Below, one piece after another: positions 1 to 64,000 of a stretch of 64,000 nt of DNA (its first letter is position 1; each line of letters opens with the position of its first letter). The position numbers and the translations under genes were made by a program. The DNA is from Taibaiella soli (GTDB lineage Bacteria; Bacteroidota; Bacteroidia; Chitinophagales; Chitinophagaceae). The stretch is from the NCBI RefSeq assembly GCF_003236175.1, contig NZ_QKTW01000030.1, forward strand, positions 1 through 64,000. The letters are read 5' to 3'. The notes beneath the pieces were generated by a model, which had not been told where the DNA came from, made no database searches, and saw nothing but the letters and a program-made list of their open reading frames with translations.

Positions 1-146
1 ATATATAAACTCAATTTTGCAACGTCTCACTAACATTGAAAAATCTCTCGCAACGGCGCTAAGACACGATGTGTGTTATTCGCGCGCATGTCATGCCGAG
101 AAACGAGGCATCCCACGATATATAAACTCAATTTTGCAACGTCTCA
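1..146. repeat. 29-bp direct repeat pair, 117-bp period
   Basis: The first 29 bases of the window (beginning ATATATAAACTCAATTTTGC) recur exactly at 118-146, giving a period of 117 bp. The first copy touches the window edge, so a longer repeat or a tandem array may continue to the left. The DNA between the copies shows no convincing gene. Seen directly; origin unknown. Confidence 0.75.
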
Positions 147-260
147 TGACTTTGTCGCAGTGACAACCGGGTCACGGACCTGCCAAGTTAAGTTGCAAAT
201 ATTCTGCGGTTATGAAACCGCATCCGCCAGAACGAAGTCGGAGACTTCGCTCAACTGGAA

Positions 261-568
261 ACGTAACTGTGATACATCAGAGGCGTATCTGAGATATATC
301 GGGAACCTAACTACGATACACCAGAGACGTAACGGTGATACATCAGAGACGTATCTGAGATATATCGGGAACCTAACTGTGATACATCAAAGACGTAACT
401 GTGATACACCAGAGACGTATCTGAGATATATCGGGAACCTAACTACGATCCATCAGAGACGTAACTACGATACACCAGAGACGTATCTGAGATACATCGT
501 AAACGTAACTGTGATACATCAAAGACGTAACTGTGATACATCGGAGACATATCTGAGATACATCGAGA
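261..568. repeat. 22-bp tandem repeat array, 14 units, 66-bp higher order
   Basis: Fourteen head-to-tail units of exactly 22 bp run without spacers. The commonest unit begins ACGTAACTGTGATACATCAG. Every second unit in each group of three is a variant of the type GCGTATCTGAGATATATCGG, so the array also has a 66-bp (3 x 22) period. Because 66 is divisible by three, long open frames exist on both strands across it; these look like by-products of the period rather than genes. There are no spacers, so it is not CRISPR. The rest of 1-756 holds the flanking direct repeat and one REP-like element. Confidence 0.9.
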
Positions 569-596
569 TGTAACCCAAACCAGATAATCTCCCTGC

Positions 597-644
597 GGGT
601 CATTGCGATGAGGAGGCACGACGAAGTGGCAATCTGATTTCGCG
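597..644 (+). repeat. REP-like dispersed element (CATTGCGA...CTGATTTCGCG)
   Basis: This is a copy of a dispersed intergenic family with the form GGTCATTGCGA, a variable middle, then GCAATCTGATTTCGCG. Other copies lie at 2154-2217, 2284-2345, 17484-17609, 24807-24870 and 24971-25067, in both orientations. Seen directly by comparing the copies; no function is claimed. Confidence 0.75.
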
Positions 645-708
645 CCAGGAAAAACACGGAGACTTCCCTGATTTCTCCAATCCTCGTCTTAACATGTTCG
701 GTAGCTAC

Positions 709-738
709 TTTGCTAATTCCCGATTGCGTTTATATTTG
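709..738 (+). promoter_or_regulatory. Bacteroidota-type promoter for the XRE gene
   Basis: TTTG at 709-712 (-33) and TATATTTG at 731-738 (-7, consensus TAnnTTTG) are separated by 18 bp. This matches the promoter form known for the Bacteroidota primary sigma factor. Transcription would begin near 745, about 12 bp before the ATG at 757. Confidence 0.6.
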
Positions 739-756
739 TAAGAAATCACAACCGCT

Positions 757-1185
757 ATGACAGCACATCGCATACATGTAGGCCGAAACATTAAACGTTT
801 CCGTGAAATGCTGGGTATAAAACAAGAAAGCCTTGCTTTTGACCTTGGCGATGACTGGACGCAGAAAAAAGTTTCGCAGCTGGAAAGCAAAGACACGATA
901 GAACCAGATATTCTGGAGAAAGTCGCGAAGGCATTAAAGTTACCAACACAAGCGCTTGAAAACTTTGATGAAGAAACAGCGATTCTGAATATTCAGAACA
1001 ACTACGATAATGTGACGTCGCCTAGCAGTATCGCCAATACTGAAGCGAACGCGGAAACTATCAATGAAACAACGAACGTTGAGTGCACTTTCAATCCCAT
1101 TGATAAAATCGTGGAGCTTTATGAGCGCATGCTGAAGGATAAGGAAGAGATGATAAAGAGGTTGGAGGAGATGGTGAGGAAATAA
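757..1185 (+). CDS. XRE-family helix-turn-helix regulator with C-terminal coiled coil
   Basis: A 142-aa cytoplasmic protein. Residues about 6-65 form an XRE/Cro-type HTH (NIKRFREMLGIKQESLA, then a recognition helix around KKVSQLES). A low-complexity N/T-rich linker (about 85-115) follows, then a charged helix (IDKIVELYERMLKDKEEMIK) that should make a coiled coil and probably mediates dimerisation. Proteins of this architecture are common as solitary genes in Bacteroidota. A good promoter lies just upstream. The AbiJ-like gene follows 75 bp downstream on the same strand, so co-transcription is possible but not shown. The DNA target is unknown. Confidence 0.85.
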   Translation: MTAHRIHVGRNIKRFREMLGIKQESLAFDLGDDWTQKKVSQLESKDTIEPDILEKVAKALKLPTQALENFDEETAILNIQNNYDNVTSPSSIANTEANAETINETTNVECTFNPIDKIVELYERMLKDKEEMIKRLEEMVRK

Positions 1186-1260
1186 AGAAAATCGTAAATT
1201 TATACTGATGGGGTTGTCGTTGACAGCTCCATTTTACATTAACCTTACAAGTTTACTTAC

Positions 1261-2142
1261 ATGAGTTTTAGTCAAAGAATGGGCATTACCCCAGCTACGA
1301 AAGAAATCCAGCTTGAGAGTATGGATGATGATTTAAGAAATGGTCTTTGGAATATCTTCAAAACCAAAATTCTCAACCATTTAACTTTACGAAATTACAC
1401 CGGCTCGGGACTTGAGGAAATTAATTACCACATATATCACAATTTCTTTAAAAAGCCAATTGACATCCACCCTGGTCCAACTAGCGAAAATCATACGCTA
1501 TGGGAACTACAAAAATTTTACTTCAACGCTAACTGGTACGAGACATATAATTTTATCGAATTCAGCATAGAGCTTGTTTGCTGGCTCATTGACAGTGATG
1601 GATTCTATGAAGAACTCGACGAAGTAATAGAATCATACAATCATGTTCTAAAGCGAGAATTTTCAGGTTATAGATTTATTGAGGATAAAATTTGTCCCAT
1701 AAGCAATGAACAGGAAATCGCAAGTCTGAATGAAAGCATAAACGAAACTGGCAATTACACCGCTTTGCGAGGGTGCAATCTTCATTTAAAATCGGCCTTA
1801 CAGAAATTATCCGACAGAAACAACCCAGACTATCGAAATTCAATTAAAGAATCTATTTCCGCTGTCGAATCATTGGCAAAAATTATTTCCGGAGGTGCAA
1901 GAGACACTTTAGCTGCGTCACTAGATAAGATAAAAGGCAAACTGGACATCCACCCAGCAATGGAAAGAAGCTTTAAACAACTTTACGGATACACCAGTGA
2001 CAGCGGTGGTATACGCCATGCGATGACAGAAGAAGGTACAAACGTTGATTTTGAAGACGCAAAATTCATGCTGATTTCTTGCAGTGCCTTTATTAATTAT
2101 TTGATCGTGAAAGCACAAAAAGCCGGAATCACCTTCAACTAA
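1261..2142 (+). CDS. AbiJ N-terminal-domain-like (abortive-infection type) protein
   Basis: A 293-aa soluble protein without signal peptide. The N-terminus (FSQRMGITPATKEIQLESMD, then LRNGLWNIF) resembles the AbiJ_NTD4 domain found in abortive-infection-type proteins. The C-terminal half (about 165-290) is helical, with a GGIRHAMTEE motif and a helical bundle reminiscent of HEPN-type or hypothetical abortive-infection C-termini. The match to a HEPN R-x4-6-H nuclease site is not clear. It lies 75 bp after an XRE regulator and is bounded by repeats, a setting compatible with a phage-defence or toxin role. That role is inference from the domain name only. Confidence 0.6.
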   Translation: MSFSQRMGITPATKEIQLESMDDDLRNGLWNIFKTKILNHLTLRNYTGSGLEEINYHIYHNFFKKPIDIHPGPTSENHTLWELQKFYFNANWYETYNFIEFSIELVCWLIDSDGFYEELDEVIESYNHVLKREFSGYRFIEDKICPISNEQEIASLNESINETGNYTALRGCNLHLKSALQKLSDRNNPDYRNSIKESISAVESLAKIISGGARDTLAASLDKIKGKLDIHPAMERSFKQLYGYTSDSGGIRHAMTEEGTNVDFEDAKFMLISCSAFINYLIVKAQKAGITFN

Positions 2143-2153
2143 AATTAGCCAAC

Positions 2154-2345
2154 CGCGAAATCAGGTTGCCACGTCGTCCCCACAGCTTTGCTGTTAGGGG
2201 TCTCCTCGCAATGACCGACATTATAAATAGCCCGTTATGTAGTATGTTTTACGGGCTTAATGACACGAGTTATATAAAAATACGGTCATTGCGAAGACGA
2301 CGAAGGAAAGCGCTGTTGCCATAGGGATGGCAACCTGATTTCGCG
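2154..2345. repeat. Inverted pair of REP-like elements (2154-2217 and 2284-2345)
   Basis: Two copies of the CGCGAAATCAG/CATTGCGA family face each other (2154-2217 reversed, 2284-2345 forward) with about 65 bp between them. A transcript could fold into a long stem, as in BIME-type pairs. They fill most of the space between the AbiJ-like gene and mdh. Confidence 0.75.
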
Positions 2346-2517
2346 AAGGGGAAATTATCCACGCTGTTCGACATGTTAGCGCAGCGCATGTCGAACCACA
2401 GATAAAAGGGATTTCCAATCCCTCCCTAACCCACATTCCGCGGGCCACCTCCTTTCGTCGGCGTGACAACGAGTGTAACCATACAACTCTGAAAATCAGA
2501 CCTCCACACTTCCCTCA

Positions 2518-2600
2518 TTCAGCTTCAGGCTTTGGGCTTTAAGCTTTAAGAAGCTTTTGGCTTTTTGCTTTCAGCTTTTTGCTTTTATCTACTACCTTTG
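2518..2600 (+). promoter_or_regulatory. GCTTT-rich low-complexity tract and -7 element upstream of mdh
   Basis: From 2518 to about 2585 the DNA is a degenerate tandem run of GCTTT/GGCTTT/AAGCTTT words. At its end lies TACCTTTG (2593-2600), a match to the Bacteroidota -7 box (TAnnTTTG), 41 bp before the mdh ATG. No -33 TTTG lies at the ideal distance (TTTTTG at 2562-2567 is 25 bp away), so the promoter call is moderate. Confidence 0.45.
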
Positions 2601-2641
2601 CCCCGTCAATTTTTCATTTATCACATTAAATAAATAATACA

Positions 2642-3580
2642 ATGAAAGTTACCGTAGTAGGTGCAGGTGCCGTTGGCGCTACATGTGCAGACAACATTGC
2701 CCGTCTGGAACTGGTTGATGAACTGGTGATCGTAGACATTAAAGAAGGTTTTGCTGAAGGTAAAGCCCTCGATATCACCCAAACTGCTTCTCTTCTTGGT
2801 TTTGACACACGCGTAATCGGCAGCACTAACGATTATTCTAAAACTGCTAATTCTGATGTGTGTGTGATCACTTCAGGTATTCCGCGCAAACCAGGTATGA
2901 CTCGTGAAGAACTGATCGGCACTAACGCTAAGATCGTTGAAACAGTTGCGAAAAACCTGCTGGAACACTCTCCAAATACAATCATCATCGTTATCTCTAA
3001 CCCAATGGATACGATGACTTACCTCGCGCTGAAAGCTACAGGTCTCCCTAAAAACCGTATCATCGGTATGGGCGGTATCCTGGACAGCGCACGTTTCAAA
3101 ACATACCTGCACAAAGCACTGAACTGCTCTCAGGGCGATCTGAGCGCTACAGTTATCGGTGGCCACGGCGATACTACTATGATTCCTTTGACTCGCCTGG
3201 CTACACTGGGTGGTGTTCCGGTATCTGAATACCTGAGCGCTGATCAACTGAAACAAGTTGCTGCTGACACAATGGTTGGTGGTGCTACACTCACTAAACT
3301 GCTCGGTACTTCTGCATGGTACGCTCCGGGTGCTGCCGGCGCAAGACTGGTAGAAAGCATTCTGCGTGACGAAAAGAAAATCTTCCCTTGCTGCGTAGCG
3401 CTGGATGGCGAATACGGTCAGAAAGACATCTGTCTGGGCGTTCCGGTAGTAATCGGCCGCACTGGTTGGGAAAAAATCATCGACTACAAACTGAACGCTG
3501 AAGAACAAGCTGAATTCCAGAAATCTGCTGACGCGGTTCGTAACATGAACGCGGTACTGGATACACTGGTAGACGCTTAA
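2642..3580 (+). CDS. mdh: Malate dehydrogenase (NAD, LDH-like type)
   Basis: A 312-aa cytosolic enzyme interconverting malate and oxaloacetate with NAD in the TCA cycle. It has the Rossmann motif GAGAVG at 7-12 and an acidic residue at D32, as expected for NAD preference. R82 and R88 (PRKPGMTRE) and R151 are the substrate arginines, N120 is in ISNPMD, and the catalytic His is H175 in GGHGDTTM. Arginine rather than glutamine at position 82 favours malate over lactate. Length is normal for the family. The ATG at 2642 follows an A-rich leader. Transcribed alone; a strong terminator follows at 3602. Codon use looks like that of a highly expressed gene. Confidence 0.97.
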   Translation: MKVTVVGAGAVGATCADNIARLELVDELVIVDIKEGFAEGKALDITQTASLLGFDTRVIGSTNDYSKTANSDVCVITSGIPRKPGMTREELIGTNAKIVETVAKNLLEHSPNTIIIVISNPMDTMTYLALKATGLPKNRIIGMGGILDSARFKTYLHKALNCSQGDLSATVIGGHGDTTMIPLTRLATLGGVPVSEYLSADQLKQVAADTMVGGATLTKLLGTSAWYAPGAAGARLVESILRDEKKIFPCCVALDGEYGQKDICLGVPVVIGRTGWEKIIDYKLNAEEQAEFQKSADAVRNMNAVLDTLVDA

Positions 3581-3601
3581 TCGCTCCGCTGAACATACTT
3601 T

Positions 3602-3641
3602 AAAAAAGTCCTCCCAACAATGCTATCGGGAGGACTTTTTT
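3602..3641 (+). terminator. Rho-independent terminator after mdh
   Basis: GTCCTCCC (3608-3615) pairs with GGGAGGAC (3628-3635) across a 12-base loop and is followed by six T. A run of A on the other side makes it potentially bidirectional. Confidence 0.9.
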
Positions 3642-3743
3642 ATGCCCGTGAAAAACGGTTAAACTTCTACCTGTTTGCAGCATCTCAGAAAAAGAACAAT
3701 CTTTATCGCTTAACTTACGTTATAAACTCCGGAATCTATTTCT

Positions 3744-4433
3744 ATGGTACGTTCCTTTATCAAGGCTTTGGCTGTTTGTATGGTTTGCAGCACCGCCGCT
3801 TTTGCACAATCCGAACCACACAATTTTTTCGCTACGGACGACAGCGGCATTCCGAAAATATTTTTCGGTGGTTTCACCGTGGGCATGAACATGAGTCAGG
3901 TAGATGGCGATACTTATTCAGGTTATCATAAAGTAGGCCTGAATGTAGGACCATTAGTTTACATGCGCTTCAACGATCATTTTGGCGCCAGCATGGAATT
4001 ATTGTTTTCACAGAAAGGATCGCGCGAACGCAATTATCAGGAAGACGCCGCCGGCGTGGGTTACGTGAATTCTTACGACATAAAGCTCAACTATGCTGAG
4101 ATTCCCGTAATGCTCCACTATTTTTCTGATAAACGTTTCAACGCCGGTGTTGGTCTTTCTTACGGTTATCTTGTTTCCTCTAAAGAAGAAGCGGTGACTT
4201 ACGCGCCGGTCAATCTCGACACAAGTATTTTCTCTTTCCGCAAGCACGATATTGAAGGCATGGTAGATGTGAACTACGAATTTTATAAAGGCTGGTTTAT
4301 CGGCATGCGCTTTTCTTATTCGCTTACATCTATCCGCGATGGCGACCATATTCCACAAGCCTATGGTGGCGGTACTTTCGGCGGACAGTATAATAATTTG
4401 TTTACACTGAGATTGACGTACCTTATTAAGTAG
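3744..4433 (+). CDS. Outer-membrane beta-barrel protein (PorT/OmpA-like barrel)
   Basis: A 229-aa protein with a Sec signal peptide (about 1-21, ending AAFAQ). Alternating aromatic/hydrophobic strands follow, as in the Bacteroidota outer-membrane beta-barrel domain: repeated G-x-aromatic strands such as KVGLNVGPLVYMRFNDHFGA, and a terminal strand NNLFTLRLTYLIK. Probably an eight-stranded barrel; no partner is evident. It sits alone between the mdh terminator and a repeat-filled gap. The start at 3744 is chosen because the signal peptide begins directly there. Confidence 0.75.
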   Translation: MVRSFIKALAVCMVCSTAAFAQSEPHNFFATDDSGIPKIFFGGFTVGMNMSQVDGDTYSGYHKVGLNVGPLVYMRFNDHFGASMELLFSQKGSRERNYQEDAAGVGYVNSYDIKLNYAEIPVMLHYFSDKRFNAGVGLSYGYLVSSKEEAVTYAPVNLDTSIFSFRKHDIEGMVDVNYEFYKGWFIGMRFSYSLTSIRDGDHIPQAYGGGTFGGQYNNLFTLRLTYLIK

Positions 4434-4439
4434 GCAATT

Positions 4440-4800
4440 GTGAATCGTGAATGGTCAATATGGTCAAACGTGAAAAGTCAAACGTCAATAGTATTTTATC
4501 CACGCTATAAGTGCACCCACTCGCGTCGCTGCGACGGAGGAAGCAGCCTGCACATATTATGTACGGCTCATGCTTAAGTGCAGATGGCTAATCTCTGATT
4601 TTTAATTCTCTTTTGCAATCAACATTCCGCACTCCGGTTCGGCTGCGTTGCGTCGCACATTGCAACGACAGTGCAACTATTTAACACTCCCCGTTTTTAT
4701 TTATAACACGAGCGTCACTGCGAAGAATGAAGCAGCCTGCACGTATTCAGTGCGACTTATACTACGTGCAGATGGCGTCGTACCTCGCCATGACGCGAGT
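4440..4800. repeat. Repeat-filled intergenic region with 50-bp direct repeat
   Basis: No gene is seen in 4434-4924. At 4440-4488 lies a copy of the GTGAATGGTCAA/GTCAAACGTGAAA family. Two diverged copies of an element of about 50 bp (GAAGCAGCCTGCAC...GTGCAGATGGC) lie at about 4539-4590 and 4728-4780 in the same orientation, spaced about 190 bp apart. Another GACGATTCACCACTCAC copy lies near 4866-4886. Confidence 0.6.
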
Positions 4801-4803
4801 AAT

Positions 4804-4842
4804 AAACAAAAGAGGTCAACGTTCCGTTGACCTCTTTTGTTT
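4804..4842. terminator. Bidirectional terminator hairpin, 18-bp perfect stem
   Basis: AAACAAAAGAGGTCAACG and its exact reverse complement flank a TTC loop. The A-run and T-run at the two ends suit termination in either direction. It is placed to stop the minus-strand module that ends at 4925. Confidence 0.85.
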
Positions 4843-4924
4843 ATGTTTTTATGTGAGCATTCACCATTGACGATTCACCACTCACAAAATTCATTTGCGA
4901 GCATCGAACCTCAGACATCAACCA

Positions 4925-5857
4925 CTACCACGCCTTACTTCTCAGCTCCTCCGTTCCTTTCGGTTTCACGACAGTGAATACGCGGGAAATGTTGAATCCG
5001 AAGTGGATATTGCCATCACCCCAGGTACCTTGCGTCTGACCGATGAAACTGCGTTCGGTAATGTAACGTGAGTTGGTAAACATCAGTTGGAATACGTGTC
5101 CGCCGGTTTCGATATCGATACCCAGAGACAGCGCATTATTTGAACCCGCAAGCGGATTGGCCACATAGTAATATTCACCAGTAACCGCTATACGATTCGA
5201 TACTTTTATACGACCACCGATACCGCATGCAAACACATCGTTCGGATCTGATTTGTATTGCACCAGATTGTAGTGAATCAATGTTGGCATCAACTGCAAA
5301 GACAACCATCTGTTGAATTTGCGCGCGATGAAGAGTTGGTTGGTGTAATAACAGCGGTTAGAAAAATAATACGTCTGGCCAGAATCCAACACAGGCTTAT
5401 CTCTGTCAGAAATAGACATAGAACCGAGATAGCTCACCGTTATCGGCATTCTATCATCAGTTGTCTGACGCAGTAATTTCACTTTTACAAAACCATCGTA
5501 TTCTTTATCAAACGTAGTACGACCAACGCCCACCATCAGCCAGTCTGTAATACCGTAGTCAAAACCGATGCGCGTATTTGCGTCATCCAACCCGAAGAAG
5601 GTATGGAAGCCACCGCTCACATCACCGAAACGGTGCGAAATACGGAAATCAAGCACACCTGCACCCAGACTTTCAACAGTTTGTCCGTTGATGAGATGCG
5701 TGCTCTTAAAAGTTGCTGTGGTATAATCTTTTTTCTTGGGAGCATCTTTCTGCAACAATTTATCCAGGTCATTATTACTGGTGTCAGCTTGTGCATTTGA
5801 CTGAAACGCAAGACAGCTGATAGCCGCTACCAGCGCCATTTTTAAAAATAGTTTCAT
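4925..5857 (-). CDS. DUF5777-family outer-membrane beta-barrel protein
   Basis: A 310-aa protein with a signal peptide (about 1-22, AFQSNAQA). The conserved DUF5777 signatures follow: ISHRFGDVSGGFHTFFGLDD and NTRIGFDYGITDWLMVGVGR. The strands (such as MLMPTLIHYN-type and HIFQLMFTN-type segments) and the terminal aromatic strand suggest an outer-membrane barrel. It is the last gene of a minus-strand module with YceI (45 bp upstream) and two cytochrome lipoproteins. Members of this family often sit beside YceI and c-type cytochromes in Bacteroidota; their job is not established. Possible role: outer-membrane partner of periplasmic redox proteins (inference). Confidence 0.8.
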   Translation of the reverse strand: MKLFLKMALVAAISCLAFQSNAQADTSNNDLDKLLQKDAPKKKDYTTATFKSTHLINGQTVESLGAGVLDFRISHRFGDVSGGFHTFFGLDDANTRIGFDYGITDWLMVGVGRTTFDKEYDGFVKVKLLRQTTDDRMPITVSYLGSMSISDRDKPVLDSGQTYYFSNRCYYTNQLFIARKFNRWLSLQLMPTLIHYNLVQYKSDPNDVFACGIGGRIKVSNRIAVTGEYYYVANPLAGSNNALSLGIDIETGGHVFQLMFTNSRYITERSFIGQTQGTWGDGNIHFGFNISRVFTVVKPKGTEELRSKAW

Positions 5858-5902
5858 TCTTTCAGTTTATTTCTGGGAAGTATTTCTTTAGTGATTTAAT
5901 AA

Positions 5903-6448
5903 CTAAGCTGGCTTCAGAACCGTATTGATGGTTACTTCAATTTGTTCTGCAATTTTCGAAGCAACTACAGCCGGAATTTTAATACCATAATCAGCAGGTT
6001 TTATGTTGAACTTCGCATCAATAGTAGCAGTACCGCCTTTTACTGTGATAGTACCCGGAACGGTAATATCTTTCGTAACACCGTGCATCGTCAGTTTACC
6101 GGTCACATTCGTTTTATACACCCCATCTTTTGCAAAGTTCACTGCAGACGGATCGGCGAGCTTTCCTCTAAATTCCGCCTTAGGAAACTTATCGCTCTCC
6201 ATGTAGTTTTCGTTGAAGTGCTCCTGCATCAGTTCTTTTTCAAACTTGAAACTCTTTATAGGAACCTGAAAAACCACATCACCAGTTTTGCTGTCTACCG
6301 CTGCTGCTGATTCGTTGTTTACAGCTTCAATATTTTCAATCGGCGTGTGTGAATAAAAACTCACTTTACCGGTGCGTGTCATGTACTTCTGCGCAAATGC
6401 GGGAGCCGTCAGCACCAGCATGCAAGCTGCTATCAATAACTTCTTCAT
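5903..6448 (-). CDS. YceI-family periplasmic lipocalin-like protein
   Basis: A 181-aa protein with a signal peptide (1-19, ending PAFAQ). The YceI fold is recognisable: KVSFYSHTPIENIEAVNNES near the start, FKFEKELMQEHFNENYMESD, KFPKAEFRG, then GKLTMHGVTKDITVPGTI and a C-terminal VTINTVLKPA. YceI proteins form an antiparallel barrel that binds long polyisoprenoid chains, including quinone-type lipids. It lies 45 bp before DUF5777 and 116 bp after the cytochrome lipoprotein, on the same strand. A polyisoprenoid/quinone carrier beside cytochromes would fit an electron-transfer task, but that is inference. Confidence 0.92.
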   Translation of the reverse strand: MKKLLIAACMLVLTAPAFAQKYMTRTGKVSFYSHTPIENIEAVNNESAAAVDSKTGDVVFQVPIKSFKFEKELMQEHFNENYMESDKFPKAEFRGKLADPSAVNFAKDGVYKTNVTGKLTMHGVTKDITVPGTITVKGGTATIDAKFNIKPADYGIKIPAVVASKIAEQIEVTINTVLKPA

Positions 6449-6564
6449 AGTTTTTCTATTTAATGATTTGTAAAGTTGTTCAATATGTAAAGTTGTCGTT
6501 GCGTGTAAAGTTGTTTTTCCAAAGTGATTAACCTTTTAACTTATCAACGTATCAACCTATTAGC

Positions 6565-6936
6565 CTAGTTATTCGGCCATCCGGCATCTACCCAGGTCTG
6601 CAGTTTACTGATCGTGCAAGCATCAAGCTGCGTAGTATTCTGCGGCATTGCGCTATAGCCGCTCTGATGTTTTACAGAACCCATCAGCTGCCCGCTCTGA
6701 GCAATATTGGCAACGCCCGTATAACTATCAAGCGCATAACCACCAGACGCTGTTGCCGCATCATGACAACCGCTTGTAGTACAGTTTGAGCTCATAATTT
6801 TACTGACAGTACCGGAGTAAGTCACATTACTTACATCGCAATTACCAATTGGGTACAACTCTTCGGCATGATCGTAATAGCAACCGGCAAACATCGCTGC
6901 CAGGCAAAGAATACCGAGAATATTTCGTTTTTTCAT
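6565..6936 (-). CDS. Small c-type cytochrome-like lipoprotein with CX4CH motif
   Basis: A 123-aa lipoprotein with signal peptide and lipobox FAGC (C19). A single cytochrome-like domain has a haem motif CTTSGCH (C52, C57, H58), with four instead of two residues between the cysteines. A possible Met ligand is in YSAMPQNTT, followed by the closing helix ISKLQTWVDAGWPNN typical of this cytochrome family. It begins 10 bp after the end of the next gene upstream, so they are co-transcribed. It aligns with the repeats of that neighbour (GYALDSYTGV versus NVALDNYSGV) and so looks like a duplicate. Covalent haem attachment to the CX4CH motif is assumed, not shown. Confidence 0.8.
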   Translation of the reverse strand: MKKRNILGILCLAAMFAGCYYDHAEELYPIGNCDVSNVTYSGTVSKIMSSNCTTSGCHDAATASGGYALDSYTGVANIAQSGQLMGSVKHQSGYSAMPQNTTQLDACTISKLQTWVDAGWPNN

Positions 6937-6946
6937 ACTGTTATGC

Positions 6947-7636
6947 TTAGTTATTGGGTGCTCCTGCAGCTACCCATTTTTTAAGTTGTGTTATTTGACA
7001 ATCCGATAACCCTGCTCCGGTTGGCGGCATGATTAGATAACCCTGTAAATGCATCGTCACATTCAGCAGACGTCCGTCAAGCGCCACCGTTTGTACACCG
7101 CTATAATTATCCAACGCTACATTTCCAGAGTTCGTGTGCGCATTATGACAACCGACGCAATAGGTTGCAATCAGCGGTTTAACGCCCATAGTATAGCTTA
7201 TGTTATTACTGTCGCAAACCAGCGTACAATTCGTTCCATTCTTTGCGCCTTCATTGATCCATCTCGCGATCAGTGCTTTTTGCTCACTACTTAACTGGGG
7301 GTTGGGATACCAGGGCATGCTTCCGTTGGCTATGTCTTTATATATTAGACTCGCTTTCGCATCTCCGGTTACAATACCTTTAGCAATGATCGTTTCATAA
7401 CTGGTAAAATTATAACCATCAGGTTGTGTCTGCGCGTCATGACAGCCGCTACGAGTACAATAGGTAATAAAAACAGGAAGGATATCCCGCTCAAAACAAA
7501 TACCTGTATCTGGAACTACCTGCGTTGTAGTGTCTGTATTTAAACTCCCTGCTGGTTTCGGCAAATCATGTTTACAAGCCATTATACCAGCGCCAGCACA
7601 CAAAACCAGCAAGCACGAAATTAATCTTAGTTTCAT
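6947..7636 (-). CDS. Two-domain c-type cytochrome lipoprotein
   Basis: A 229-aa lipoprotein (lipobox IMAC, C21). It has two cytochrome-like domains. Domain 1 has CTRSGCH (C60, C65, H66; CX4CH) with MPWYPNPQLS as the Met region. Domain 2 has CVGCH (C160, C163, H164; standard CX2CH) with MPPTGAGLSDC. Each domain ends in a helix of the form ..RWINEGA / KKWVAAGAPNN. The mixture of motif types in one chain is unusual. It lies 19 bp after the OB-fold gene and 10 bp before its paralogue. It probably transfers electrons at the outer face of the inner membrane or inner face of the outer membrane. Confidence 0.82.
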   Translation of the reverse strand: MKLRLISCLLVLCAGAGIMACKHDLPKPAGSLNTDTTTQVVPDTGICFERDILPVFITYCTRSGCHDAQTQPDGYNFTSYETIIAKGIVTGDAKASLIYKDIANGSMPWYPNPQLSSEQKALIARWINEGAKNGTNCTLVCDSNNISYTMGVKPLIATYCVGCHNAHTNSGNVALDNYSGVQTVALDGRLLNVTMHLQGYLIMPPTGAGLSDCQITQLKKWVAAGAPNN

Positions 7637-7655
7637 CTGTACGTCTCTTCCCTTG

Positions 7656-8057
7656 CTATTTTACAACACAGTCGGTCAGTTTCACATCTGACACAAATCC
7701 TGAGCAAAAACCTTTCAGTGTAACAGTATTACCCTTTGCCACCGTTTGATTTTTATCGCGCATGGTACACATTACGCCGCTCATTATATCGTCTGAAGCC
7801 AGGATCACAGCAATGCCGCCTTCCTGGTTTGTATCAATTGATGCAACAGTACCGTTCACTTCCAGCACTTTGTTCAGATACTTAGTGTTCGCAGCATTTT
7901 CATCGGTAGAATAATCTTTGAAAAGCGCAACCGCTGTCACCGGAATGCCTTTCGCATCTTCTGCTTTAGGATGCGGTTTGTTCCACATCCGTACACCTAC
8001 AATTATCACTATGACCACAATTCCCAACAGCACCAGCAATATGTTTTTCTTTTTCAT
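7656..8057 (-). CDS. Membrane-anchored OB-fold protein (tRNA_anti-like family)
   Basis: A 133-aa protein with an N-terminal transmembrane anchor (about 5-23, NILLVLLGIVVIVIIVGV) and a periplasmic domain of the OB-fold tRNA_anti-like family. The order is a strand/helix region around ANTKYLNKVLEVNGTVASID, then GIAVILAS, then GNTVTLKGFCSGFVSDVKLT and a terminal DCVVK. C-rich edges (C116, C130 region) are seen. It is the first gene of the cytochrome/YceI/DUF5777 module. Despite the family name there is no reason to expect tRNA binding; such periplasmic OB folds usually bind small ligands or proteins. Confidence 0.75.
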   Translation of the reverse strand: MKKKNILLVLLGIVVIVIIVGVRMWNKPHPKAEDAKGIPVTAVALFKDYSTDENAANTKYLNKVLEVNGTVASIDTNQEGGIAVILASDDIMSGVMCTMRDKNQTVAKGNTVTLKGFCSGFVSDVKLTDCVVK

Positions 8058-8239
8058 TATTCCTGATTGAATGGTTAAATATAAAGATCGGGTCTAAATT
8101 GTAAACGTAAGTTACGCACAATAGACAGCTTGTACCAAAGATAACGTTTGCATGTATCTACTTTTACTTTTTGTTATTACAATATGATGACAAAAAAACG
8201 GCACAAAATTTGCGGTTATATTTATACAAGATTTGTACT

Positions 8240-8842
8240 ATGAAAAAAGCGATCGGAGGCATATACGTAGCAATCAGCGTTTTTGTTTGCGCGCAGGCAA
8301 AAGCACAGCAAAGCCAACCCGTTCAAAAACCTACGGATACCATTTTGTCCGTGACATTGCCGGTTACCGATGTCTATGCTACACGTATTATGAGCGATTC
8401 CATGCGTTGGCGTTACGGCCAGCTGATTGAACGTGTGAAAAAAGTAATGCCTTACGCAATTAAAGTGACCGAAATGTATAATTATGCAACGGCAACCTAC
8501 GGCGGACCCGGTGAAAATGTAAAAGCTAAAAGAAGGTATTTTGATGAAATGGAAACAAAGTTGCGGGAACGTTACAAAGATGATTTAAAAAACCTCACCG
8601 ACATGCAGGGCTTATTGCTTGTAAGACTCATCAGCCGCCAGACAGGAGTTACTACTTATGATTTAGTGCACGAATATCAAAACGGGTTTTCGGCCCTGAA
8701 ATGGCAAACATGGGGAAAAGTGAATGGTTATGACCTCAAGAAGATGTACGATCCCACGGAAGATCGCAACCTGGAACATATATTGACGAATATGGGTTAT
8801 CCGCTGCCTGTTTGGTTTGGCGGCGTGACGGATTCGCTTTAG
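8240..8842 (+). CDS. DUF4294-family exported protein
   Basis: About 200 aa from the ATG at 8240, chosen because a signal peptide begins there (MKKAIGGIYVAISVFVCAQA, cleaved near AQAKAQ). An in-frame upstream start at 8171 would put 23 unrelated residues before it. The body matches DUF4294: RWRYGQLIERVKKVMPYAIK, a charged helix MKETKLRERYKDDL-like region, GLLLVRLISRQTG and LKWQTWGKVNGYDLKKMYDP. The function is unknown; the family is conserved across Bacteroidota. It diverges from the cytochrome module, and a terminator follows. Confidence 0.8.
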   Translation: MKKAIGGIYVAISVFVCAQAKAQQSQPVQKPTDTILSVTLPVTDVYATRIMSDSMRWRYGQLIERVKKVMPYAIKVTEMYNYATATYGGPGENVKAKRRYFDEMETKLRERYKDDLKNLTDMQGLLLVRLISRQTGVTTYDLVHEYQNGFSALKWQTWGKVNGYDLKKMYDPTEDRNLEHILTNMGYPLPVWFGGVTDSL

Positions 8843-8896
8843 CAGGTTGAAAGGTGATGCACTGCTATGTTGAAATGTTCATATGATGCAATAAAA

Positions 8897-8936
8897 CAGA
8901 AAGGGTTTCTCTGCGGAGAAACCCTTTCTGTTTTTC
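8897..8936 (+). terminator. Rho-independent terminator after the DUF4294 gene
   Basis: A perfect 15-bp stem (CAGAAAGGGTTTCTC / GAGAAACCCTTTCTG) with a TGCG loop is followed by TTTTT. A 26-bp perfect palindrome centred on GCATGC follows directly (8937-8962), part of an intergenic repeat. Confidence 0.9.
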
Positions 8937-8962
8937 TAGAGACGTCGCATGCGACGTCTCTA
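8937..8962. repeat. 26-bp perfect palindrome
   Basis: TAGAGACGTCGCA is followed at once by its exact reverse complement with no loop. It lies between the DUF4294 terminator and the desaturase stop. It could be a protein-binding palindrome or the remnant of a repeat; nothing further is visible. Confidence 0.7.
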
Positions 8963-9001
8963 CAATATCGCGACGTATTAACTTATTAACCTATCAACAT
9001 A

Positions 9002-10126
9002 TTAACTACGTCCCAACGCCTTCAGCATCATTCCGTGTTTGTAAATCGCACCGCGGAATGTTGGAACTGATTGGTATTTCAAGCCAAATTCATTTGCAGT
9101 ACCTTCTACGATTTTCGCCAGCGCCGGATAATGTACGTGACAAACATGCGGGAACAAATGGTGCTCGATCTGAAAATTCAAACCACCGATAAACCAGGAA
9201 ACCAGTTTATTGTTTTGTGCGAAATCCACTGTATTCAACAACTGATGGACTGCCCAGCTGTTTTCCATCTTACGATTGTCATCTGGCGCAGGAAATTCTG
9301 CTTCTTCCATCACGTGCGCCGGCTGGAAAATCACAGCCAGAGAAAAACCGGCAATGACATGCAGAATCAGGAAACCGAACAGTATGTGATACCATGCTAC
9401 ACCAGAAAATAGCAGCGGCAATACAAGAATGTAACCAACGTAAAATACCTTCAGCAAGCTCAGTTTCAGTACTGCCTGTTTTAATGTCAGTTTCTCTTTT
9501 ACCAGCAAACCATTTTTCTCATAGCGCAACAACAGTCTGTAGTCTTTAACCGTGATCCAATACAGGTTCATGATACAATACAACGGCCAGCAATACAGGT
9601 ATTGAAAACGATGGTATTTTTCCAACGGTTGGTGCGGAGACATACGCAGCAGCTTTGTACCTTCAATGTCTTCATCCAGACCAGCAAGATTGGTATAAGT
9701 GTGGTGCAAAATATTGTGTTGAATGCGCCAGTTCGGAGCAAAACCACCTAGAATGTTCAGCAATCCACCCAATGATTTATTGACAAATTTATTCGTTGAG
9801 TAAGCACCATGATTAGAATCGTGCATTACAGAGGTACCGATACCCACCAGACCTGCGCCCATCACAATCCATGCTGCGTAAAACAACCAGAGATGCGAAG
9901 CCAGTGCTCCGGAAATAATCGCAATCAATGGCACAAAATACATAGAAACCATCGCAATGGTTTTAATGCGCATTTTGGTATTTGCGTGCGTAGAAATGTT
10001 CTTTTCTTTGAAATATTCGTCCACACGATGTTTGATCGTGTCCTGAAAACTCGGCGTGCCTTTTGGAGCAAACTTCACTATCTGCTTTTTACCGGCAGAA
10101 ACCTCTTGTACTGTATGTGCAGCCAT
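9002..10126 (-). CDS. Membrane fatty-acid (acyl-CoA/acyl-lipid) desaturase
   Basis: A 374-aa integral-membrane di-iron enzyme that introduces a double bond into acyl chains using O2. The three histidine boxes are complete: HDSNH (102-106), HNILHH (137-142) and QIEHHLFPH (319-327). Hydrophobic segments lie at about 56-100 and 222-270. The QIEHH form of the third box is that of front-end and linoleoyl-CoA-type desaturases, so the substrate could be an already unsaturated or CoA-linked chain. There is no fused cytochrome b5 domain. Monocistronic: 147 bp separate it from the next operon, with a terminator and a 10-bp inverted repeat in its upstream region. Confidence 0.9.
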   Translation of the reverse strand: MAAHTVQEVSAGKKQIVKFAPKGTPSFQDTIKHRVDEYFKEKNISTHANTKMRIKTIAMVSMYFVPLIAIISGALASHLWLFYAAWIVMGAGLVGIGTSVMHDSNHGAYSTNKFVNKSLGGLLNILGGFAPNWRIQHNILHHTYTNLAGLDEDIEGTKLLRMSPHQPLEKYHRFQYLYCWPLYCIMNLYWITVKDYRLLLRYEKNGLLVKEKLTLKQAVLKLSLLKVFYVGYILVLPLLFSGVAWYHILFGFLILHVIAGFSLAVIFQPAHVMEEAEFPAPDDNRKMENSWAVHQLLNTVDFAQNNKLVSWFIGGLNFQIEHHLFPHVCHVHYPALAKIVEGTANEFGLKYQSVPTFRGAIYKHGMMLKALGRS

Positions 10127-10130
10127 GCGT

Positions 10131-10181
10131 TATACTGATTTAAACTTCAACTAACTACCTGCATTTCCTGCAATCAGTATA
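10131..10181. promoter_or_regulatory. 10-bp inverted repeat upstream of the desaturase
   Basis: TATACTGATT at 10131-10140 and AATCAGTATA at 10172-10181 are exact reverse complements, 31 bp apart, immediately before the desaturase start codon (10126). They could be two operator half-sites spaced three helical turns apart, or an mRNA hairpin controlling translation. No matching regulator is seen nearby. Confidence 0.5.
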
Positions 10182-10196
10182 GCCTGGTTTTGATAT

Positions 10197-10221
10197 AAAA
10201 AACCCGGGCTTTTACACCCGG
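10197..10221 (-). terminator. Terminator of the porin-Rieske-imelysin-dihaem operon
   Basis: On the minus strand CCGGGT pairs with GCCCGG (one G-T pair) across GTAAAA and is followed by a run of T. It lies downstream of the dihaem gene stop at 10273. Confidence 0.7.
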
Positions 10222-10272
10222 ATCCATGTAAAGTCCGCTAAGATAGTTCAAATTCCTTTAAACTGGCGGCCT

Positions 10273-11655
10273 TTAGAGCGACTTTAGGAAAGTAATAACA
10301 GCGTCACGGTCTGTTTTACTGAGTTGTATAAAGTTATTTTTTGCTTTATCTGCTTCACCCCCATGCCATAATATCGCCTCTTCAATGGTCCGCGCTCGTC
10401 CGTCATGTAAATAATAAGGAGTGCCGTTCGTTTTTTCAAAAAGACCAATCCCCCACAAAGGCATGGTACGCCATTCTTTTCCGGTTGCCAGGAAGTCGGT
10501 GTAATTATCAGCCAGATCATCGCCCATATCATGCAGTAAGAGATCCGTGTATGGATGAATACGCTGATTGGACGCAGAAGGTAATGTCATGTCCACGCCG
10601 GTTTGAATGGTTGGTTTGTGACAACCAGAACAATTGAGCTGAGCAAACAATTGCTGTCCTCTTTTCACTGTTGGATCTAATACATCCCGACGCGCCGGCA
10701 CTGCCAATGTTTTAATATAGAAGATGACCGCATTCAAAGTGCTGTCCGGCAAATCCGGAGCAGCGTTCAAATCTTTTGCATTCATCTGCGATTGTCCATA
10801 ACAACTTTTCTGTGGTTGAATAGAACTAGTGACACCCATATCCTGCTGATAAGCGGTGGCTACCTGTACCGCAATCGTCGATGTATTTGCTTTCAGGCCA
10901 AAACGACCTAATTCTGTTTGTTTCGTCTGAGGATTGTACACGTAGTTTGCTTTGCCCGAAATTCCATCACCGTCCGCGTCATTCTCATCAATAAATGCGA
11001 GAATCGTACCTTCCTGAATCGTCGCCAGCAGCCCCAGACCAAATACCGGCGGCGCCAGACGCGGCGAAAGATTACAAGCACCGGTTACTGGCGTATACAA
11101 ACTCTGCATGGTGTAGGTTGGCTTGCGCAAATGCGTTATTGTTCCGTCCGGATAGGTAACTGCTACATCGGTGTAAGCAATACTGATCCTGGCCTCAGGC
11201 GTTACACCCTGCAGTGCCTGATCTTGTATTTGGCCGCCGTAACCGGGCATTGGCGCAGGTCCGCCGTGTTCATTGGCCCCCAGAGTACTGATGCGGAACA
11301 ATAAAGAAGAGCGAGCATCGCCCGCTGTGGGTGTGCCTTTGCCATCATTATGATGACAAGAGATACAAGACACATTGTTGAAAATCGGCCCCAGCCCGCC
11401 AAAAATAGGAGCCGGAGACGATACAAATGTTTGTTCAAAAGCTACATCACCTGCTTTCTGTACATGTGCATCACGCCCCGAAAGTCCATCTACGGCATGC
11501 GTAAACGCTTTGGAGGTTGCATCGAAGACAGTTGCCAGACCGCCACCGCTCAAACGCTCATCATAACCATCGTCATTAAACGTTTCCGCTTTGCGGCACA
11601 TACTGAAACCAGTGATGATGGCAACAATGCAAAGCAGTACAGAAAGTTTTTTCAC
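10273..11655 (-). CDS. Di-haem oxidoreductase of the DHOR family (c-type cytochrome)
   Basis: A 460-aa exported protein. The family opening GGGLATVFDATSKAF (38-52) is followed by haem motif 1 CISCHHNDGKG (C97, C100, H101) and motif 2 CSGCHKP (C342, C345, H346). C-terminal segments MPLWGIGLFE and YYLHDGRARTIEEAILWHGG are typical of this thiol-oxidoreductase/di-haem peroxidase-like family. The signal has a cysteine at 20 (FSMC), but the lipobox is poor (Met before Cys). It is the last gene of a four-gene operon, 30 bp after imelysin. DHOR-imelysin pairs recur in many bacteria and are linked to iron; the redox substrate here is unknown. Confidence 0.88.
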   Translation of the reverse strand: MKKLSVLLCIVAIITGFSMCRKAETFNDDGYDERLSGGGLATVFDATSKAFTHAVDGLSGRDAHVQKAGDVAFEQTFVSSPAPIFGGLGPIFNNVSCISCHHNDGKGTPTAGDARSSLLFRISTLGANEHGGPAPMPGYGGQIQDQALQGVTPEARISIAYTDVAVTYPDGTITHLRKPTYTMQSLYTPVTGACNLSPRLAPPVFGLGLLATIQEGTILAFIDENDADGDGISGKANYVYNPQTKQTELGRFGLKANTSTIAVQVATAYQQDMGVTSSIQPQKSCYGQSQMNAKDLNAAPDLPDSTLNAVIFYIKTLAVPARRDVLDPTVKRGQQLFAQLNCSGCHKPTIQTGVDMTLPSASNQRIHPYTDLLLHDMGDDLADNYTDFLATGKEWRTMPLWGIGLFEKTNGTPYYLHDGRARTIEEAILWHGGEADKAKNNFIQLSKTDRDAVITFLKSL

Positions 11656-11685
11656 TTCAGTTTTATTTTATCTTTTCCCGAAAAA

Positions 11686-12789
11686 TTAATCGGTAATATT
11701 CGTTTTGATAAACGGCTCCAGATCGTTTTCCAGTGTATTTTTCAGATCGTCGAGCGCAGCCATCGTGGCCTGAATCTGCGTACGCTGAGCAGCAATCGCC
11801 TGACCATAAGGCAATGTGATGTTATCGAAAGAGCTTACCGCTACAGCAATTTTCGTTTGAATATTATTGTCCAGAGATTTGTTTTTAGCCGCTACCAGAT
11901 CCTTCAAGCCTAAACCGCTTTTGCCGTTATAAGTGCCCAGGTACACGTTCTGCAAACCAATCAGGTTGTTTTTAAAATCGGCAATAGAGGTACCCGCATA
12001 TGGAGATTCTACCAGAAACGCTGCCAGTGCAGGTTCCGTCAGATAAGCATCGTACGGATCTTTCATTTTGCTGGTTCCTACTTCTTCACAGATATCCATC
12101 ATACCACCAATGATTGCCAGATACACGTCTTGCTTCTTCGTATATTTTGTGCTACCTGCACCTGCTGTAATGACTTGCTGCGCGTAGTTTTCAGGCGCCG
12201 CACTCCAGCTTGAATACAGTGAAGTACACGTGTTTTTCAGATCTTCTGCCAATGCCATCATGTACTCTTTTTCTTTCGCAGTGAGATCTGCCGCTGTTTT
12301 GTTTCCATCTTTACCGAAGATCACATACTCAATCGGGTGATAACCGCGCAGCGACAAAGTATAATTCTGTACGTCAGCAACTGTAAACGCGCTTGCATTT
12401 GCCATCAACGAATCCATCTGATTATAGTCTGTAGGCCATGTATCCATATTCGGATCGTAGTCATTGTCTTCTACCGGACCAAACAAAAAGCCTTCACACT
12501 GCTCCCAGGTTCCGCGCATTTTTTTCCAGGCATCACGCGCTGCACTCAGATTTGCGTCAGTTGCACTATTGTTCAGCGTCTGCAATTTTGCATACAGATC
12601 ATCAGCCGAAGTTTTCAGATCACTGTAACCAGCCACGGCAACGTTATTGGTAAAATCAGCCAGCACCTTAGTTTTCAGTGTATTGAAATCTGTAGTGGCA
12701 CTGCCGTTGTTGTCGTCTTTTTTATTACAAGCTGCTAGGCTCAGCAAACCGGCAGCAGCGAGAAGGATAACTTTGTTTTTCATGTTCAT
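11686..12789 (-). CDS. Imelysin-family lipoprotein (M75-like, iron-regulated type)
   Basis: A 367-aa lipoprotein with lipobox LAAC (C21). The imelysin signature GYHPIEYVIFG contains the conserved H151-x2-E154, and the helical-bundle repeats (AWKKMRGTWEQCEGFLFGPV; PYAGTSIADFKNNL) are present. Imelysins are envelope proteins of iron uptake; the once-supposed peptidase activity is doubtful, and iron binding through the GxHxxE motif is the current view. It lies 4 bp after the Rieske gene and 30 bp before DHOR, so it is one transcript. The start could also be the Met at residue 3. Confidence 0.92.
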   Translation of the reverse strand: MNMKNKVILLAAAGLLSLAACNKKDDNNGSATTDFNTLKTKVLADFTNNVAVAGYSDLKTSADDLYAKLQTLNNSATDANLSAARDAWKKMRGTWEQCEGFLFGPVEDNDYDPNMDTWPTDYNQMDSLMANASAFTVADVQNYTLSLRGYHPIEYVIFGKDGNKTAADLTAKEKEYMMALAEDLKNTCTSLYSSWSAAPENYAQQVITAGAGSTKYTKKQDVYLAIIGGMMDICEEVGTSKMKDPYDAYLTEPALAAFLVESPYAGTSIADFKNNLIGLQNVYLGTYNGKSGLGLKDLVAAKNKSLDNNIQTKIAVAVSSFDNITLPYGQAIAAQRTQIQATMAALDDLKNTLENDLEPFIKTNITD

Positions 12790-12793
12790 TTAT

Positions 12794-13225
12794 TTATTCG
12801 GATATAATTATGGTGTTCTGATTAATGATTGCTTTATACTGAAGGAGTGGCGTCTCCGCCGGACCTTTCACTACCTTCCCGTCTTTATCGTACTGGCTGC
12901 CGTGCATGCTACATGTAAAACCGCTTCCCGTTATAGAAAGCTGATTGTCCATGTGCGTGCATTTCATCAGCATTGCGGCAAACGTTCCATCCTCTTTCTT
13001 GTGCACTGCCAGATCATAATCCCAGCCTTTTACCCGCACAATCTGCAAAGTGGTTTCATCAAATAGCGAAAGCGGAATCTCCAGTTGGTTCTGATCATTG
13101 ACTTTGGTCTTGTAATATTTATCATTACCGGCCTTAGCTGTATTGATCATTCCAGGCAACATCAATCCTGCTGCGCCTAAGAGGCACAGTTTACAAGACG
13201 CTTTGACAAATTCTCTTCTTTCCAT
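12794..13225 (-). CDS. Rieske [2Fe-2S] protein with twin-arginine-type leader
   Basis: A 143-aa protein. The leader MERREFVKASCKLCLLGAAG has paired arginines and a hydrophobic stretch, suiting TAT export of a folded iron-sulphur protein. The Rieske ligands are C89 and H91 (CTHMDN) and C105 and H108 (CSMHGSQYD). The closing KGPAETPLLQYKA is the usual proline loop region. It is a small stand-alone domain, not a cytochrome bc1 subunit and not fused to an oxygenase. Its ATG overlaps the porin stop as TAATG, so translation is coupled. It is probably a periplasmic electron carrier for the dihaem protein (inference). Confidence 0.92.
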   Translation of the reverse strand: MERREFVKASCKLCLLGAAGLMLPGMINTAKAGNDKYYKTKVNDQNQLEIPLSLFDETTLQIVRVKGWDYDLAVHKKEDGTFAAMLMKCTHMDNQLSITGSGFTCSMHGSQYDKDGKVVKGPAETPLLQYKAIINQNTIIISE

Positions 13226-14463
13226 TAGAACGAATAACCGATACCGATGTTGAGGAATGAATTATTCTGTTTGTATGGCAATTGATTTGGCGGCGGATTA
13301 ATATTCAACATTGGATTTTGTTCGCCGGTATGCATCAAACGAACGTCTGCTTTAATCACAACGTTTGGCAAAGGCAGATAACTAAACCCTGCAATGAGAT
13401 GTGATTGTTTTAAAGTACCATCGTAAATACCTTCCGGCGCAGATGGAATAGATGCATTCAGGTCCATAAGCTCATAACGAGCAAAAGCTACCAGCTGAGC
13501 CGTCTTCTTACGGAAATGCAGGATGTCATAACCAAGCTCTGCATAAGCGCCATAGACACCCGTCGCAATATTCTGCGCATAAGCGGCATTGATTTTACCT
13601 GCGTCGGGATACCCGATATAAGCACCTAATACTTTCGCGGAAATTCCTTTGTGGTTGTATTGTACATCCGCTTCACCGAGATAAACTGGTGTTCCCATTG
13701 GGCCACCATCAAGGGTTAGACTGTCGGCAGCACGTTTACCCAAACCAACAGTGCCCCCCATATAACCAGAAAGCTGAAATTTGAAATCACGTACGTTGTA
13801 TTGTACTGCTGCAGTGATGGCCAGATTGTTTGCCATCGCCATGCTACCTTCCGCGCGACCGTCACGAATACCAGTACCGTGTGTGAAATCTGCAGAATTC
13901 AATCCATTCATCAATGCCACGCTATAATTGAGCGGCATATTACGAGAACGGCCATAGAAGCCAACGCCAAGCTCGCGCCAGGTAGCCGGAATAACCCAGG
14001 TTTCTACCATTGGACGCTCTACGCCGTTGAAGTTTACGGGAAGGTGGTTTTCATTCAAAATACCGATACGTGGAATGAACAAACCGGCAATGATGTATTG
14101 ATGCGGATTGAGGTTGAACTTAAGAAAGGCCTGCTCCATGGCAATCTCGCCTTTTGTTTCGTTACCTACTACCAGTGCGTTTTCTACCTCGAGTTCGGAG
14201 AAGAATGCGATCTTTCTGCTGAACTGATGACCGACGAATAACACCGCGCGTTCCAAAGTAGCAATTGAAGTCTGCGCATTGGAATTGTGTTGGTAATAAG
14301 CGCTGCCGTAGCCGGAAAGAATTGTTTTTTTATCGCCTACACCACCGGCGTGAAGAGAGTCTTCATTTGTCAAAATCTGTTGCTGGGCCTGCGTTCTGAA
14401 CTGTGCGAATGCTGCGTTGCAAAGAAATGAAAGTGTAAAAAAGAGTAGAGATATCTTTTTCAT
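13225..14463 (-). CDS. Outer-membrane porin (phosphate-selective-porin-like barrel)
   Basis: A 412-aa protein with a signal peptide (about 1-20, CNAAFAQ). The remainder is a large beta barrel with recurrent aromatic strands: KIAFFSELEVENALV, EQAFLKFNLNPHQYIIAGLF, PRIGILNENHLP and a terminal SFLNIGIGYSF. The FELEVENA/GLFIPRIGILNE pattern is that of porins placed near the OprO/OprP group. It is the first gene of the operon with Rieske, imelysin and DHOR, suggesting it admits or binds the substrate handled by those redox proteins, perhaps iron chelates. The substrate cannot be read from sequence. Confidence 0.8.
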   Translation of the reverse strand: MKKISLLFFTLSFLCNAAFAQFRTQAQQQILTNEDSLHAGGVGDKKTILSGYGSAYYQHNSNAQTSIATLERAVLFVGHQFSRKIAFFSELEVENALVVGNETKGEIAMEQAFLKFNLNPHQYIIAGLFIPRIGILNENHLPVNFNGVERPMVETWVIPATWRELGVGFYGRSRNMPLNYSVALMNGLNSADFTHGTGIRDGRAEGSMAMANNLAITAAVQYNVRDFKFQLSGYMGGTVGLGKRAADSLTLDGGPMGTPVYLGEADVQYNHKGISAKVLGAYIGYPDAGKINAAYAQNIATGVYGAYAELGYDILHFRKKTAQLVAFARYELMDLNASIPSAPEGIYDGTLKQSHLIAGFSYLPLPNVVIKADVRLMHTGEQNPMLNINPPPNQLPYKQNNSFLNIGIGYSF

Positions 14464-14563
14464 AATGCTGAACCGGCAGCAAAGGAACTGTTATAAAAGC
14501 AGTTGCATTTTTTGAAAAAGAAAAATCTATTTTCAGAATCGGGAATAATTTTTTCCGGAATGC

Positions 14564-14630
14564 AAAAACAGGCTGCCAGCGAATGCCGGACAACCTGTTT
14601 TTAGTTGACAGTTGACAATGGACAATTACC
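14564..14630. terminator. Hairpin with A/T arms between porin and hemL, plus repeat
   Basis: AAAAACAGG (14564-14572) and CCTGTTTTT (14594-14602) form a stem with A and T arms, able to terminate in either direction. A GTTGACAGTTGACAATGGAC copy of the dispersed family follows at 14603-14630. Confidence 0.55.
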
Positions 14631-14696
14631 CGTGTTACTCGCGTTTGTCACATCGACGGCAGGAGATATCCCGCGGAAATACGAGGCCAGTCAACA

Positions 14697-15977
14697 CTAT
14701 TTCAAAAAGAAACGACGCGCTGCGGCGATCGTTCTGTCGAGATCTCCGTAAGTAAGTGCATTGCTCAGGAACCATGTTTCGTATGCGGAAGGTGGAAGGT
14801 AAATGCCTTCAGCCAGCATTGCATGGAAAAATTCGTTGAACAAAGTATTGTTTGCTGATGCCGCATCTGTAAAATTATTCACAGGATGACCACTGAAATG
14901 CACACTGATCATAGATCCGAAGCGATTGATCACATAAGGAATACCGGATTGTTGCAGCACTTCGTCGAGTCCTTTATGGAGATACGCTGTTTTTTCGTCG
15001 AGCTCTTTGTAGATAGAAGGGTTTTCCTTCAGTTCTTTCAGCAAAGTATATCCCGCGATCATTGCGATTGGGTTACCGCTCAAAGTACCCGCCTGGTAAA
15101 CGTTTCCAAGCGGCGCAATATGCTGCATAATTTCTTTTTTACCACCAAAAGCGCCCACTGGCATACCGCCGCCGATTACTTTACCATAAGTGACGAGATC
15201 TGCGTTGATCTTTAAACGCTCCTGCGCACCACCTGCTGCCAAACGGAAACCAGTCATTACTTCATCGAAAATGAGCAGTATACCTTCTGCATCACAAACA
15301 GCACGGAGTCCTTCCAGGAAACCTTCCTGTGGGATAATGCAACCCATATTACCTGCTACCGGCTCAATGATGATCGCTGCAATCTCACCTTTGTGTTCCG
15401 CCGCGAGTCGCATCACTGCATCAAGATCATTATATGGTGCGGTGAGCGTATCTTCTGAGACATTGCCCGGCACACCCGGCACTGTTTGGATATTAAATGT
15501 TGCTACACCGCTGCCCGCTTTTACGAGAAATGCATCGGCATGACCATGATAACAACCTTCGAATTTGATGAATTTGTTTCTGCCGGTATAACCGCGAGCC
15601 AGACGCAATGCGCTCATACAAGCTTCGGTTCCGCTGCTCACCATACGTACGAGGTCTACATTCGGCGCCATGCTTCTAATCAGCTCAGCCATTTCGATCT
15701 CTAATTCTGTTGGTGCACCAAACGAAGTGGAGAATGCCGCTTTTTCCTGAATGGCTTTTACCACCGGATCATAAGCGTGACCAAGGATCATTGGTCCCCA
15801 TGAGTTGATATAATCGATATATTGGTTACCATCGGCATCGTAGAGATAAGCGCCTTTGGCTTTATCCATAAATACCGGCGTTCCGCCAACGCTCTTAAAT
15901 GCACGCACCGGCGAGTTTACCCCTCCCGGAATGGATTCCTGTGCACGGCTGAAAAGTGAAATGCTTTTGTTGTACAT
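14697..15977 (-). CDS. hemL: Glutamate-1-semialdehyde 2,1-aminomutase
   Basis: A 426-aa PLP enzyme converting glutamate-1-semialdehyde to 5-aminolevulinate, the second step of the C5 haem pathway. It shows [18 protein letters not shown] at the N-terminus, the PLP-binding SSGTEA and the Schiff-base lysine in [17 protein letters not shown]. The start at 15977 ([10 protein letters not shown]) is preferred. A longer frame to 16013 would add 12 residues encoded by a dispersed repeat (15987-16015). It lies on the same strand as hemB and hemF, with a four-helix-bundle gene between it and hemB. Confidence 0.96.
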
Positions 15978-15986
15978 ATTCTGTGT

Positions 15987-16465
15987 GGTCAAACGTGAAA
16001 CGTCAAAGGTCAATGCCCGACTTGAGTGCGCAACATCTTCGACAGCATACCAAACACCTTGTTCATTAATTCGCCTAAAACCTCACAATTTTTAGCGTCA
16101 AAATATCCAAGTTCACTGGCGGTATCGAGAGCCGCATCAATCTCTATTAACGATCCACGTGATATTTCAAAAAATCTTTTTCTTTCTATTTCTGATTTTC
16201 GCGAACAGCCCTCAGCTATATTTAATACCACAGAAAGACTAGCCCGCCTTATTTGTTGTATCATATTGAAACGCTCCTCTGCCGGAAACTTATTGCTTAA
16301 TTTATAACATTCTACAGTTAATGCCCGGGCCGATTTGTAGACCTCCAAATTCTGATGATTAAGTTGTAAAAACATCTTTCGTCGATTGAAAACCAGCAAT
16401 CTAATGCATTTCTTTTGACGTTTCACACGTCTTCTGCAATTGACGTTTGACGTTTCACCTTTGAC

Positions 16466-16466
<1 letters not shown>
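15987..16466. mobile_element. Cassette bounded by 28-bp imperfect inverted repeats, carrying a four-helix-bundle gene
   Basis: The left flank (15987-16015) reads GGTCAAACGTGAAACGTCAA and onward. The right flank (16439-16466), read on the other strand, starts GGTCAAAGGTGAAACGTCAA; only a few positions differ over about 28 bp. Between them lies one gene. The left repeat supplies that gene's stop codon, and the right repeat abuts the hemB stop. Whether this is a mobile unit or a chance placement among dispersed repeats is unresolved; no transposase is present. Confidence 0.45.
16010..16375 (-). CDS. Four-helix-bundle protein (23S rRNA intervening-sequence / S23 type)
   Basis: About 121 aa from the ATG at 16375 ([19 protein letters not shown]). 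The family pattern is clear: [80 protein letters not shown], then a C-terminal helix. These small bundles are encoded in 23S rRNA intervening sequences and as scattered genes in Bacteroidota, and resemble the Avd accessory protein of diversity-generating retroelements. It interrupts the hemB-hemL spacing and is bracketed by inverted copies of a dispersed repeat. No retroelement or rRNA is near. Function unknown. Confidence 0.88.
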
Positions 16467-17609
<1,143 letters not shown>

Positions 17610-17663
17610 CTGAACACTCACAATTGACAACTCACCACTTCAACTCCGCTCAGGGTGACAAAG

Positions 17664-18614
17664 TCAGACATCAGCGATCCAGTTCTTTGGCACCAAACAC
17701 GCCTGCAACAGCTTATCCTCTTCACTTCCAGCTACCGGTTGATAGTTGTATTCAAAACGAACAGTCGGCGGAAGACTCATCAGGATGCTTTCGATACGGC
17801 CATTGGTTTTGAGGCCAAAGATGGTACCGCGATCGTGTACGAGATTGAACTCAACATAGCGTCCACGACGGATTTCCTGCCAGTGTTTATGCTGTTCACT
17901 GTATTCCGTTTGTTTTCTTTTTTCCACGATTGGAACGTATGCTTCGATAAATGCATCTCCGCAAGTCTTTGCGAAATTCATCCAGAAGTCTACATCCTTT
18001 ACTGCGTCAGGCTTTTGATGATCATAAAAAATGCCACCAATACCACGACGCTCCATATTGCGATGCCAGTTCACGAAATAATTGTCGCATTCTTCCTTGA
18101 ATGTTGGATAGAAAGAAGCATCAAACTGATCGCAGGCATTTTTGTATGTCTGATGAAAATGCTTTGCATCTTCTTCAAACAAATAATATGGAGTAAGATC
18201 AGTGCCGCCACCAAACCAGCGATCGATCACTTCATCTTTTTCATTGTATAATTCAAACATGCGGTAATTGCAATGCACCGTCGGCACAAATGGATTTACC
18301 GGATGAATCACCAGACTCAAACCACAGGCAAACCACTTGGCGCCGTCTATTTTCAATTGCTTGCGCATGACGTCCGTCACATCACCGAACACAACAGACG
18401 TATTCACACCACCTTTCTCAAAAACATTACCATTGCTGATGACACGTGTTTTACCACCGCCACCTTCAGCACGTTCCCATTTATCTTCAATAAAAGTTGC
18501 TTTACCATCGGATGCTTCCAATGCAGCACAGATACGGTTTTGCAGATCGTGTATAAACTCGATCCATGATGCTTTTATTTCCTGATCTGTTTTTGTGTTC
18601 ACTAGATTTTCCAT
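17664..18614 (-). CDS. hemF: Oxygen-dependent coproporphyrinogen III oxidase
   Basis: A 316-aa cytosolic enzyme converting coproporphyrinogen III to protoporphyrinogen IX with O2. Family motifs include KWERAEGGGGKTRVI, WFACGLSLVIHPVNPFVPTV (quoted to that point), HCNYRMFE, WFGGGTDLTPYY, RRGIGGIFYD, and the C-terminal GRYVEFNLVHDRGTIFGL and ESILMSLPP. Histidines and the GGGTDLTP loop are intact. Choice of HemF over HemN indicates aerobic haem synthesis. It lies on the same strand as hemE but is separated by 358 bp of repeats. Confidence 0.96.
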   Translation of the reverse strand: MENLVNTKTDQEIKASWIEFIHDLQNRICAALEASDGKATFIEDKWERAEGGGGKTRVISNGNVFEKGGVNTSVVFGDVTDVMRKQLKIDGAKWFACGLSLVIHPVNPFVPTVHCNYRMFELYNEKDEVIDRWFGGGTDLTPYYLFEEDAKHFHQTYKNACDQFDASFYPTFKEECDNYFVNWHRNMERRGIGGIFYDHQKPDAVKDVDFWMNFAKTCGDAFIEAYVPIVEKRKQTEYSEQHKHWQEIRRGRYVEFNLVHDRGTIFGLKTNGRIESILMSLPPTVRFEYNYQPVAGSEEDKLLQACLVPKNWIADV

Positions 18615-18972
18615 GTATGTAATCTTTCAATCAAAGCTACTATAGCCTGTTTCGGGAATTTATGACTTTGGTCAGTTCAGTTCAAATTAACAGTTGACAA
18701 TGGACAATTGGCAGTGCCTCATGTTATCGCTGGTTTCCCGCAAAGATTCATAAGGAGCAAAGAAGCAAAGCTCGGATACAACCCATTACCTACCTTTTCA
18801 CGTGTCAGCCTGAGCGGAGTCGAAGCCCATATTTCGCGGGATGTCTCCTTCGTCGACATGACCACCGAGTACTTCCATTTTCGTGCAGTTTGCTTCGTTC
18901 CTCGCAATGACGCGTTGGGGACACTCACTATTCACCACTGACAACTCACAAATTGACCATTCACCATTGCCC
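18615..18972. repeat. Repeat-filled gap between hemF and hemE
   Basis: No gene is seen. The gap holds an AACAGTTGACAATGGACAATT copy at about 18687-18715 and a CAGCCTGAGCGGAGTCGAAG element near 18807-18826. It also contains a diverged REP-like piece ending CTCGCAATGACGCG (about 18900-18913) and a run ATTCACCACTGACAACTCAC/ATTGACCATTCACCATTG at 18925-18970. Confidence 0.65.
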
Positions 18973-20001
18973 TTAAAGGCTAAACCCCTTCACCGCATCT
19001 ACAAACGCTTTCGCGTGATCTACCGGAACATTTGGTGTAATGCCATGACCCAGGTTCGCGATATAACGCTGCGGACCGAAAGCCATAATCATTTCTTTTA
19101 CTGAACGTTGAATTTCCGGAATCGGCGCCAGCAATCTTGCAGGATCGAAATTACCTTGTAGCGTAATGCTGTTGTTCGTCATCTGGCGAGCGAGCGCAGG
19201 CTCAATACACCAGTCAATACCGATACCAGCACATCCTGTACTTGTCAAATCAGGCAATGCATACCAGCTTCCTTTCGGAAAAAGAATAACTGGAGCACCT
19301 TTTACACCATCCACAATCTGCTGCAGATAAGGCAATGCATAAGTTCTGAAATCAGCAGGACTCAGCATGCCGCTCCAGCTATCAAATACTTGCACGAGAT
19401 CCGCACCAGCTTTCACTTGTGCGTTCAAGTACTGAATCGTAACGTCTGTAATTTTTTGCAGTAACGAGTGCGCGAGTTCTGGCTGTGTGAAACAGAATTG
19501 TTTCGCCTTGTCCCATGATTTGCTGCCCTTGCCTTCTACCATGTAGCAAAGAATTGTCCACGGCGCACCGGCAAAGCCGATAAGCGGCACGCGACCATTC
19601 AACTCTTGCTTAGTCAGCGTCAATGCTTCCATCACATAATGCAGACGATCTGCCACATCAGTTGTGATCAGCGCATCTACATCGGCTTGCGTAGCTACCA
19701 CTTTGGGCAACAAAGGACCTTTGTTCTCTTCAAGCAATACTTCCAGACCCATAGCCTGCGGTATTACCAGAATGTCCGAAAATATAATTGCTGCATCCAC
19801 ACCGATCTGATCAATTGGCTGTAAAGTGATTTCACAAGCGAGTTCAGGAGTTTCTACACGAGTAAAAAAATCGTACTTGGCACGGAGTTTCATGTAGTCA
19901 GGCAAGTATCTTCCTGCCTGGCGCATCATCCACACCGGTGGTCTTTCTACGGTTTCTCCTCTAAGGGCTCTTAACAAAAGATCGTTCTTCAAGTTATGCA
20001 T
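18973..20001 (-). CDS. hemE: Uroporphyrinogen decarboxylase
   Basis: A 342-aa cytosolic enzyme decarboxylating the four acetates of uroporphyrinogen III. It shows the invariant [15 protein letters not shown] region, the substrate-binding aspartate in [42 protein letters not shown] and the C-terminal [13 protein letters not shown]. Normal length. Its ATG overlaps the hemD stop by 8 bp, so it is the fourth gene of the hemA-C-D-E run. Confidence 0.97.
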
Positions 20002-20701
20002 GTAGCGTATTTATTATCAAATCTGTAATCGCTTCGCCGCTTGGCGTAACGCTTGTCTGCAGCGGGTTTTGTGGCACCCGCTTTTTTATACTGTCGGCAG
20101 TTGTTTTCCCTATGGCATAGCAAATTGTTTCCTCCGGAATAATGTTTACCGAAAAGAAACTATCTACTGCGCTGGGACTAAAAAAAACAACGCCGTTATA
20201 CGTCTGATGAATATTTTGTGGCGTGGCCACAGTGTGATAGGCAAGGATTTCCGTTACGGATTTACCATGTTGTTGCAATACATCCGGAATGATATTTCTC
20301 CGCAGATTGCCACAAAAGAAAACAACCTTATCCACACTTACATTTGCAATGATCAATTGCGCCAGCGCTGTACCATCATCAGCTGTGGCCATAATTGATT
20401 GTTCGCCGAAAGCTGCTACTACCGAATCTTTGGTGGCGGTGCTCAGGCAATATATCTTCCAGTCGGGCTTAGTGCCGTTCAAAAAACGGGCAACTGATTT
20501 TACTGCATTGCTGCTGGTAAAAACAACGGTAGCCGACTGCGTTAAAATTGATTGAATTTGTGCTTGTAAAATTTCAGCTTCGATAAAAGAAATATCGATA
20601 AACGGAACTGCATCCACACGAATGCCATGAGCCAGTGCTTTATCTATCAGCGGTTGCGCCAACAGACGAGTACTTAATATGCATAGCTCAGCATCAGGCA
20701 T
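19994..20701 (-). CDS. hemD: Uroporphyrinogen-III synthase
   Basis: A 235-aa protein; sequence conservation in this family is low, so the assignment leans on position plus a few motifs. These are [18 protein letters not shown] in the first domain, [29 protein letters not shown] in the hinge, [16 protein letters not shown] and the closing [13 protein letters not shown]. It cyclises hydroxymethylbilane with inversion of ring D. It overlaps hemC by 8 bp upstream and hemE by 8 bp downstream. Confidence 0.9.
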
Positions 20702-21623
20702 TTTTTATTTCCTCCAGAATTTCTTTACCACCGTTTTCAATGATTTCGCGCGCCAGTTCTGCTCCTGCTGTAAAGGCTTTTTCTGGTGCAATCACTTTTT
20801 CAATGCTTACTTTCTTGCTACCATCGAGGTTAAGCAAGTTGCCTGAAAAATGAATCGCTCCATCTTTTATCGTTGCCAATGCAGAAATAGGTGTAGTACA
20901 TCCGCCCATCAAACCACGAAGAAAGTCGCGCTCGATGTGTGTGCACAAAGCAGTGTCAAAGTCATGAAACAACTGACAGCCAGCATAACTGTATGAATCT
21001 TCCTCGCGGCAAACCACCATGATAGCGCCTTGTGCCGGAGCAGGTAACATCCAGTCGAGATCAACGGAATTTTCAGGACGCAGATTAATGCGTTCCAATC
21101 CTGCTGCTGCGAAAATTGCGCCCTGCCAGTTGCTTTCGGCAACTTTGCGCAGACGTGTATTTACATTGCCACGAAGATTATCAATAGAATGTTTTGGATA
21201 ACGGTTGAGCCATTGCGCTCTGCGACGAGTGCTGCTCGTCGCAATGATCATTTCGGAATTAACATTCGCCAATTCACCGTTGACCATTGACCATTCACCA
21301 TTCACCACCAGAATATCTTTCCAGGAAGCACGCGGCAATACTGCTGCGTTTCTGATTCCTTTAGCTAACTGAGTCGGTACGTCTTTCATCGAGTGAACGG
21401 CAATATCAATATCACCTTTCAGCAATGCAATATCAAGCGCTTTGGTAAAAATGCCCTGCACACCGATTTCGTAAAGTGGCGTCTGCAGATCTATATCACC
21501 TTCACTTTTGATATACACCAACTCTGCGGCATAACCATGCTTTGCAAGCAAATTCTGTACTTGCGTAGCCTGCCATACAGCCAGCTGGCTTTCTCTCGTA
21601 CCAATCTTAATTGTCTTATTCAT
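20694..21623 (-). CDS. hemC: Hydroxymethylbilane synthase with repeat-derived surface segment
   Basis: A 309-aa cytosolic enzyme joining four porphobilinogens. It shows KIGTRESQLAVWQA at 6-19, the catalytic aspartate D81 in HSMKDVPT, TSSTRRRAQW, LRGNVNTRL, and the cofactor-carrying cysteine C242 in MGGCTTPIS. Odd feature: residues about 106-123 (VVNGEWSMVNGELANVN) are encoded by DNA of the dispersed ATTCACCATTGACC family (21255-21308), seen elsewhere only between genes. They sit in the variable loop before TSS, where related enzymes carry unrelated sequence about five residues shorter. The frame is intact, so the enzyme is probably active. Confidence 0.95.
   Translation of the reverse strand: MNKTIKIGTRESQLAVWQATQVQNLLAKHGYAAELVYIKSEGDIDLQTPLYEIGVQGIFTKALDIALLKGDIDIAVHSMKDVPTQLAKGIRNAAVLPRASWKDILVVNGEWSMVNGELANVNSEMIIATSSTRRRAQWLNRYPKHSIDNLRGNVNTRLRKVAESNWQGAIFAAAGLERINLRPENSVDLDWMLPAPAQGAIMVVCREEDSYSYAGCQLFHDFDTALCTHIERDFLRGLMGGCTTPISALATIKDGAIHFSGNLLNLDGSKKVSIEKVIAPEKAFTAGAELAREIIENGGKEILEEIKNA
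21255..21308. repeat. Dispersed repeat copy inside the hemC reading frame
   Basis: Plus-strand sequence AATTCACCGTTGACCATTGA followed by CCATTCACCATTCACCACC matches the intergenic copies at about 18940-18970 and 31750-31782. Its length keeps the hemC frame. It encodes a near-repeated VNGE/VNGE peptide. Confidence 0.7.
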
Positions 21624-22845
21624 TACCGGCTCTCGTACCTATAAATTCATTAATGGCGCCAATATACTGGCAACCGATATTGTTTTCGCTGCGCACTTTT
21701 ACTGCAAGCGTATTGATCACTTTCTGAATTTCGTCTTTGCAGTCACAATACTTTGGCGACATAAGTATCACCTGATGCTGACACAGTTCGTTGAGTTTGT
21801 GCTTCACGGCTTTCAGCACCGGCGCATATTTGCGGGTTTTACACCAGTCTACAAATTCCTGAATATGCTCTGTGATGATGTCATTCGCCTTCGGCACCTC
21901 CGCTTCACGTTTCTGAAGCGTCTCATCTTTAATGCGCGACAGTTCATCCACATTTACCAGCTTAATATTGCTGAGCTCTTGTGCGTCGGAGGAAACATTA
22001 TAAGGAATGGAGAGGTCAATGATCAGTTTATCACCATTGCCTTCCAGATGTTCTCTGAAAATAACCGGCTCATTGGCGTTGGTAGCCACAAGCACAATAT
22101 CCGCCTTTTTGAGGCTCGCAGACAAATCTTCCAGCGGAGCATGCTTTAGTTTCAGCTCTTGTGCCAGCGTCTCTGCCTTTTCCTCAGTGCGGTTGATGAG
22201 TGTAATATGCTTGGTATGCAGATAGTCAACCAGGTTTTTGCAGGTATTGCGACCAATTTTGCCGGTACCAAGCAAAAGAATTTCTTTATCCTTTACCTGC
22301 TGCACATGTTCCTTAATATACTGAACAGCCGCAAAAGCCACGGAAACAGTTCCGCCGCTCAGTTGCGTTTGGGTTTTGATTGCTTTTGATGATTGCAGTA
22401 CTGAATTCAGCAGACGCTCCATAAACGCACCAATAAAACCACGTGCTTTGGCAAACTTTACTGCAGTTTTGATCTGCCCTACAATTTCATAATCACCCAA
22501 AATCTGCGAATCAAGACCGGCGCTAACCTGAAAAAGATGCCAGATTGCATCCATTCCGTTTTTAGCATAAGCCAGTTGTTCAAATACCTCTATCTCCCCT
22601 TCTGTCTCCGTACAGATAAGCTCCATCATCTGATCTGCTGTGTCCGCAAATCCATAAATTTCAGTACGATTACAGGTGGAAAGAATGAAGAACTCGTTTA
22701 GTCCAAAGCTCGGAGCAACGGAAAGAATACTTTCATATTGCTCATTATTTATTGCGAATTGTCCTCTGATTGAGGCGTCTGTCTTCTTATAGTTAATGCC
22801 GACAACCCAAAAGCCCGATATATTTTTTTTATCAATCGTGTTCAT
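21616..22845 (-). CDS. hemA: Glutamyl-tRNA reductase
   Basis: A 409-aa NADPH enzyme making glutamate-1-semialdehyde from Glu-tRNA, the committed step of the C5 pathway. It shows the N-terminal WVVGINYKKTDASIRGQFA, the catalytic cysteine C58 in LSTCNRTEIYG, GLDSQILGDYEIVGQIK, the NADPH loop LLGTGKIGRNT and IDLSIPYNVSSD. The start at 22845 (MNTIDKKN) is chosen over a 44-residue extension because a -7 box lies at 22870-22877 and the extension has no family similarity. First gene of hemA-C-D-E, diverging from hemH; its stop overlaps hemC by 8 bp. Confidence 0.96.
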   Translation of the reverse strand: MNTIDKKNISGFWVVGINYKKTDASIRGQFAINNEQYESILSVAPSFGLNEFFILSTCNRTEIYGFADTADQMMELICTETEGEIEVFEQLAYAKNGMDAIWHLFQVSAGLDSQILGDYEIVGQIKTAVKFAKARGFIGAFMERLLNSVLQSSKAIKTQTQLSGGTVSVAFAAVQYIKEHVQQVKDKEILLLGTGKIGRNTCKNLVDYLHTKHITLINRTEEKAETLAQELKLKHAPLEDLSASLKKADIVLVATNANEPVIFREHLEGNGDKLIIDLSIPYNVSSDAQELSNIKLVNVDELSRIKDETLQKREAEVPKANDIITEHIQEFVDWCKTRKYAPVLKAVKHKLNELCQHQVILMSPKYCDCKDEIQKVINTLAVKVRSENNIGCQYIGAINEFIGTRAGNE

Positions 22846-22869
22846 CCCTTGCTGTAGCATTTCGAGATG

Positions 22870-22877
22870 CAAAGGTA
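22870..22877 (-). promoter_or_regulatory. -7 element of the hemA promoter
   Basis: On the minus strand TACCTTTG matches TAnnTTTG and would start transcription near 22863, about 18 bp before the chosen hemA ATG. No clear -33 TTTG lies at the ideal distance, so the call is moderate. Confidence 0.45.
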
Positions 22878-23020
22878 GTGTGCAAACAAAGGATACCATG
22901 ACCCTGCTTGTCATTGTTTTGTCATTTAGCATGACAATTCTCCTAGAAGACCTGCAATTCTTAGTTTCTTTGCACATCGTTTCGGATTAAGCATTGAACG
23001 ATAAAATATATTATAATAGT

Positions 23021-24037
23021 ATGCAAAGTGTAAAACGCGGCGTGGTGCTCATGAATCTTGGATCACCGGATTCAACAGAAGTTAAAGACGTAAGGAAATA
23101 TTTAAATGAGTTTTTGATGGATAAAAGGGTAATTGAATCTCCTTATCTCTTGCGACTCTTTCTGGTGAAAGCCATTATCACACCGTTCCGTGCATCCCAA
23201 TCGGCTGAAGCATACAAATCCATCTGGACCAAAGATGGCTCTCCACTGATCGTGCTGACCAACCAACTGCAGTCGGCATTAAAAGAAGAGACCAATGATG
23301 CGGTAGCTGTAGCAATGCGTTATGGTACGCCTTCGCCTAAACAAGCTTTCGAAGAACTTGCAAAAAAATATCCGGACCTGGAAGAAGTGATCGTTTTTCC
23401 ACTGTATCCGCATTACGCCATGTCGAGCTATGAAACAGCTGTTTTGTACGCGCAGGAAGCATATAAAAAAGGTGGTTATCGTTTTAAATTGACTACGATC
23501 GAGCCATTTTACAATGAGGATTGGTATATCAATGCGCTTGCAGATAGCATCAAACCTTATTTGCAGGAAGACTATGATCAAATTCTATTCAGTTATCACA
23601 GCATTCCGGAAAAACATATTGAACTCGGCGACGTAACTGGCAAGCACTGCCTGAAAGCGGACAATTGCTGTTCGGTAGATTCTGTAGCGCATGCAAAATG
23701 CTACCGCCATCAGTGTTTCGTTACTACTAAACTGGTAGTTGAAAAACTGGGCATCCCGGAAGGTAAATATGCACAATCTTTCCAATCGCGCCTGGGCCGT
23801 GCAGAATGGCTGAAACCATATACTGCAAAACGTTTGGAAGAATTGCCAGGCGAAGGCGTGAAGAAAATCCTGGTTGTTTGTCCGGCGTTTGTAAGCGATT
23901 GCCTGGAAACACTGGAAGAAATGGGCATCGAAGGCAAAGAATCGTTTCTGCATTCAGGTGGTACTTCATTTACGCTGATCCCTTGCATGAACGTGCATCC
24001 AAGCTGGGTAAAAGCGGTCGCGAACATTGTAAGTTGA
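23021..24037 (+). CDS. hemH: Ferrochelatase
   Basis: A 338-aa enzyme inserting Fe2+ into protoporphyrin IX, the last step to protohaem. It shows KRGVVLMNLGSPDS at the N-terminus, the catalytic histidine in FSYHSIPEKH, and QSRLGRAEWLKPYT. The acidic helix VSDCLETLEEMGIEG carries the conserved glutamate. Several cysteines (DNCCSVDSVAHAKC) are suggestive but an iron-sulphur cluster is not claimed. The ATG at 23021 is preferred over a TTG 27 bp upstream. It diverges from hemA, and hemJ follows on the same strand. Confidence 0.95.
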   Translation: MQSVKRGVVLMNLGSPDSTEVKDVRKYLNEFLMDKRVIESPYLLRLFLVKAIITPFRASQSAEAYKSIWTKDGSPLIVLTNQLQSALKEETNDAVAVAMRYGTPSPKQAFEELAKKYPDLEEVIVFPLYPHYAMSSYETAVLYAQEAYKKGGYRFKLTTIEPFYNEDWYINALADSIKPYLQEDYDQILFSYHSIPEKHIELGDVTGKHCLKADNCCSVDSVAHAKCYRHQCFVTTKLVVEKLGIPEGKYAQSFQSRLGRAEWLKPYTAKRLEELPGEGVKKILVVCPAFVSDCLETLEEMGIEGKESFLHSGGTSFTLIPCMNVHPSWVKAVANIVS

Positions 24038-24049
24038 AGCTTCCTCTAA

Positions 24050-24066
24050 CTCCTCCAAAGGAGGAG
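24050..24066. repeat. CTCCTCC-aaa-GGAGGAG hairpin repeat, copy 1
   Basis: A 7-bp stem with a three-base loop preceded by CCTCTAA. Copies with the same flank occur at 31582-31598 (opposite orientation) and 32349-32365. It lies right after hemH and could form an mRNA hairpin; it lacks a T run. Confidence 0.7.
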
Positions 24067-24125
24067 AACCCAAACGCGAGTCACTGGTAATTGTCAACTG
24101 TCAAGAAGTAGAGGCCACACACAAT

Positions 24126-24198
24126 GCTTCGACTACGCTCAGCATGACAACATGAGCTATAGTAAAATAAGTGTCACCCTGAGCGGAGGCGAAGGGTT
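24126..24198. repeat. CCGCTCAGGGTGACA-family elements between hemH and hemJ
   Basis: Two facing copies, CTTCGACTACGCTCAGCATG near 24127 and GTCACCCTGAGCGGAGGCGA near 24171. Other copies lie near 17641, 18807 and 31509. No gene in the gap. Confidence 0.6.
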
Positions 24199-24225
24199 GA
24201 ATTTTGACTTTTAACTTTTGAATTA

Positions 24226-24750
24226 ATGTACGCTTACGTCAAAGCACTCCACATCATTTTCATCGTAACCTGGTTTGCCGGGATGTTTTACATCGTGCGA
24301 CTGTTTATTTACAACACAGAAGCGCAGGAAAAAACGGAGCCGGAAAAGAGCATTCTTACCAACCAATTTTCGATCATGATCAAACGGTTGTGGTTTGGTA
24401 TTACATGGCCATCAGCTGTGCTGACGCTGATCTTCGGTCCGTGGATGTGGTATATGCTGGGCGCTACGCCGGATTGGCTAATGGTGAAACTTACGTTTGT
24501 GATTGGTCTGTACGCTTATTTCTTTTCGCTGCACGCTATCTACAAGCAGCAGGCAAAAGGCGTTTTCAAATACAGTTCACAAAAGCTCCGTATCTGGAAT
24601 GAGGTAGCTACGATTTTTCTGGTCGCTATTGTAATGCTTGTGGTTGTAAAACAAGCCATGAGCTGGTTCTGGGGATTACTGGGATTGATTCTTTTTGTGG
24701 TGCTTTTGATGAGTGCTATTAAAGTTTATAAAGCGCTGCGGAAGCGTTAA
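24226..24750 (+). CDS. hemJ: Protoporphyrinogen IX oxidase, HemJ type
   Basis: A 174-aa inner-membrane protein with four to five transmembrane helices. It shows ALHIIFIVTWFAGMFYIVRL at 7-26, W-rich second and third helices, and LMVKLTFVIGLYAYFF. H9 and K88 correspond in position to the two residues found essential in cyanobacterial HemJ (H10 and K89). It oxidises protoporphyrinogen IX to protoporphyrin IX, the step missing between hemF and hemH in this cluster. It lies 188 bp after hemH on the same strand, with repeats between. Haem-pathway location makes the HemJ call secure. Confidence 0.92.
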   Translation: MYAYVKALHIIFIVTWFAGMFYIVRLFIYNTEAQEKTEPEKSILTNQFSIMIKRLWFGITWPSAVLTLIFGPWMWYMLGATPDWLMVKLTFVIGLYAYFFSLHAIYKQQAKGVFKYSSQKLRIWNEVATIFLVAIVMLVVVKQAMSWFWGLLGLILFVVLLMSAIKVYKALRKR

Positions 24751-24806
24751 TACGTTAAAAGGTTGATAGGTTAATAAGTTGAAACGTTAAGTGTAGCACT
24801 TTCTGT

Positions 24807-25067
24807 GGGTCATTGCGAGAAGTTACCAAACAGCAAAGCTGTGGAGACTTCGTGGCAATCTGATTTCACGCACATTAATTCCCTTCGTTCAAATTCAACA
24901 TTGCCTTGATCAAATCCAAATCTTCCTCCAATAATTGCCCCTATATGCAATAAATTGGGATAATTAAAAACGCGAAATCAGATCCCTACGTCGTGCCTCG
25001 GGAAGACCCGCATAGTTTATTACCGTTATGTATAATTTCGGGCCATTGCGAGCAATCTGATTTCGCG
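24807..25067. repeat. REP-like elements in the gap before the TetR gene
   Basis: The gap 24751-25207 has no gene. A forward copy lies at 24807-24870 (GGGTCATTGCGAGAAG...CTGATTTCACG). A composite at 24971-25067 begins CGCGAAATCAGATCC and ends GCAATCTGATTTCGCG, so it is itself a long inverted repeat. Confidence 0.7.
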
Positions 25068-25207
25068 GAGGAGAAAATTACAGTTCAAATTTTTTTAATT
25101 CCTTTTTTAGTTTGTGGTACCACATAATTACGCAGACAAACGCGCAGCTTCTTAATCTATTAATTATCAATATAATTTCTTAAATTCTTGATCTATCAAA
25201 AATAAAA

Positions 25208-25240
25208 TTTGCATATACTGAACACTGTTTAGTATGTTTG
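25208..25240 (+). promoter_or_regulatory. TetR promoter with embedded 17-bp operator
   Basis: TTTG at 25208-25211 and TATGTTTG at 25233-25240 form a -33/-7 pair with 21-bp spacing. Between them lies the imperfect palindrome ACTGAACACTGTTTAGT (25217-25233), half-sites ACTGAACA and TGTTTAGT around a central C. The same palindrome (GCTAAACACTGTTCAGT) stands directly before the pump gene at 25951-25967. Binding by the TetR product would block both. Confidence 0.7.
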
Positions 25241-25259
25241 CAGTGTAAATATTTTGATA

Positions 25260-25874
25260 ATGGGCATCTTGGAAAGAAAAGAAAGGGAAAAACAGGAAAT
25301 GCGCGACAATATTATTGCTGCAGCGATTACCATGTTTACAGAGGATGGATACGAGAAAACGTCTATTCGCAAGATTGCGGAAAAGATTGAATACAGCCCT
25401 GCAACTATTTATCTCTACTACAAAGACAAGGACGAATTGCTTTATGATGTGCAACACGAAGCGTTTGACCGTATGGCCATAGAATTCCGGAAACAGCCGG
25501 CCAGCACGGATCCCATCAAACGACTGGAGCATATCATGGAAAACTACATTGAGTTTGGAATCAAAGAACCGGCGCTTTATGATCTGATGTTTATCATCCG
25601 CTCACCGATGAACGTGGTGGAAGAAAAACATACCTGGACCAATGGTGATGATGCTTTCGGCGTGCTCTTTCAATGCGTGACTGAATGCATTGAGCAAGGA
25701 CTCATCCGTTATAAAGATCCAATGCAGGCTTCGCTTTCCATCTGGGCGATGGGCCATGGGCTGGTTTCACTGGACATTCGTTGCCGTTACAAAATCTTTG
25801 AACTGACCGAAGAAGAAAAAGCAACCATGATCCGCAATGCTGCGCATCAATTTCTGGAGCTGATCAAAACATAA
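25260..25874 (+). CDS. TetR/AcrR-family repressor of the RND pump
   Basis: A 204-aa protein. The HTH lies at about 14-58: RDNIIAAAITMFTEDGYEKT, then SIRKIAEKIEYSPATIYLYY with the recognition helix PATIYLYYKDKDELL. A helical ligand-binding domain follows. The ATG at 25260 is preferred over a TTG 6 bp earlier. It has a strong promoter with an operator inside it (autoregulation). It lies 93 bp before a TolC-adaptor-RND operon on the same strand that carries the same operator, so it almost surely controls that pump. The inducer is unknown. Confidence 0.9.
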   Translation: MGILERKEREKQEMRDNIIAAAITMFTEDGYEKTSIRKIAEKIEYSPATIYLYYKDKDELLYDVQHEAFDRMAIEFRKQPASTDPIKRLEHIMENYIEFGIKEPALYDLMFIIRSPMNVVEEKHTWTNGDDAFGVLFQCVTECIEQGLIRYKDPMQASLSIWAMGHGLVSLDIRCRYKIFELTEEEKATMIRNAAHQFLELIKT

Positions 25875-25950
25875 TCATTTATTTATCTCTACTCATTTAT
25901 AAAGCGGTGTAACCCACCGCCAGAATAACCATATATTTTTTTGCCTGTTA

Positions 25951-25967
25951 GCTAAACACTGTTCAGT
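25951..25967 (+). promoter_or_regulatory. Operator copy abutting the TolC start codon
   Basis: GCTAAACACTGTTCAGT, an imperfect palindrome matching the operator at 25217-25233, ends at the base before the ATG at 25968. TTTG at 25940-25943 may be the -33 box, but the -7 position would then fall on the start codon. So either the TSS is slightly displaced or the true start codon is further in. Confidence 0.6.
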
Positions 25968-27344
25968 ATGTCAACAATAATCAACAAAGTAACTAAGTTC
26001 ATTTTAGGAATAGTCATCAGCTTGGTTTCTTTCACTGCCAATGCGCAGAAAACCTTGCTGGATCAGTACATCGCTGAAGCCTTCCAGAACAACCAGGGTT
26101 TGCATTCGCAGGAATTTCAATTGGAAAAATCGCTGTATGCGTTAAAAGAAGCACAGTCGATGTTTCTGCCGAATGTGAGTTTTCTTGGCTCCTACACCAA
26201 AACCGGCGGCGGTCGTACTATCGATTTCCCGATTGGCGATTTGCTCAATCCGATTTACAACAGCCTCAATCAACTTCAGGGCGGTGAAAATTTTCCGAAG
26301 GTGCAAAACGCATCCTTTCTCTTAAATCCAGACAATTTCTACGACGCAAAATTCCGCACTACGCTCCCGCTCATCAACGCAGAACTCTGGTACAATCAGC
26401 AGATGAAAAAAGAAATGATCGGGCAACAACAAGCGGCAGTGAATGTGTATAAACGCGAATTGGTAAAGAACATTAAGACCGCCTATTTCCAATATTATCA
26501 GGCAGTGAAGGCAGTGGACATCTACAACAACGCATTGCAACTCGTGAATGAAAATATTCGCGTCAACGAAAGTATGCTGCGCAACGGTGTTCGCAACAGC
26601 ACAGCGCTGACCCGCGCGGAGACAGAAAAGCAAAAGATCGATGCATCGATCAATCAAGCAGAAAACGCACAGAAAAATGCACAGGCTTATTTCAACTTTC
26701 TACTCAATCGTTCACTGACAACAGAAATAAGCTTAGATAGTGCGGCATTTTCAGCGGGTGATAAAATCATCGATAATGCATCAGGTGATATTTCCTCCCG
26801 TGAAGAATTAACGCAACTCAACAAGACCGCAGCAGTTTATCAACTCAACAAAAAGATTCAGCAATCATACATAGTTCCAAAGCTGAATACCTTTCTGGAT
26901 CTGGGCTCGCAAGGATATGACTGGAAGTACAATAACAAAACACAATACTATATGTGGGGCGTAAATCTGCAATGGGATTTGTTTGCCGCAGGCAGAAATC
27001 ATTACAAAACACAACAGGCAACACAAGATGTAAAAGCTGTAAAGGCACAATATTCGGAAACAGAACAAGCGCTGAAACTACAACTCGAACAAGTGATCAA
27101 CAATTTCAATACTGCAACCGCAAATTTCCAGGCGGCACAAACACAGCTACAGCTCGCACAAAAATATTACACCGACCAACTAAAAATGTACAAAGCCGGA
27201 CAGCTGCTCTACCTGGAACTGATCGACGCACAAAATCAGCTTACCAACGCACAACTCCAGCGGGCCGTGGCTTTCGCCAATGTGCAGATTGCGCAGGCAG
27301 GCATTGAAAGAACTATAGCATCGTATCCACTTCAAAATAACTAA
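25968..27344 (+). CDS. TolC-family outer-membrane efflux channel (pump 1)
   Basis: A 458-aa protein with a signal peptide (about 1-26, SFTANAQ). Two TolC-type helical-hairpin/strand repeats are visible. The second ends with the family segment YKAGQLLYLELIDAQNQLTN and AFANVQIAQAGIERTIASY. It forms the trimeric outer-membrane duct for the adaptor and RND permease that follow 21 and 1084 bp downstream. The ATG is immediately next to a TetR operator, so derepression is local. No later Met lies before the signal peptide, which supports this start. Confidence 0.9.
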   Translation: MSTIINKVTKFILGIVISLVSFTANAQKTLLDQYIAEAFQNNQGLHSQEFQLEKSLYALKEAQSMFLPNVSFLGSYTKTGGGRTIDFPIGDLLNPIYNSLNQLQGGENFPKVQNASFLLNPDNFYDAKFRTTLPLINAELWYNQQMKKEMIGQQQAAVNVYKRELVKNIKTAYFQYYQAVKAVDIYNNALQLVNENIRVNESMLRNGVRNSTALTRAETEKQKIDASINQAENAQKNAQAYFNFLLNRSLTTEISLDSAAFSAGDKIIDNASGDISSREELTQLNKTAAVYQLNKKIQQSYIVPKLNTFLDLGSQGYDWKYNNKTQYYMWGVNLQWDLFAAGRNHYKTQQATQDVKAVKAQYSETEQALKLQLEQVINNFNTATANFQAAQTQLQLAQKYYTDQLKMYKAGQLLYLELIDAQNQLTNAQLQRAVAFANVQIAQAGIERTIASYPLQNN

Positions 27345-27365
27345 CAACATAAAATCTCTTTTCAG

Positions 27366-28427
27366 ATGAAACACATACAAAGTCTGCTGCTGTTCATCAG
27401 CCTCTCTGCAGGCATCGCTTCTTGTACTGTAAAAGGCAAGACAACCGAAGAAAAAAATCCAGACATTATTCCGGTAAAAGTGTTGCAACTGCAAGCTGGC
27501 ACACAAACACAGCAAATACACGCCTCCGGCCAATTTACCACCGACGATGAAGTAATGCTCTCTTTTAAAACAGGCGGCGTCATTAATAAAATATGGGTGA
27601 AAGAAGGCGATGCAATACATAAAGGACAACTGCTTGCCACACTCAATCTCACAGAAATCAATGCACAGGTACAACAAGCACAACTCGCTTATGAAAAAGC
27701 TTCCCGCGATTATCAACGTGTAGTGAATCTCCACAATGACAGCGTAGCTACACTCGAACAATTACAGAATGCGAAAACAGGACTTGACCTTTCTTCACAA
27801 CAGTTAAAAGCTGCACAATTCAACCAAAGTTATTCCGAAATCCACGCCGCGAAAGACGGCTATGTGCTGAAAAAACTCGCCAACGAAGGACAAGTTGTTT
27901 CTTCGGGCACACCAGTATTTCAGACCAATGGGGCACAATCCGATAACTGGCTGCTGCGTGTAGGCTTGAGTGATAAAGAATGGGCTGCAGTGCAGATTAA
28001 CGACAAAGCGACAATTGAAACTGCGTCTGCACCTGGTGAAATCCTTACGGGCGTTGTGTTACGCAAGGCTGAAGGATCTGACGCAGCAAGCGGTGCTTTT
28101 ACAGTGGATATCAAAATCACAGGCCAAAAACCAGCGCATATAGCTTCAGGCATGTTCGGCAAAGCAGTAGTCGAAAGTCATCAGACGTTTTCAAATAACT
28201 CAGGCAATTGGCCTATTCCTTATGACGCATTATTAGACGCAGATGGAAGTATAGGCTATGTATTTGTTACGAACGACAACAAAACTGCCCACAAACAGCA
28301 AGTGCATATCGCAGGCATGGAAAAAAATAATATAATCATCAGCGACGGGCTGCAATCAGCTACTGCCTTGATCATATCCGGCAGCGCTTATTTATCGGAC
28401 AACAGTAAGATTCGTATCACGCAATAA
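27366..28427 (+). CDS. RND efflux periplasmic adaptor lipoprotein (pump 1)
   Basis: A 353-aa lipoprotein with lipobox IASC (C20). It has the membrane-fusion-protein layout: a beta-barrel start, the lipoyl half-motif VIWVKEGDAIHKGQLLATLN-like segment (GVINKIWVKEGDAIHKGQLL), a coiled coil (INAQVQQAQLAYEKASRDYQ and following), the second lipoyl half (YSEIHAAKDGYVLKKLANEG), and a barrel/membrane-proximal domain. It links the TolC channel and the RND pump; 11 bp separate it from the permease gene. Confidence 0.93.
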   Translation: MKHIQSLLLFISLSAGIASCTVKGKTTEEKNPDIIPVKVLQLQAGTQTQQIHASGQFTTDDEVMLSFKTGGVINKIWVKEGDAIHKGQLLATLNLTEINAQVQQAQLAYEKASRDYQRVVNLHNDSVATLEQLQNAKTGLDLSSQQLKAAQFNQSYSEIHAAKDGYVLKKLANEGQVVSSGTPVFQTNGAQSDNWLLRVGLSDKEWAAVQINDKATIETASAPGEILTGVVLRKAEGSDAASGAFTVDIKITGQKPAHIASGMFGKAVVESHQTFSNNSGNWPIPYDALLDADGSIGYVFVTNDNKTAHKQQVHIAGMEKNNIIISDGLQSATALIISGSAYLSDNSKIRITQ

Positions 28428-28438
28428 AAAACGACACG

Positions 28439-31400
28439 ATGAAAATATCAGATTATGCCGTAAAGAATTACCAGTTCACCCTCGTGATATTCATCATGAT
28501 TATTGTGTTGGGATTGACTACAATTATAAACATGCCACGTTCCGAAGATCCGGAAATGCATGCACCATCCTACTCGATCGTCGTTGTGTATCCGGGCACG
28601 AATCCAAAAGACATGGAGGAGTTAGTGGTAGATCCGCTGGAAAAAGAAATTTATGGACTGGAAAACATCAAACGCGTACGAACCAATATCGGCGATGGTT
28701 TCGCTGTGATGCGTGTTGATTATCGATACAACAGCAATGTAGATTCCAAGTATCAGGAAATTGTACGTGTAGTGAATAGTAAGCGAAGCGAATTGCCCGC
28801 CGACATTCTCAGTATCGACGTGCAGAAACAACAACCCTCTGACGTCAATATCATGCAGCTGGCATTGATCTCCGAAAATGCTTCCCGTGACCGGCTTCAA
28901 TACTACGCAGAAAAGCTACAGGATGAACTGGAAAAACTGACAGCATTGAAAGATGTTAAAATCCATGGTTTGCCTGAAAGACAAGTACGGATTGAACTGG
29001 ACATTGAGAAAATGGCGCAGATGCATCTTCCTTTAAACAGTGTTACAACCAGTCTGCAAAGTGAAATAGCAAACATTCCGGGGGGCAGTGTGGATGCAGG
29101 AAACAAAACCTACAACATAAAAACCAGTGGTAATTATCAATCGCTCGATGAGATAAAAAATACGGTGGTCAATGCAGCGAACGGCAACAATATCTATCTC
29201 AAAGACATTGCCAACGTGTATTATGGTTACGAAGACGCCAGCTATCTGACACGTCTCAACGGCCATCGATGTATTTTTGTAGTAGCAGCACAGAAAGAAG
29301 GTGAAAACATCAGCAATACACAGAAAGCTTACCAGCCGGTGATTGCAGCATTTAAGAAAACATTACCAGCCAATATTGATCTCGTACAAAACTTCGATCA
29401 GGCAGATAATGTGAACCATCGGCTGAGCGGTTTAGGCAAAGATTTCTTGATTGCGATTCTATTAGTCGCTGTCACATTATTGCCTTTAGGTTCGCGCCCT
29501 GCAATGATCGTGATGATCTCCATTCCACTTTCGCTTGCCATCGGCATCGTGCTTTTGCAATTATTTGGCTACAATCTAAACCAGCTCAGCATTGTAGGAC
29601 TTGTCGTAGCGCTTGGCTTATTGGTAGATGACAGCATTGTGGTGGTAGAGAATATTGAACGCTGGATGTTGGAAGGCCATTCAAGAATGGAAGCGACATT
29701 AAAAGCAACCAAACAAATTGGTATGGCAGTAATCGGTTGTACCGCTACACTCATCATTGCTTTTATGCCGATTGTATTTATGCCGGAAGGCGCCGGTGAT
29801 TTTATCCGCGGATTACCGCTGGCTGTTATTTTCTGCGTGCTGGCTTCTATGCTTGTTTCGTTGACCATCATTCCATTTCTTTCCAGCCGTCTATTAAAAG
29901 AGCATGTTGGTCACCCCGACGGAAACATTTTCATGCGTGGTCTGAAAAAGATTATCCACGGTAGCTATGCACGTTTTCTGGATAAAGCCTTGAATAAACC
30001 AGTACTTACGATTGCCGCTGCAGTAGCTGTTTTCATTGGTGCTATTATACTGTTTAAGGCGATTGGTTTCGGACTGTTTCCTGCATCCGAGAAACCTCAG
30101 TTCATGGTCAATATCACCACGCCGCCACAATCAAATCTTGCCTATACCAATCAGATTGCCGATAGCATTGAAAAGGAGCTGAAGCAAATTCCGGAAATAA
30201 AATTCTACTCTACGAATGTAGGTAAAGGCAATCCACGTATCTACTACAACGAGATTCAACAAAGCGAACGCGCGGATTTCGCGCAGATTTTCGTTCAGCT
30301 GGATGCGCATATAAACACTGATAAAAAACTGGCATTAATTGAAAAATTGCGCAGCAAATGGACGCCTTATCCAGGCGCAAAAATTGAAGTGAAGAATTTT
30401 GAACAAGGTCCGCCAGTTGCAGCTCCTGTAGAAGTGCGCCTGTTTGGTGACAATCTCGACACGCTTCGTCGTCTGGCCGGAAATGTAGAACAACTGCTAG
30501 TCAAAACACCCGGGACAATTTACGTTTCGAACCCTGTGAGCACTTTAAAATCAGATATCCGAGTTTCCATCAATAAAGCAAAAGCACAATTGCTCGGCAT
30601 ACCAACAGTTTATATCGATCGTACGATACGCATGGCTGTAGCGGGTTTGAACATGGGTAAATACACAGATCTCAACGATAATGACTACAATATTCTGCTC
30701 ACTAAAAACAAAGAGGGCAAGCCAACGCTGGATGTATTCAACAATCTGTTTGTAAACAATACACAAGGTGTTGCTGTACCGTTGAGTCAAATCGCGGATT
30801 TGAAAATGGAAACTTCACCGTTTAGCATCAACCATCAGGAAAAGAAAAGAGTTGTATCTGTGAAAGCCTATGTACAAAAGGGTTTCCTGCCTGATCGTGT
30901 AATTAACGAGGTAATCAAACAAATGGACAGTAAACCTCTTCCGAATGGTTATACTTATGAAATGGGCGGTGAAGTAGAATCGCGCAAAGACTCTTTCGGC
31001 GGATTTATGAGCATTATTTTGGTTACACTATTCTTATTTGTTGCGGTGCTGGTGTTGGAATTCAAAACCTTCAAGAGCACACTGATCGTACTTTCCGTGA
31101 TACCATTGGGAATTGTGGGTGCTGCTGTAGCGCTTTGGCTTACAGGCAATTCGCTTTCGTTTGTTTCTATTATCGGATTAATTGCGCTGGCAGGCATTGA
31201 AGTAAAAAACACCATCCTACTGGTAGACTTTACGAATCAATTACGAAAGGAAGGAAAATCGCTGGAAGAAGCTATTCGCGAAGCTGGCGAGGTACGGTTC
31301 TTACCAATTGTACTAACCTCACTCACTGCTATCGGCGGTTTGATTCCTATTGCAATTTCCACCAACCCGTTAATTGCTCCGCTGGCTATTGTATTGATCG

Positions 31401-31477
31401 GAGGGTTGATTTCTTCCACGTTATTGTCTAGAATTGTAACGCCTGTAGTATATAAATTGATGCCGCCGAAAATCTAA
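28439..31477 (+). CDS. RND efflux permease, AcrB/HAE type (pump 1)
   Basis: A 1012-aa inner-membrane pump with twelve transmembrane helices and two large periplasmic loops. The proton-relay pair is present in TM4 (VDDSIVVVENIERW, about residue 395). The C-terminal half shows GLIALAGIEVKNTILLVDFT with the TM10 lysine region and FLPIVLTSLTAIGGLIPIA. It couples proton entry to export of drugs or other amphiphiles. It has normal length and is the third gene of the TetR-controlled operon. The substrate is not predictable. Confidence 0.94.
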   Translation: MKISDYAVKNYQFTLVIFIMIIVLGLTTIINMPRSEDPEMHAPSYSIVVVYPGTNPKDMEELVVDPLEKEIYGLENIKRVRTNIGDGFAVMRVDYRYNSNVDSKYQEIVRVVNSKRSELPADILSIDVQKQQPSDVNIMQLALISENASRDRLQYYAEKLQDELEKLTALKDVKIHGLPERQVRIELDIEKMAQMHLPLNSVTTSLQSEIANIPGGSVDAGNKTYNIKTSGNYQSLDEIKNTVVNAANGNNIYLKDIANVYYGYEDASYLTRLNGHRCIFVVAAQKEGENISNTQKAYQPVIAAFKKTLPANIDLVQNFDQADNVNHRLSGLGKDFLIAILLVAVTLLPLGSRPAMIVMISIPLSLAIGIVLLQLFGYNLNQLSIVGLVVALGLLVDDSIVVVENIERWMLEGHSRMEATLKATKQIGMAVIGCTATLIIAFMPIVFMPEGAGDFIRGLPLAVIFCVLASMLVSLTIIPFLSSRLLKEHVGHPDGNIFMRGLKKIIHGSYARFLDKALNKPVLTIAAAVAVFIGAIILFKAIGFGLFPASEKPQFMVNITTPPQSNLAYTNQIADSIEKELKQIPEIKFYSTNVGKGNPRIYYNEIQQSERADFAQIFVQLDAHINTDKKLALIEKLRSKWTPYPGAKIEVKNFEQGPPVAAPVEVRLFGDNLDTLRRLAGNVEQLLVKTPGTIYVSNPVSTLKSDIRVSINKAKAQLLGIPTVYIDRTIRMAVAGLNMGKYTDLNDNDYNILLTKNKEGKPTLDVFNNLFVNNTQGVAVPLSQIADLKMETSPFSINHQEKKRVVSVKAYVQKGFLPDRVINEVIKQMDSKPLPNGYTYEMGGEVESRKDSFGGFMSIILVTLFLFVAVLVLEFKTFKSTLIVLSVIPLGIVGAAVALWLTGNSLSFVSIIGLIALAGIEVKNTILLVDFTNQLRKEGKSLEEAIREAGEVRFLPIVLTSLTAIGGLIPIAISTNPLIAPLAIVLIGGLISSTLLSRIVTPVVYKLMPPKI

Positions 31478-31784
31478 CGCCATCCCCTAAAAGGGAGTTC
31501 CGGCACGCCCTTCGACTCCGCTCAGGGTGACAAGAACACGCGAAAGATCAAACGTCAATTGCATTAATCGCGATAAGAATTCTCCTCCTTTGGAGGAGTT
31601 AGAGGAGGCTCATTAAAATGCCGGTTCAGATCTGCAGGAACACAGATCTGGCCGGCCATTTAATCAAACCGCAATTTTATCTACTTAGTTTTATTGGTTC
31701 TTATTAAGATCAAACTGCCAGAACTTCCTGATCTGTTGACAACTACAGATCATTCACCATTGACGATTCACCATTGACCACCAA
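31478..31784. repeat. Repeat-filled intergenic region after pump 1
   Basis: No gene. It contains a CCCTTCGACTCCGCTCAGGG element near 31508 and a CTCCTCC-ttt-GGAGGAG hairpin at 31582-31598. A GATCTGCAGGAACACAGATC inverted repeat lies near 31627-31646. ATTCACCATTGACGATTCAC copies at about 31750-31782 end next to the stop of the small gene. Confidence 0.65.
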
Positions 31785-31910
31785 TTATTTCACAAACCAA
31801 TATCCAATCGCGAGCCATACCAAACCTTTAGCAAGAAAAAACAGAAATCCCCAGAAACCTATTCTTTTTATCCATGTGATCGCTTTGCCTTTGGATTGCT
31901 GCGTACTCAT
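31785..31910 (-). CDS. 41-aa single-pass membrane peptide
   Basis: A short frame running from ATG at 31910 to TAA at 31785. The product begins MSTQQSKGKAITWIKRIGFW and continues as one hydrophobic helix (GFLFFLAKGLVWLAIGYW), with basic residues before the helix (inside-positive). The ATG shares a base with the stop of the preceding monooxygenase gene (TAATG), a strong sign of translational coupling, which is why it is called a gene. No family is recognised. It may be a membrane partner of the monooxygenase. Confidence 0.6.
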   Translation of the reverse strand: MSTQQSKGKAITWIKRIGFWGFLFFLAKGLVWLAIGYWFVK

Positions 31911-32248
31911 TATTCAGCAATGATTTCATAAGTTTTGAAATCACTCGTCATCGGTGCCGGTTTGCCTTCTGCTTTGGCTTTCGCAATATCTTCAAACCCT
32001 CTTTTATGACCTTCAATGAACGCCGGAGATTTCGTCCAATCTTTGAATGCAGCTTCGGAGTCCCAATAACTTACAATCAGATAAGGATCGTTTTCTGTCG
32101 CAGGTCTCAGGACATGCATATCCTGAAAGCCCGGCATCGTATCGATCGCTTTTGCGCGGCTTCCAAACAAAAACTCAAAGCGTTCGCGGAATTCCGGATT
32201 ACAGTGTATATAGTTGATTGCAACGAATTTCTTTTGCATCTGTGACAA
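31910..32248 (-). CDS. ABM-superfamily monooxygenase, IsdG/HmoB-like (possible haem-degrading)
   Basis: A 112-aa protein with the dimeric alpha/beta-barrel monooxygenase fold: KFVAINYIHCNPEFRERFEF, MPGFQDMHVLRPATENDPY, LIVSYWDSEAAFKDWTKSPA and FIEGHKRG. The Asn-Trp-His set used by IsdG-type haem monooxygenases can be matched by N12 (AINYI), the Trp in FKDWTKS and the His in IEGHKR. Haem degradation is therefore plausible but shared with other ABM proteins. It is the first gene of a two-gene unit with the 41-aa membrane peptide, about 7 kb from the haem-synthesis genes. Confidence 0.75.
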   Translation of the reverse strand: MSQMQKKFVAINYIHCNPEFRERFEFLFGSRAKAIDTMPGFQDMHVLRPATENDPYLIVSYWDSEAAFKDWTKSPAFIEGHKRGFEDIAKAKAEGKPAPMTSDFKTYEIIAE

Positions 32249-32348
32249 TTTTATGACACAATATTACGAGTGTCATGGAACTGTCACTTTCAAAATGCGG
32301 AAATTTTTGAGCTGAAAGCGAAAAGCTTAAGGCATAAGCCTCCTCTAA

Positions 32349-32365
32349 CTCCTCCGAAGGAGGAG
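32349..32365. repeat. CTCCTCC-gaa-GGAGGAG hairpin repeat, copy 3
   Basis: Same element as at 24050 and 31582, with the CCTCTAA flank. With the copy at 31582 it brackets the monooxygenase pair in opposite orientation. Confidence 0.65.
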
Positions 32366-32405
32366 GACTCTCAACGCTATTACAATCCAGATTCACTTTT
32401 AAAGA

Positions 32406-32440
32406 AAACAGCCAGACAACTTAGAGTTGCCCGACTGTTT
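32406..32440. terminator. Hairpin with A/T arms between two minus-strand units
   Basis: AAACAG...CTGTTT arms enclose GACAACTTAGAGTTGCCCGA-type complementary halves, with G-T pairs. A and T runs on both sides allow termination of the pump-2 operon on the minus strand. Confidence 0.55.
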
Positions 32441-32511
32441 TTTACCTTCAGTTTGAACCTAGTTTAATACGGGAAGCCTTCTGCTTTAAGCGTTAAGCGT
32501 TAAGCCCAAAA

Positions 32512-33618
32512 CTATTTCTTCATCGTCAATGCTGCAGCCGGCATGCTATCCCCTTCTTTGATTTTATAAGAAGGATTAGCGACCACTTGTTCACCGGGTT
32601 TCAGTTGACCAAACACCTCTACGTCGCCATCGTGCTGATTGCCTTCTGAAACATCAATAAAGCGTGCTTTGTTATTTTCGACCGCTACGACATATTTCTT
32701 CTCCGTAGTGGTAACAACTGCAGCTTTAGGCAAAACATATGCATTCACGCTACCAGCAGCTTTCAGCGATACCTCTGCATACATACCCGCTTTGAATTCA
32801 CGACGACTGTTATCCACGTCAACTTCAATAGTTTCCGAACGAAATTTATCATTCAGACTTCCGGAAGAACGGGAAATCACACCACTAAAAACCTTACCAG
32901 GCATGGCATTCACAGTAAAACTGACCTCGTCCTTATCTTTTACCTGCATGCTGTATTGCTCTGGTACATTTACCATCATACGCAGTTTAGATTGTTCCTG
33001 TAAAACCAACATTGGTTTGCCGTTCTGCGCACCTGGACCAACCAACGCGCCCGGATGCACATTACGCTCCGTGATCACACCATCAAACGGTGCTGTCACC
33101 ACGAGGTATTGCTTCATGTCTTCGGTTGCATAATAATTAGAAAGTTCACCCTGATAGGTAACACTATCTGCAATCATATGCGAACGTGCAGAAGAAAGAT
33201 CATACGGAGATACCGCACCCTGTGTGGCGCTGGTTTGCACCAAACGCATATAGCGGTCTTTACTTGTCAGAAAAACAGCCTGTGCCGCCTGATATTTCAA
33301 ACGCGCTGCGGCACTGTGTTCCGTAAGTTCAGGTGCCTCCAGACGAATCAACACTTGTCCTTTATGCACTTCGGTTCCACGGTCTACCAATACATCTTTT
33401 ACAAAGCCACTTACTTTGGGAAATAACTGTACAAACTGGAATGGTTCCATTTCACCCGGCAATTGCAAGGCCTCGTTTAATTGCTGCTGCGAAAGAGAAA
33501 TGACCTTATAGGATTCTTTTTGCTTGTCGGCAGCATGCTCTTTCTTTTCTGGTTGATTGCAGGCAAATAGCCCTACGATACAACAACCGGCTAATGATAT
33601 CTGCAGAATATGTTTCAT
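32512..33618 (-). CDS. RND efflux periplasmic adaptor lipoprotein (pump 2)
   Basis: A 368-aa lipoprotein from the ATG at 33618 (MKHILQISLAGCC; lipobox LFAC). A frame extending to 33711 overlaps the permease gene and lacks a leader. The lipoyl half GFVKDVLVDRGTEVHKGQVL, a coiled coil (about 85-140), the second half VVTAPFDGVITERNVHPGAL and the barrel domain PGKVFSGVISRSSGSL are all present. It is the last gene of the minus-strand operon, 13 bp after the permease. Confidence 0.92.
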   Translation of the reverse strand: MKHILQISLAGCCIVGLFACNQPEKKEHAADKQKESYKVISLSQQQLNEALQLPGEMEPFQFVQLFPKVSGFVKDVLVDRGTEVHKGQVLIRLEAPELTEHSAAARLKYQAAQAVFLTSKDRYMRLVQTSATQGAVSPYDLSSARSHMIADSVTYQGELSNYYATEDMKQYLVVTAPFDGVITERNVHPGALVGPGAQNGKPMLVLQEQSKLRMMVNVPEQYSMQVKDKDEVSFTVNAMPGKVFSGVISRSSGSLNDKFRSETIEVDVDNSRREFKAGMYAEVSLKAAGSVNAYVLPKAAVVTTTEKKYVVAVENNKARFIDVSEGNQHDGDVEVFGQLKPGEQVVANPSYKIKEGDSMPAAALTMKK

Positions 33619-33631
33619 AAAAATGCTTTTT

Positions 33632-36600
33632 TTAATTGATTGTTTCGGGTAATAATGAAGGTGATTCAATAGAGGCGCCGCGTCGTACCCATGCATAAAC
33701 CTGCGGCACAATCAGCAATGCAGCAATCGTAGACGCAATCAGTCCGCCAATAACTGCGCGGCCCAATGGCGCCGTCTGATCGCCGGCTTCACCCATACCG
33801 CTGGCCATTGGAATCATACCGGCAATCATTGCCAGACTGGTCATAAGGATAGGACGAAGGCGAACGGAAGCACTGACTGTTGCAGCTTTGAGCGCATCAC
33901 CATTATAATCGAGTCTCAGTTTTTCTGCGTTGGTTACAATCAAAATCGCATTCGCAACCGATACACCGGTTGACATGATGATACCCATGTATGATTGCAG
34001 ATTGAGCGTTGCACCTGTTGCCAATAAAATCAGCAATGCTCCGAGCAATACAGCCGGAACCGTTGCCAATACAGACAATGCCACTTTGAAAGACTGATAA
34101 TTCGCAGCCAATAAAAGAAAGATAACAATAATGGCAAACATCAGACCTTGTTGTAAACTATCGAGCGTTTCTGTCAGCAAACTCGACATCCCTTTTACGG
34201 CAACCACCAATCCTTTTGGCGTTGCACCCATTTCCTTGATCGCCTTGCCCACCGCATCTGTACCAGCTTTCAAATCGGTCTTATACAAATTGGCACCGAT
34301 CGTTACAAAACGACGCGGACCGGTACGATCATATTCACCTACCGCTGTATCAACCTGAAAGCTCGCTACATCTTGCAATACCAGACTTGACTGACCCGGC
34401 TGCAATGGTATTTCTTTCAGATCTTCCAGACTATTCATAATATACTCCGGAACCTGTGCCTGTACCTGAAACGTATACGCACTCTTAGAATCAAGCCAGA
34501 GGTTTTTTTCAGTATAACGACTTGAAGAAGTAAACGCAGCAACTGAACGTGACACATCTTTCATATTTAAACCCAGCTGTGCTACCTTAAAACGGTCCAG
34601 CGAAATTTTCACGACAGGATATTTCAATGGTTGCTGTATGTGTACATCCCGCAGAAAACTAATCTGCTTCAACTCGTCTACCAGTTTGTCCGTATAATCC
34701 TCAATCTGCTTCATATCCTTGCCCGCTACCTCCACTTCAATTGGTGTAGCCGCGCCCTGGCTCATGATTTTCTCTGTCAACTCTATCGGCTCAAAAGACA
34801 ATGTACAACCAGGAATTTTCTGCGCAACAGCAGCACGCAATGCTTCCTGAAATTTGTCTTTACCCATTTTGAAATCTTCATCCAGCTGCACCTGCAATGT
34901 TGCTTCCTGCGTACCTGCATTGAAGATGTAAAGGTTAGCCGTTGCGTAGTTACTTGGCACCATCCCCGCATATGCGGATGAAATGGCCACGTGATCATTA
35001 GTAATGCTATCCAGCACCTGCAACACCTCTTGCACCATATCTTCTGTGCGTTCCAGCCGCGTTCCGTCGGGCAGACGCAGTTTTACCTGATACTGACCTG
35101 TATTGGTTTTCGGCAACAGATCTTTACCAATCCACACAAAACACACACCTGTAAGTGCGAGTACCACCGCCAGATATAAGATCACATTGCGTTTCATGTT
35201 CGGCATCGTCTTTTCCAGAATACGCATAAACCGCATTTTGAACCGTTCGAAGCCATCATTTTTCTCCGGTGCTTTGATTTCGTTTTCCGTGTGCAGATTC
35301 ACTTCGCCCACTTCGCTATCATTAAGTGCTAGTCCGGCGTGCGCATGATCTTTTCCATGTTCGTAATGATAATGACCATCTTTAAGCAGCCAGTTAGAAA
35401 TCACCGGCACCAGACTTTGGGCAAGCAAATAAGAAATGATCATTGCAAAACCGATCGACAAAGAAAGCGGCAGGAACAAAGCCCGTGGCACGCCCTGCAT
35501 TACAAACGAAGGCGCAAACACAGCGATGATACAAAGTAGAATAAGGAACAACGGAAACGCGATTTCCGTACAGGCATCATAGATTGCCTGCTTTTTATTC
35601 TTGCCCATTTCCAGGTGCTGGTGAATGTTTTCAATCGTTACTGTGGCCTGATCGACAAGGATACCAATTGCAAGTGCAAGACCACTCAACGTCATGATGT
35701 TGATTGTTTGCCCTGCAAGTTTTAAACACAATACAGCACTTAATACAGACACTGGAATCGTAATAACAACAATAATACAACTGCGCCAGTCTTTCAGAAA
35801 TACCAACACCATCAAGGCCGTCAAAACCGCACCGATCACGCCTTCCGATACCAGACTCTTCACGGAGTTCATCACAAACACAGACTGATCAAACTCATAA
35901 CTCACGTGCACATCATCCGGCAAAAGTGTCTGCATTTCCGGCAATGTTTTTTTCAGTTTCTGAACCACATCCCAGGTTGATGCATCGGCAGTTTTTACGA
36001 TCGGCATGTACACCGAACGTTTGCCGTTAATCAATGCATAACCTGTTGTCACATCTGCTCCGTCTTTGATCTGGCCCACATCGTGCAGAAAGATCGTATG
36101 GTCAGCGTCGGTCTTCACCGGAATATCGCCAAAGGCTTCTACCGTATTTTCCAGCGAATTGGTGGTAGCCATATACATTGTATTACCCATGCGGATATTG
36201 CCCGAAGGCGCCATCATATTGTTGCGGGCAATAGAAGCCACTACTTCATCTGGTGTAAGATTAAAGCTACGCAGGCGATCCGGATCAATATTCACCACAA
36301 TGGTACGTTGGTTAGACCCAATTGGCGGTGGTGCAGAAAGTCCGGGAATCGTTGCAAACAAAGGACGGATACGGGTTGCAGCAAGGTCATTGATCTCCTC
36401 CAGCTTTTTGGTATCACTGCTAAACACAAGCGAACCAACCGGCAATGAAGAAGCATCAAAACGGATTACCTGCGGCGGCAATGCACCGGGCGGAAAAAAC
36501 TGCATCGCACGGTTGAGCTGCAAGGCTACCTGCGCAGAGGCTTCCGCCATATCTGTATTGTCAAAGAAGGATAATTTCAGGATACTTAAACCCTGAACGT

Positions 36601-36850
36601 TCTTACTCGTTACGTTTTTGATACCACTTACATAAAGGAACTGGTCTTGCAGACGAGTGGAGAAAAAGCCTTCCATTTGCTGCGGGGTCATACCGCCATA
36701 GGGCTCGATTACATAGATTGTAGGGAGGTTTAGTTTTGGAAATATATCAATTGGTATGGTTTTGATCGCCAGAAAAGAGCTTAAGAAAATAGCAGATACT
36801 ACTACGAGTATTGCTATAGGCCTTTTCAGCGAGGCTGATACTAAGCTCAT
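33632..36850 (-). CDS. RND efflux permease with His-rich cytoplasmic loop (pump 2)
   Basis: A 1072-aa inner-membrane transporter with the RND layout. TM4 reads ILVDQATVTIENIHQHLEMG, with D-Q where AcrB has D-D, placing it in a branch apart from classic drug pumps. After TM6 there is an extended cytoplasmic loop at about residues 488-530 containing GHYHYEHGKDHAHAG, six histidines, suggesting metal contact. The second half ends with GVSVANAILIVTNAEKLRLD and RPILMTSLAMIAGMIPMASG. It lies 3 bp after TolC and 13 bp before the adaptor. The substrate may be a metal or an organic compound; unresolved. Confidence 0.92.
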   Translation of the reverse strand: MSLVSASLKRPIAILVVVSAIFLSSFLAIKTIPIDIFPKLNLPTIYVIEPYGGMTPQQMEGFFSTRLQDQFLYVSGIKNVTSKNVQGLSILKLSFFDNTDMAEASAQVALQLNRAMQFFPPGALPPQVIRFDASSLPVGSLVFSSDTKKLEEINDLAATRIRPLFATIPGLSAPPPIGSNQRTIVVNIDPDRLRSFNLTPDEVVASIARNNMMAPSGNIRMGNTMYMATTNSLENTVEAFGDIPVKTDADHTIFLHDVGQIKDGADVTTGYALINGKRSVYMPIVKTADASTWDVVQKLKKTLPEMQTLLPDDVHVSYEFDQSVFVMNSVKSLVSEGVIGAVLTALMVLVFLKDWRSCIIVVITIPVSVLSAVLCLKLAGQTINIMTLSGLALAIGILVDQATVTIENIHQHLEMGKNKKQAIYDACTEIAFPLFLILLCIIAVFAPSFVMQGVPRALFLPLSLSIGFAMIISYLLAQSLVPVISNWLLKDGHYHYEHGKDHAHAGLALNDSEVGEVNLHTENEIKAPEKNDGFERFKMRFMRILEKTMPNMKRNVILYLAVVLALTGVCFVWIGKDLLPKTNTGQYQVKLRLPDGTRLERTEDMVQEVLQVLDSITNDHVAISSAYAGMVPSNYATANLYIFNAGTQEATLQVQLDEDFKMGKDKFQEALRAAVAQKIPGCTLSFEPIELTEKIMSQGAATPIEVEVAGKDMKQIEDYTDKLVDELKQISFLRDVHIQQPLKYPVVKISLDRFKVAQLGLNMKDVSRSVAAFTSSSRYTEKNLWLDSKSAYTFQVQAQVPEYIMNSLEDLKEIPLQPGQSSLVLQDVASFQVDTAVGEYDRTGPRRFVTIGANLYKTDLKAGTDAVGKAIKEMGATPKGLVVAVKGMSSLLTETLDSLQQGLMFAIIVIFLLLAANYQSFKVALSVLATVPAVLLGALLILLATGATLNLQSYMGIIMSTGVSVANAILIVTNAEKLRLDYNGDALKAATVSASVRLRPILMTSLAMIAGMIPMASGMGEAGDQTAPLGRAVIGGLIASTIAALLIVPQVYAWVRRGASIESPSLLPETIN

Positions 36851-36853
36851 GTT

Positions 36854-38266
36854 TTATGATTTAAATTTTTCGAGGAAAAGATCCAGTTGATTGCTGAGAC
36901 CTGCTCTTGTATGCAGCAGTTGCAGCAGTTCATCCTGTGTAATAACAAAATTGGTTTCGGCCTGTTTCAGTACATACTGGGCGTTCGTAAGATCGATCAG
37001 TGTGTTGAGACCACTCTTGTACAAAGCCAGTTGCTGATTATAGGCATCGTTTGCAGAATGCAACTGCACCGGAAGCTCGTTGAGTTTATCGAGCGTATTC
37101 TGATAAGCGACATTTGCCTGTTGCAATGCTTTATTCAGATTGAGTTCGGCGGTTTTCAACGCTTCTTCTTTTGCCTGCATCCGGAAATTATTCTCCTGAT
37201 GTTCATCATGTCTATGTTTAATGTCGAACAAATTATAAGAAACAGCCAGCCCAACGAGATAGTTGTAACGCGAATAACCAAAACCTTGTTGCAAATCAGC
37301 ATACTGATCGGTGTTGCTGATACTGGAACCGCGCGCCCAGGCAGCAGATTCCAACGAAAGTTTCGGCATATACTTTTTATCTGTCGCTTTGTTTCGGGCA
37401 AGCTGCTCCTGATATTGTTTTTCGTAAACGTTCAAAATCGGATGCGAATCGGAGACTGAATCACTGATATTCCATGCCTGCGGATAGGCTTTCAGCATCA
37501 AAGAAACAGCCGCGGTATCTGGTTTTACCATTGCGGTATCGAGACCGGTATATGTGGCCAACGTGATCTGCTCATTCTTATAATCGGTATACGCCTGCAG
37601 ATACGAGATTCGACTTTGCGCATATTGAGCGCTGGCTGTACTGCTGTCCACCCCCGGTTTCAAACCGCTGATAACGGTAGCCCGGATAATATTGAACGCC
37701 ACAGAAACACGATCCAGGTTTTCCTGCTCTATCTGCAACAGGCGGAATTTCTTCAGCCAATCGAGATACAGAGCGATTACCTGCTCGGAAAGCACATATT
37801 TATTGGCCGAAAGATTTGCTTTGGACACCTGCATTTGTGCACTCGCAGCTGATTTTTCGGCTTGCTTGTAACCAAAATTATAGAGCTCCCATTCCAGTAA
37901 TGACATGGCTATATTGCCAGAAGCGGCTTGTCCATTATTTTCCGGGCGCACAGCTCCGGAAGTGGAAGGGATCACGCTTAATGGCAGATAGGAGCCTGGA
38001 AGACTGTTGGCCGAAGCCACATTTACCTCATCCATCAGACGGAGTGAAGGCAGCATATTACCGGCAACGGTTGTGATATGCGCCTGCGATGCTTTCAGTT
38101 CCTGCTCTTGTCTTTTTATTTCGGGATAATTATCGATCGTTTTATTAACGGCGTCGTAAAGACTCAGTGTCTGCCCATTTGCAGCAGATACGAAAATAGT
38201 GCACAAGCCCATTAGAATGAGCCTGCCACATCTGCCATGCAGACGCGCGCGCAAATGTTGTTTCAT
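36854..38266 (-). CDS. TolC-family outer-membrane efflux channel (pump 2)
   Basis: A 470-aa protein with a signal peptide (about 1-31, FVSAANGQ) preceded by a basic stretch. It has TolC-type repeats: SLYDAVNKTIDNYPEIKRQE in the first half, and a second half ending YNQQLALYKSGLNTLIDLTN and AQYVLKQAETNFVITQDELL. It is second in the operon after the small exported protein and 3 bp before the permease gene. Confidence 0.9.
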   Translation of the reverse strand: MKQHLRARLHGRCGRLILMGLCTIFVSAANGQTLSLYDAVNKTIDNYPEIKRQEQELKASQAHITTVAGNMLPSLRLMDEVNVASANSLPGSYLPLSVIPSTSGAVRPENNGQAASGNIAMSLLEWELYNFGYKQAEKSAASAQMQVSKANLSANKYVLSEQVIALYLDWLKKFRLLQIEQENLDRVSVAFNIIRATVISGLKPGVDSSTASAQYAQSRISYLQAYTDYKNEQITLATYTGLDTAMVKPDTAAVSLMLKAYPQAWNISDSVSDSHPILNVYEKQYQEQLARNKATDKKYMPKLSLESAAWARGSSISNTDQYADLQQGFGYSRYNYLVGLAVSYNLFDIKHRHDEHQENNFRMQAKEEALKTAELNLNKALQQANVAYQNTLDKLNELPVQLHSANDAYNQQLALYKSGLNTLIDLTNAQYVLKQAETNFVITQDELLQLLHTRAGLSNQLDLFLEKFKS

Positions 38267-38328
38267 AAACGGAAATTGGATAAAGAGGGCATCAAGCGCC
38301 CGTTAAATGAATGCTGTAATCAGAGAAA

Positions 38329-38709
38329 TCAGCACACAGGCGGGCCCCGCAAGGCATTGGCTGCGAGATCTGGTGTGGATGTGTATGATTGATAATAAAA
38401 AGGCAGGAAAGTGCTGTGCTCCTCAACTAAGATATGTATAACAAAAGTTGGAGTCGCGAAATCCAGATCTATGTCCGTATCTAACGCTTTGATGCGTATG
38501 ATGGACTTGGGTGGTTTGGGATGATTATGTGATTGGTAGGACGCAATAAGCTTGTGTGCCTGCAATTGCATGTCCATACGCTGATGCTCAACGCCTTGCA
38601 CTGCCCCCGTGTTTCCGGCAGCATACGTGATTACATGACTGTCATTGCCTGAGAACCAGAACAGTATAGCCAGTAACGGTATTAATGCGATATATAGCTT
38701 TTTGAGCAT
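38329..38709 (-). CDS. Small exported protein heading the pump-2 operon
   Basis: A 126-aa protein with an N-terminal signal or anchor (about 3-19, KLYIALIPLLAILFWFS). The mature part is moderately His-rich (SHVI, HQRM, AHKL, SHNHPKPP, IHILVEEH) and ends ALRGPPVC. No family is recognised. It lies 62 bp upstream of TolC on the same strand, so it is probably in the operon. The histidines and the neighbouring permease's His loop together hint at metal handling in the envelope. That is inference only. Confidence 0.65.
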   Translation of the reverse strand: MLKKLYIALIPLLAILFWFSGNDSHVITYAAGNTGAVQGVEHQRMDMQLQAHKLIASYQSHNHPKPPKSIIRIKALDTDIDLDFATPTFVIHILVEEHSTFLPFYYQSYTSTPDLAANALRGPPVC

Positions 38710-38791
38710 TCGTTAACCCCGCAAAGTTAATTAGGTTTTTGGAATCTCTGATGCCTGGTCGCTGATTTTATGATTTCTTAAAATGATTTGG

Positions 38792-38988
38792 TGAATGGTG
38801 AGCGGTCAATAGTGAACAGTGGAGCGTCGAAATTGTAATACCGCAGTCTGCATTGATTTGACTTTACCATTCAATTTTGCTTTGAATGACTTTTTTTAAT
38901 TTTGAATCCCAGTAAACCAGCAATAAATCGTCGACAAGACAAACACGAGCGAGCTATTGCTTTTTGAATTTTGAATTTTGACTTCACA
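38792..38988. repeat. Dispersed-repeat tract between pump 2 and the Che operon
   Basis: GTGAATGGTGAGCGGTCAAT / AGTGAACAGTGGAG at 38792-38825, and TTTTGAATTTTGAATTTTGA at about 38963-38982. No gene is seen in 38710-38983. Confidence 0.6.
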
Positions 38989-39562
38989 ATGAATTAATAA
39001 TCGCTACTATCCCTTCTGCATCTGCTACCCGATCTGCTGTATGGTGATGAATGGCTTGCGCAGGCATATAAGAAATCTCAGCCGTCTCCGGATTTTGGGC
39101 AATGGTAACGCCACCATGTTCCTGAATTTTCCGGAAACCTTCAGTGCCATCGGCATTGGCGCCAGAAAGCAAAATGCCGGTAACGCCATCGCGGTAGACC
39201 TCAGCCGCCGACTGAAACCCGACGTCGATACTCGGCCGACTGTGATTTACTTTTTCAGAATCATCTAACGCAAACGTCTGATCATGCTCAAACAATACAT
39301 GGTAATTGGCAGGCGCTACATATATCCATCCCTGTTTGACCGGCTCTTTCTCCTCCACTTCTTTTACACGCAACTTAGTACGCATCTCCAGCACATCTAT
39401 CAAAGGCGATTCAGAATCCGTTCTCCTGTGCAGGATCACCACAATAGGCGGCACATCGACATGAAGGTGTGGCAATATTTGTAACAAGACTTCCAGACTA
39501 CCGGCTGAGCCGCCGATAATCACGAGCTTGCTTTTGACTTCCGTTATTTTATTTTGCTCCAT
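38984..39562 (-). CDS. cheB: CheB-type protein-glutamate methylesterase domain
   Basis: A 192-aa stand-alone CheB catalytic domain without the usual receiver. The catalytic triad is visible: Ser in IIGGSAGSLE, His in VVILHRRTDS and Asp in SGANADGTEG. The substrate cleft residues in WIYVAPANYHVLFE and QNPETAEISYMPAQAI are also typical. It overlaps cheR by 19 bp. No chemoreceptor or flagellar gene is in the window. It therefore probably acts, with CheR, on the associated kinases or an unlinked receptor rather than on swimming. Confidence 0.9.
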   Translation of the reverse strand: MEQNKITEVKSKLVIIGGSAGSLEVLLQILPHLHVDVPPIVVILHRRTDSESPLIDVLEMRTKLRVKEVEEKEPVKQGWIYVAPANYHVLFEHDQTFALDDSEKVNHSRPSIDVGFQSAAEVYRDGVTGILLSGANADGTEGFRKIQEHGGVTIAQNPETAEISYMPAQAIHHHTADRVADAEGIVAIINSL

Positions 39563-40362
39563 ATCCGTTCTTTTCCAAGTTGCCGGTATTTAGAACTAAT
39601 GCCCGAAAATTTCAGTGTTTCTTTGGCGCCGAGCGCGAGATAGCCTAAATCTTCCAGGCTTTGATCAAAAAGATGAAAAACTTTGTTCTGTAGATTTTTA
39701 TCAAAATAGATAAGCACATTCCGACACAGGATCAGTTGAAATTCATTGAAGGAACTATCGGAAACAAGATTATGCGTTGCGAAAATGATTTTCTTTCTAA
39801 GCTCTTCATTGAAAATAATATGATCATACTTAGCCGTGTAATAACCGTTGAGGTCGCCATGTCCGCCCGTCTGCAAATAATTTTCCTGAGACAAAGGCAA
39901 TATCGCTGAGGGATAAATTCCTCTTTGCGCCGTATCAATTACATCCGGATTAATATCGGTAGCATAAATCAAAGTCTTGTGCAGCAAATTAGCCTGATGC
40001 ATTAATATCGCCATTGAATATACCTCTTCGCCAGATGCACAACCAGCATGCCAGATACGAATAAAAGGTTTTGTAGCAATTGTCGGTATCACTTCCTCTC
40101 GAAGTACTTTATAAAATTGCGGATCGCGGAACATTTCCGTAACGTTCACCGTAATCTCTTCCACAAAACGTTTCAGATAGAATTCATCAGACCTTATTTT
40201 ATAACGAAACTCTGCCACACTCGGAAATTTATCGAGCATGATCAGCCTGTTAATGCGCCGTGTCAGCGATGCGCGGGCGTATGACGTAAAGTCGTAACCA
40301 TGTATGTCCAGCACATCGTTTAGTATTACTGCCAAATCTTCTTCTGTAATTTCTATCTCCAC
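39544..40362 (-). CDS. cheR: CheR-type protein-glutamate methyltransferase
   Basis: A 272-aa protein with an N-terminal helical CheR domain (YDFTSYARASLTRRINRLIM) and an SAM-binding domain: ITVNVTEMFRDPQFYKVLRE, RIWHAGCASGEEVYSMAIL, LIYATDINPDVIDTAQRGIY, FQLILCRNVLIYFDK. It methylates glutamates on a partner protein. It lies 5 bp after the receiver gene and overlaps cheB downstream, so the two opposing enzymes are co-translated. Confidence 0.93.
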   Translation of the reverse strand: MEIEITEEDLAVILNDVLDIHGYDFTSYARASLTRRINRLIMLDKFPSVAEFRYKIRSDEFYLKRFVEEITVNVTEMFRDPQFYKVLREEVIPTIATKPFIRIWHAGCASGEEVYSMAILMHQANLLHKTLIYATDINPDVIDTAQRGIYPSAILPLSQENYLQTGGHGDLNGYYTAKYDHIIFNEELRKKIIFATHNLVSDSSFNEFQLILCRNVLIYFDKNLQNKVFHLFDQSLEDLGYLALGAKETLKFSGISSKYRQLGKERIWSKIK

Positions 40363-40367
40363 TCTAT

Positions 40368-40727
40368 CTATTTTAAGTACTGGTCAAGATACGCAACAAG
40401 CAGCGCGACGTCAATCGGCTTAGACACATAACCATCCGCTCCAGCCTCCAGACATTTCTCGCGGTCGCCTACCATTGCCTGTGCCGTCACTGCAATGACA
40501 GGAACTTTATATCGTTCTTTAATCTTCGGGATCGCTTCGTAGCCATCCATATCAGGCATCATCATATCAATAAGCACTACACCGATGTCTTTTTCATTAT
40601 TCAGGAAAGCTAATCCCTGCTGTGCACTACCGGCCGCAATGCAATCGTACTTTCTTGCCTGTAATGTTGCTTTCAAAGCGAAAATATTCCGCGCATCATC
40701 ATCAATGATCAATATCTTTTCCGCCAT
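40368..40727 (-). CDS. Single-domain response regulator (receiver)
   Basis: A 119-aa CheY-like receiver with no output domain: acidic pocket IIDDDARN, phospho-acceptor Asp in VLIDMMMPDMDG, Thr in VIAVTAQAM and Lys in DGYVSKPID. It resembles the third receiver of the adjacent hybrid kinase (MMMPEMDGYETATKI versus MMMPDMDGYEAIPKI), suggesting duplication. It is probably a phospho-shuttle between that kinase and CheR/CheB. Confidence 0.92.
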   Translation of the reverse strand: MAEKILIIDDDARNIFALKATLQARKYDCIAAGSAQQGLAFLNNEKDIGVVLIDMMMPDMDGYEAIPKIKERYKVPVIAVTAQAMVGDREKCLEAGADGYVSKPIDVALLVAYLDQYLK

Positions 40728-40774
40728 GGTTCGTTTTCTTATGGTTATGATCTTATAGTTTGGGATATTTCAGT

Positions 40775-43700
40775 CTAATTTTTTTCATATAGCCAGACGC
40801 GCAGCAGTGACAACAGCTGGTCGATATCTACAGGTTTAGAAATATAATCAGAAGCACCAGCTTTAATACATTTATCTCGGTCCCCAGTCATAGCTTTTGC
40901 AGTTACCGCAATTACCGGCAAGTGTTGCAAACGCTGATTCTCTCTGATCTTGGTTGCAGTTTCATAACCATCCATTTCCGGCATCATCATGTCGAGTAAT
41001 ACCAGATCTACGTTTCTATTATCCTCCAGTTTTATCATTGCATCCTTACCATCTGTGGCTGTTACCACATTCATATTAAATCGTTCCAATGCTTTGGAAA
41101 CGGAAAAAATATTGCGCACATCATCATCTACGATCAGCACTGTTTTGTCTTTCAGCACGTCATTGAGCATGGCCAGCTTTTTGTTTCCGTTATCATTCTT
41201 TGGCTTCTTACTTTCTTCAACCAGATGCAGGAAAATGGATATTTCATCTAAAATACGCTGATACGAATGCGCTGTTTTTACCACAATAGAATCTGCATAC
41301 TGCTTGATACGCTGCTCCTCAGAAAGCGATAAACTTTTACCGGTAAAGATGATGATCGGAAGGTTTTCCATTCCCGGTTTTTTCTTTACTTCCTCCAGCA
41401 TATCGTAGGCTTTCTGTGTTGGAATGCCCATATCCAGAATGACACAATCGGCCTGTTGCTGCAGCGCATCTACGCTATCAGCAACGTTATGCCTGATTTC
41501 CGAATTGATGTTATAAGTCTCCAGAAAATAAGCGAGCGCTTTTGCATGTTTTGAATTGTCTTCTACAATCAATACTTTTTTCGGATCTTTTGAAAGCACT
41601 TCCTCCAGTTTCTGGAAGACCTGTTGTATCTGCTCAAAAGCTACCGGTTTGTTGATAAAGTCGATTGCCCCTTCCATCATGCTTTGCTTTTTTACCTGAA
41701 AGGCCGACATCATATGCACGGGAATATGGCGTGTATCTACGTTGTCTTTGAGTTGTTTCATGACATCCCAACCGCTCACTACTGGCAATTGTATATCGAG
41801 TAAAATCCCTGTCGGCTGGAATTTGCGTGCCAGCTCAAATCCCAGATCACCTCTTACCGATACAATGCCTTTGTAGCCGCTTTGCCGGGTATACTCCAGC
41901 AATGATTTAGCGAAATTGGTATCATCCTCTATAATCAGAATTGATTTATCGCCTGTTCTTATGTGTGACCGATCATCCGGAATATCTTCAGGGATTACAG
42001 TGGCGATGTATGGATTTCCTTCCGGCGTTTCCGTGTCATCGAATTCCGGCATCAGAAGCTGTTCTTCCGGTGGCAACACCGATTGTGTCTGATCAAGCGG
42101 AATCGTTATCGTGAAACTGCTGCCTATATTTTGTTCGCTTTCCAAACTCAATGTACCATTCAGTAATTTGGTCAATTCTTTGCTAATAGAAAGCCCCAAC
42201 CCAGTGCCACCATATTTTCTGCGGGTTGAACCATCTGCTTGTTGAAATGCTTCGAAAATCAGTTTTTGTTTACCTTCTGCAATACCGATACCTGTATCTG
42301 TAACAACAATATTTACAGCGTTCGTAATGGTTTCATGCATGCTTACCTTTAGTGAAATGCTGCCATGCGCCGTAAATTTCAGCGCATTGGAAATGAGATT
42401 TTTAATAATCTGCTCCAATCGCATTTTATCCGTTTCTATCGAATAAGGAACTTCCGGTTTCACGTCTACAATAAATTGCAATTTCTTTTCAGCAGCCATC
42501 GGTTCAAAAACGGAGCGCATATCATTTACAATATCACGCACCGCCACTGTTTCATATTCCAGCACCATTTTACCTGCTTCAATCTTGGAGAGATCGAGAA
42601 TTTCATCAATCAGCGCCAGCAAACCGTATCCGGAACTCTGTATTACATTGGCATATTCAACCTGATCGCTACTAAGGTTATGGTCATTATTTTCGGACAA
42701 CAAGCGGCCAAGCAATAAAATAGAGTTAAGTGGTGTGCGCAATTCGTGCGACATATTTGCCAAAAATTCCGACTTATATTTTGTGGTCAGCGCCAGCTCT
42801 TCTGCTTTGCGTTTCACTTCCACATTTTGCTCTGCAATTTTTTGATTGCTTTCTTCCAGCTGACGTGAACGTTCTTCCAGTTCGGCGTTCGCTTGTTGCA
42901 GTTCTTCCTGTTGTACTCTTAACTCTTCTTCTGATGCCTGTAGTTTTTCCGACTGAGCTTCAAGTTCTGCATTGATATTTTCCAGTTCATTATGTTGCAC
43001 CTGCAATTCTTCCGATTGTGCTTGCGTCTCCTCCAGAAGATTTTGCATGCGTTCATAATTAAGTGAGGCGCTAAGGCTAATGGCAACGGCATCGGTGTTG
43101 GCTTTCAGAAATTCAATTTCGAGATCCAGTGGTTTTTTAAACGTTCCTAATTCCGCCACGGCCATTACCTCATTCCCAACAGAAAACGGAACAAGAATAA
43201 GGTACAAGGGTTCTGTATTACCCAGAGAAGAATTTACCGTCAAATATTGATTCGGCACTTCGTCAACCACCATTAGTTTATTTAGGGTTACCGCTTGTCC
43301 GATTAAACCTTTATCAGGATGAATTTCTTTAGGCGCGTATGTAATCGCATGTGTGCCCGTCAATCTGAATTTTTCCTGTCCATCTATCACATAAAGTGTT
43401 CCGACTGCTGCGCTCACATAATTTGCAAGCGTACCAATAATTTTATCAGAAACACTGTTTAGAAAACGTTCCGTACGCATCGCATCTGCAAGCATCACTT
43501 CTCCCGCCTGCAGCCAGTTTCGCTTTTGGAGATCTGTAAAATTGCTTTCCAGCGATATCGCCATTTCGTTGAGTGCTGAAGATATCCGACCCAGCTGATC
43601 TTCTTTTTTATCTTCTGCCCGTGCTGTAAGATCGCCAGCCTCCAACCTTTTGGTAACGCCTTCTACAGCTGTTATACGCGCTGCGGTTTCAAGGTAGAGT

Positions 43701-44389
43701 GCTTCATCTTCTTTTTGCTTCTGAATACGCGCTGAGAGATCGGCCTTTATCCGGAAATATGCGAGCACTGAAATTAAAATGGAAATAAGCGCCGCTACAA
43801 CGACTAATATTTGTGTGTATCCTGAAAAACGACTTTGCTCATCGGTACGAATTTTCAATAATCTTGTCTCTTCTTCTTTGATCTGCTGCACCACCAGTCG
43901 CAGGTCCTCCATAATCTTCTTGCCGTTAAACATCTCACTGTTGATAGTCACCGTAAGATTGGCATTTCCCAATACTCCGTTGGTCTTCATCATGGTGATC
44001 ACATTGTTCATCTGCTCAAAGCGACGATCAATCAATGTTTTTGCGTCGGCCAGGTTATGCTGCTGCACAGAATTATCAGTGGTCAGTCCCCGCAACCTGC
44101 TGAGGCTGCCCAACGCTTTTTCATAGCTGGTATCATAGCGTGAAAGGAACACAGGATCTTGTGTGATGACGTAACCCCGTTGTCCTGATTCAGCGTCCCG
44201 CACAATGGCCAACAAATTTTCCGCCTCAATAATCACCTCATGAGTATGATTTACCCATACAGATGTCTCCACCAGTTTTTTGTTACTATAATACGAAGCC
44301 AGTGCACTTACCAGCAAAATGAATAATGAGACACCAAAAACGAACTGAAGCTGCCGTATGATTGATGAAGTAGAATGTTTCTGATCCAT
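40775..44389 (-). CDS. Hybrid sensor histidine kinase: CHASE3-HAMP-GAF-HisKA-HATPase-REC-REC-REC
   Basis: A 1204-aa inner-membrane kinase. TM1 at about 14-30 is followed by a periplasmic CHASE3-type domain (ESGQRGYVITQDPVFLSRYD), TM2 at about 190-212, HAMP, GAF (about 300-450) and a long coiled coil rich in QSEELQ/NAELE words. HisKA has the phospho-His near 546 (FLANMSHELRTPLNS), then comes HATPase (GTGLGLSISKELTKLL). Three receivers have acceptor Asp near 864 (LLDIQLPVVSG), 983 (ILDMGIPT) and 1130 (LLDMMMPEMDG). It is co-transcribed with another kinase upstream and with CheY-, CheR- and CheB-like genes. Confidence 0.93.
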   Translation of the reverse strand: MDQKHSTSSIIRQLQFVFGVSLFILLVSALASYYSNKKLVETSVWVNHTHEVIIEAENLLAIVRDAESGQRGYVITQDPVFLSRYDTSYEKALGSLSRLRGLTTDNSVQQHNLADAKTLIDRRFEQMNNVITMMKTNGVLGNANLTVTINSEMFNGKKIMEDLRLVVQQIKEEETRLLKIRTDEQSRFSGYTQILVVVAALISILISVLAYFRIKADLSARIQKQKEDEALYLETAARITAVEGVTKRLEAGDLTARAEDKKEDQLGRISSALNEMAISLESNFTDLQKRNWLQAGEVMLADAMRTERFLNSVSDKIIGTLANYVSAAVGTLYVIDGQEKFRLTGTHAITYAPKEIHPDKGLIGQAVTLNKLMVVDEVPNQYLTVNSSLGNTEPLYLILVPFSVGNEVMAVAELGTFKKPLDLEIEFLKANTDAVAISLSASLNYERMQNLLEETQAQSEELQVQHNELENINAELEAQSEKLQASEEELRVQQEELQQANAELEERSRQLEESNQKIAEQNVEVKRKAEELALTTKYKSEFLANMSHELRTPLNSILLLGRLLSENNDHNLSSDQVEYANVIQSSGYGLLALIDEILDLSKIEAGKMVLEYETVAVRDIVNDMRSVFEPMAAEKKLQFIVDVKPEVPYSIETDKMRLEQIIKNLISNALKFTAHGSISLKVSMHETITNAVNIVVTDTGIGIAEGKQKLIFEAFQQADGSTRRKYGGTGLGLSISKELTKLLNGTLSLESEQNIGSSFTITIPLDQTQSVLPPEEQLLMPEFDDTETPEGNPYIATVIPEDIPDDRSHIRTGDKSILIIEDDTNFAKSLLEYTRQSGYKGIVSVRGDLGFELARKFQPTGILLDIQLPVVSGWDVMKQLKDNVDTRHIPVHMMSAFQVKKQSMMEGAIDFINKPVAFEQIQQVFQKLEEVLSKDPKKVLIVEDNSKHAKALAYFLETYNINSEIRHNVADSVDALQQQADCVILDMGIPTQKAYDMLEEVKKKPGMENLPIIIFTGKSLSLSEEQRIKQYADSIVVKTAHSYQRILDEISIFLHLVEESKKPKNDNGNKKLAMLNDVLKDKTVLIVDDDVRNIFSVSKALERFNMNVVTATDGKDAMIKLEDNRNVDLVLLDMMMPEMDGYETATKIRENQRLQHLPVIAVTAKAMTGDRDKCIKAGASDYISKPVDIDQLLSLLRVWLYEKN

Positions 44390-44414
44390 TATGGTGTAGT
44401 GTGTTTTTTAGCTA

Positions 44415-45989
44415 TTAGTTGGTCTGCTGAGCCAGCGGCAGCACAAATGTAAACGTTGCACCGTCGTCTTCTTTTCCTGTAGCAGTGATAATACCGTTAT
44501 GCTTTTCAATAATCTTTTTCACTATAGCCAATCCGATACCAGTTCCTTCATACTCTTGTCGCGTATGCAACCGCTGAAAAAGCTTGAATATTTTATGAAC
44601 GTACGCTTCGTTAAATCCAATGCCATTATCCGCAACCGTAATCCTGCAATATCTACCGGATGGATCAGGATAGGCGTTAAAGTTTTTGGATGCGACTGTT
44701 TCTGCTACAATATTGATTACTGAGGGTGTATCCGATTTTGCATATTTCAATGAATTGCTCAGCAAATTCTGAAACACCTGCCGCATTTGCCCGGGAATAG
44801 CATCAAGCACCGGCATTGTTCCAATATTAATTATAGCTTTTTTCTCATTGATGGAAAGTTCAAGGTCTGGAATTATATCTGTAAGTATTTGCCGGATGTC
44901 TGTGGATTCATAAAGCGAAGAAGTGGATAATCTTGAATACCGCAGCAGATCTTCTATCAGTGTACCCATTCGTTGCGATGATTCGATAATACGCATCACG
45001 TTCGAATGTGCTGTCTCATCTTTATTAAGTAAATAATTCTGTAAAATAGAACCAAACATCTGCACCTTCCGCAAAGGTTCTTTCAGATCGTGCGAAGCAA
45101 CATAGGCAAATTGCTGGAGTTCATGATTCCGCTCTTCCAGCTCTTCATTCTTTTGCAGTAGCTCCTGGGTGCGTTCAGCAACTTTCTGCTCCAACAATTG
45201 ATTGAGTGTTTTCTGTTCATGAATATCAGTCAGTGTACCTACCCATTTTACAATTTCATTTCGTTGGCGGATCGGAATCATCTTCAGCATATGATAGCAA
45301 TATTCATTGCTTGCAATGCTTTTTATCCGTACTTCACTCATCAGCGGTTCACCGGTTTGCAATGCAGATTCCCATTTTTGCTGAACGGAAAAATCGTCGG
45401 GATGAAACTGCGGTAATTCGTCCGGCCGGTTCGCGTAGAGAAACCAGTATTCATTTACAAATTCGATGGCACCATTGGGATTGAGGGTAAATGCAGCCTG
45501 CGGAATGGATTCAAGAATAAAACGAAGCTCTTCTATTTTAATGACCAGCTGTTCCTGTGCAAATTTTCTCGTTTCAATTTCCTCGCTCAGCGATTGATGC
45601 ATGTTATTCAATTCCCGCTTCTGTTCATGCAGTTTGTGGAGCGTTTTTACTTTGAGCATTAAAATATCGGGATCCACCGGTTTCGCCACATAATCCACCC
45701 CACCCGATTTATACCCTTTAGCGATGAATTTCTTATCGGTATTTACCGCTGAAAGAAAGATAATAGGAACATCTTTGGTTTTACTATACCCTGAAATTGT
45801 TTCTGCGACTTCGAAACCATCCATGCCTGGCATTTGTACATCCAGGATAAAAAGAGAGTATTCGTGATTTAATATTTTCCTCAATGCCTCATCTCCGGAA
45901 TGGGCAGTATCTACCTGAAATCCGCCAATCTCCAACGTTTTCTTTAGAGAAAGGATGTTTTCAGGCCGGTCATCTACAATGAGTATCAT
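44415..45989 (-). CDS. Sensor kinase with N-terminal receiver: REC-PAS-HisKA-HATPase
   Basis: A 524-aa soluble kinase. The receiver spans 1-120 (acidic MILIVDDRPEN, phospho-Asp D50 in FILDVQMPGMDG). A coiled linker precedes a PAS domain (about 145-270, FILESIPQAAFTLNPNGAIE). HisKA has FAYVASHDLKEPLRKVQ. HATPase has VFQNLLSNSLKYAKS, VADNGIGF and GTGIGLAIVKKIIEKHNG. First gene of the five-gene operon, 25 bp before the hybrid kinase; a receiver at its N-terminus suggests it takes input from a phosphorelay. Confidence 0.93.
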   Translation of the reverse strand: MILIVDDRPENILSLKKTLEIGGFQVDTAHSGDEALRKILNHEYSLFILDVQMPGMDGFEVAETISGYSKTKDVPIIFLSAVNTDKKFIAKGYKSGGVDYVAKPVDPDILMLKVKTLHKLHEQKRELNNMHQSLSEEIETRKFAQEQLVIKIEELRFILESIPQAAFTLNPNGAIEFVNEYWFLYANRPDELPQFHPDDFSVQQKWESALQTGEPLMSEVRIKSIASNEYCYHMLKMIPIRQRNEIVKWVGTLTDIHEQKTLNQLLEQKVAERTQELLQKNEELEERNHELQQFAYVASHDLKEPLRKVQMFGSILQNYLLNKDETAHSNVMRIIESSQRMGTLIEDLLRYSRLSTSSLYESTDIRQILTDIIPDLELSINEKKAIINIGTMPVLDAIPGQMRQVFQNLLSNSLKYAKSDTPSVINIVAETVASKNFNAYPDPSGRYCRITVADNGIGFNEAYVHKIFKLFQRLHTRQEYEGTGIGLAIVKKIIEKHNGIITATGKEDDGATFTFVLPLAQQTN

Positions 45990-46186
45990 GATATAACGGG
46001 CAATACTAAGTGGTTACACAAATTAACAATAAAAATCATGCCGTGGGTTGATTTTCAACCAACAACAGCTTCAATTGACAGAAAACAGCAGCCAGTTGAC
46101 AATCCCCTTCATTACAATAAAAAAGCACCCGCATATCAATCTCCAAACGAAATAACTGTCCACTATGTACTGCCGCTATCAATTAG

Positions 46187-46231
46187 TTTTCGACATTTTT
46201 TTGAAAACTGTCGAAAAGCAAAGTAACTTTG
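46187..46231 (+). promoter_or_regulatory. TetR/MFS promoter with TTTTCGACA inverted repeat
   Basis: TTTTCGACA (46187-46195) and TGTCGAAAA (46209-46217) are exact reverse complements 13 bp apart. They overlap a Bacteroidota promoter made of TTG at 46201-46203 and TAACTTTG at 46224-46231. The placement suits autorepression by the TetR product. Confidence 0.6.
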
Positions 46232-46248
46232 CAATTATTCTTACCGAA

Positions 46249-46869
46249 ATGGCTGAGTCAACTAATATAAAAGACGATTCCATGCAGCAGCAGATTATTC
46301 AGGCGGCGCAACAACTTTTTCAACGCCATGGACTGCATAAAGTAACGATGGATGAGGTGGCGAAAGAGATCGGCAAACGCAGAAGTTCGCTTTACTACTA
46401 TTACAAAAACAAAGAGGAAATCCTCGATGCTGCAATAGATGTTGAATTGCGCGAGATGATTGCCGAGATATCCAAAGCTGCGAACCAGGCAATTGGACTT
46501 GAAGCGCAGCTACATGCTTATTTTTCAGCGCGACTGAAAATCTCACAAAAAAGGCGGACGATGTCCAGTATGTTGGATGCTCCCATGAATGCGGATGAAA
46601 TATCGGCCTATGAGCAAGTAAAACGCACGATACATCTCCGTTTTAGCAAGCTGGAAATACCATTACTGCAAAGCATTCTGGAAAAAGGAACAGCGGAGAA
46701 AGCAATCAGGCAGATAGATACCAAAGAAATGGAAACAGTGATTTCACTGATTCGCAGTTGTCTGCGTGGCTTTAAAAGAGATTTTATAATGGGAAAAAAC
46801 TTCAATCAATTAAAGCCGGAAGTAACAATGCTGGTGGAGATGATCCTCTCTTTTTTTGAAAAAGGCTGA
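46249..46869 (+). CDS. TetR/AcrR-family regulator of the MFS exporter
   Basis: A 206-aa protein from ATG 46249 (MAESTNIKDDSM). An upstream in-frame ATG at 46165 lies before the promoter and is rejected. The HTH is at about 15-60: QIIQAAQQLFQRHGLHKVTM, DEVAKEIGKRRSSLYYYYKN with the recognition helix RRSSLYYYY. A helical ligand domain follows. It lies 119 bp before an MFS transporter on the same strand, with a promoter-embedded inverted repeat upstream. Confidence 0.88.
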   Translation: MAESTNIKDDSMQQQIIQAAQQLFQRHGLHKVTMDEVAKEIGKRRSSLYYYYKNKEEILDAAIDVELREMIAEISKAANQAIGLEAQLHAYFSARLKISQKRRTMSSMLDAPMNADEISAYEQVKRTIHLRFSKLEIPLLQSILEKGTAEKAIRQIDTKEMETVISLIRSCLRGFKRDFIMGKNFNQLKPEVTMLVEMILSFFEKG

Positions 46870-46988
46870 TTAGTTAAAGAGCTAAAGGTTAATTGGCCAT
46901 TACTTGTTACCAACTGTAACCAATTGACGATTAAATTAATTAACCCAATTGACTGATTAACCCTATCCAAAAACGATTTAAGGAACAA

Positions 46989-48257
46989 ATGAGCTATATA
47001 ACAAAATCAAAAACTTTCCGGGCGTTCAGCAACCGCAACTATGCGTTGTTTTTCACGGGACAATCGATTTCGCAGATCGGCACCTGGATGCAACGTACCG
47101 CTGTAGCCTGGATGATCTATTCGCTCACGGGCTCTACGCTTAAAGTGAGTCTGGTTGTTTTCGCACAACAATTTCCATCATTTCTGCTTTCGCTTTTTGG
47201 CGGCATTACTGCTGATCGGTATAGCAGGTACAAAATCCTGCTGATCACACAGACTGCCTCCATGATTCAGGCCATTTTACTGGCAGTCCTGATTCTCTCA
47301 AATCATTATGTGATCTGGGAAATTATGGCACTGAGTGTGGTCCTCGGTGTTATCAATGCATTTGATGTACCGGCGCGCCAACCGATGATTCATGAAATGG
47401 TGAATAACAAAGAAGACATCGCAAATGCGTTGGCGCTGAATTCTGCAATGGTAAATATGGCGCGACTAATAGGACCGGCGTTATCTGGCATTGTATTGAA
47501 AGCACTCGGTGCTGGTTTCTGTTTCTCGCTTAATGCTATCAGTTTTGTGGCAGTGCTGATCTCACTTTTACTGATGAAGTTTCCAAAATTTGTTCCGCCT
47601 GTGAATAAGAAAAAGGTACTGCATGAACTAGAGGAAGGTTTTCAGTATATCAGAAAAACACCGGCAATCGGCATTCCCGTTCTGATGCTTACGTTTATGA
47701 GTTTGCTTGTTCTGCCTTACGATACGCTTATTCCGGCATTCACAACCATCTTCAAAGGAGATGCGGCCACTTTCGGTTATATCAACAGCTTTATCGGGTT
47801 GGGTGCCATCACGGGCAGTTTATTCCTCGCATCAATGAAACGGGAACAAGCGCTGAAAAAAGTATTGCTCGCCGGCGCTGCAACACTGGGTATCGGCATG
47901 ATCATATTCTCGCAATTCAAATCATTCCCTTACGCAATGCCATTTGCGATCATCATGGGTTTTGGCACATTGATACCAATGACATCCTGCATCACCATTG
48001 TGCAGATGGAAGCCGCCAGCAATATGCGGGGCCGCGTGATGAGTTATGTAGCTTTATGCTATTTCGGAATGCTTCCTTTGGGCAGCCTGTTGGTCGGTAC
48101 CATTTCAGAAAAAACTTCGGTACCGTTTACGATGGCTTGTCAGGGTATCATATCAATACTGATTGCGGTTTTGTTCTGGAAATCGCTGATGCGAAAGACA
48201 CGGAAGACGACGCCCACTGTACAGGTGCAAAAAGAGGCTTTAGATGAGGTACAATAA
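46989..48257 (+). CDS. MFS exporter (EntS-like, MFS_3 family)
   Basis: A 422-aa inner-membrane transporter with about twelve helices. It shows ALFFTGQSISQIGTWMQRTA at the N-terminus, FGGITADRYSRYKILL with the loop 2-3 arginine motif, and NALALNSAMVNMARLIGPAL. The second half has GSLFLASMKREQALKK and RGRVMSYVALCYFGMLPLGS. This subgroup includes siderophore and macrolide exporters; the substrate here is unknown. It is probably controlled by the TetR gene upstream, and a terminator follows directly. Confidence 0.88.
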   Translation: MSYITKSKTFRAFSNRNYALFFTGQSISQIGTWMQRTAVAWMIYSLTGSTLKVSLVVFAQQFPSFLLSLFGGITADRYSRYKILLITQTASMIQAILLAVLILSNHYVIWEIMALSVVLGVINAFDVPARQPMIHEMVNNKEDIANALALNSAMVNMARLIGPALSGIVLKALGAGFCFSLNAISFVAVLISLLLMKFPKFVPPVNKKKVLHELEEGFQYIRKTPAIGIPVLMLTFMSLLVLPYDTLIPAFTTIFKGDAATFGYINSFIGLGAITGSLFLASMKREQALKKVLLAGAATLGIGMIIFSQFKSFPYAMPFAIIMGFGTLIPMTSCITIVQMEAASNMRGRVMSYVALCYFGMLPLGSLLVGTISEKTSVPFTMACQGIISILIAVLFWKSLMRKTRKTTPTVQVQKEALDEVQ

Positions 48258-48265
48258 ATGAGAAA

Positions 48266-48297
48266 GAAAACCGCCGTAACTGGCGGTTTTCTTATTT
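48266..48297 (+). terminator. Rho-independent terminator after the MFS gene
   Basis: GAAAACCGCC pairs with GGCGGTTTTC across GTAACT, then CTTATTTT. Confidence 0.85.
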
Positions 48298-48417
48298 TAT
48301 CCAATGATCCAATCACTTTAAAATCATTACCATACGTCACATCCCACCTTACCCCCAATTTTTAGCGACCCCAGTTATCAAAAATATTACGGTATTTTAA
48401 GACAAATTTTCAGACAT

Positions 48418-48642
48418 ATGGATAGACTTCATCCTGACACCGAGGATAAAATCTATCTGCTTTTGGGTGATCCCTGCTTTTTCCGCGTTGGTTATGAAGT
48501 AGACAACAGTATTCGTGGATTAGTAATCAAAAGAGGCGTCACAGGGCCTTATTCCCAGAATGCCATCATCAGCTATTATGCAGTTGTGGAGCGTTTTAAA
48601 GGGAAGCACCAATGGCAGATCACAATCACCCGCATCCTCTGA
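48418..48642 (+). CDS. Hypothetical 74-aa protein
   Basis: A small soluble frame beginning MDRLHPDTEDKIYLLLGDPC, rich in aromatic residues and ending WQITITRIL. No signal, membrane segment or known motif is seen. Its position, with a hairpin terminator 46 bp after its stop, supports a real gene. There is no supporting neighbour. Could still be a chance frame. Confidence 0.4.
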   Translation: MDRLHPDTEDKIYLLLGDPCFFRVGYEVDNSIRGLVIKRGVTGPYSQNAIISYYAVVERFKGKHQWQITITRIL

Positions 48643-48687
48643 AAATTTACTGAAGCCCCCTTACCTTCTTTATGAGAATATCAAACA

Positions 48688-48723
48688 ATGGAACACGCCC
48701 AAAAGTGTGTTCCATTTATATTT
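48688..48723 (+). terminator. Hairpin terminator
   Basis: ATGGAACAC pairs with GTGTTCCAT across a 10-base loop and is followed by a T-rich tract (TTATATTTTT). Confidence 0.75.
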
Positions 48724-48933
48724 TTAGCTATTTAACGATTTTCCTTAGGCCCTTCAACCAATTCAGTCGCAAACACCCCTTTTTTTGTCTGATCTCGCCT
48801 ATATTCATATCGCTTTTTCCTGCCATCTTTGTTGCGTCAGAATAATAGAAGACAGCAGACCTAACATGGAGCAGCAACCATTAAAAACGGGCGAAACCGA
48901 AAAGCCAGACGAGTAGGAACAAATCCATATCTT

Positions 48934-49383
48934 ATGTCAAGCAATAGCGTTTCTCTGCACAGAGTATTTAAAGCAACACAGGAAAAAGTATACCGCGCAT
49001 TTACCGATGCCACAGCTATGGCTGCCTGGCTACCGCCTTACGGTTTTCTTTGCACGGTTCATCAAATGGATGTGAAAGTTGGCGGTACTTATAAAATGTC
49101 GTTCCAAAATTTTTCGACTGGTCATAATCATTCTTTTGGCGGCACCTATCAGGAACTCAAACCAAACGAATTCCTGAAATACACTGATAAATTTGATGAC
49201 CCTAATATGCCCGGTGAAATGATCACAACAGTGTCGCTGCGCAAAACAGTAGCTGGTACAGAAATAAAAATCACACAAGAAGGAATTCCGGCGATGATAC
49301 CGGTTGAAATGTGTTATCTCGGCTGGCAGGAATCACTGGACAAACTCATGAGATTAGTAGAACCAGTAATTCCGGATGCTTAA
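48934..49383 (+). CDS. SRPBCC / AHSA1-like domain protein
   Basis: A 149-aa single-domain protein of the helix-grip START/SRPBCC fold: HRVFKATQEKVYRAFTDATA, WLPPYGFLCTVHQMDVKVGG, TYKMSFQNF, GGTYQELKPNEFLKYTDKFD, EMITTVSLRKTVAGTEIKIT and the closing helix GWQESLDKLMRLV. Such proteins bind small hydrophobic ligands in a deep cavity; the ligand is unknown. Transcribed alone, with a terminator after it. Confidence 0.85.
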   Translation: MSSNSVSLHRVFKATQEKVYRAFTDATAMAAWLPPYGFLCTVHQMDVKVGGTYKMSFQNFSTGHNHSFGGTYQELKPNEFLKYTDKFDDPNMPGEMITTVSLRKTVAGTEIKITQEGIPAMIPVEMCYLGWQESLDKLMRLVEPVIPDA

Positions 49384-49409
49384 TTAAAACTAATTTTCAT
49401 CCCAAAATA

Positions 49410-49450
49410 AAAGACCGCATAGATCTGAAGATTTATGTGGTCTTTGCTTT
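49410..49450 (+). terminator. Rho-independent terminator after the SRPBCC gene
   Basis: AAAGACCGCATAGATCT and AGATTTATGTGGTCTTT form a long stem with two G-T pairs, then T-rich sequence. Confidence 0.8.
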
Positions 49451-49599
49451 TAAATACTGATATTCAACGAATACAACTCATGGTTGTCAAAAAACAACGA
49501 GTAGTAGCGATCTTACAACTAACGGGATTGGCCATTTTGAATGTTTCCGCAATGATCCAAAATACCTTTGCTGTATCGTAAAAAATAAACAACAGTACC

Positions 49600-50517
49600 A
49601 TGGATACTAAAATGATTGGCGACAAAATTGCTAAAGCGCGCAAAGAAACAAATATGTCTCAGGCGGAACTTGCACGACTTCTTTTTATCAGTCCGCAAGC
49701 AGTTGGAAAATGGGAACGTGGAGCGTCGATTCCTGATATTATTACGTTTAGCCGGCTGGCCGAAATTCTCCACGTTGACCTGAATTATTTCTCGGAAAAC
49801 TTTCCTTCTGCAAGCAATGAAAATGTTTTTAACATTAGCGAAGCCAAAACTGAAAAAGAGCAGATTGACATTCCGGAACGCCCCCTGTTAACCAATTTCC
49901 ATGGAAACAACCTCACCGAAAGTGATTTGGAAGGTGTCGTTGCCCACAATCGAAAATTTAGCGGCAGTGCTGTGCGCGGTTCCAATTTTACAAACGCCGA
50001 TCTCACTGGCAGTTCTTTCATAAGCTGTGATATTCGCGATGCCAATTTCGACGGCGCAAACCTGACCGATTGCAAACTGTCTACCGTTGATCTCACAAAT
50101 GCAAGCTTCAATAGAACGATACTCATGCGTACCCAATTTGACAAATCAATCCTGACCGGCGCTAAGTTCACCGACATCGAAATGCTAGATTCAAGACTGA
50201 CAATGCTGGATCTGAGACAGACAGATTTACAAAACTGTGTATTCAACGGTGTAGATTTTGAGTATTCTGATCTTAGAGGAATGTCGCTTGACGGGCAAAC
50301 TTTTATTGGCGTTAAATTTCAAAAAGCAGCGCTAAACGATGTATCATTTAATGGCGCAACGCTCAAAAATGTTTCGTTCCAACCGTCCTATGCATTGACC
50401 AATAAATATTACCGCGCTATTAAAACAATCCGTTTCGACGGTGCAATGATGGATAAACTGACCTACGCCGCACTCAAAGGATTGGAAGCCAACTTATCAA
50501 ACGTCACGATCATCTAA
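49600..50517 (+). CDS. XRE helix-turn-helix fused to a pentapeptide-repeat domain
   Basis: A 305-aa protein. An XRE HTH (about 6-62: IAKARKETNMSQAELARLLF, SPQAVGKWERG) and a short acidic linker precede about thirty pentapeptide repeats (about 100-265). Examples are NADLTGSSF, NFDGANLTD, DLTNASFNR, TGAKF and DLRGMSLDG. The repeats should form a right-handed beta helix. Some pentapeptide proteins mimic DNA and protect gyrase, but the fusion to a DNA-binding head is not that arrangement. The function cannot be named. A DUF2200 gene follows 51 bp downstream. Confidence 0.9.
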   Translation: MDTKMIGDKIAKARKETNMSQAELARLLFISPQAVGKWERGASIPDIITFSRLAEILHVDLNYFSENFPSASNENVFNISEAKTEKEQIDIPERPLLTNFHGNNLTESDLEGVVAHNRKFSGSAVRGSNFTNADLTGSSFISCDIRDANFDGANLTDCKLSTVDLTNASFNRTILMRTQFDKSILTGAKFTDIEMLDSRLTMLDLRQTDLQNCVFNGVDFEYSDLRGMSLDGQTFIGVKFQKAALNDVSFNGATLKNVSFQPSYALTNKYYRAIKTIRFDGAMMDKLTYAALKGLEANLSNVTII

Positions 50518-50568
50518 GAGAACTACGCCATCTTGATTTTGAAAGTTAACTTCGACAAAACACTACCA

Positions 50569-50916
50569 ATGGATAACACACGAGTTTACCGAATGACTTT
50601 TGCGAGCGTTTATCCTTTGTATATCAATAAAGCGGAACGCAAGGGCCGCACTAAAGAAGAGGTAGACGCAATTATTTTCTGGCTGACGGGATATGATACA
50701 AAATCATTGCAAGAGCAGATTGATCTCAAAACTGATTTTGAAACTTTTTTTGCCGGAGCGAAACTCAATCCAAATGTTTCTAAAATAACCGGCGTAATCT
50801 GCGGTTATCGCGTAGAAGAAATTGAAGATAAACTGATGCAGCAAATCCGCTATCTCGATAAATTAATCGACGAGCTGGCCAAAGGAAAATCGATGGACAA
50901 AATTTTGAGAAAATAG
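50569..50916 (+). CDS. DUF2200-family protein
   Basis: A 115-aa protein from ATG 50569 ([20 protein letters not shown]); a TTG 36 bp earlier is in frame but less likely. Family signatures are [60 protein letters not shown] and a helical C-terminus. Function unknown. Probably co-transcribed with the HTH-pentapeptide gene. Confidence 0.85.
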
Positions 50917-50937
50917 ATTCTGTTTCGGCTTACGCTA

Positions 50938-52269
50938 TCACTGCTTCAGTAATTTGAATTCGCGAACAATGTTATCATTTGTTTTGACTTTAATAAAATA
51001 AATGCCGGGAGCAAAGTTTGAAATATTTATCTGCTGATCGTTTGTCGCATGTTCATTTAAATAAACGCGCTGGCCAAGTGTATTTGCAATTGACACTTGA
51101 TAACTGCCGCTGTAAGGTTTTACAGCATGTACATTTACCATATCATTTGCTGGGTTTGGATAAATGGCAAACATAGGATGGACGCCGCCTATATTTTCAA
51201 CCGCTGTAGGATTCGTATTGATTGTTACGTACGTGGTATCTGCGCAACTAAGACTAAACGCTATGAGTCTTACTATATAAATTCCTCCAGTCGCATACAC
51301 ATGCGTTGTATTCCATGACATAGACATCCCGCCATCTCCAAAATCCCATACTCCGGCTACAGCAGCAGTAGATGTATTGCTAAAAGACAGCGTATCACCG
51401 ACGCCGACGGTATAATTAAAATCAGCATGCAGACCAATATTCCAATGCCATTGAGGCATACTGTCGTAAGCGACCAGATTCGCAGCATTTCTGATATTTC
51501 CCGCATCTGCAGCACTCAGTGTGTAATTGTAAGGTATCAACGCGGGATCTTTATGAAACAACGCTGCATAAAATGTACAGCCAGCGGCATAAGTACCTGC
51601 TTCAGTTGGGTGACTGCCATCGGTCTGATATAACTCAATGGAAGGATACTGATGTCTGATATAATGCCGTACAGCGCCGACAGGAGATACCTCTGCTTGC
51701 CTGACCGGCACAAATCCGCCTACCGTTGCGGCAGAATATCCCATAACAGCCATTACCGCGCTATCAGCGTAAGCTCTGTATCTTAAGTTAACCAAACTAT
51801 CCATGCCTTCATAAGTGCAAGGATAAGGCCATGAAGTGCCGCAGAACGATGGCTCACCATTTTTGTAGCCCCAGGTCATATAAAACAGCACTTTGGTACA
51901 GGAATCATTCGCTGCAATTTTCTGATCCAGACCTCTCGCAGCATAATAAGATCCAACAAAGAAATTACTGGGATCTTCTGCAGCACCAAGACTCTGCTCC
52001 TGCAAGATGACATAATCCCATTCCGCCGAATTTATTTTTTGAAGACAAAGAGGGTCATTATTGTGCTGATCCAATGTATAACCGCCGGGAGTATAACTGT
52101 CAAAGACCAACGTGTCGCCCATAGACGCCGCTATATCAGCCGTTACCTGCGGCAGATTATTGACATAGGTATAGCTGTTCCCGATAAACAGCACTTTCAT
52201 TTTCTTGCCGGCAAATGTTACAGAACTTACTATCAGACTGAATACGAATGCTAAAATGCCAAACCGCAT
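50938..52269 (-). CDS. Secreted SGNH hydrolase with PKD domain and T9SS sorting tail
   Basis: A 443-aa protein from ATG 52269 (MRFGILAFVFSLIVSS, a signal peptide). The catalytic domain (about 20-260) shows the SGNH Ser in VLFIGNSYTYVNNLP and the Asp-x2-His dyad in YQTDGSHPTEAG. A PKD-like domain follows (VWDFGDGGMSMSWNTTHVYA). The C-terminus (FAIYPNPANDMVNVHAVKPY to GIYFIKVKTNDN) is a type A sorting domain, so the protein goes out by the type IX system and is likely surface-attached. It is probably a carbohydrate or lipid esterase. Monocistronic. Confidence 0.88.
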   Translation of the reverse strand: MRFGILAFVFSLIVSSVTFAGKKMKVLFIGNSYTYVNNLPQVTADIAASMGDTLVFDSYTPGGYTLDQHNNDPLCLQKINSAEWDYVILQEQSLGAAEDPSNFFVGSYYAARGLDQKIAANDSCTKVLFYMTWGYKNGEPSFCGTSWPYPCTYEGMDSLVNLRYRAYADSAVMAVMGYSAATVGGFVPVRQAEVSPVGAVRHYIRHQYPSIELYQTDGSHPTEAGTYAAGCTFYAALFHKDPALIPYNYTLSAADAGNIRNAANLVAYDSMPQWHWNIGLHADFNYTVGVGDTLSFSNTSTAAVAGVWDFGDGGMSMSWNTTHVYATGGIYIVRLIAFSLSCADTTYVTINTNPTAVENIGGVHPMFAIYPNPANDMVNVHAVKPYSGSYQVSIANTLGQRVYLNEHATNDQQINISNFAPGIYFIKVKTNDNIVREFKLLKQ

Positions 52270-52493
52270 GATCTTTGTATTATGGTGATATCTGCCAGAA
52301 ACTGGCATGGTTTAAGACGCAGGCCGGGCAAAAAAACGTTGGGAAATTTTAAAGAAATCCGCCACCATAAAATCAGGAAAACCAGAAGCCTTTCTAATTT
52401 GTCGTAAATCCCCCCGCAATTGTCGGTTTCCACCCAACGCAGTTAGCAATATTTCCCTGAGATTTGTATCATTAAACTCAAACAAAAACCAAC

Positions 52494-53069
52494 ATGGGAA
52501 ACATAGTATTATTCATGCACTGCTCACTCGATGGCTTTGCTGCCGGCACAAAAGGTGAAATGAACTGGATCCAGGTAGATCAGGAGCTATTCGATTATGT
52601 GGAAGAAAGAATCGCCCAAACCAATACGGCATTATACGGCAGGGTCACTTTTCAGATGATGGAGAGCTATTGGCCTACGGCAGCGGATCAGCCGGGGGCA
52701 ACCAAACATGATAAAGTACATGCCGTCTGGTATAAGAATGCACACAAAGTAGTATTGTCAAATACGCTGAACGAGGCAGACTTCAAGAATACGACTGTGA
52801 TTGGAAAGAACTATGCATCCATCCTTCCCAAATTAAAAGAAGAAACAAAAGGCGACATTCTGTTGTTCGGAAGTCCAAGTACAGCGCACGCTCTTCTGGC
52901 TGAGAATTTAATCGACGAATGCTGGATTTTCATCAATCCGGTGCTGCTAGGCGAAGGAATTCCAGTATTTAAAGGCATCAAAGAAAAAGAAAAATTGAAA
53001 CTGCTGAAGACGCATGTGTTTAGTTCGGGTGTGGTTTGTTTGAATTATGATGTGCAACGCGGAAATTAA
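52494..53069 (+). CDS. Dihydrofolate-reductase-like (RibD C-terminal fold) protein
   Basis: A 191-aa protein of the RibD_C/DHFR-like group: NIVLFMHCSLDGFAAGTKGE, WIQVDQELFDYVEERI, ALYGRVTFQMMESYWPTAAD, KVVLSNTL, GDILLFGSPSTAHALLAENL and LIDECWIFINPVLLGEGIPV. It probably binds NADPH and reduces an unknown substrate. These stand-alone proteins are common and not housekeeping DHFR. A terminator follows. Confidence 0.88.
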   Translation: MGNIVLFMHCSLDGFAAGTKGEMNWIQVDQELFDYVEERIAQTNTALYGRVTFQMMESYWPTAADQPGATKHDKVHAVWYKNAHKVVLSNTLNEADFKNTTVIGKNYASILPKLKEETKGDILLFGSPSTAHALLAENLIDECWIFINPVLLGEGIPVFKGIKEKEKLKLLKTHVFSSGVVCLNYDVQRGN

Positions 53070-53086
53070 TTTGGCATGATGCAAAT

Positions 53087-53120
53087 AAAAAAGCCTCACA
53101 ATGTGAGGCTTTCATTTTTC
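53087..53120 (+). terminator. Rho-independent terminator after the DHFR-like gene
   Basis: AAGCCTCACA pairs with TGTGAGGCTT around one A, then a T-rich tract. Confidence 0.8.
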
Positions 53121-53185
53121 TGTGATCCCGTTGGTATTAATGTCGAACCAATTTATTGACGATTTAAAGAAATTGGCGTCTATAA

Positions 53186-53320
53186 ATTAGCGATTTGAAT
53201 CAAAAAAATTACGACCTCGACTTAAACAATCACAACCCAAACGCGAAAACAAAATACAATACCGTTCAACAAATTGACATGGACAAAGCCGCAAAAATTA
53301 AACGGGGATACAAGTTATGA
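53186..53320 (+). pseudogene. Short open stretch, possible gene remnant
   Basis: A frame open from 53186 to TGA at 53320, with a possible TTG at 53195. It encodes an Asn- and Lys-rich peptide ending AAKIKRGYKL. It has no ATG near its front and no hairpin or partner. The protein-like composition is why it is noted; it may be the tail of a lost gene or chance. The rest of 53121-53371 shows nothing. Confidence 0.2.
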
Positions 53321-53371
53321 TTAGAAAAACGCAAGAAGCGAGCTTTCGCATTTACATTTGTTCTATATTTT

Positions 53372-54646
53372 CTATTTACTCATTGTTGCTTCCCCAAATA
53401 CTCTCATAAAATTCCCACCGCCAATTTTGCCGATTTCTTCGGCGTTAAATCCGGTTTTCAGCATCGCTTCCACCACCGCATAATAGAATCCTGATTTTTG
53501 TTCAGGCCAATTCTGGTTCGAGCCGCTTGCCCTAAAACCATCTTTGCGTCCGTCATTCATAGGTCCCTGCGTTTTTTTACCCTGGCTGCCATCCGGCTTA
53601 TTCCCATGTTCGCTACCGGCCACACTACCATCCCTCAATTTTTCTCCTGGCTTCGGGCCAAAATCCGCATGATGAGTTCTATCATCCGGACTGTTATAGG
53701 GTGGGGTAAGTTTTGTATCTGTGCCGATGCATACGTGATCAATGCCTACTACGTCTACCATTGCCCTGATGTTCTGTGCATATTCAAGGGCGGAATCAGC
53801 AAGGTGTGTCCAAACACCGATCACGCCACCTGTACCTGCCACAAATTTGGCATGCTCCTTACTGATCAGTCTCGGGGCCATCATTTTTGCCATAAAGTCG
53901 TTAGAGCCTACCTGAGTGTCAAGCCCTGTATGGGAAATAAGTACCGGCTTTTGTGCCACTTTAAGTGCCCCGGTAACCGTGGCGACATCTGCATGCGAAA
54001 GGTCTATAGCGATACCTAACCGTTCACATTCCCTGATCACATCGGCCCCAAATGGTGTAAGGCCGTTGTAGCGTACAGGATTGGTGAAAACATCGCCCAA
54101 CGGAACGGAGGCATCACTATCATGCAGTAACGTTATCAAGCGCAGGCCGCGGTCGTAAGCCACCTGTAAACGCTCCGTTTTGCCTTCAAGGAAATGAGCG
54201 CCTTCCACTGCCTGGATTACCGTGGGCTGGTGTGCCTTGTGGGCAGCAAGCAAGTCTGCCACATTGTACGAACGCTTCATTCCACTGTTTTTCAGCTGTT
54301 GATCCAGGGAGGAGAGCCCGTTCAGGAAACGCTCATAAGCCATTCCGGGTTCGTCGAGTTTTCGGTAATCAACGGCAAAGGTCATGCAGATGGCAGCAAG
54401 ACCGGACTTAATCATTGCTTCAGACAGTTTCACATCTGGGCCGGGCATTTCACCTGTAACCATTGGGACATCGATATGATTGTGGGTATCTATACCCAGC
54501 GTTTCGACTACAATTTTGGTAACCCGTGGGTCAATGTCGTCAAATGCCAAAGACGCGAATGGGGTCGACACCAATGCCATGCCTGCACCTGAAATTGCCA
54601 TTGACCTGATAAATTTCCTCCTGGACCAACTGGAAGCATTTGCCAT
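53372..54646 (-). CDS. Membrane-dipeptidase-family (M19) metallopeptidase with TAT leader
   Basis: A 424-aa protein from ATG 54646 (MANASSWSRRKFIRSMAISG), whose SRRKFIR twin-arginine motif points to TAT export. The longer frame to 54733 would place 29 residues before the signal. The M19 fold shows the metal-binding HxD in GIDTHNHIDVPM, the bridging Glu in IQAVEGAHFLEG, RLITLLHDS, IDLSHADVAT and LISHTGLDTQVG. The C-terminal FNAEEIGKIGGGNFMRVFGE is typical. It cleaves dipeptides or related amides with a Zn pair in the periplasm. Monocistronic. Confidence 0.9.
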   Translation of the reverse strand: MANASSWSRRKFIRSMAISGAGMALVSTPFASLAFDDIDPRVTKIVVETLGIDTHNHIDVPMVTGEMPGPDVKLSEAMIKSGLAAICMTFAVDYRKLDEPGMAYERFLNGLSSLDQQLKNSGMKRSYNVADLLAAHKAHQPTVIQAVEGAHFLEGKTERLQVAYDRGLRLITLLHDSDASVPLGDVFTNPVRYNGLTPFGADVIRECERLGIAIDLSHADVATVTGALKVAQKPVLISHTGLDTQVGSNDFMAKMMAPRLISKEHAKFVAGTGGVIGVWTHLADSALEYAQNIRAMVDVVGIDHVCIGTDTKLTPPYNSPDDRTHHADFGPKPGEKLRDGSVAGSEHGNKPDGSQGKKTQGPMNDGRKDGFRASGSNQNWPEQKSGFYYAVVEAMLKTGFNAEEIGKIGGGNFMRVFGEATMSK

Positions 54647-54849
54647 ATATAAAGCTATATTGTTTCGTTCTTGAAATGAATATTCAGTTAAAAAGATACA
54701 GCCGGATTTTGCAAGAGAAAACACCGGCCTCATTATTATCCCTATCGCTCAATTAATTTAAAACTATAAAAATATCGAAATAGAGAAATTTATGAATTTT
54801 GAAGTTTTTCAAAATTCTCAAAAGACCTTTTACCCTAAAGCTGTAGTTT

Positions 54850-55488
54850 CTACTTAGCGAGACCTAGCTTTAAAGCTTTGGAAACAAGGCCTGCTGTATT
54901 TTTTACATCCATCTTTAATAAGATATTCTTTCTGTATTTTTCAACGGTTGTCAGGCCCAAAAATAAACGATCTGATATTTCCTGGCTGCTAAAGCCGTCA
55001 ACAAGGAGCTGCAATATTTCTCCTTCTCGCGGTGTTAGATTTGGTTTGAAGCTTTGATTTTTACGAAGTACCTGATCCAACTGCGCCATTTTTTCTTTCA
55101 TTGAAATGTCCATGAATGTATTGTTATTATAGACCTCTTCAATTGCTTTCATTAATTCTGACTCCTGAGTTGTTTTTAGCACATATCCTAAAACACCGTT
55201 TTTGAACATTAAATTCGCATAGAGAACACTATCCAGATTCGTTATTGCGAGCATTCGAATTTCCGGATATAATTTGCGAATAGATATTGCGATTTCGTCA
55301 CCTAGTCTTCCCGGCATTTGAATATCTAATAACAGCACATCAGGTTGTTCTTTTTTTAAACCGTTTATCAACTCCGCTTCGCTATTGTAAACACCTGCCA
55401 GAGTGAAATTCGAATGACTGCCGATTACGTTTGCGAACCCTTTCAATACAAGCGGATGGTCATCTAAAATGGCAACTTTTATATTCAT
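54850..55488 (-). CDS. NarL/LuxR-type response regulator
   Basis: A 212-aa protein. The receiver has acidic VAILDDHPLV, phospho-Asp in LLLDIQMPGRLG, T in LAITNLDS and K in GYVLKTTQ. The LuxR-type HTH at about 148-208 shows LTPREGEILQLLVDGFSSQE, ISDRLFLGLTTVEKYRKNIL. It is the partner of the TPR kinase that ends 24 bp upstream on the same strand. Confidence 0.95.
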   Translation of the reverse strand: MNIKVAILDDHPLVLKGFANVIGSHSNFTLAGVYNSEAELINGLKKEQPDVLLLDIQMPGRLGDEIAISIRKLYPEIRMLAITNLDSVLYANLMFKNGVLGYVLKTTQESELMKAIEEVYNNNTFMDISMKEKMAQLDQVLRKNQSFKPNLTPREGEILQLLVDGFSSQEISDRLFLGLTTVEKYRKNILLKMDVKNTAGLVSKALKLGLAK

Positions 55489-55512
55489 CTTTTAGAATTG
55501 ATTGTTGAAAAA

Positions 55513-57474
55513 TTAACCCAGATCCATAAGTTTCGCTTTGGCAAACTCCAGGAAGATCGTTGTCCCTTTATCAAAGTTTGATTGAATAGACATTTCGCCT
55601 TTTAATGTAGCGACGCGTGACTCCATATTCAATAGGCCAATCCCCTTCGTTATACGTCCTGTGTCAAAACCGACCCCATTATCCTCAAATGTGAGTTGAA
55701 GGCTATCGGGATGCTCCAACACCTGCAAAAACATCTGGGATGCCTTTGAGTGTTTTTGCGAATTCTGAATAATTTCCTGGATCAGGCGATAGAGAATCAG
55801 TTTGACATCATTATTGATCCATTCAAGATCTCCGTAAATTTCAACACTTAACGGAAATGAATTGCCCCCATTGATCCTATTTCGATATTCTAATAGTACC
55901 TCCGCAAAGCTTTTTTGTTGCAAAATGTTCGGTGTTAAATTGTGCGCGGTATTTCTGACTTCCTGCGCAACATCACGAAGCATTAATTCTATACGGCTAA
56001 AATTTTCTATTGAGGGATTCTTAATAACGGCGCCTAAATTCATCGTGATGGCAGAGAGCATACCACCAATGCCATCATGCAACTCTTTTGCCAGGCGATT
56101 GCGTTCTTGTTGTTCCCCCTCAATTGTAGCCTTTAACTGCAACATTTGCTTTTCTTGATTAAGCTGTTCAATTCTGTGTGAAGAAAGCTTTCGTTCAAAC
56201 TCTATGTCCTGTAATCTTCGTTTTTGTTTATCCTTACTGACTTTTATTAGCACAGCGAATAACGAAATTATTAGTACCAAAAATACAGCTCCACTTACCA
56301 GCATTGCATTTTTCCGTCGAATGGCAGCCGTTTGTCTTTCGATCTGATCTTGTCTATCCCTTATTTTTTTTTCATTTTCCGCTGTCCTGTACTGGATTTC
56401 CAATTGATTAATCTTGTCTGATGCATCTGTTTTATTGATACTGTCGCTCAACCGGCTGGACTCTTTGCTATGATATAAAGCCGTTTTCCAATCATTCTTC
56501 TTTTCGTAAAGTTTCATCAAATAACGATGGGCCTGTATGACGTCAAAGGTTAAATGACGGATTTGCGCTCTTTTTAAAGATGAGTCAAAATAACGAACCG
56601 AATTTGCGATGCTATCTTGCGTGAAAAAAATTTTCCCCAGCATTTCATAGGCTTCATTAGTCTTCTGTGGGGGAACGTTTGCCTCATCAGTTATCAGTGT
56701 CAGAAAAATAGCTTTAGAATTTTCTAATTTGCCAGCATGAAATTCAGTCACAGCAATATTACCCAATGCCACCGATCTGAATTTTTTATTACCAAGACTG
56801 TCAGCAATGCGGAAGACTTGCTTATAATTCCATTTGGCCTGCTCCCAGTCACCTCTTTTATCTGCTAACAATCCTTCGTTGTTTAAAATATTTAGCCTAA
56901 ACATTGGCTGGTTGAAGCGACTACTTGATTTCTCAGCCATTCGAACATAATATTCAGCTTTAGCGTCCTGGTTGATTTCTCTAAAAATGGTACTCATGTT
57001 TAAGTACAAAAACATCTTCAACGAATCAGAGACGGGTTGATGTAATTCTTTATCTACATATTCTAAAGCCTGCACGGATTTTTCAATGGCCATATCAAAC
57101 TGGTGGGTGCTGATATATGCAATGACGAGGTTGATATAATAGCATGCAATCTTTTCTTTCGCAACGGGACTGGACATTTTTTCTCTTTTAATTGCTTCTT
57201 CCAGACTAAATGCGGCCGGAATGAAGTTCCCGTTATTGAGATGATAGTTACCGAGTCTGTAGAGCAGACTAGCCTGTTTATGATAGTTATCATTTTCGCT
57301 CGCGAGTAAAAAACTGTCAAGAAGCAGATCGGTGAAATGATCTCTTCTATAATTGAAAATTGCCTTCAAAGACGGCTCACCGTTTTTTTCGGGCTGGTAA
57401 TGCTGCGCGAACCCCGAAAAATAATGGAGTAAACCCGAAAGGAAAAAAGCCAAAAAACAAAGCCGCTTATACAT
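55513..57474 (-). CDS. TPR sensor histidine kinase (HisKA_3 type)
   Basis: A 653-aa protein from ATG 57474 (MYKRLCFLAFFLSGLLHYFS, a signal peptide); a Met five codons earlier is possible. A periplasmic TPR region spans about 60-360 (e.g. AKWNYKQVFRIADSLGNKKF). A transmembrane helix (AMLVSGAVFLVLIISLFAVL) and a coiled coil follow. HisKA_3 has phospho-His in RLAKELHDGIGGMLS, and HATPase has IIQNSQKHSKAS, FEDNGVGFD and KGIGLLNMESRV. It pairs with the LuxR-type regulator. Such TPR kinases are usual in Bacteroidota; the signal is unknown. Confidence 0.93.
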   Translation of the reverse strand: MYKRLCFLAFFLSGLLHYFSGFAQHYQPEKNGEPSLKAIFNYRRDHFTDLLLDSFLLASENDNYHKQASLLYRLGNYHLNNGNFIPAAFSLEEAIKREKMSSPVAKEKIACYYINLVIAYISTHQFDMAIEKSVQALEYVDKELHQPVSDSLKMFLYLNMSTIFREINQDAKAEYYVRMAEKSSSRFNQPMFRLNILNNEGLLADKRGDWEQAKWNYKQVFRIADSLGNKKFRSVALGNIAVTEFHAGKLENSKAIFLTLITDEANVPPQKTNEAYEMLGKIFFTQDSIANSVRYFDSSLKRAQIRHLTFDVIQAHRYLMKLYEKKNDWKTALYHSKESSRLSDSINKTDASDKINQLEIQYRTAENEKKIRDRQDQIERQTAAIRRKNAMLVSGAVFLVLIISLFAVLIKVSKDKQKRRLQDIEFERKLSSHRIEQLNQEKQMLQLKATIEGEQQERNRLAKELHDGIGGMLSAITMNLGAVIKNPSIENFSRIELMLRDVAQEVRNTAHNLTPNILQQKSFAEVLLEYRNRINGGNSFPLSVEIYGDLEWINNDVKLILYRLIQEIIQNSQKHSKASQMFLQVLEHPDSLQLTFEDNGVGFDTGRITKGIGLLNMESRVATLKGEMSIQSNFDKGTTIFLEFAKAKLMDLG

Positions 57475-57569
57475 ATTACACTTAAACATATACTGGTAAA
57501 TGGGGTAAAAAAGGCCTAAGGCTTGAGATATTTTTGAATATATGAAACGGCGAGGTTGTAAAGGCAAAA

Positions 57570-57577
57570 CAAATATA
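57570..57577 (-). promoter_or_regulatory. Possible -7 box upstream of the TPR kinase
   Basis: Minus-strand TATATTTG fits TAnnTTTG, about 95 bp before the start codon. No -33 TTTG is seen at the right distance. Confidence 0.3.
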
Positions 57578-57638
57578 ACAACTGTCAGTCGGATTATTTT
57601 TCACGATACCCTTTGTTCATTTTTCAAAATTTCATGTA

Positions 57639-59735
57639 ATGCACTATCGTATTAATGTGTTTTTTTCAACGCTATTAGCTTTTACCATTTGTTGTGTTTC
57701 AGCAAGGGCACAGACGCCCCAATACACCCATCAGGGAACTACCGCTTCCAACCCTAATAGTTTCCCATTTACAAATGGATTTAATAAACTTCAATGGCTC
57801 TATCAGGGAAATATGTTTGCCAGTGCGCCAAGCGGCTCTATTACTAAGATTTATTTTAAAACGTTGTCGGCAGTAACGGCGACCATGAATGACCTGGTCA
57901 TACGAATTGCTCCCACGACATTAGGCGCATTATCTACAACAAATTTTGAGACGCAAGGCTTCGACACTGTTTTGAGCGCGGCTACCTATGCTATGACTAC
58001 TCAGGCTGGACAATGGGTTGGCATTCCCCTTCAGACGCCCTACCCTTATACTGCCGGTCAGAGCTTTATCATCGAAATAACAAAGTCATCGGGAACCGGA
58101 TTGCCGATTTTGGCATACCAGACCTCAGAAAGCTATGTGGCCCGGCTTCACGCCAATTCAGCAACGGCAACCGCGCCAACAGGTAACGCACAAACGTTGG
58201 GCGAATTAGGTTTTGATATCATCTCTTCCAGTACCGCCGTTATTACCGGACCGGATACCATCTGTTTGGGCAGTAATCAGAATTTTTACGGCTCACCCAC
58301 TGGTGGCTCTTGGAGTATTAACAATACAAGTGTTGCATCCATATCTTCTTCCGGCACCCTGACCGGACTAACTAGCGGTAGCGCGATAATAACCTACAAT
58401 TACGGTACTGGCATTATAGCCAAAAATGTATTCGTAAAAGCCAATCAATCGGCCACAATTACGTTGGCGGCAAATCCAGGAGATACCGTTTGCGGTGGTA
58501 ATTCAATAATGTTGAACGCAACAGTTACGAATGCCGGAGACACCCCATCTTATACCTGGATCGTAAATGGTAACCCGCTCATCATACCTAATAACAACCC
58601 AACCTATAATGTCAGTAATCTTTCGGGAGGAACTGGATATAATGTTGCATGTGTCGTAACCAGCTCGCTGCAATGTATCGCAAACGATACAGCGAGCCGA
58701 TCAATTTATTTCAGACCTGTTGTCACACCCTCCGTATCAATCATGTCGAATAATTCAACTCCCGTTTGTGTTGGTATTCCCGTCCTGTTTACAGCAACAC
58801 CCAGCAATGGAGGAACGGTCCCAATCTATCAATGGTTTAAGAACAATATAAATATTGTCAATGCAAATAACGTTACCTATAGCGACGCGACATTACAACC
58901 AACTGATATCATCACCTGTCAAATGACGAGTAACGCTACCTGTCCCAATCCAAACATTGTAACGAGCAATATATTGATAGCCCCCGTCAATCCAATTGCA
59001 ACAACCCACGTGCAAATATCCGCAACCGACACCTCAGTCTGTTCCGGTGAATCTGTCACTGTTGCAGCAATACCAACCAATGGCGGCTCGGCTCCAACGT
59101 TCCAATGGTATTTGAACGGAACAACTGTAAATAACACCAGTGGTATTTATAATTATACACCTTCCAACAATGATCAGGTATTTTGTGTTATGACCAGTAA
59201 TGCTCTTTGTACAAGCAACGCCGTTGATAGTTCCGACACACTCACTTTTGCCGTATATAATTTGCCTGTCGTTACCATCCTGCAAAACGGTAATACTTTT
59301 TCCTCAAGTGCTGCAACTGGTAATCAATGGTATTGTAACGGATCAGCAGTAACAGGGGGATCTGGACAAACCATTGCAGCAACAGTGGATGGATATTATA
59401 AAGTAGTTGTTACGGATGCGAATGGCTGTCAGGTTACATCTGACTCTATCCTGTATCAAAATAATGTGGGTGTATCAAATGTGCTTTATGGCAAGGTCAC
59501 TAAGATCTATCCAAACCCGGCACATCAGAAATTAATGATAGGCATTGATCCCGAAATAATAGATAAATTGACGGTTGAATTATCGATTACAAATCAGCTG
59601 GGACAAATGGTGTATGTATGTTCCCCGAAGTCTTCGAGCATTACGATAGACTTAGAGCAGTTTTCAACAGGGATTTATTTTGTGAAGATAAGTACGCAAG
59701 AAGGTTCAAGTGTATCTCGCTTTGTGAAAGAATAG
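57639..59735 (+). CDS. Large secreted Ig-like repeat protein with T9SS sorting tail
   Basis: A 698-aa protein with a signal peptide (about 1-24, VSARAQ). The N-terminal beta-rich domain (about 25-195) carries segments such as GSITKIYFKTLSA and AGQSFIIEITKSSGTG. A BIg2-like domain (GSWSINNTSVASISSSGTLT) and three to four Cys-pair Ig-like repeats follow, with the theme VCxGxxVxxxA...GxxPxYQWFxN...YxxxxLxxxDxxxCxMTS. The tail IYPNPAHQKLMIGI...GIYFVKISTQEG is a type A sorting domain. Likely exported by the type IX system as a surface adhesin or matrix protein. Confidence 0.88.
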   Translation: MHYRINVFFSTLLAFTICCVSARAQTPQYTHQGTTASNPNSFPFTNGFNKLQWLYQGNMFASAPSGSITKIYFKTLSAVTATMNDLVIRIAPTTLGALSTTNFETQGFDTVLSAATYAMTTQAGQWVGIPLQTPYPYTAGQSFIIEITKSSGTGLPILAYQTSESYVARLHANSATATAPTGNAQTLGELGFDIISSSTAVITGPDTICLGSNQNFYGSPTGGSWSINNTSVASISSSGTLTGLTSGSAIITYNYGTGIIAKNVFVKANQSATITLAANPGDTVCGGNSIMLNATVTNAGDTPSYTWIVNGNPLIIPNNNPTYNVSNLSGGTGYNVACVVTSSLQCIANDTASRSIYFRPVVTPSVSIMSNNSTPVCVGIPVLFTATPSNGGTVPIYQWFKNNINIVNANNVTYSDATLQPTDIITCQMTSNATCPNPNIVTSNILIAPVNPIATTHVQISATDTSVCSGESVTVAAIPTNGGSAPTFQWYLNGTTVNNTSGIYNYTPSNNDQVFCVMTSNALCTSNAVDSSDTLTFAVYNLPVVTILQNGNTFSSSAATGNQWYCNGSAVTGGSGQTIAATVDGYYKVVVTDANGCQVTSDSILYQNNVGVSNVLYGKVTKIYPNPAHQKLMIGIDPEIIDKLTVELSITNQLGQMVYVCSPKSSSITIDLEQFSTGIYFVKISTQEGSSVSRFVKE

Positions 59736-59757
59736 TTACAATGATCCAGGTATAGAG

Positions 59758-59790
59758 AAGGCCGTTTGATCACAAATGGCCTTTATAATT
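59758..59790 (+). terminator. Hairpin terminator after the T9SS protein gene
   Basis: AAGGCCGTTTG and the CAAATGGCCTT-type arm pair across GATCA, followed by a T/A-rich stretch. Confidence 0.65.
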
Positions 59791-60026
59791 TTAATAACTG
59801 ATCATGAAACAAAATACTCTGGAAAGACAATGCCAGAAGCTTCGGAAAACCTTTACTAGACAAACTCCAGTTCAACTTTTGTTCGGTTGAGCTAATCAAC
59901 CATAAGCCACAATTATAGTTAACCTATTTAGCTATTACGATGGTTAGTTTAGAGAATGTCGCAGATCAAAACCATGATTTATGCGAATTATGTATTGGAG
60001 ACTTGTATTACTGTAGCTTTGTTTAT

Positions 60027-60818
60027 ATGAGCAAGAAGCAGGCAATTCCCGTTAATCAATTTGGCGCAGAAGACATGGTAATTGAACGTGTCGAATTCGA
60101 TAAACTGCCTGAATTGGGTGAATGGCAGCAACCTGAGCGGCATGACCGGCATTCTTTCTTTTTGCTCGAAAAAGGCAGCGTGACCATGGAGATCGATTTT
60201 CAGGTTTACGAAATCCGCGCTCCATCGGTCATTTACATGCATCCGGATCAAGTACACAAAATACGGAGCTTTAAACATGTATCGGTAGTTGCCTGGGCTA
60301 TACACAACGAACACCTGACGAAGCAAAATCTGGCAGCTCTGGAAGTTACCGCCCCCATTTCACTGCACCCTGAATCTTATGCTCTGATCGCAGACACCGC
60401 AGCAATTGCCATGAGGTTTAAGGATCGACAGACTATTCTGAATGCATTGATCGAACTCGTCATTGCGCTCTTCGATCATTCACCCGCGCAGCATAGGTCT
60501 TACACCATTGCCAAAAGCTTTAAACAATTATTAGAGCAGCGTTATGTATCGCTAAAGCGCCCTAATGATTATGCACAATTACTCCATTTGTCGGTACCCT
60601 ACCTGAACGAGTGTATTAAAAATGCAACGGGACATTCAGTCTCCCACCAAATACAGCAACGCATCATTCTTGAAGCCAAAAGACTGCTCTATCACTCTGC
60701 TTATTCTCTAAAGGAAATAGCAATGCTTTTAGGCTATGATGACTACGCCTATTTCTCCCGGCTCTTTACCAATATAGTGGGTACCAGCCCTGCAACTTTT
60801 CGAAAAAACCACGATTAG
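60027..60818 (+). CDS. AraC-family transcriptional regulator
   Basis: A 263-aa protein from ATG 60027 (MSKKQAIPVNQFGAEDMVIE); a frame extending to 59940 lacks family similarity, though a TAGCTTTG box at 60014-60021 is then very close to the start. The N-terminal cupin sensor shows HSFFLLEKGSVTMEIDFQVY and VIYMHPDQVHKIRSF. The C-terminal double HTH shows DYAQLLHLSVPYLNECIKNA, then SLKEIAMLLGYDDYAYFSRL, FTNIVGTSPATFRK. It lies 59 bp before an FAD monooxygenase on the same strand, its likely target. Confidence 0.9.
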   Translation: MSKKQAIPVNQFGAEDMVIERVEFDKLPELGEWQQPERHDRHSFFLLEKGSVTMEIDFQVYEIRAPSVIYMHPDQVHKIRSFKHVSVVAWAIHNEHLTKQNLAALEVTAPISLHPESYALIADTAAIAMRFKDRQTILNALIELVIALFDHSPAQHRSYTIAKSFKQLLEQRYVSLKRPNDYAQLLHLSVPYLNECIKNATGHSVSHQIQQRIILEAKRLLYHSAYSLKEIAMLLGYDDYAYFSRLFTNIVGTSPATFRKNHD

Positions 60819-60877
60819 TCCAAATCTTACTGTCATGCTGCCGAAAGCTGAACGTAATGGCAACAGACCTTTGAGCT

Positions 60878-61969
60878 ATGAAAAATGTACTCATATCTGG
60901 TGCCAGTTTCGCCGGTCTGGCCACTGCTTATTGGATGAACAGATCCGGCTACCAGGTAACCATCGTTGAAATAAATCAATCCATCAAAAAAGGTGGTACA
61001 CCTGTCAATATATTAGAAGGCACCATTGATGTTGTTAAACGGATGGGGTTATTTGAACAGATTGCAGCCAACCAGATCCGCATGGAGCGTATGGAATTTA
61101 AAAATGCACTGGATGAAACGGAACGATCAGAAGCCCACAAAAAAAATGAAGAATACGAGATAGAAAGGGACGTACTTCTGGATATGATGTACAACGCTGT
61201 TAAAAACAATGTGGAGATTATTTACGGCGACAGCATCACTTCGCTAACCGAAAATAATAACGGAATTGACGTAACCTTCAGGAGCAACCCGTCACGAACT
61301 TTTGACCTGGTATTTGGCTGCGACGGCATTCATTCCATTGTACGCAAACTCTGGTTCGGCCCTGAAACTGAATTTTCACGATTTCTGAACATCTATTTCT
61401 CCATTAGTATAGTCCATAAACTATTGATACCTGAGTACACGACCCAAATGTACAGCGAACCGGGCCGGACAGTCATGCTTAATGCTTATAATGGCAAAAC
61501 AGATATCTGTTTCGCCTACCATTCCGAAAATGAGGTTTCCTACGACTATCGTAACGACGTTCAAATGCGACAAATGATCTGTGATGCCTTCCAACGTACC
61601 GGCTGGCGCACACCTGAATTACTAAAGGAAGTAGCCGCATCAGAAACATTCTATTTTGACAAACTATGCCAACTTAAAATGCCCAACTGGACAAAAGGCC
61701 GGGTTGCATTGGTTGGTGACGCAGGCTACTGTGCTTCTCCGGCCGCAGGTCGGGGCGGCTCGCTCGCTATCGACGGTGCAGCCGCACTTGCCGACGCTTT
61801 CGAGCAATCAGACGACGACTATCAAAAAGCTTTTAAAAGTTATAACACAGGCTTTCGCCCTTTCGTTGAACAGCTTCAGGAAGATGTAGTGAGCTATAAC
61901 CTGGATGCACTTGTGCCAAAAGATAATGAAGCAATCAGAAAACGAAATAAAGAAGGTTTTGGTTTTTAA
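60878..61969 (+). CDS. FAD-dependent monooxygenase (PHBH/TetX fold)
   Basis: A 363-aa class A flavoprotein hydroxylase. The FAD-binding start VLISGASFAGLATAYWMNRS carries the dinucleotide loop with S/A for some glycines. The DG motif is in VFGCDGIHSIVRKLW, and the second FAD motif is VALVGDAGYCASPAAGRGGS. The substrate domain lies in between. The group includes the tetracycline-inactivating enzymes and many secondary-metabolite hydroxylases. The sequence does not fix the substrate. Probably regulated by the AraC gene 59 bp upstream. Confidence 0.88.
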   Translation: MKNVLISGASFAGLATAYWMNRSGYQVTIVEINQSIKKGGTPVNILEGTIDVVKRMGLFEQIAANQIRMERMEFKNALDETERSEAHKKNEEYEIERDVLLDMMYNAVKNNVEIIYGDSITSLTENNNGIDVTFRSNPSRTFDLVFGCDGIHSIVRKLWFGPETEFSRFLNIYFSISIVHKLLIPEYTTQMYSEPGRTVMLNAYNGKTDICFAYHSENEVSYDYRNDVQMRQMICDAFQRTGWRTPELLKEVAASETFYFDKLCQLKMPNWTKGRVALVGDAGYCASPAAGRGGSLAIDGAAALADAFEQSDDDYQKAFKSYNTGFRPFVEQLQEDVVSYNLDALVPKDNEAIRKRNKEGFGF

Positions 61970-62529
61970 ACTTCATTCCAAACCTTATGAAGAAAAGCCA
62001 TTTAGCTGAACCCGATATTGTTAGTCCAGCAGTGATTTGATTGCAGATTAATCGATTTCACCGCCCACACTAAAAATCATTCAGCAACCGAGGTATTTCG
62101 TCTACCACAACATTGCGAAATTATTTAACTGTCAAAATAGCTGTCCGTATCTACCCCTTTACGTGGATGGATTTTATTTAGCGTGCTAAAAAAAACAACA
62201 GACGAAATTGTAGCCCATTCTGGGAGGGTTTTGCCATGTTGCGTGCCTGTTCCACAACACAACTTTTAAAGAAAATACCGCTTTAATAGGACGATATCTT
62301 CCTTTAACTTTCAAAAGAAGGATAAAGAATAGGAATAGCTTTTGAAATCAAAAAAGCTTTTTAAAGAAAATAAAGGGGGAAATCGGTCGAACTAAATTTT
62401 TTATTTAGTAAGAAACTGGCTAATATTTACGCTTAATCATTTCTATCCCCCAAGAATTCTACTTGATCCCTTTTCCGCTCTTAAATATCCACCTCTTATA
62501 GTATTGAAATAAATGGAGATAATTAGTAT
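61970..62529. other. Intergenic region without recognisable genes
   Basis: About 560 bp, AT-rich towards the right end. No coding frame with protein-like composition, no repeat family of this window and no strong hairpin were found until the tRNA terminator. Confidence 0.5.
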
Positions 62530-62563
62530 AAAAAAGGAGACAATCATAATTGATCGTCTCCTA
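62530..62563 (-). terminator. Terminator of tRNA-Lys
   Basis: On the minus strand GGAGACGATCA and TGATTGTCTCC pair (one mismatch) across ATTA, followed by TTTTTT. It begins 4 bases after the tRNA 3' end. Confidence 0.9.
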
Positions 62564-62566
62564 AAG

Positions 62567-62639
62567 TGATCCCGTTGGGACTCGAACCCAAGACCCATAC
62601 ATTAAAAGTGTATTGCTCTACCAACTGAGCTACGGAATC
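62567..62639 (-). tRNA. tRNA-Lys (anticodon TTT)
   Basis: 73 nt. Acceptor GATTCCG pairs with CGGGATC (one G-T), discriminator A. D arm is GCTCAGTTGGTAGAGC, the anticodon loop ACTTTTAAT reads TTT, and the T arm is TTGGGTTCGAGTCCCAA. The 3' CCA is not encoded. The minus-strand TATATTTG (62668-62675) upstream fits a -7 box. Confidence 0.97.
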
Positions 62640-62667
62640 TCCTTATATATTCCCTGCGGAACGGGTG

Positions 62668-62675
62668 CAAATATA
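62668..62675 (-). promoter_or_regulatory. -7 box of the tRNA-Lys promoter
   Basis: Minus-strand TATATTTG (TAnnTTTG), 28 bp upstream of the tRNA 5' end. TTGAC stands directly before it, and no separate -33 TTTG is clear. Confidence 0.45.
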
Positions 62676-62752
62676 TGTCAAGATTTTTTTCCGTCATAGT
62701 ACTTAATGTATATTTCTAAGCACCATGAATAAATTATTAAGTTTTGGACGTG

Positions 62753-63217
62753 CTATTTTGCATTATTGGCATGTTGCATCGACTGCACCTGCTGTTGCAG
62801 AAACTCAATCTGCTGCTGGTTTTTACGATAACTCAGGTAATAGAAAATAGCCAAAATCAATAAAATTTTCGACAAGATAAAAATCCCTATAAATGCAGGC
62901 CGCCAATATTTGTGCACTCTGATATGCCCATCAGAAAAGATCACTTTCACTTCTTCTTCCGGCTTGCGACTGGTCGGTATTATTTTCGGTGTCGTTTCAA
63001 ACAGACGGCTTTCAATCTCAGCCCACACCGTCAGCGGAGGTGGTACCCGGTTATCGTAAGCCATCCGCTCCAGCCGGTCTTCAACACTCCAAAGCGCTTC
63101 CTGCAGCAAGGGTTGCGTCCCCAACAGCCGGCGCAACTCCTGCTCTTCCCGCTCTTCAAGCAGTCCAAGCACATATGCTTCTATAACGCCACTATCTATA
63201 TACTCCTGGATGTTCAC
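62753..63217 (-). CDS. Anti-sigma-factor-like membrane protein
   Basis: A 154-aa protein from GTG 63217. A longer frame (to 63385) would lie mostly on top of the sigma-like gene out of frame. The N-terminal anti-sigma-type helices read NIQEYIDSGVIEAYVLGLLE and EEQELRRLLGTQPLLQEALW. A cytoplasmic linker, one transmembrane helix (PAFIGIFILSKILLILAIFY) and a short periplasmic coiled tail follow. The GTG and the sigma-like stop overlap as GTGA, so the two are coupled. The RskA-like N-terminus and the gene pair support the call. Confidence 0.75.
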   Translation of the reverse strand: MNIQEYIDSGVIEAYVLGLLEEREEQELRRLLGTQPLLQEALWSVEDRLERMAYDNRVPPPLTVWAEIESRLFETTPKIIPTSRKPEEEVKVIFSDGHIRVHKYWRPAFIGIFILSKILLILAIFYYLSYRKNQQQIEFLQQQVQSMQHANNAK

Positions 63218-63708
63218 GATAATTTCTTTCTGATGATACTTAATGCAGCGAACAGATTTTTTGCAACTTCGGCTTCGGTTGTCTGTTGCATTGCTGCAAC
63301 TTCTGTTCTGGATCTTCCTTTCAGGTAAATCTCCATAAATGTCTCCTGAAGAATCGCGGGCGCATCCGCCAGCATCGCCATACATTCAGTAAATGTCGCA
63401 TTTTCATGACGGACATGATTGTGTATTAAAACCAACTCACGGGCCCTCCCCTGCAACCAGCTGTAAATACTCAGCGGCGAACTACAAGCCTCTTCCATCT
63501 GACCCGGCAGTTTTGCAAATAAGTTGACCAATATCTTTTCAGCATCCTTCTGCGCAGGCACAAATTTCAGGATGTAGCCGTACAACATAGGGCCATATCG
63601 CGCATACAGCAACGCCACGGCTTCTTTACCGTCGCCCTTCCGTAAGGTTTGCTTTAAGGTATTTTTAGTAACTATTTCAGGCAAAATCAAAACTTCTTTA
63701 ATGAACAA
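63214..63708 (-). CDS. ECF-type RNA polymerase sigma-factor-like protein (degenerate)
   Basis: A 164-aa protein. A region-2-like helix AVALLYARYGPMLYGYILKF and AEKILVNLFAKLP precede a region-4-like HTH (LQETFMEIYLKGRSRTEVAA, MQQTTEAEVAKNLFAALSII). Both are weaker than in typical ECF factors; the region 2 DNA-melting segment lacks the usual D-x2-Q core. The pairing with an anti-sigma-like gene by a GTGA overlap is the main support. It may be an active ECF factor of a divergent group. Confidence 0.65.
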   Translation of the reverse strand: MFIKEVLILPEIVTKNTLKQTLRKGDGKEAVALLYARYGPMLYGYILKFVPAQKDAEKILVNLFAKLPGQMEEACSSPLSIYSWLQGRARELVLIHNHVRHENATFTECMAMLADAPAILQETFMEIYLKGRSRTEVAAMQQTTEAEVAKNLFAALSIIRKKLS

Positions 63709-63937
63709 TCAAGCCACCAAATTAGCCATTTTATAGCAACTGGCGTGTTTATACGTCGTTTCACTGAAATACACCATCTGTCATACCGTATTTGTTCAAT
63801 GTTTCAAATGCCGTCAAAATGCCGCCGGTCCTCCTTAAAATTATCAAAAATGATTTTGCATTTACCTTTCGTTTTAATAAAAAAAGGGCAACATGGTCAA
63901 AACCAATGCTACCCTTGTGATGAATGCATAATTAAGA
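63709..63937. terminator. Intergenic region with minus-strand terminator (63879-63917)
   Basis: The minus-strand hairpin AAGGGTAGCATTGGT / ACCATGTTGCCCTT is followed by seven T and terminates the partial gene to its right. The remainder of the gap shows nothing. Confidence 0.7.
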
Positions 63938-64000
63938 TCAGGCTTTAGCGTCTGCCAATGTAGCGGCCGTACCGTTCACACTCACTTTTTTATCCTCTAC
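63938..64000 (-). CDS. C-terminal fragment of a gene cut by the window edge
   Basis: Reading from the window edge on the minus strand, 20 codons (VEDKKVSVNGTAATLADAKA) end in TGA at 63938. The frame is exactly in phase with the edge, the stretch is protein-like, and a strong terminator follows. The family cannot be named from 20 residues. Confidence 0.55.
   Translation of the reverse strand, partial: VEDKKVSVNGTAATLADAKA

Follow-up and report, generated by a model that had tools for sequence, protein, structure and literature searches.

Four genes that lie in tandem in the window (the whole stretch of DNA analysed here, 64,000 nucleotides from Taibaiella soli) encode, in this order, a porin, a stand-alone Rieske protein, an imelysin-like lipoprotein and a di-haem c-type oxidoreductase (DHOR). 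They are a genuine unit whose grouping goes beyond chance, since the same genes occur in the same order in at least 19 of the 295 genomes compared across the class, from 13 families. In our best reading, to which we give a probability of about 0.56, the operon is an outer-membrane metal-acquisition module with a Rieske-porin core, working reductively, and a sister set of genes serves for manganese and/or iron. Metal uptake as the role is well supported; the direction of electron flow, the protein that touches the metal and the path of the ion are what we infer. Imelysin-DHOR pairs have long been tied to iron without an agreed mechanism, and in Bacteroidia they are one elaboration of a Rieske-porin pair.

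The four-gene operon and its proteins

The reading frames, gaps and domains are as the first-pass annotation had described them for four tightly spaced genes (Table 1): the porin and Rieske frames have one base in common at a TAATG junction, and gaps of 4 and 30 bp separate the Rieske gene from the imelysin gene and the latter from the DHOR gene. In the window, the operon is flanked by hemL and a desaturase gene. Haem-biosynthesis neighbours were rejected as members of the system, as hemL had no match in the 33 loci compared, which include one more from the window's own genome. The hairpin past the DHOR stop codon is among the 9 sites of the terminator-type consensus in the region (mean of 5.1 in shuffles); the inverted repeat that separates hemL from the porin gene, absent among the sites of that scan, is likely the hemL terminator.

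Table 1. Operon genes and nearby sequence elements, with positions in the window
Feature	Position	Strand	Basis
Porin, first gene	13225-14463	(-)	16-stranded outer-membrane barrel (AlphaFold2 model)
Stand-alone Rieske [2Fe-2S] protein	12794-13225	(-)	PF00355, E 2.7e-13
Imelysin-like Peptidase_M75 lipoprotein	11686-12789	(-)	PF09375, E 6.8e-57
DHOR, di-haem c-type oxidoreductase	10273-11655	(-)	PF06537, E 3.7e-102; GTG start
Terminator-like hairpin past the DHOR stop	10200-10225	(-)	10 pairs, T-rich tail; consensus match
Inverted repeat AAACAGG...CCTGTTTTT between hemL and porin	14564-14602	(-)	by eye
ATTCCCGATTCTGAAAAT, degenerate copy of the TTTCC-N6-CGTAAA element	14529-14546	(-)	by eye

The porin of the window has no Pfam match when searched alone. 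The strands of its AlphaFold2 model (mean pLDDT 77) were counted by inspection, and Foldseek matched the model to OmpC/OmpF/OprP-type porins. Porin_O_P (PF07396) was matched at E<=1 by 3 of 23 members of the porin family (best 6.5e-6), the window protein not among them, and a search of the PDB with the porin profile returned no solved relative at E<=10. The sequence holds no CxxCH haem motif. A ladder of glutamates (E90, E92 and E94) is invariant and is predicted from the model to face the lumen.

The Rieske protein has a twin-arginine start, ERREF, and the ligands CTH...CSMH. Among 103 Rieske rows from the four-gene and best named loci, duplicates counted, 75 contain RRx[FLIVM] and 94 contain R[RK]x[FLIVM]; among the 33 sister-set rows the numbers are 15 and 32. 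Together with a TatC encoded in the window's genome, the motif bears out the TAT export proposed earlier; against it, the curated TAT_signal_seq model scores the window protein at 15.0, slightly below its cut-off of 16.7. A lipobox-like Cys is found in 22 of 23 aligned homologues, and Thr takes its place in the window copy. The fold is common to the Rieske subunits of bc1 and b6f complexes, and PetC3 and b6f-type Rieske proteins are among the nearest solved structures; however, the operon contains no cytochrome b/c1 gene and the window Rieske is twin-arginine exported and lacks the second (disulphide) Cys pair.

The imelysin carries the motif GYHPIE (GxHxxE), its nearest solved relative being 3n8u, and the DHOR carries the haem motifs CISCH and CSGCH. 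The DHOR is a predicted lipoprotein, with C20 invariant in 21 aligned sequences. Surface-export signals past the lipobox, examined in the gene set, were not decisive.

Distribution of the gene set and of its Rieske-porin core

The search for the set in other genomes, suggested by the first-pass annotation, found it conserved: besides the class-wide occurrences given above, the four-gene order is present in 64 of the best 80 named loci (out of 431 relatives), with median gaps of 9, 7 and 22 bp. The named loci include ones from Parafilimonas terrae, Chitinophaga arvensicola, Chitinophaga rupis, Limnovirga soli and Deminuibacter soli. A sister set, DHOR-Rieske-porin without imelysin, is carried by at least 40 of the 295 genomes (42 loci) and forms one clade for DHOR, Rieske and porin alike in quick FastTree runs without further tests. 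The Rieske-porin pair itself is carried by at least 64 of the 295 genomes, and at no fewer than eight class-wide loci neither imelysin nor DHOR lies beside it; in a quick FastTree, the porin clade takes in 8 of 10 such pairs, not all. No DHOR match was found in four Rieske-porin genomes (G295, G205, G357 and G134).

Among the matches listed class-wide, loci without a Rieske gene comprise porin-imelysin-DHOR (6), imelysin-DHOR-imelysin (9), imelysin-DHOR (5) and DHOR-imelysin (1), as well as four of DHOR-porin without Rieske beside them; this last figure, like the singleton counts, needs care because of the selection of rows (most short or weak porin fragments dropped, imelysin rows mainly above 1e-36, Rieske rows only to about 1e-22, and for DHOR each ORF taken once where it had matched in two fragments). 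The four DHOR-porin and six porin-imelysin-DHOR loci suggest that Rieske is dispensable in some lineages, which counts against the preferred reading, as do the Rieske-porin genomes without a DHOR match. The first-pass annotation had counted against itself any otherwise identical loci from which Rieske or porin is missing; this objection holds only in part. Imelysin-DHOR-type loci without Rieske do exist, but the seven whose DHOR was included in a quick FastTree all lie outside the four-gene clade, and the Rieske-porin pair persists at the eight loci that lack imelysin and DHOR beside it.

Promoter elements and metalloregulators

The iron link was examined with the Riemerella Fur box, ATTTAGAATNATTCTAAAT, promoter fragments of that organism having bound Fur in EMSA (PMC5609570). 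A match was defined as at least 16 of 19 positions of this consensus, and shuffles, made as first-order Markov resamplings rather than exact dinucleotide shuffles, reached the threshold in 0 to 0.4% across groups. Promoter loci were chosen, not random: all 19 class-wide four-gene loci and nine further ones, less two at contig ends (L081 and L082) in the Fur test; eight class-wide and two further Rieske-porin pairs; all six porin-imelysin-DHOR loci; and 33 loci of the sister set, of which 24 come from the 42 class-wide ones and nine are other near relatives. Of the 14 four-gene promoters outside the window's family, 12 carry a Fur-box match (shuffles, 0.07%). Boxes were also found at four of eight Rieske-porin pairs and two of six porin-imelysin-DHOR loci, and at none of the 33 sister promoters. 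Control promoters of the same loci gave 8 matches in 168 (five genes divergent from the porin and three response-regulator genes). The classical Fur box, TGATAATNATTATCA, was enriched in no promoter group.

In the window's family, none of 12 four-gene promoters reached 16 of 19, and the Fur box sought upstream of the porin gene in the window is absent, the best site matching at 12 of 19. Canonical Fur is nearly absent from this family; the window's own genome gave no Fur-family match and its Fur-like boxes are at chance level. The link to iron is backed by the orthologous operons outside the family and finds no support in the window's own promoter or genome. The promoter elements of the relatives suggest that the four-gene kit is made under iron shortage; if so, the window's family would be one that has kept the operon although canonical Fur has almost disappeared from it. 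Inspection by eye also showed TTTCC-N6-CGTAAA, partly in tandem, upstream of several four-gene operons of the family (see Table 1 for a copy in the window). As a family regulon element it was rejected (0-7 hits per genome per strand in four genomes, against 2-10 for the reversed control), the window's own genome having 5 hits against 2 for the reversed control.

The sister set bears another signature. A divergent DtxR/MntR-type regulator is encoded at 21 of its 33 loci and the operator TTAG-N6-CTAA is present at 25 of the 33 promoters (89 of 6600 random windows, 1.3%); one or the other is found at 30 of 33 loci. As a box for the four-gene set the operator was rejected (1 of 28 promoters, L035 only), and it is absent from the window's own promoter. 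Members of an NRAMP cluster flank five of the 33 sister loci, four of them directly behind the regulator (the member at L121 is PF01566); a ZnuA-ABC protein lies beside one locus (L051), and a ferritin and a CDF transporter adjoin another. No recurrent inner-membrane importer was seen in the flanks examined of the four-gene loci. The two main elaborations of the Rieske-porin pair, with their distinct metalloregulator signatures, lead to testable predictions on metal, regulator and dispensable partner.

Proposed mechanism and rival readings

As we picture it, the core would be the porin and the exported Rieske protein, with imelysin and a long DHOR added for iron. Periplasmic carriers would deliver electrons to Rieske and to the di-haem DHOR. 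Fe(III), bound by imelysin or at the barrel, would be reduced, and the resulting Fe(II) would cross the Glu-lined porin and reach an importer of the inner membrane whose gene lies elsewhere; the sister set would do likewise for manganese and/or iron. If this is true, Bacteroidota have a redox-coupled way of bringing metals through the outer membrane without TonB. Another iron locus of Bacteroidota with an imelysin lipoprotein belongs to the Fur regulon of R. anatipestifer (RAYM_09779-09794, TonB receptor-HTTM/gamma-carboxylase-imelysin; PMC5609570). A similar locus (L052) lies elsewhere in the window's genome, and differs from the operon in having a TonB receptor and HTTM; neither a porin of the operon's family nor a Rieske or DHOR gene was found in it.

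An outer-membrane barrel joined to a redox protein recalls Cyc2, MtoAB and PioAB (PMC10654088), and porin and Rieske could form a split analogue of Cyc2, with [2Fe-2S] for haem, that sends electrons outward to Fe(III) or Mn(III/IV) outside the cell. DHOR would then be a terminal reductase that can be dispensed with, and the divalent ion would enter by the same Glu-lined barrel. We regard such a conduit as improbable, though the foremost of the alternatives. Its redox partner would be exchangeable, as on a proteobacterial plasmid where a homologous porin lies beside an FMN-binding protein, ApbE and a CCP_MauG protein; the likeness to the known conduits is one of organisation. In the operon the [2Fe-2S] cluster sits on a separate small Rieske protein, the 16-strand barrel is devoid of a haem motif, and the PDB search with the porin profile gave no sequence link to them.

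Slightly less probable is an oxidative route of the EfeB kind, in which DHOR, as a peroxidase or ferroxidase, oxidises Fe(II), imelysin binds and passes on Fe(III), and Rieske is the electron acceptor or donor. DHOR is annotated as a putative peroxidase, and imelysin-DUF1111 pairs are already known and have been likened to EfeUOB; in the loci of P. aeruginosa (PA4370-4373) and V. cholerae a GxHxxE imelysin adjoins DUF1111(DHOR), as in the window, and they have been assigned Fur control and a function in iron uptake (PMC3143127). Compared with these systems, the operon has an extra porin and an exported Rieske, a single imelysin and no EfeU, and the sister set lacks imelysin and has DtxR-type control. 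Inspection of the operon and of the flanks of the loci showed no EfeU/FTR1 permease. Oxidation would be counterproductive in the sister set, which bears the DtxR/MntR-type signature and, at some loci, lies near NRAMP, a divalent-ion importer.

A defence against oxidants in metal shortage, in which Rieske would supply DHOR with electrons for the removal of peroxide at the outer membrane, the porin doing no more than admit the substrate, seems unlikely to us: the DHOR profile matches cytochrome c551 peroxidase weakly (E 2.9e-4) and the Ideonella analogue includes a CCP_MauG protein, but Rieske-porin loci occur in the four genomes without a DHOR match, and a Fur box is matched at three of these loci (L083, L084 and L085). 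Quite improbable, finally, is a DHOR that, by analogy with MbnH-MbnP, acts as a MauG/MbnH-like modifying enzyme, oxidising a residue of imelysin or porin into a metal site and being recycled by Rieske, for although DHOR is paired with imelysin in the operon, imelysin as a substrate is missing from the sister set.

With regard to the preferred reading, reductive metal acquisition, we found no biochemical evidence of metal reduction by these proteins and, in the literature searched, which omits bioRxiv preprints and most subscription journals, no description of a porin-Rieske-imelysin-DHOR operon. A candidate counterpart that speaks for this reading comes from Bizionia argentinensis, whose mliR mutant contains less Fe, Mn and Zn. 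The ten most down-regulated transcripts of this mutant include those of a Rieske and a cytochrome c gene with consecutive numbers, which the authors regard as respiratory, and of an imelysin-like gene (PMC9478572).

The operon and its proteins

On the minus strand from 14463 to 10273, genes for a porin, a Rieske protein, an imelysin (Peptidase_M75, PF09375) and a di-haem c-type oxidoreductase (DHOR; PF06537/DUF1111) lie head to tail; the porin and Rieske genes have one base in common (TAATG), followed by gaps of 4 bp (Rieske-imelysin) and 30 bp (imelysin-DHOR). Reading frames, spacing and domain matches bear out the grouping and gene identities of the first-pass annotation. A terminator-like hairpin, a consensus match of a kind frequent in this region, follows the DHOR stop. 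Between hemL and the porin gene, an inverted repeat accompanied by a run of T can be read from the sequence. With these flanking elements, the operon has the appearance of a single self-contained unit.

Features of the window in and around the operon
Feature	Position	Strand	Length	Remarks
Porin	14463 (start)	minus	412 aa	first gene of operon
Rieske protein		minus	143 aa	second gene
Imelysin		minus	367 aa	third gene
DHOR	10273 (end)	minus	460 aa	last gene
Terminator-like hairpin	10225-10200
Degenerate upstream element	14546-14529			copy of an element found upstream of several operons of the family
TTAG-N6-CTAA	56714			single site in the window
Second possible redox cluster	4925-8057	minus		last member PF12869 (tRNA_anti-like OB protein); other members presumably a barrel protein, a YceI-like protein and two lipoprotein-like proteins with CxxCH/CxxxCH motifs
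Haem-biosynthesis genes	14697-24037			beside the operon; taken to be hemL, B, F, E, D, C, A and ferrochelatase
Small ORF	16010-16426			inside the haem cluster; presumably of four-helix-bundle type
ORF	73-573			motif RRNCDTSETYLRYIGNLT repeated, hence probably a short tandem DNA repeat array

The assignments of the DHOR, M75 and Rieske families are firm (Pfam). The porin itself gave no Pfam match; its predicted structure is a 16-stranded barrel resembling OmpC/OmpF/OprP-type porins, and Porin_O_P was matched by three of 23 members of its family. Across 23 porin sequences, drawn from the four-gene set and from a sister set lacking imelysin (DHOR-Rieske-porin), E90 and E92 are invariant and E94 is kept in 22. 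In strand 3 the three residues alternate with a hydrophobic face and are therefore predicted, on the basis of sequence and secondary structure rather than measured geometry, to point into the lumen.

The Rieske protein begins with a twin-arginine motif (ERREF), has the ligands CTH and CSMH and is without the additional Cys pair found in the Rieske subunits of bc1/b6f complexes. Its nearest solved relatives include PetC3 and b6f-type proteins. A lipoprotein-like Cys follows a hydrophobic stretch in 22 of 23 aligned homologues; the window protein has Thr in its place, then AKA-GN. Both haem motifs of DHOR are kept in all 21 sequences, covering both sub-classes. The GxHxxE motif is present in the imelysin, whose nearest solved relative is the circularly permuted B. 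ovatus protein 3n8u (PMC3143127).

Distribution of the four-gene and sister sets

A Rieske match was found in 43 of 99 near relatives, the window's genome included. In the 33 loci fetched for neighbourhood analysis, one of them from the window's own genome, the four-gene arrangement recurred ten times (once truncated at a contig end), porin and Rieske occurred by themselves in two, and ten showed the sister arrangement, a shorter DHOR followed by Rieske and porin; hemL had no match in these loci. Among 431 relatives in the named collection, the best 80 loci include 64 in which all four genes keep their order (imelysin being called twice in one of them); the median gaps are 9, 7 and 22 bp. Seven of the remaining 16 lie near a contig end.

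Combining porin, Rieske, imelysin and DHOR searches over the same 295 Bacteroidia genomes, we found, among the matches listed, 19 four-gene loci in 19 genomes of 13 families, 42 DHOR-Rieske-porin loci in 40 genomes, eight porin-Rieske pairs, nine imelysin-DHOR-imelysin, five imelysin-DHOR and one DHOR-imelysin loci, as well as six porin-imelysin-DHOR and four DHOR-porin loci with no Rieske among the matches listed. Porin and Rieske are neighbours in 64 of the 295 genomes (again among the matches listed), and 84 have any DHOR. In quick trees, all 32 sister members fall into one clade for Rieske (support 0.99), DHOR (1.0) and porin (1.0). All 24 four-gene DHORs form one clade (0.95), the four-gene Rieske proteins one with those of all ten pairs (0.99), and the four-gene porins one with those of eight of the ten pairs (1.0). 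This clade structure makes the two sets look like two old systems rather than repeated accidents. Four porin-Rieske genomes (G295, G205, G357 and G134) have no DHOR match anywhere, which argues that porin and Rieske form the core of the module; to judge from the DHOR-porin and porin-imelysin-DHOR loci, the Rieske gene, too, can be lost or missing. A Parabacteroides distasonis plasmid record (L249) carries porin-imelysin-DHOR-porin without Rieske.

Promoter elements and regulators

In Riemerella anatipestifer the Fur box reads ATTTAGAATTATTCTAAAT; purified Fur of this species is reported to bind promoter fragments with such boxes (PMC5609570). We applied this consensus to other Bacteroidia promoters from -200 to +70 bp around the porin start, with the middle base free and at least 16 of 19 matches. 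Outside the window's family, Chitinophagaceae, 12 of the 14 four-gene loci have such a box (first-order shuffles, 0.07%); it also occurs in four of eight porin-Rieske pairs and two of six porin-imelysin-DHOR loci, and in none of 33 DHOR-Rieske-porin loci and none of 12 four-gene promoters of the window's family. As a control, eight of 168 flanking genes reach this threshold. Five of them are oriented divergently to the porin, whose upstream DNA they can share; the other three are response-regulator genes of a single cluster beside such loci (one member Pfam-confirmed). The classical Fur box was not enriched in any group of promoters.

The link to iron first proposed for the operon holds in outline for its relatives and fails the Fur test in the window's genome: the box expected upstream of 14463 reaches at best 12 of 19, in a genome without a Fur to read it. 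PF01475 had no match in this genome (98.7% complete), the same search being positive in 13 of 14 control genomes, and Fur-box-like sites are at chance level (54 per strand vs 60 in the reversed control). This absence may account for the boxless promoter. Of the 99 relatives, 60 belong to the family; one of these has a strong Fur match (E below 1e-20), 43 have a weak match only and 16 none, whereas the match is strong in 36 of 39 genomes from other families of the order. The window's genome has one DtxR-type regulator, but the single TTAG-N6-CTAA of the window lies at 56714, away from the operon promoter.

In 21 of 33 sister loci, a divergent DtxR-type regulator (one member carries PF01325, PF02742 and FeoA domains) begins no more than 400 bp from DHOR; one of the other 12 carries the regulator at another place in the locus, and for one there is no upstream sequence. 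The motif TTAG-N6-CTAA was found at -150 to +60 bp around the start of DHOR in 25 of 33 loci, compared with 89 of 6600 random windows drawn from these loci, and 30 of 33 have the divergent regulator or this site.

A TACC-N8-GGTA palindrome, which we take to resemble a NarL-like 7-2-7 site, lies upstream of the porin in 13 of 44 porin-first promoters (loci L067, L068, L072, L074, L076, L079, L106, L108, L109, L110, L112, L115 and L116), none of 33 sister promoters and 60 of 8300 random windows. A LuxR-type response regulator stands beside some of these loci, with its own Fur-like box in three.

Metal acquisition as the proposed function

With two related modules each marked by a different metal-sensing repressor, metal acquisition is the best explanation for both; the metal of the sister set would be Mn and/or Fe. 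NRAMP cluster members flank five of 33 sister loci, directly behind the regulator in four and, in L121, immediately ahead of DHOR (PF01566, E 9.5e-136); in L076, a four-gene locus, a regulator and NRAMP lie farther along in the downstream direction. The sister locus L051 holds a ZnuA-ABC protein. On a Hymenobacter qilianensis plasmid the sister set (DHOR annotated in two pieces) lies between ferritin and a cation diffusion facilitator, and on a Fibrella sp. plasmid near a Dps-type protein, HmuY and a TonB receptor. The module would work in the reductive direction. Two points favour this: divalent-ion importers can lie beside the sister set, and the Glu-lined barrel would suit a divalent cation.

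A Bizionia argentinensis mliR mutant has lower Fe, Mn and Zn contents, with down-regulation of BZARG_RS03000 (cytochrome c), BZARG_RS03005 (Rieske) and an imelysin-like gene, the first two taken as respiratory by the authors (PMC9478572); these are candidate equivalents of the present genes. Compared with imelysin-DHOR systems, the operon is of the same kind plus a Rieske-porin core, of which we found no description in the literature searched.

An Ideonella dechloratans plasmid (L248) encodes a TonB receptor, a two-component pair, a CCP_MauG protein, a porin of the same protein family as the operon's (profile E 1.6e-42), an FMN-binding protein and FAD:protein FMN transferase, hinting that the redox arm is exchangeable, its partner apparently swapped here. 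The Candidatus Manganitrophus plasmid L246, a record named for a manganese oxidiser, also encodes a member of this porin family (profile E 2.7e-46), with no Rieske or DHOR annotated beside it. A second imelysin of the window's genome lies in a DUF4856-imelysin-HTTM locus on another contig (L052, contig C22, 6738-12938), which resembles the Fur-regulated imelysin locus of R. anatipestifer; the protein after HTTM is presumably TonB-receptor-like.
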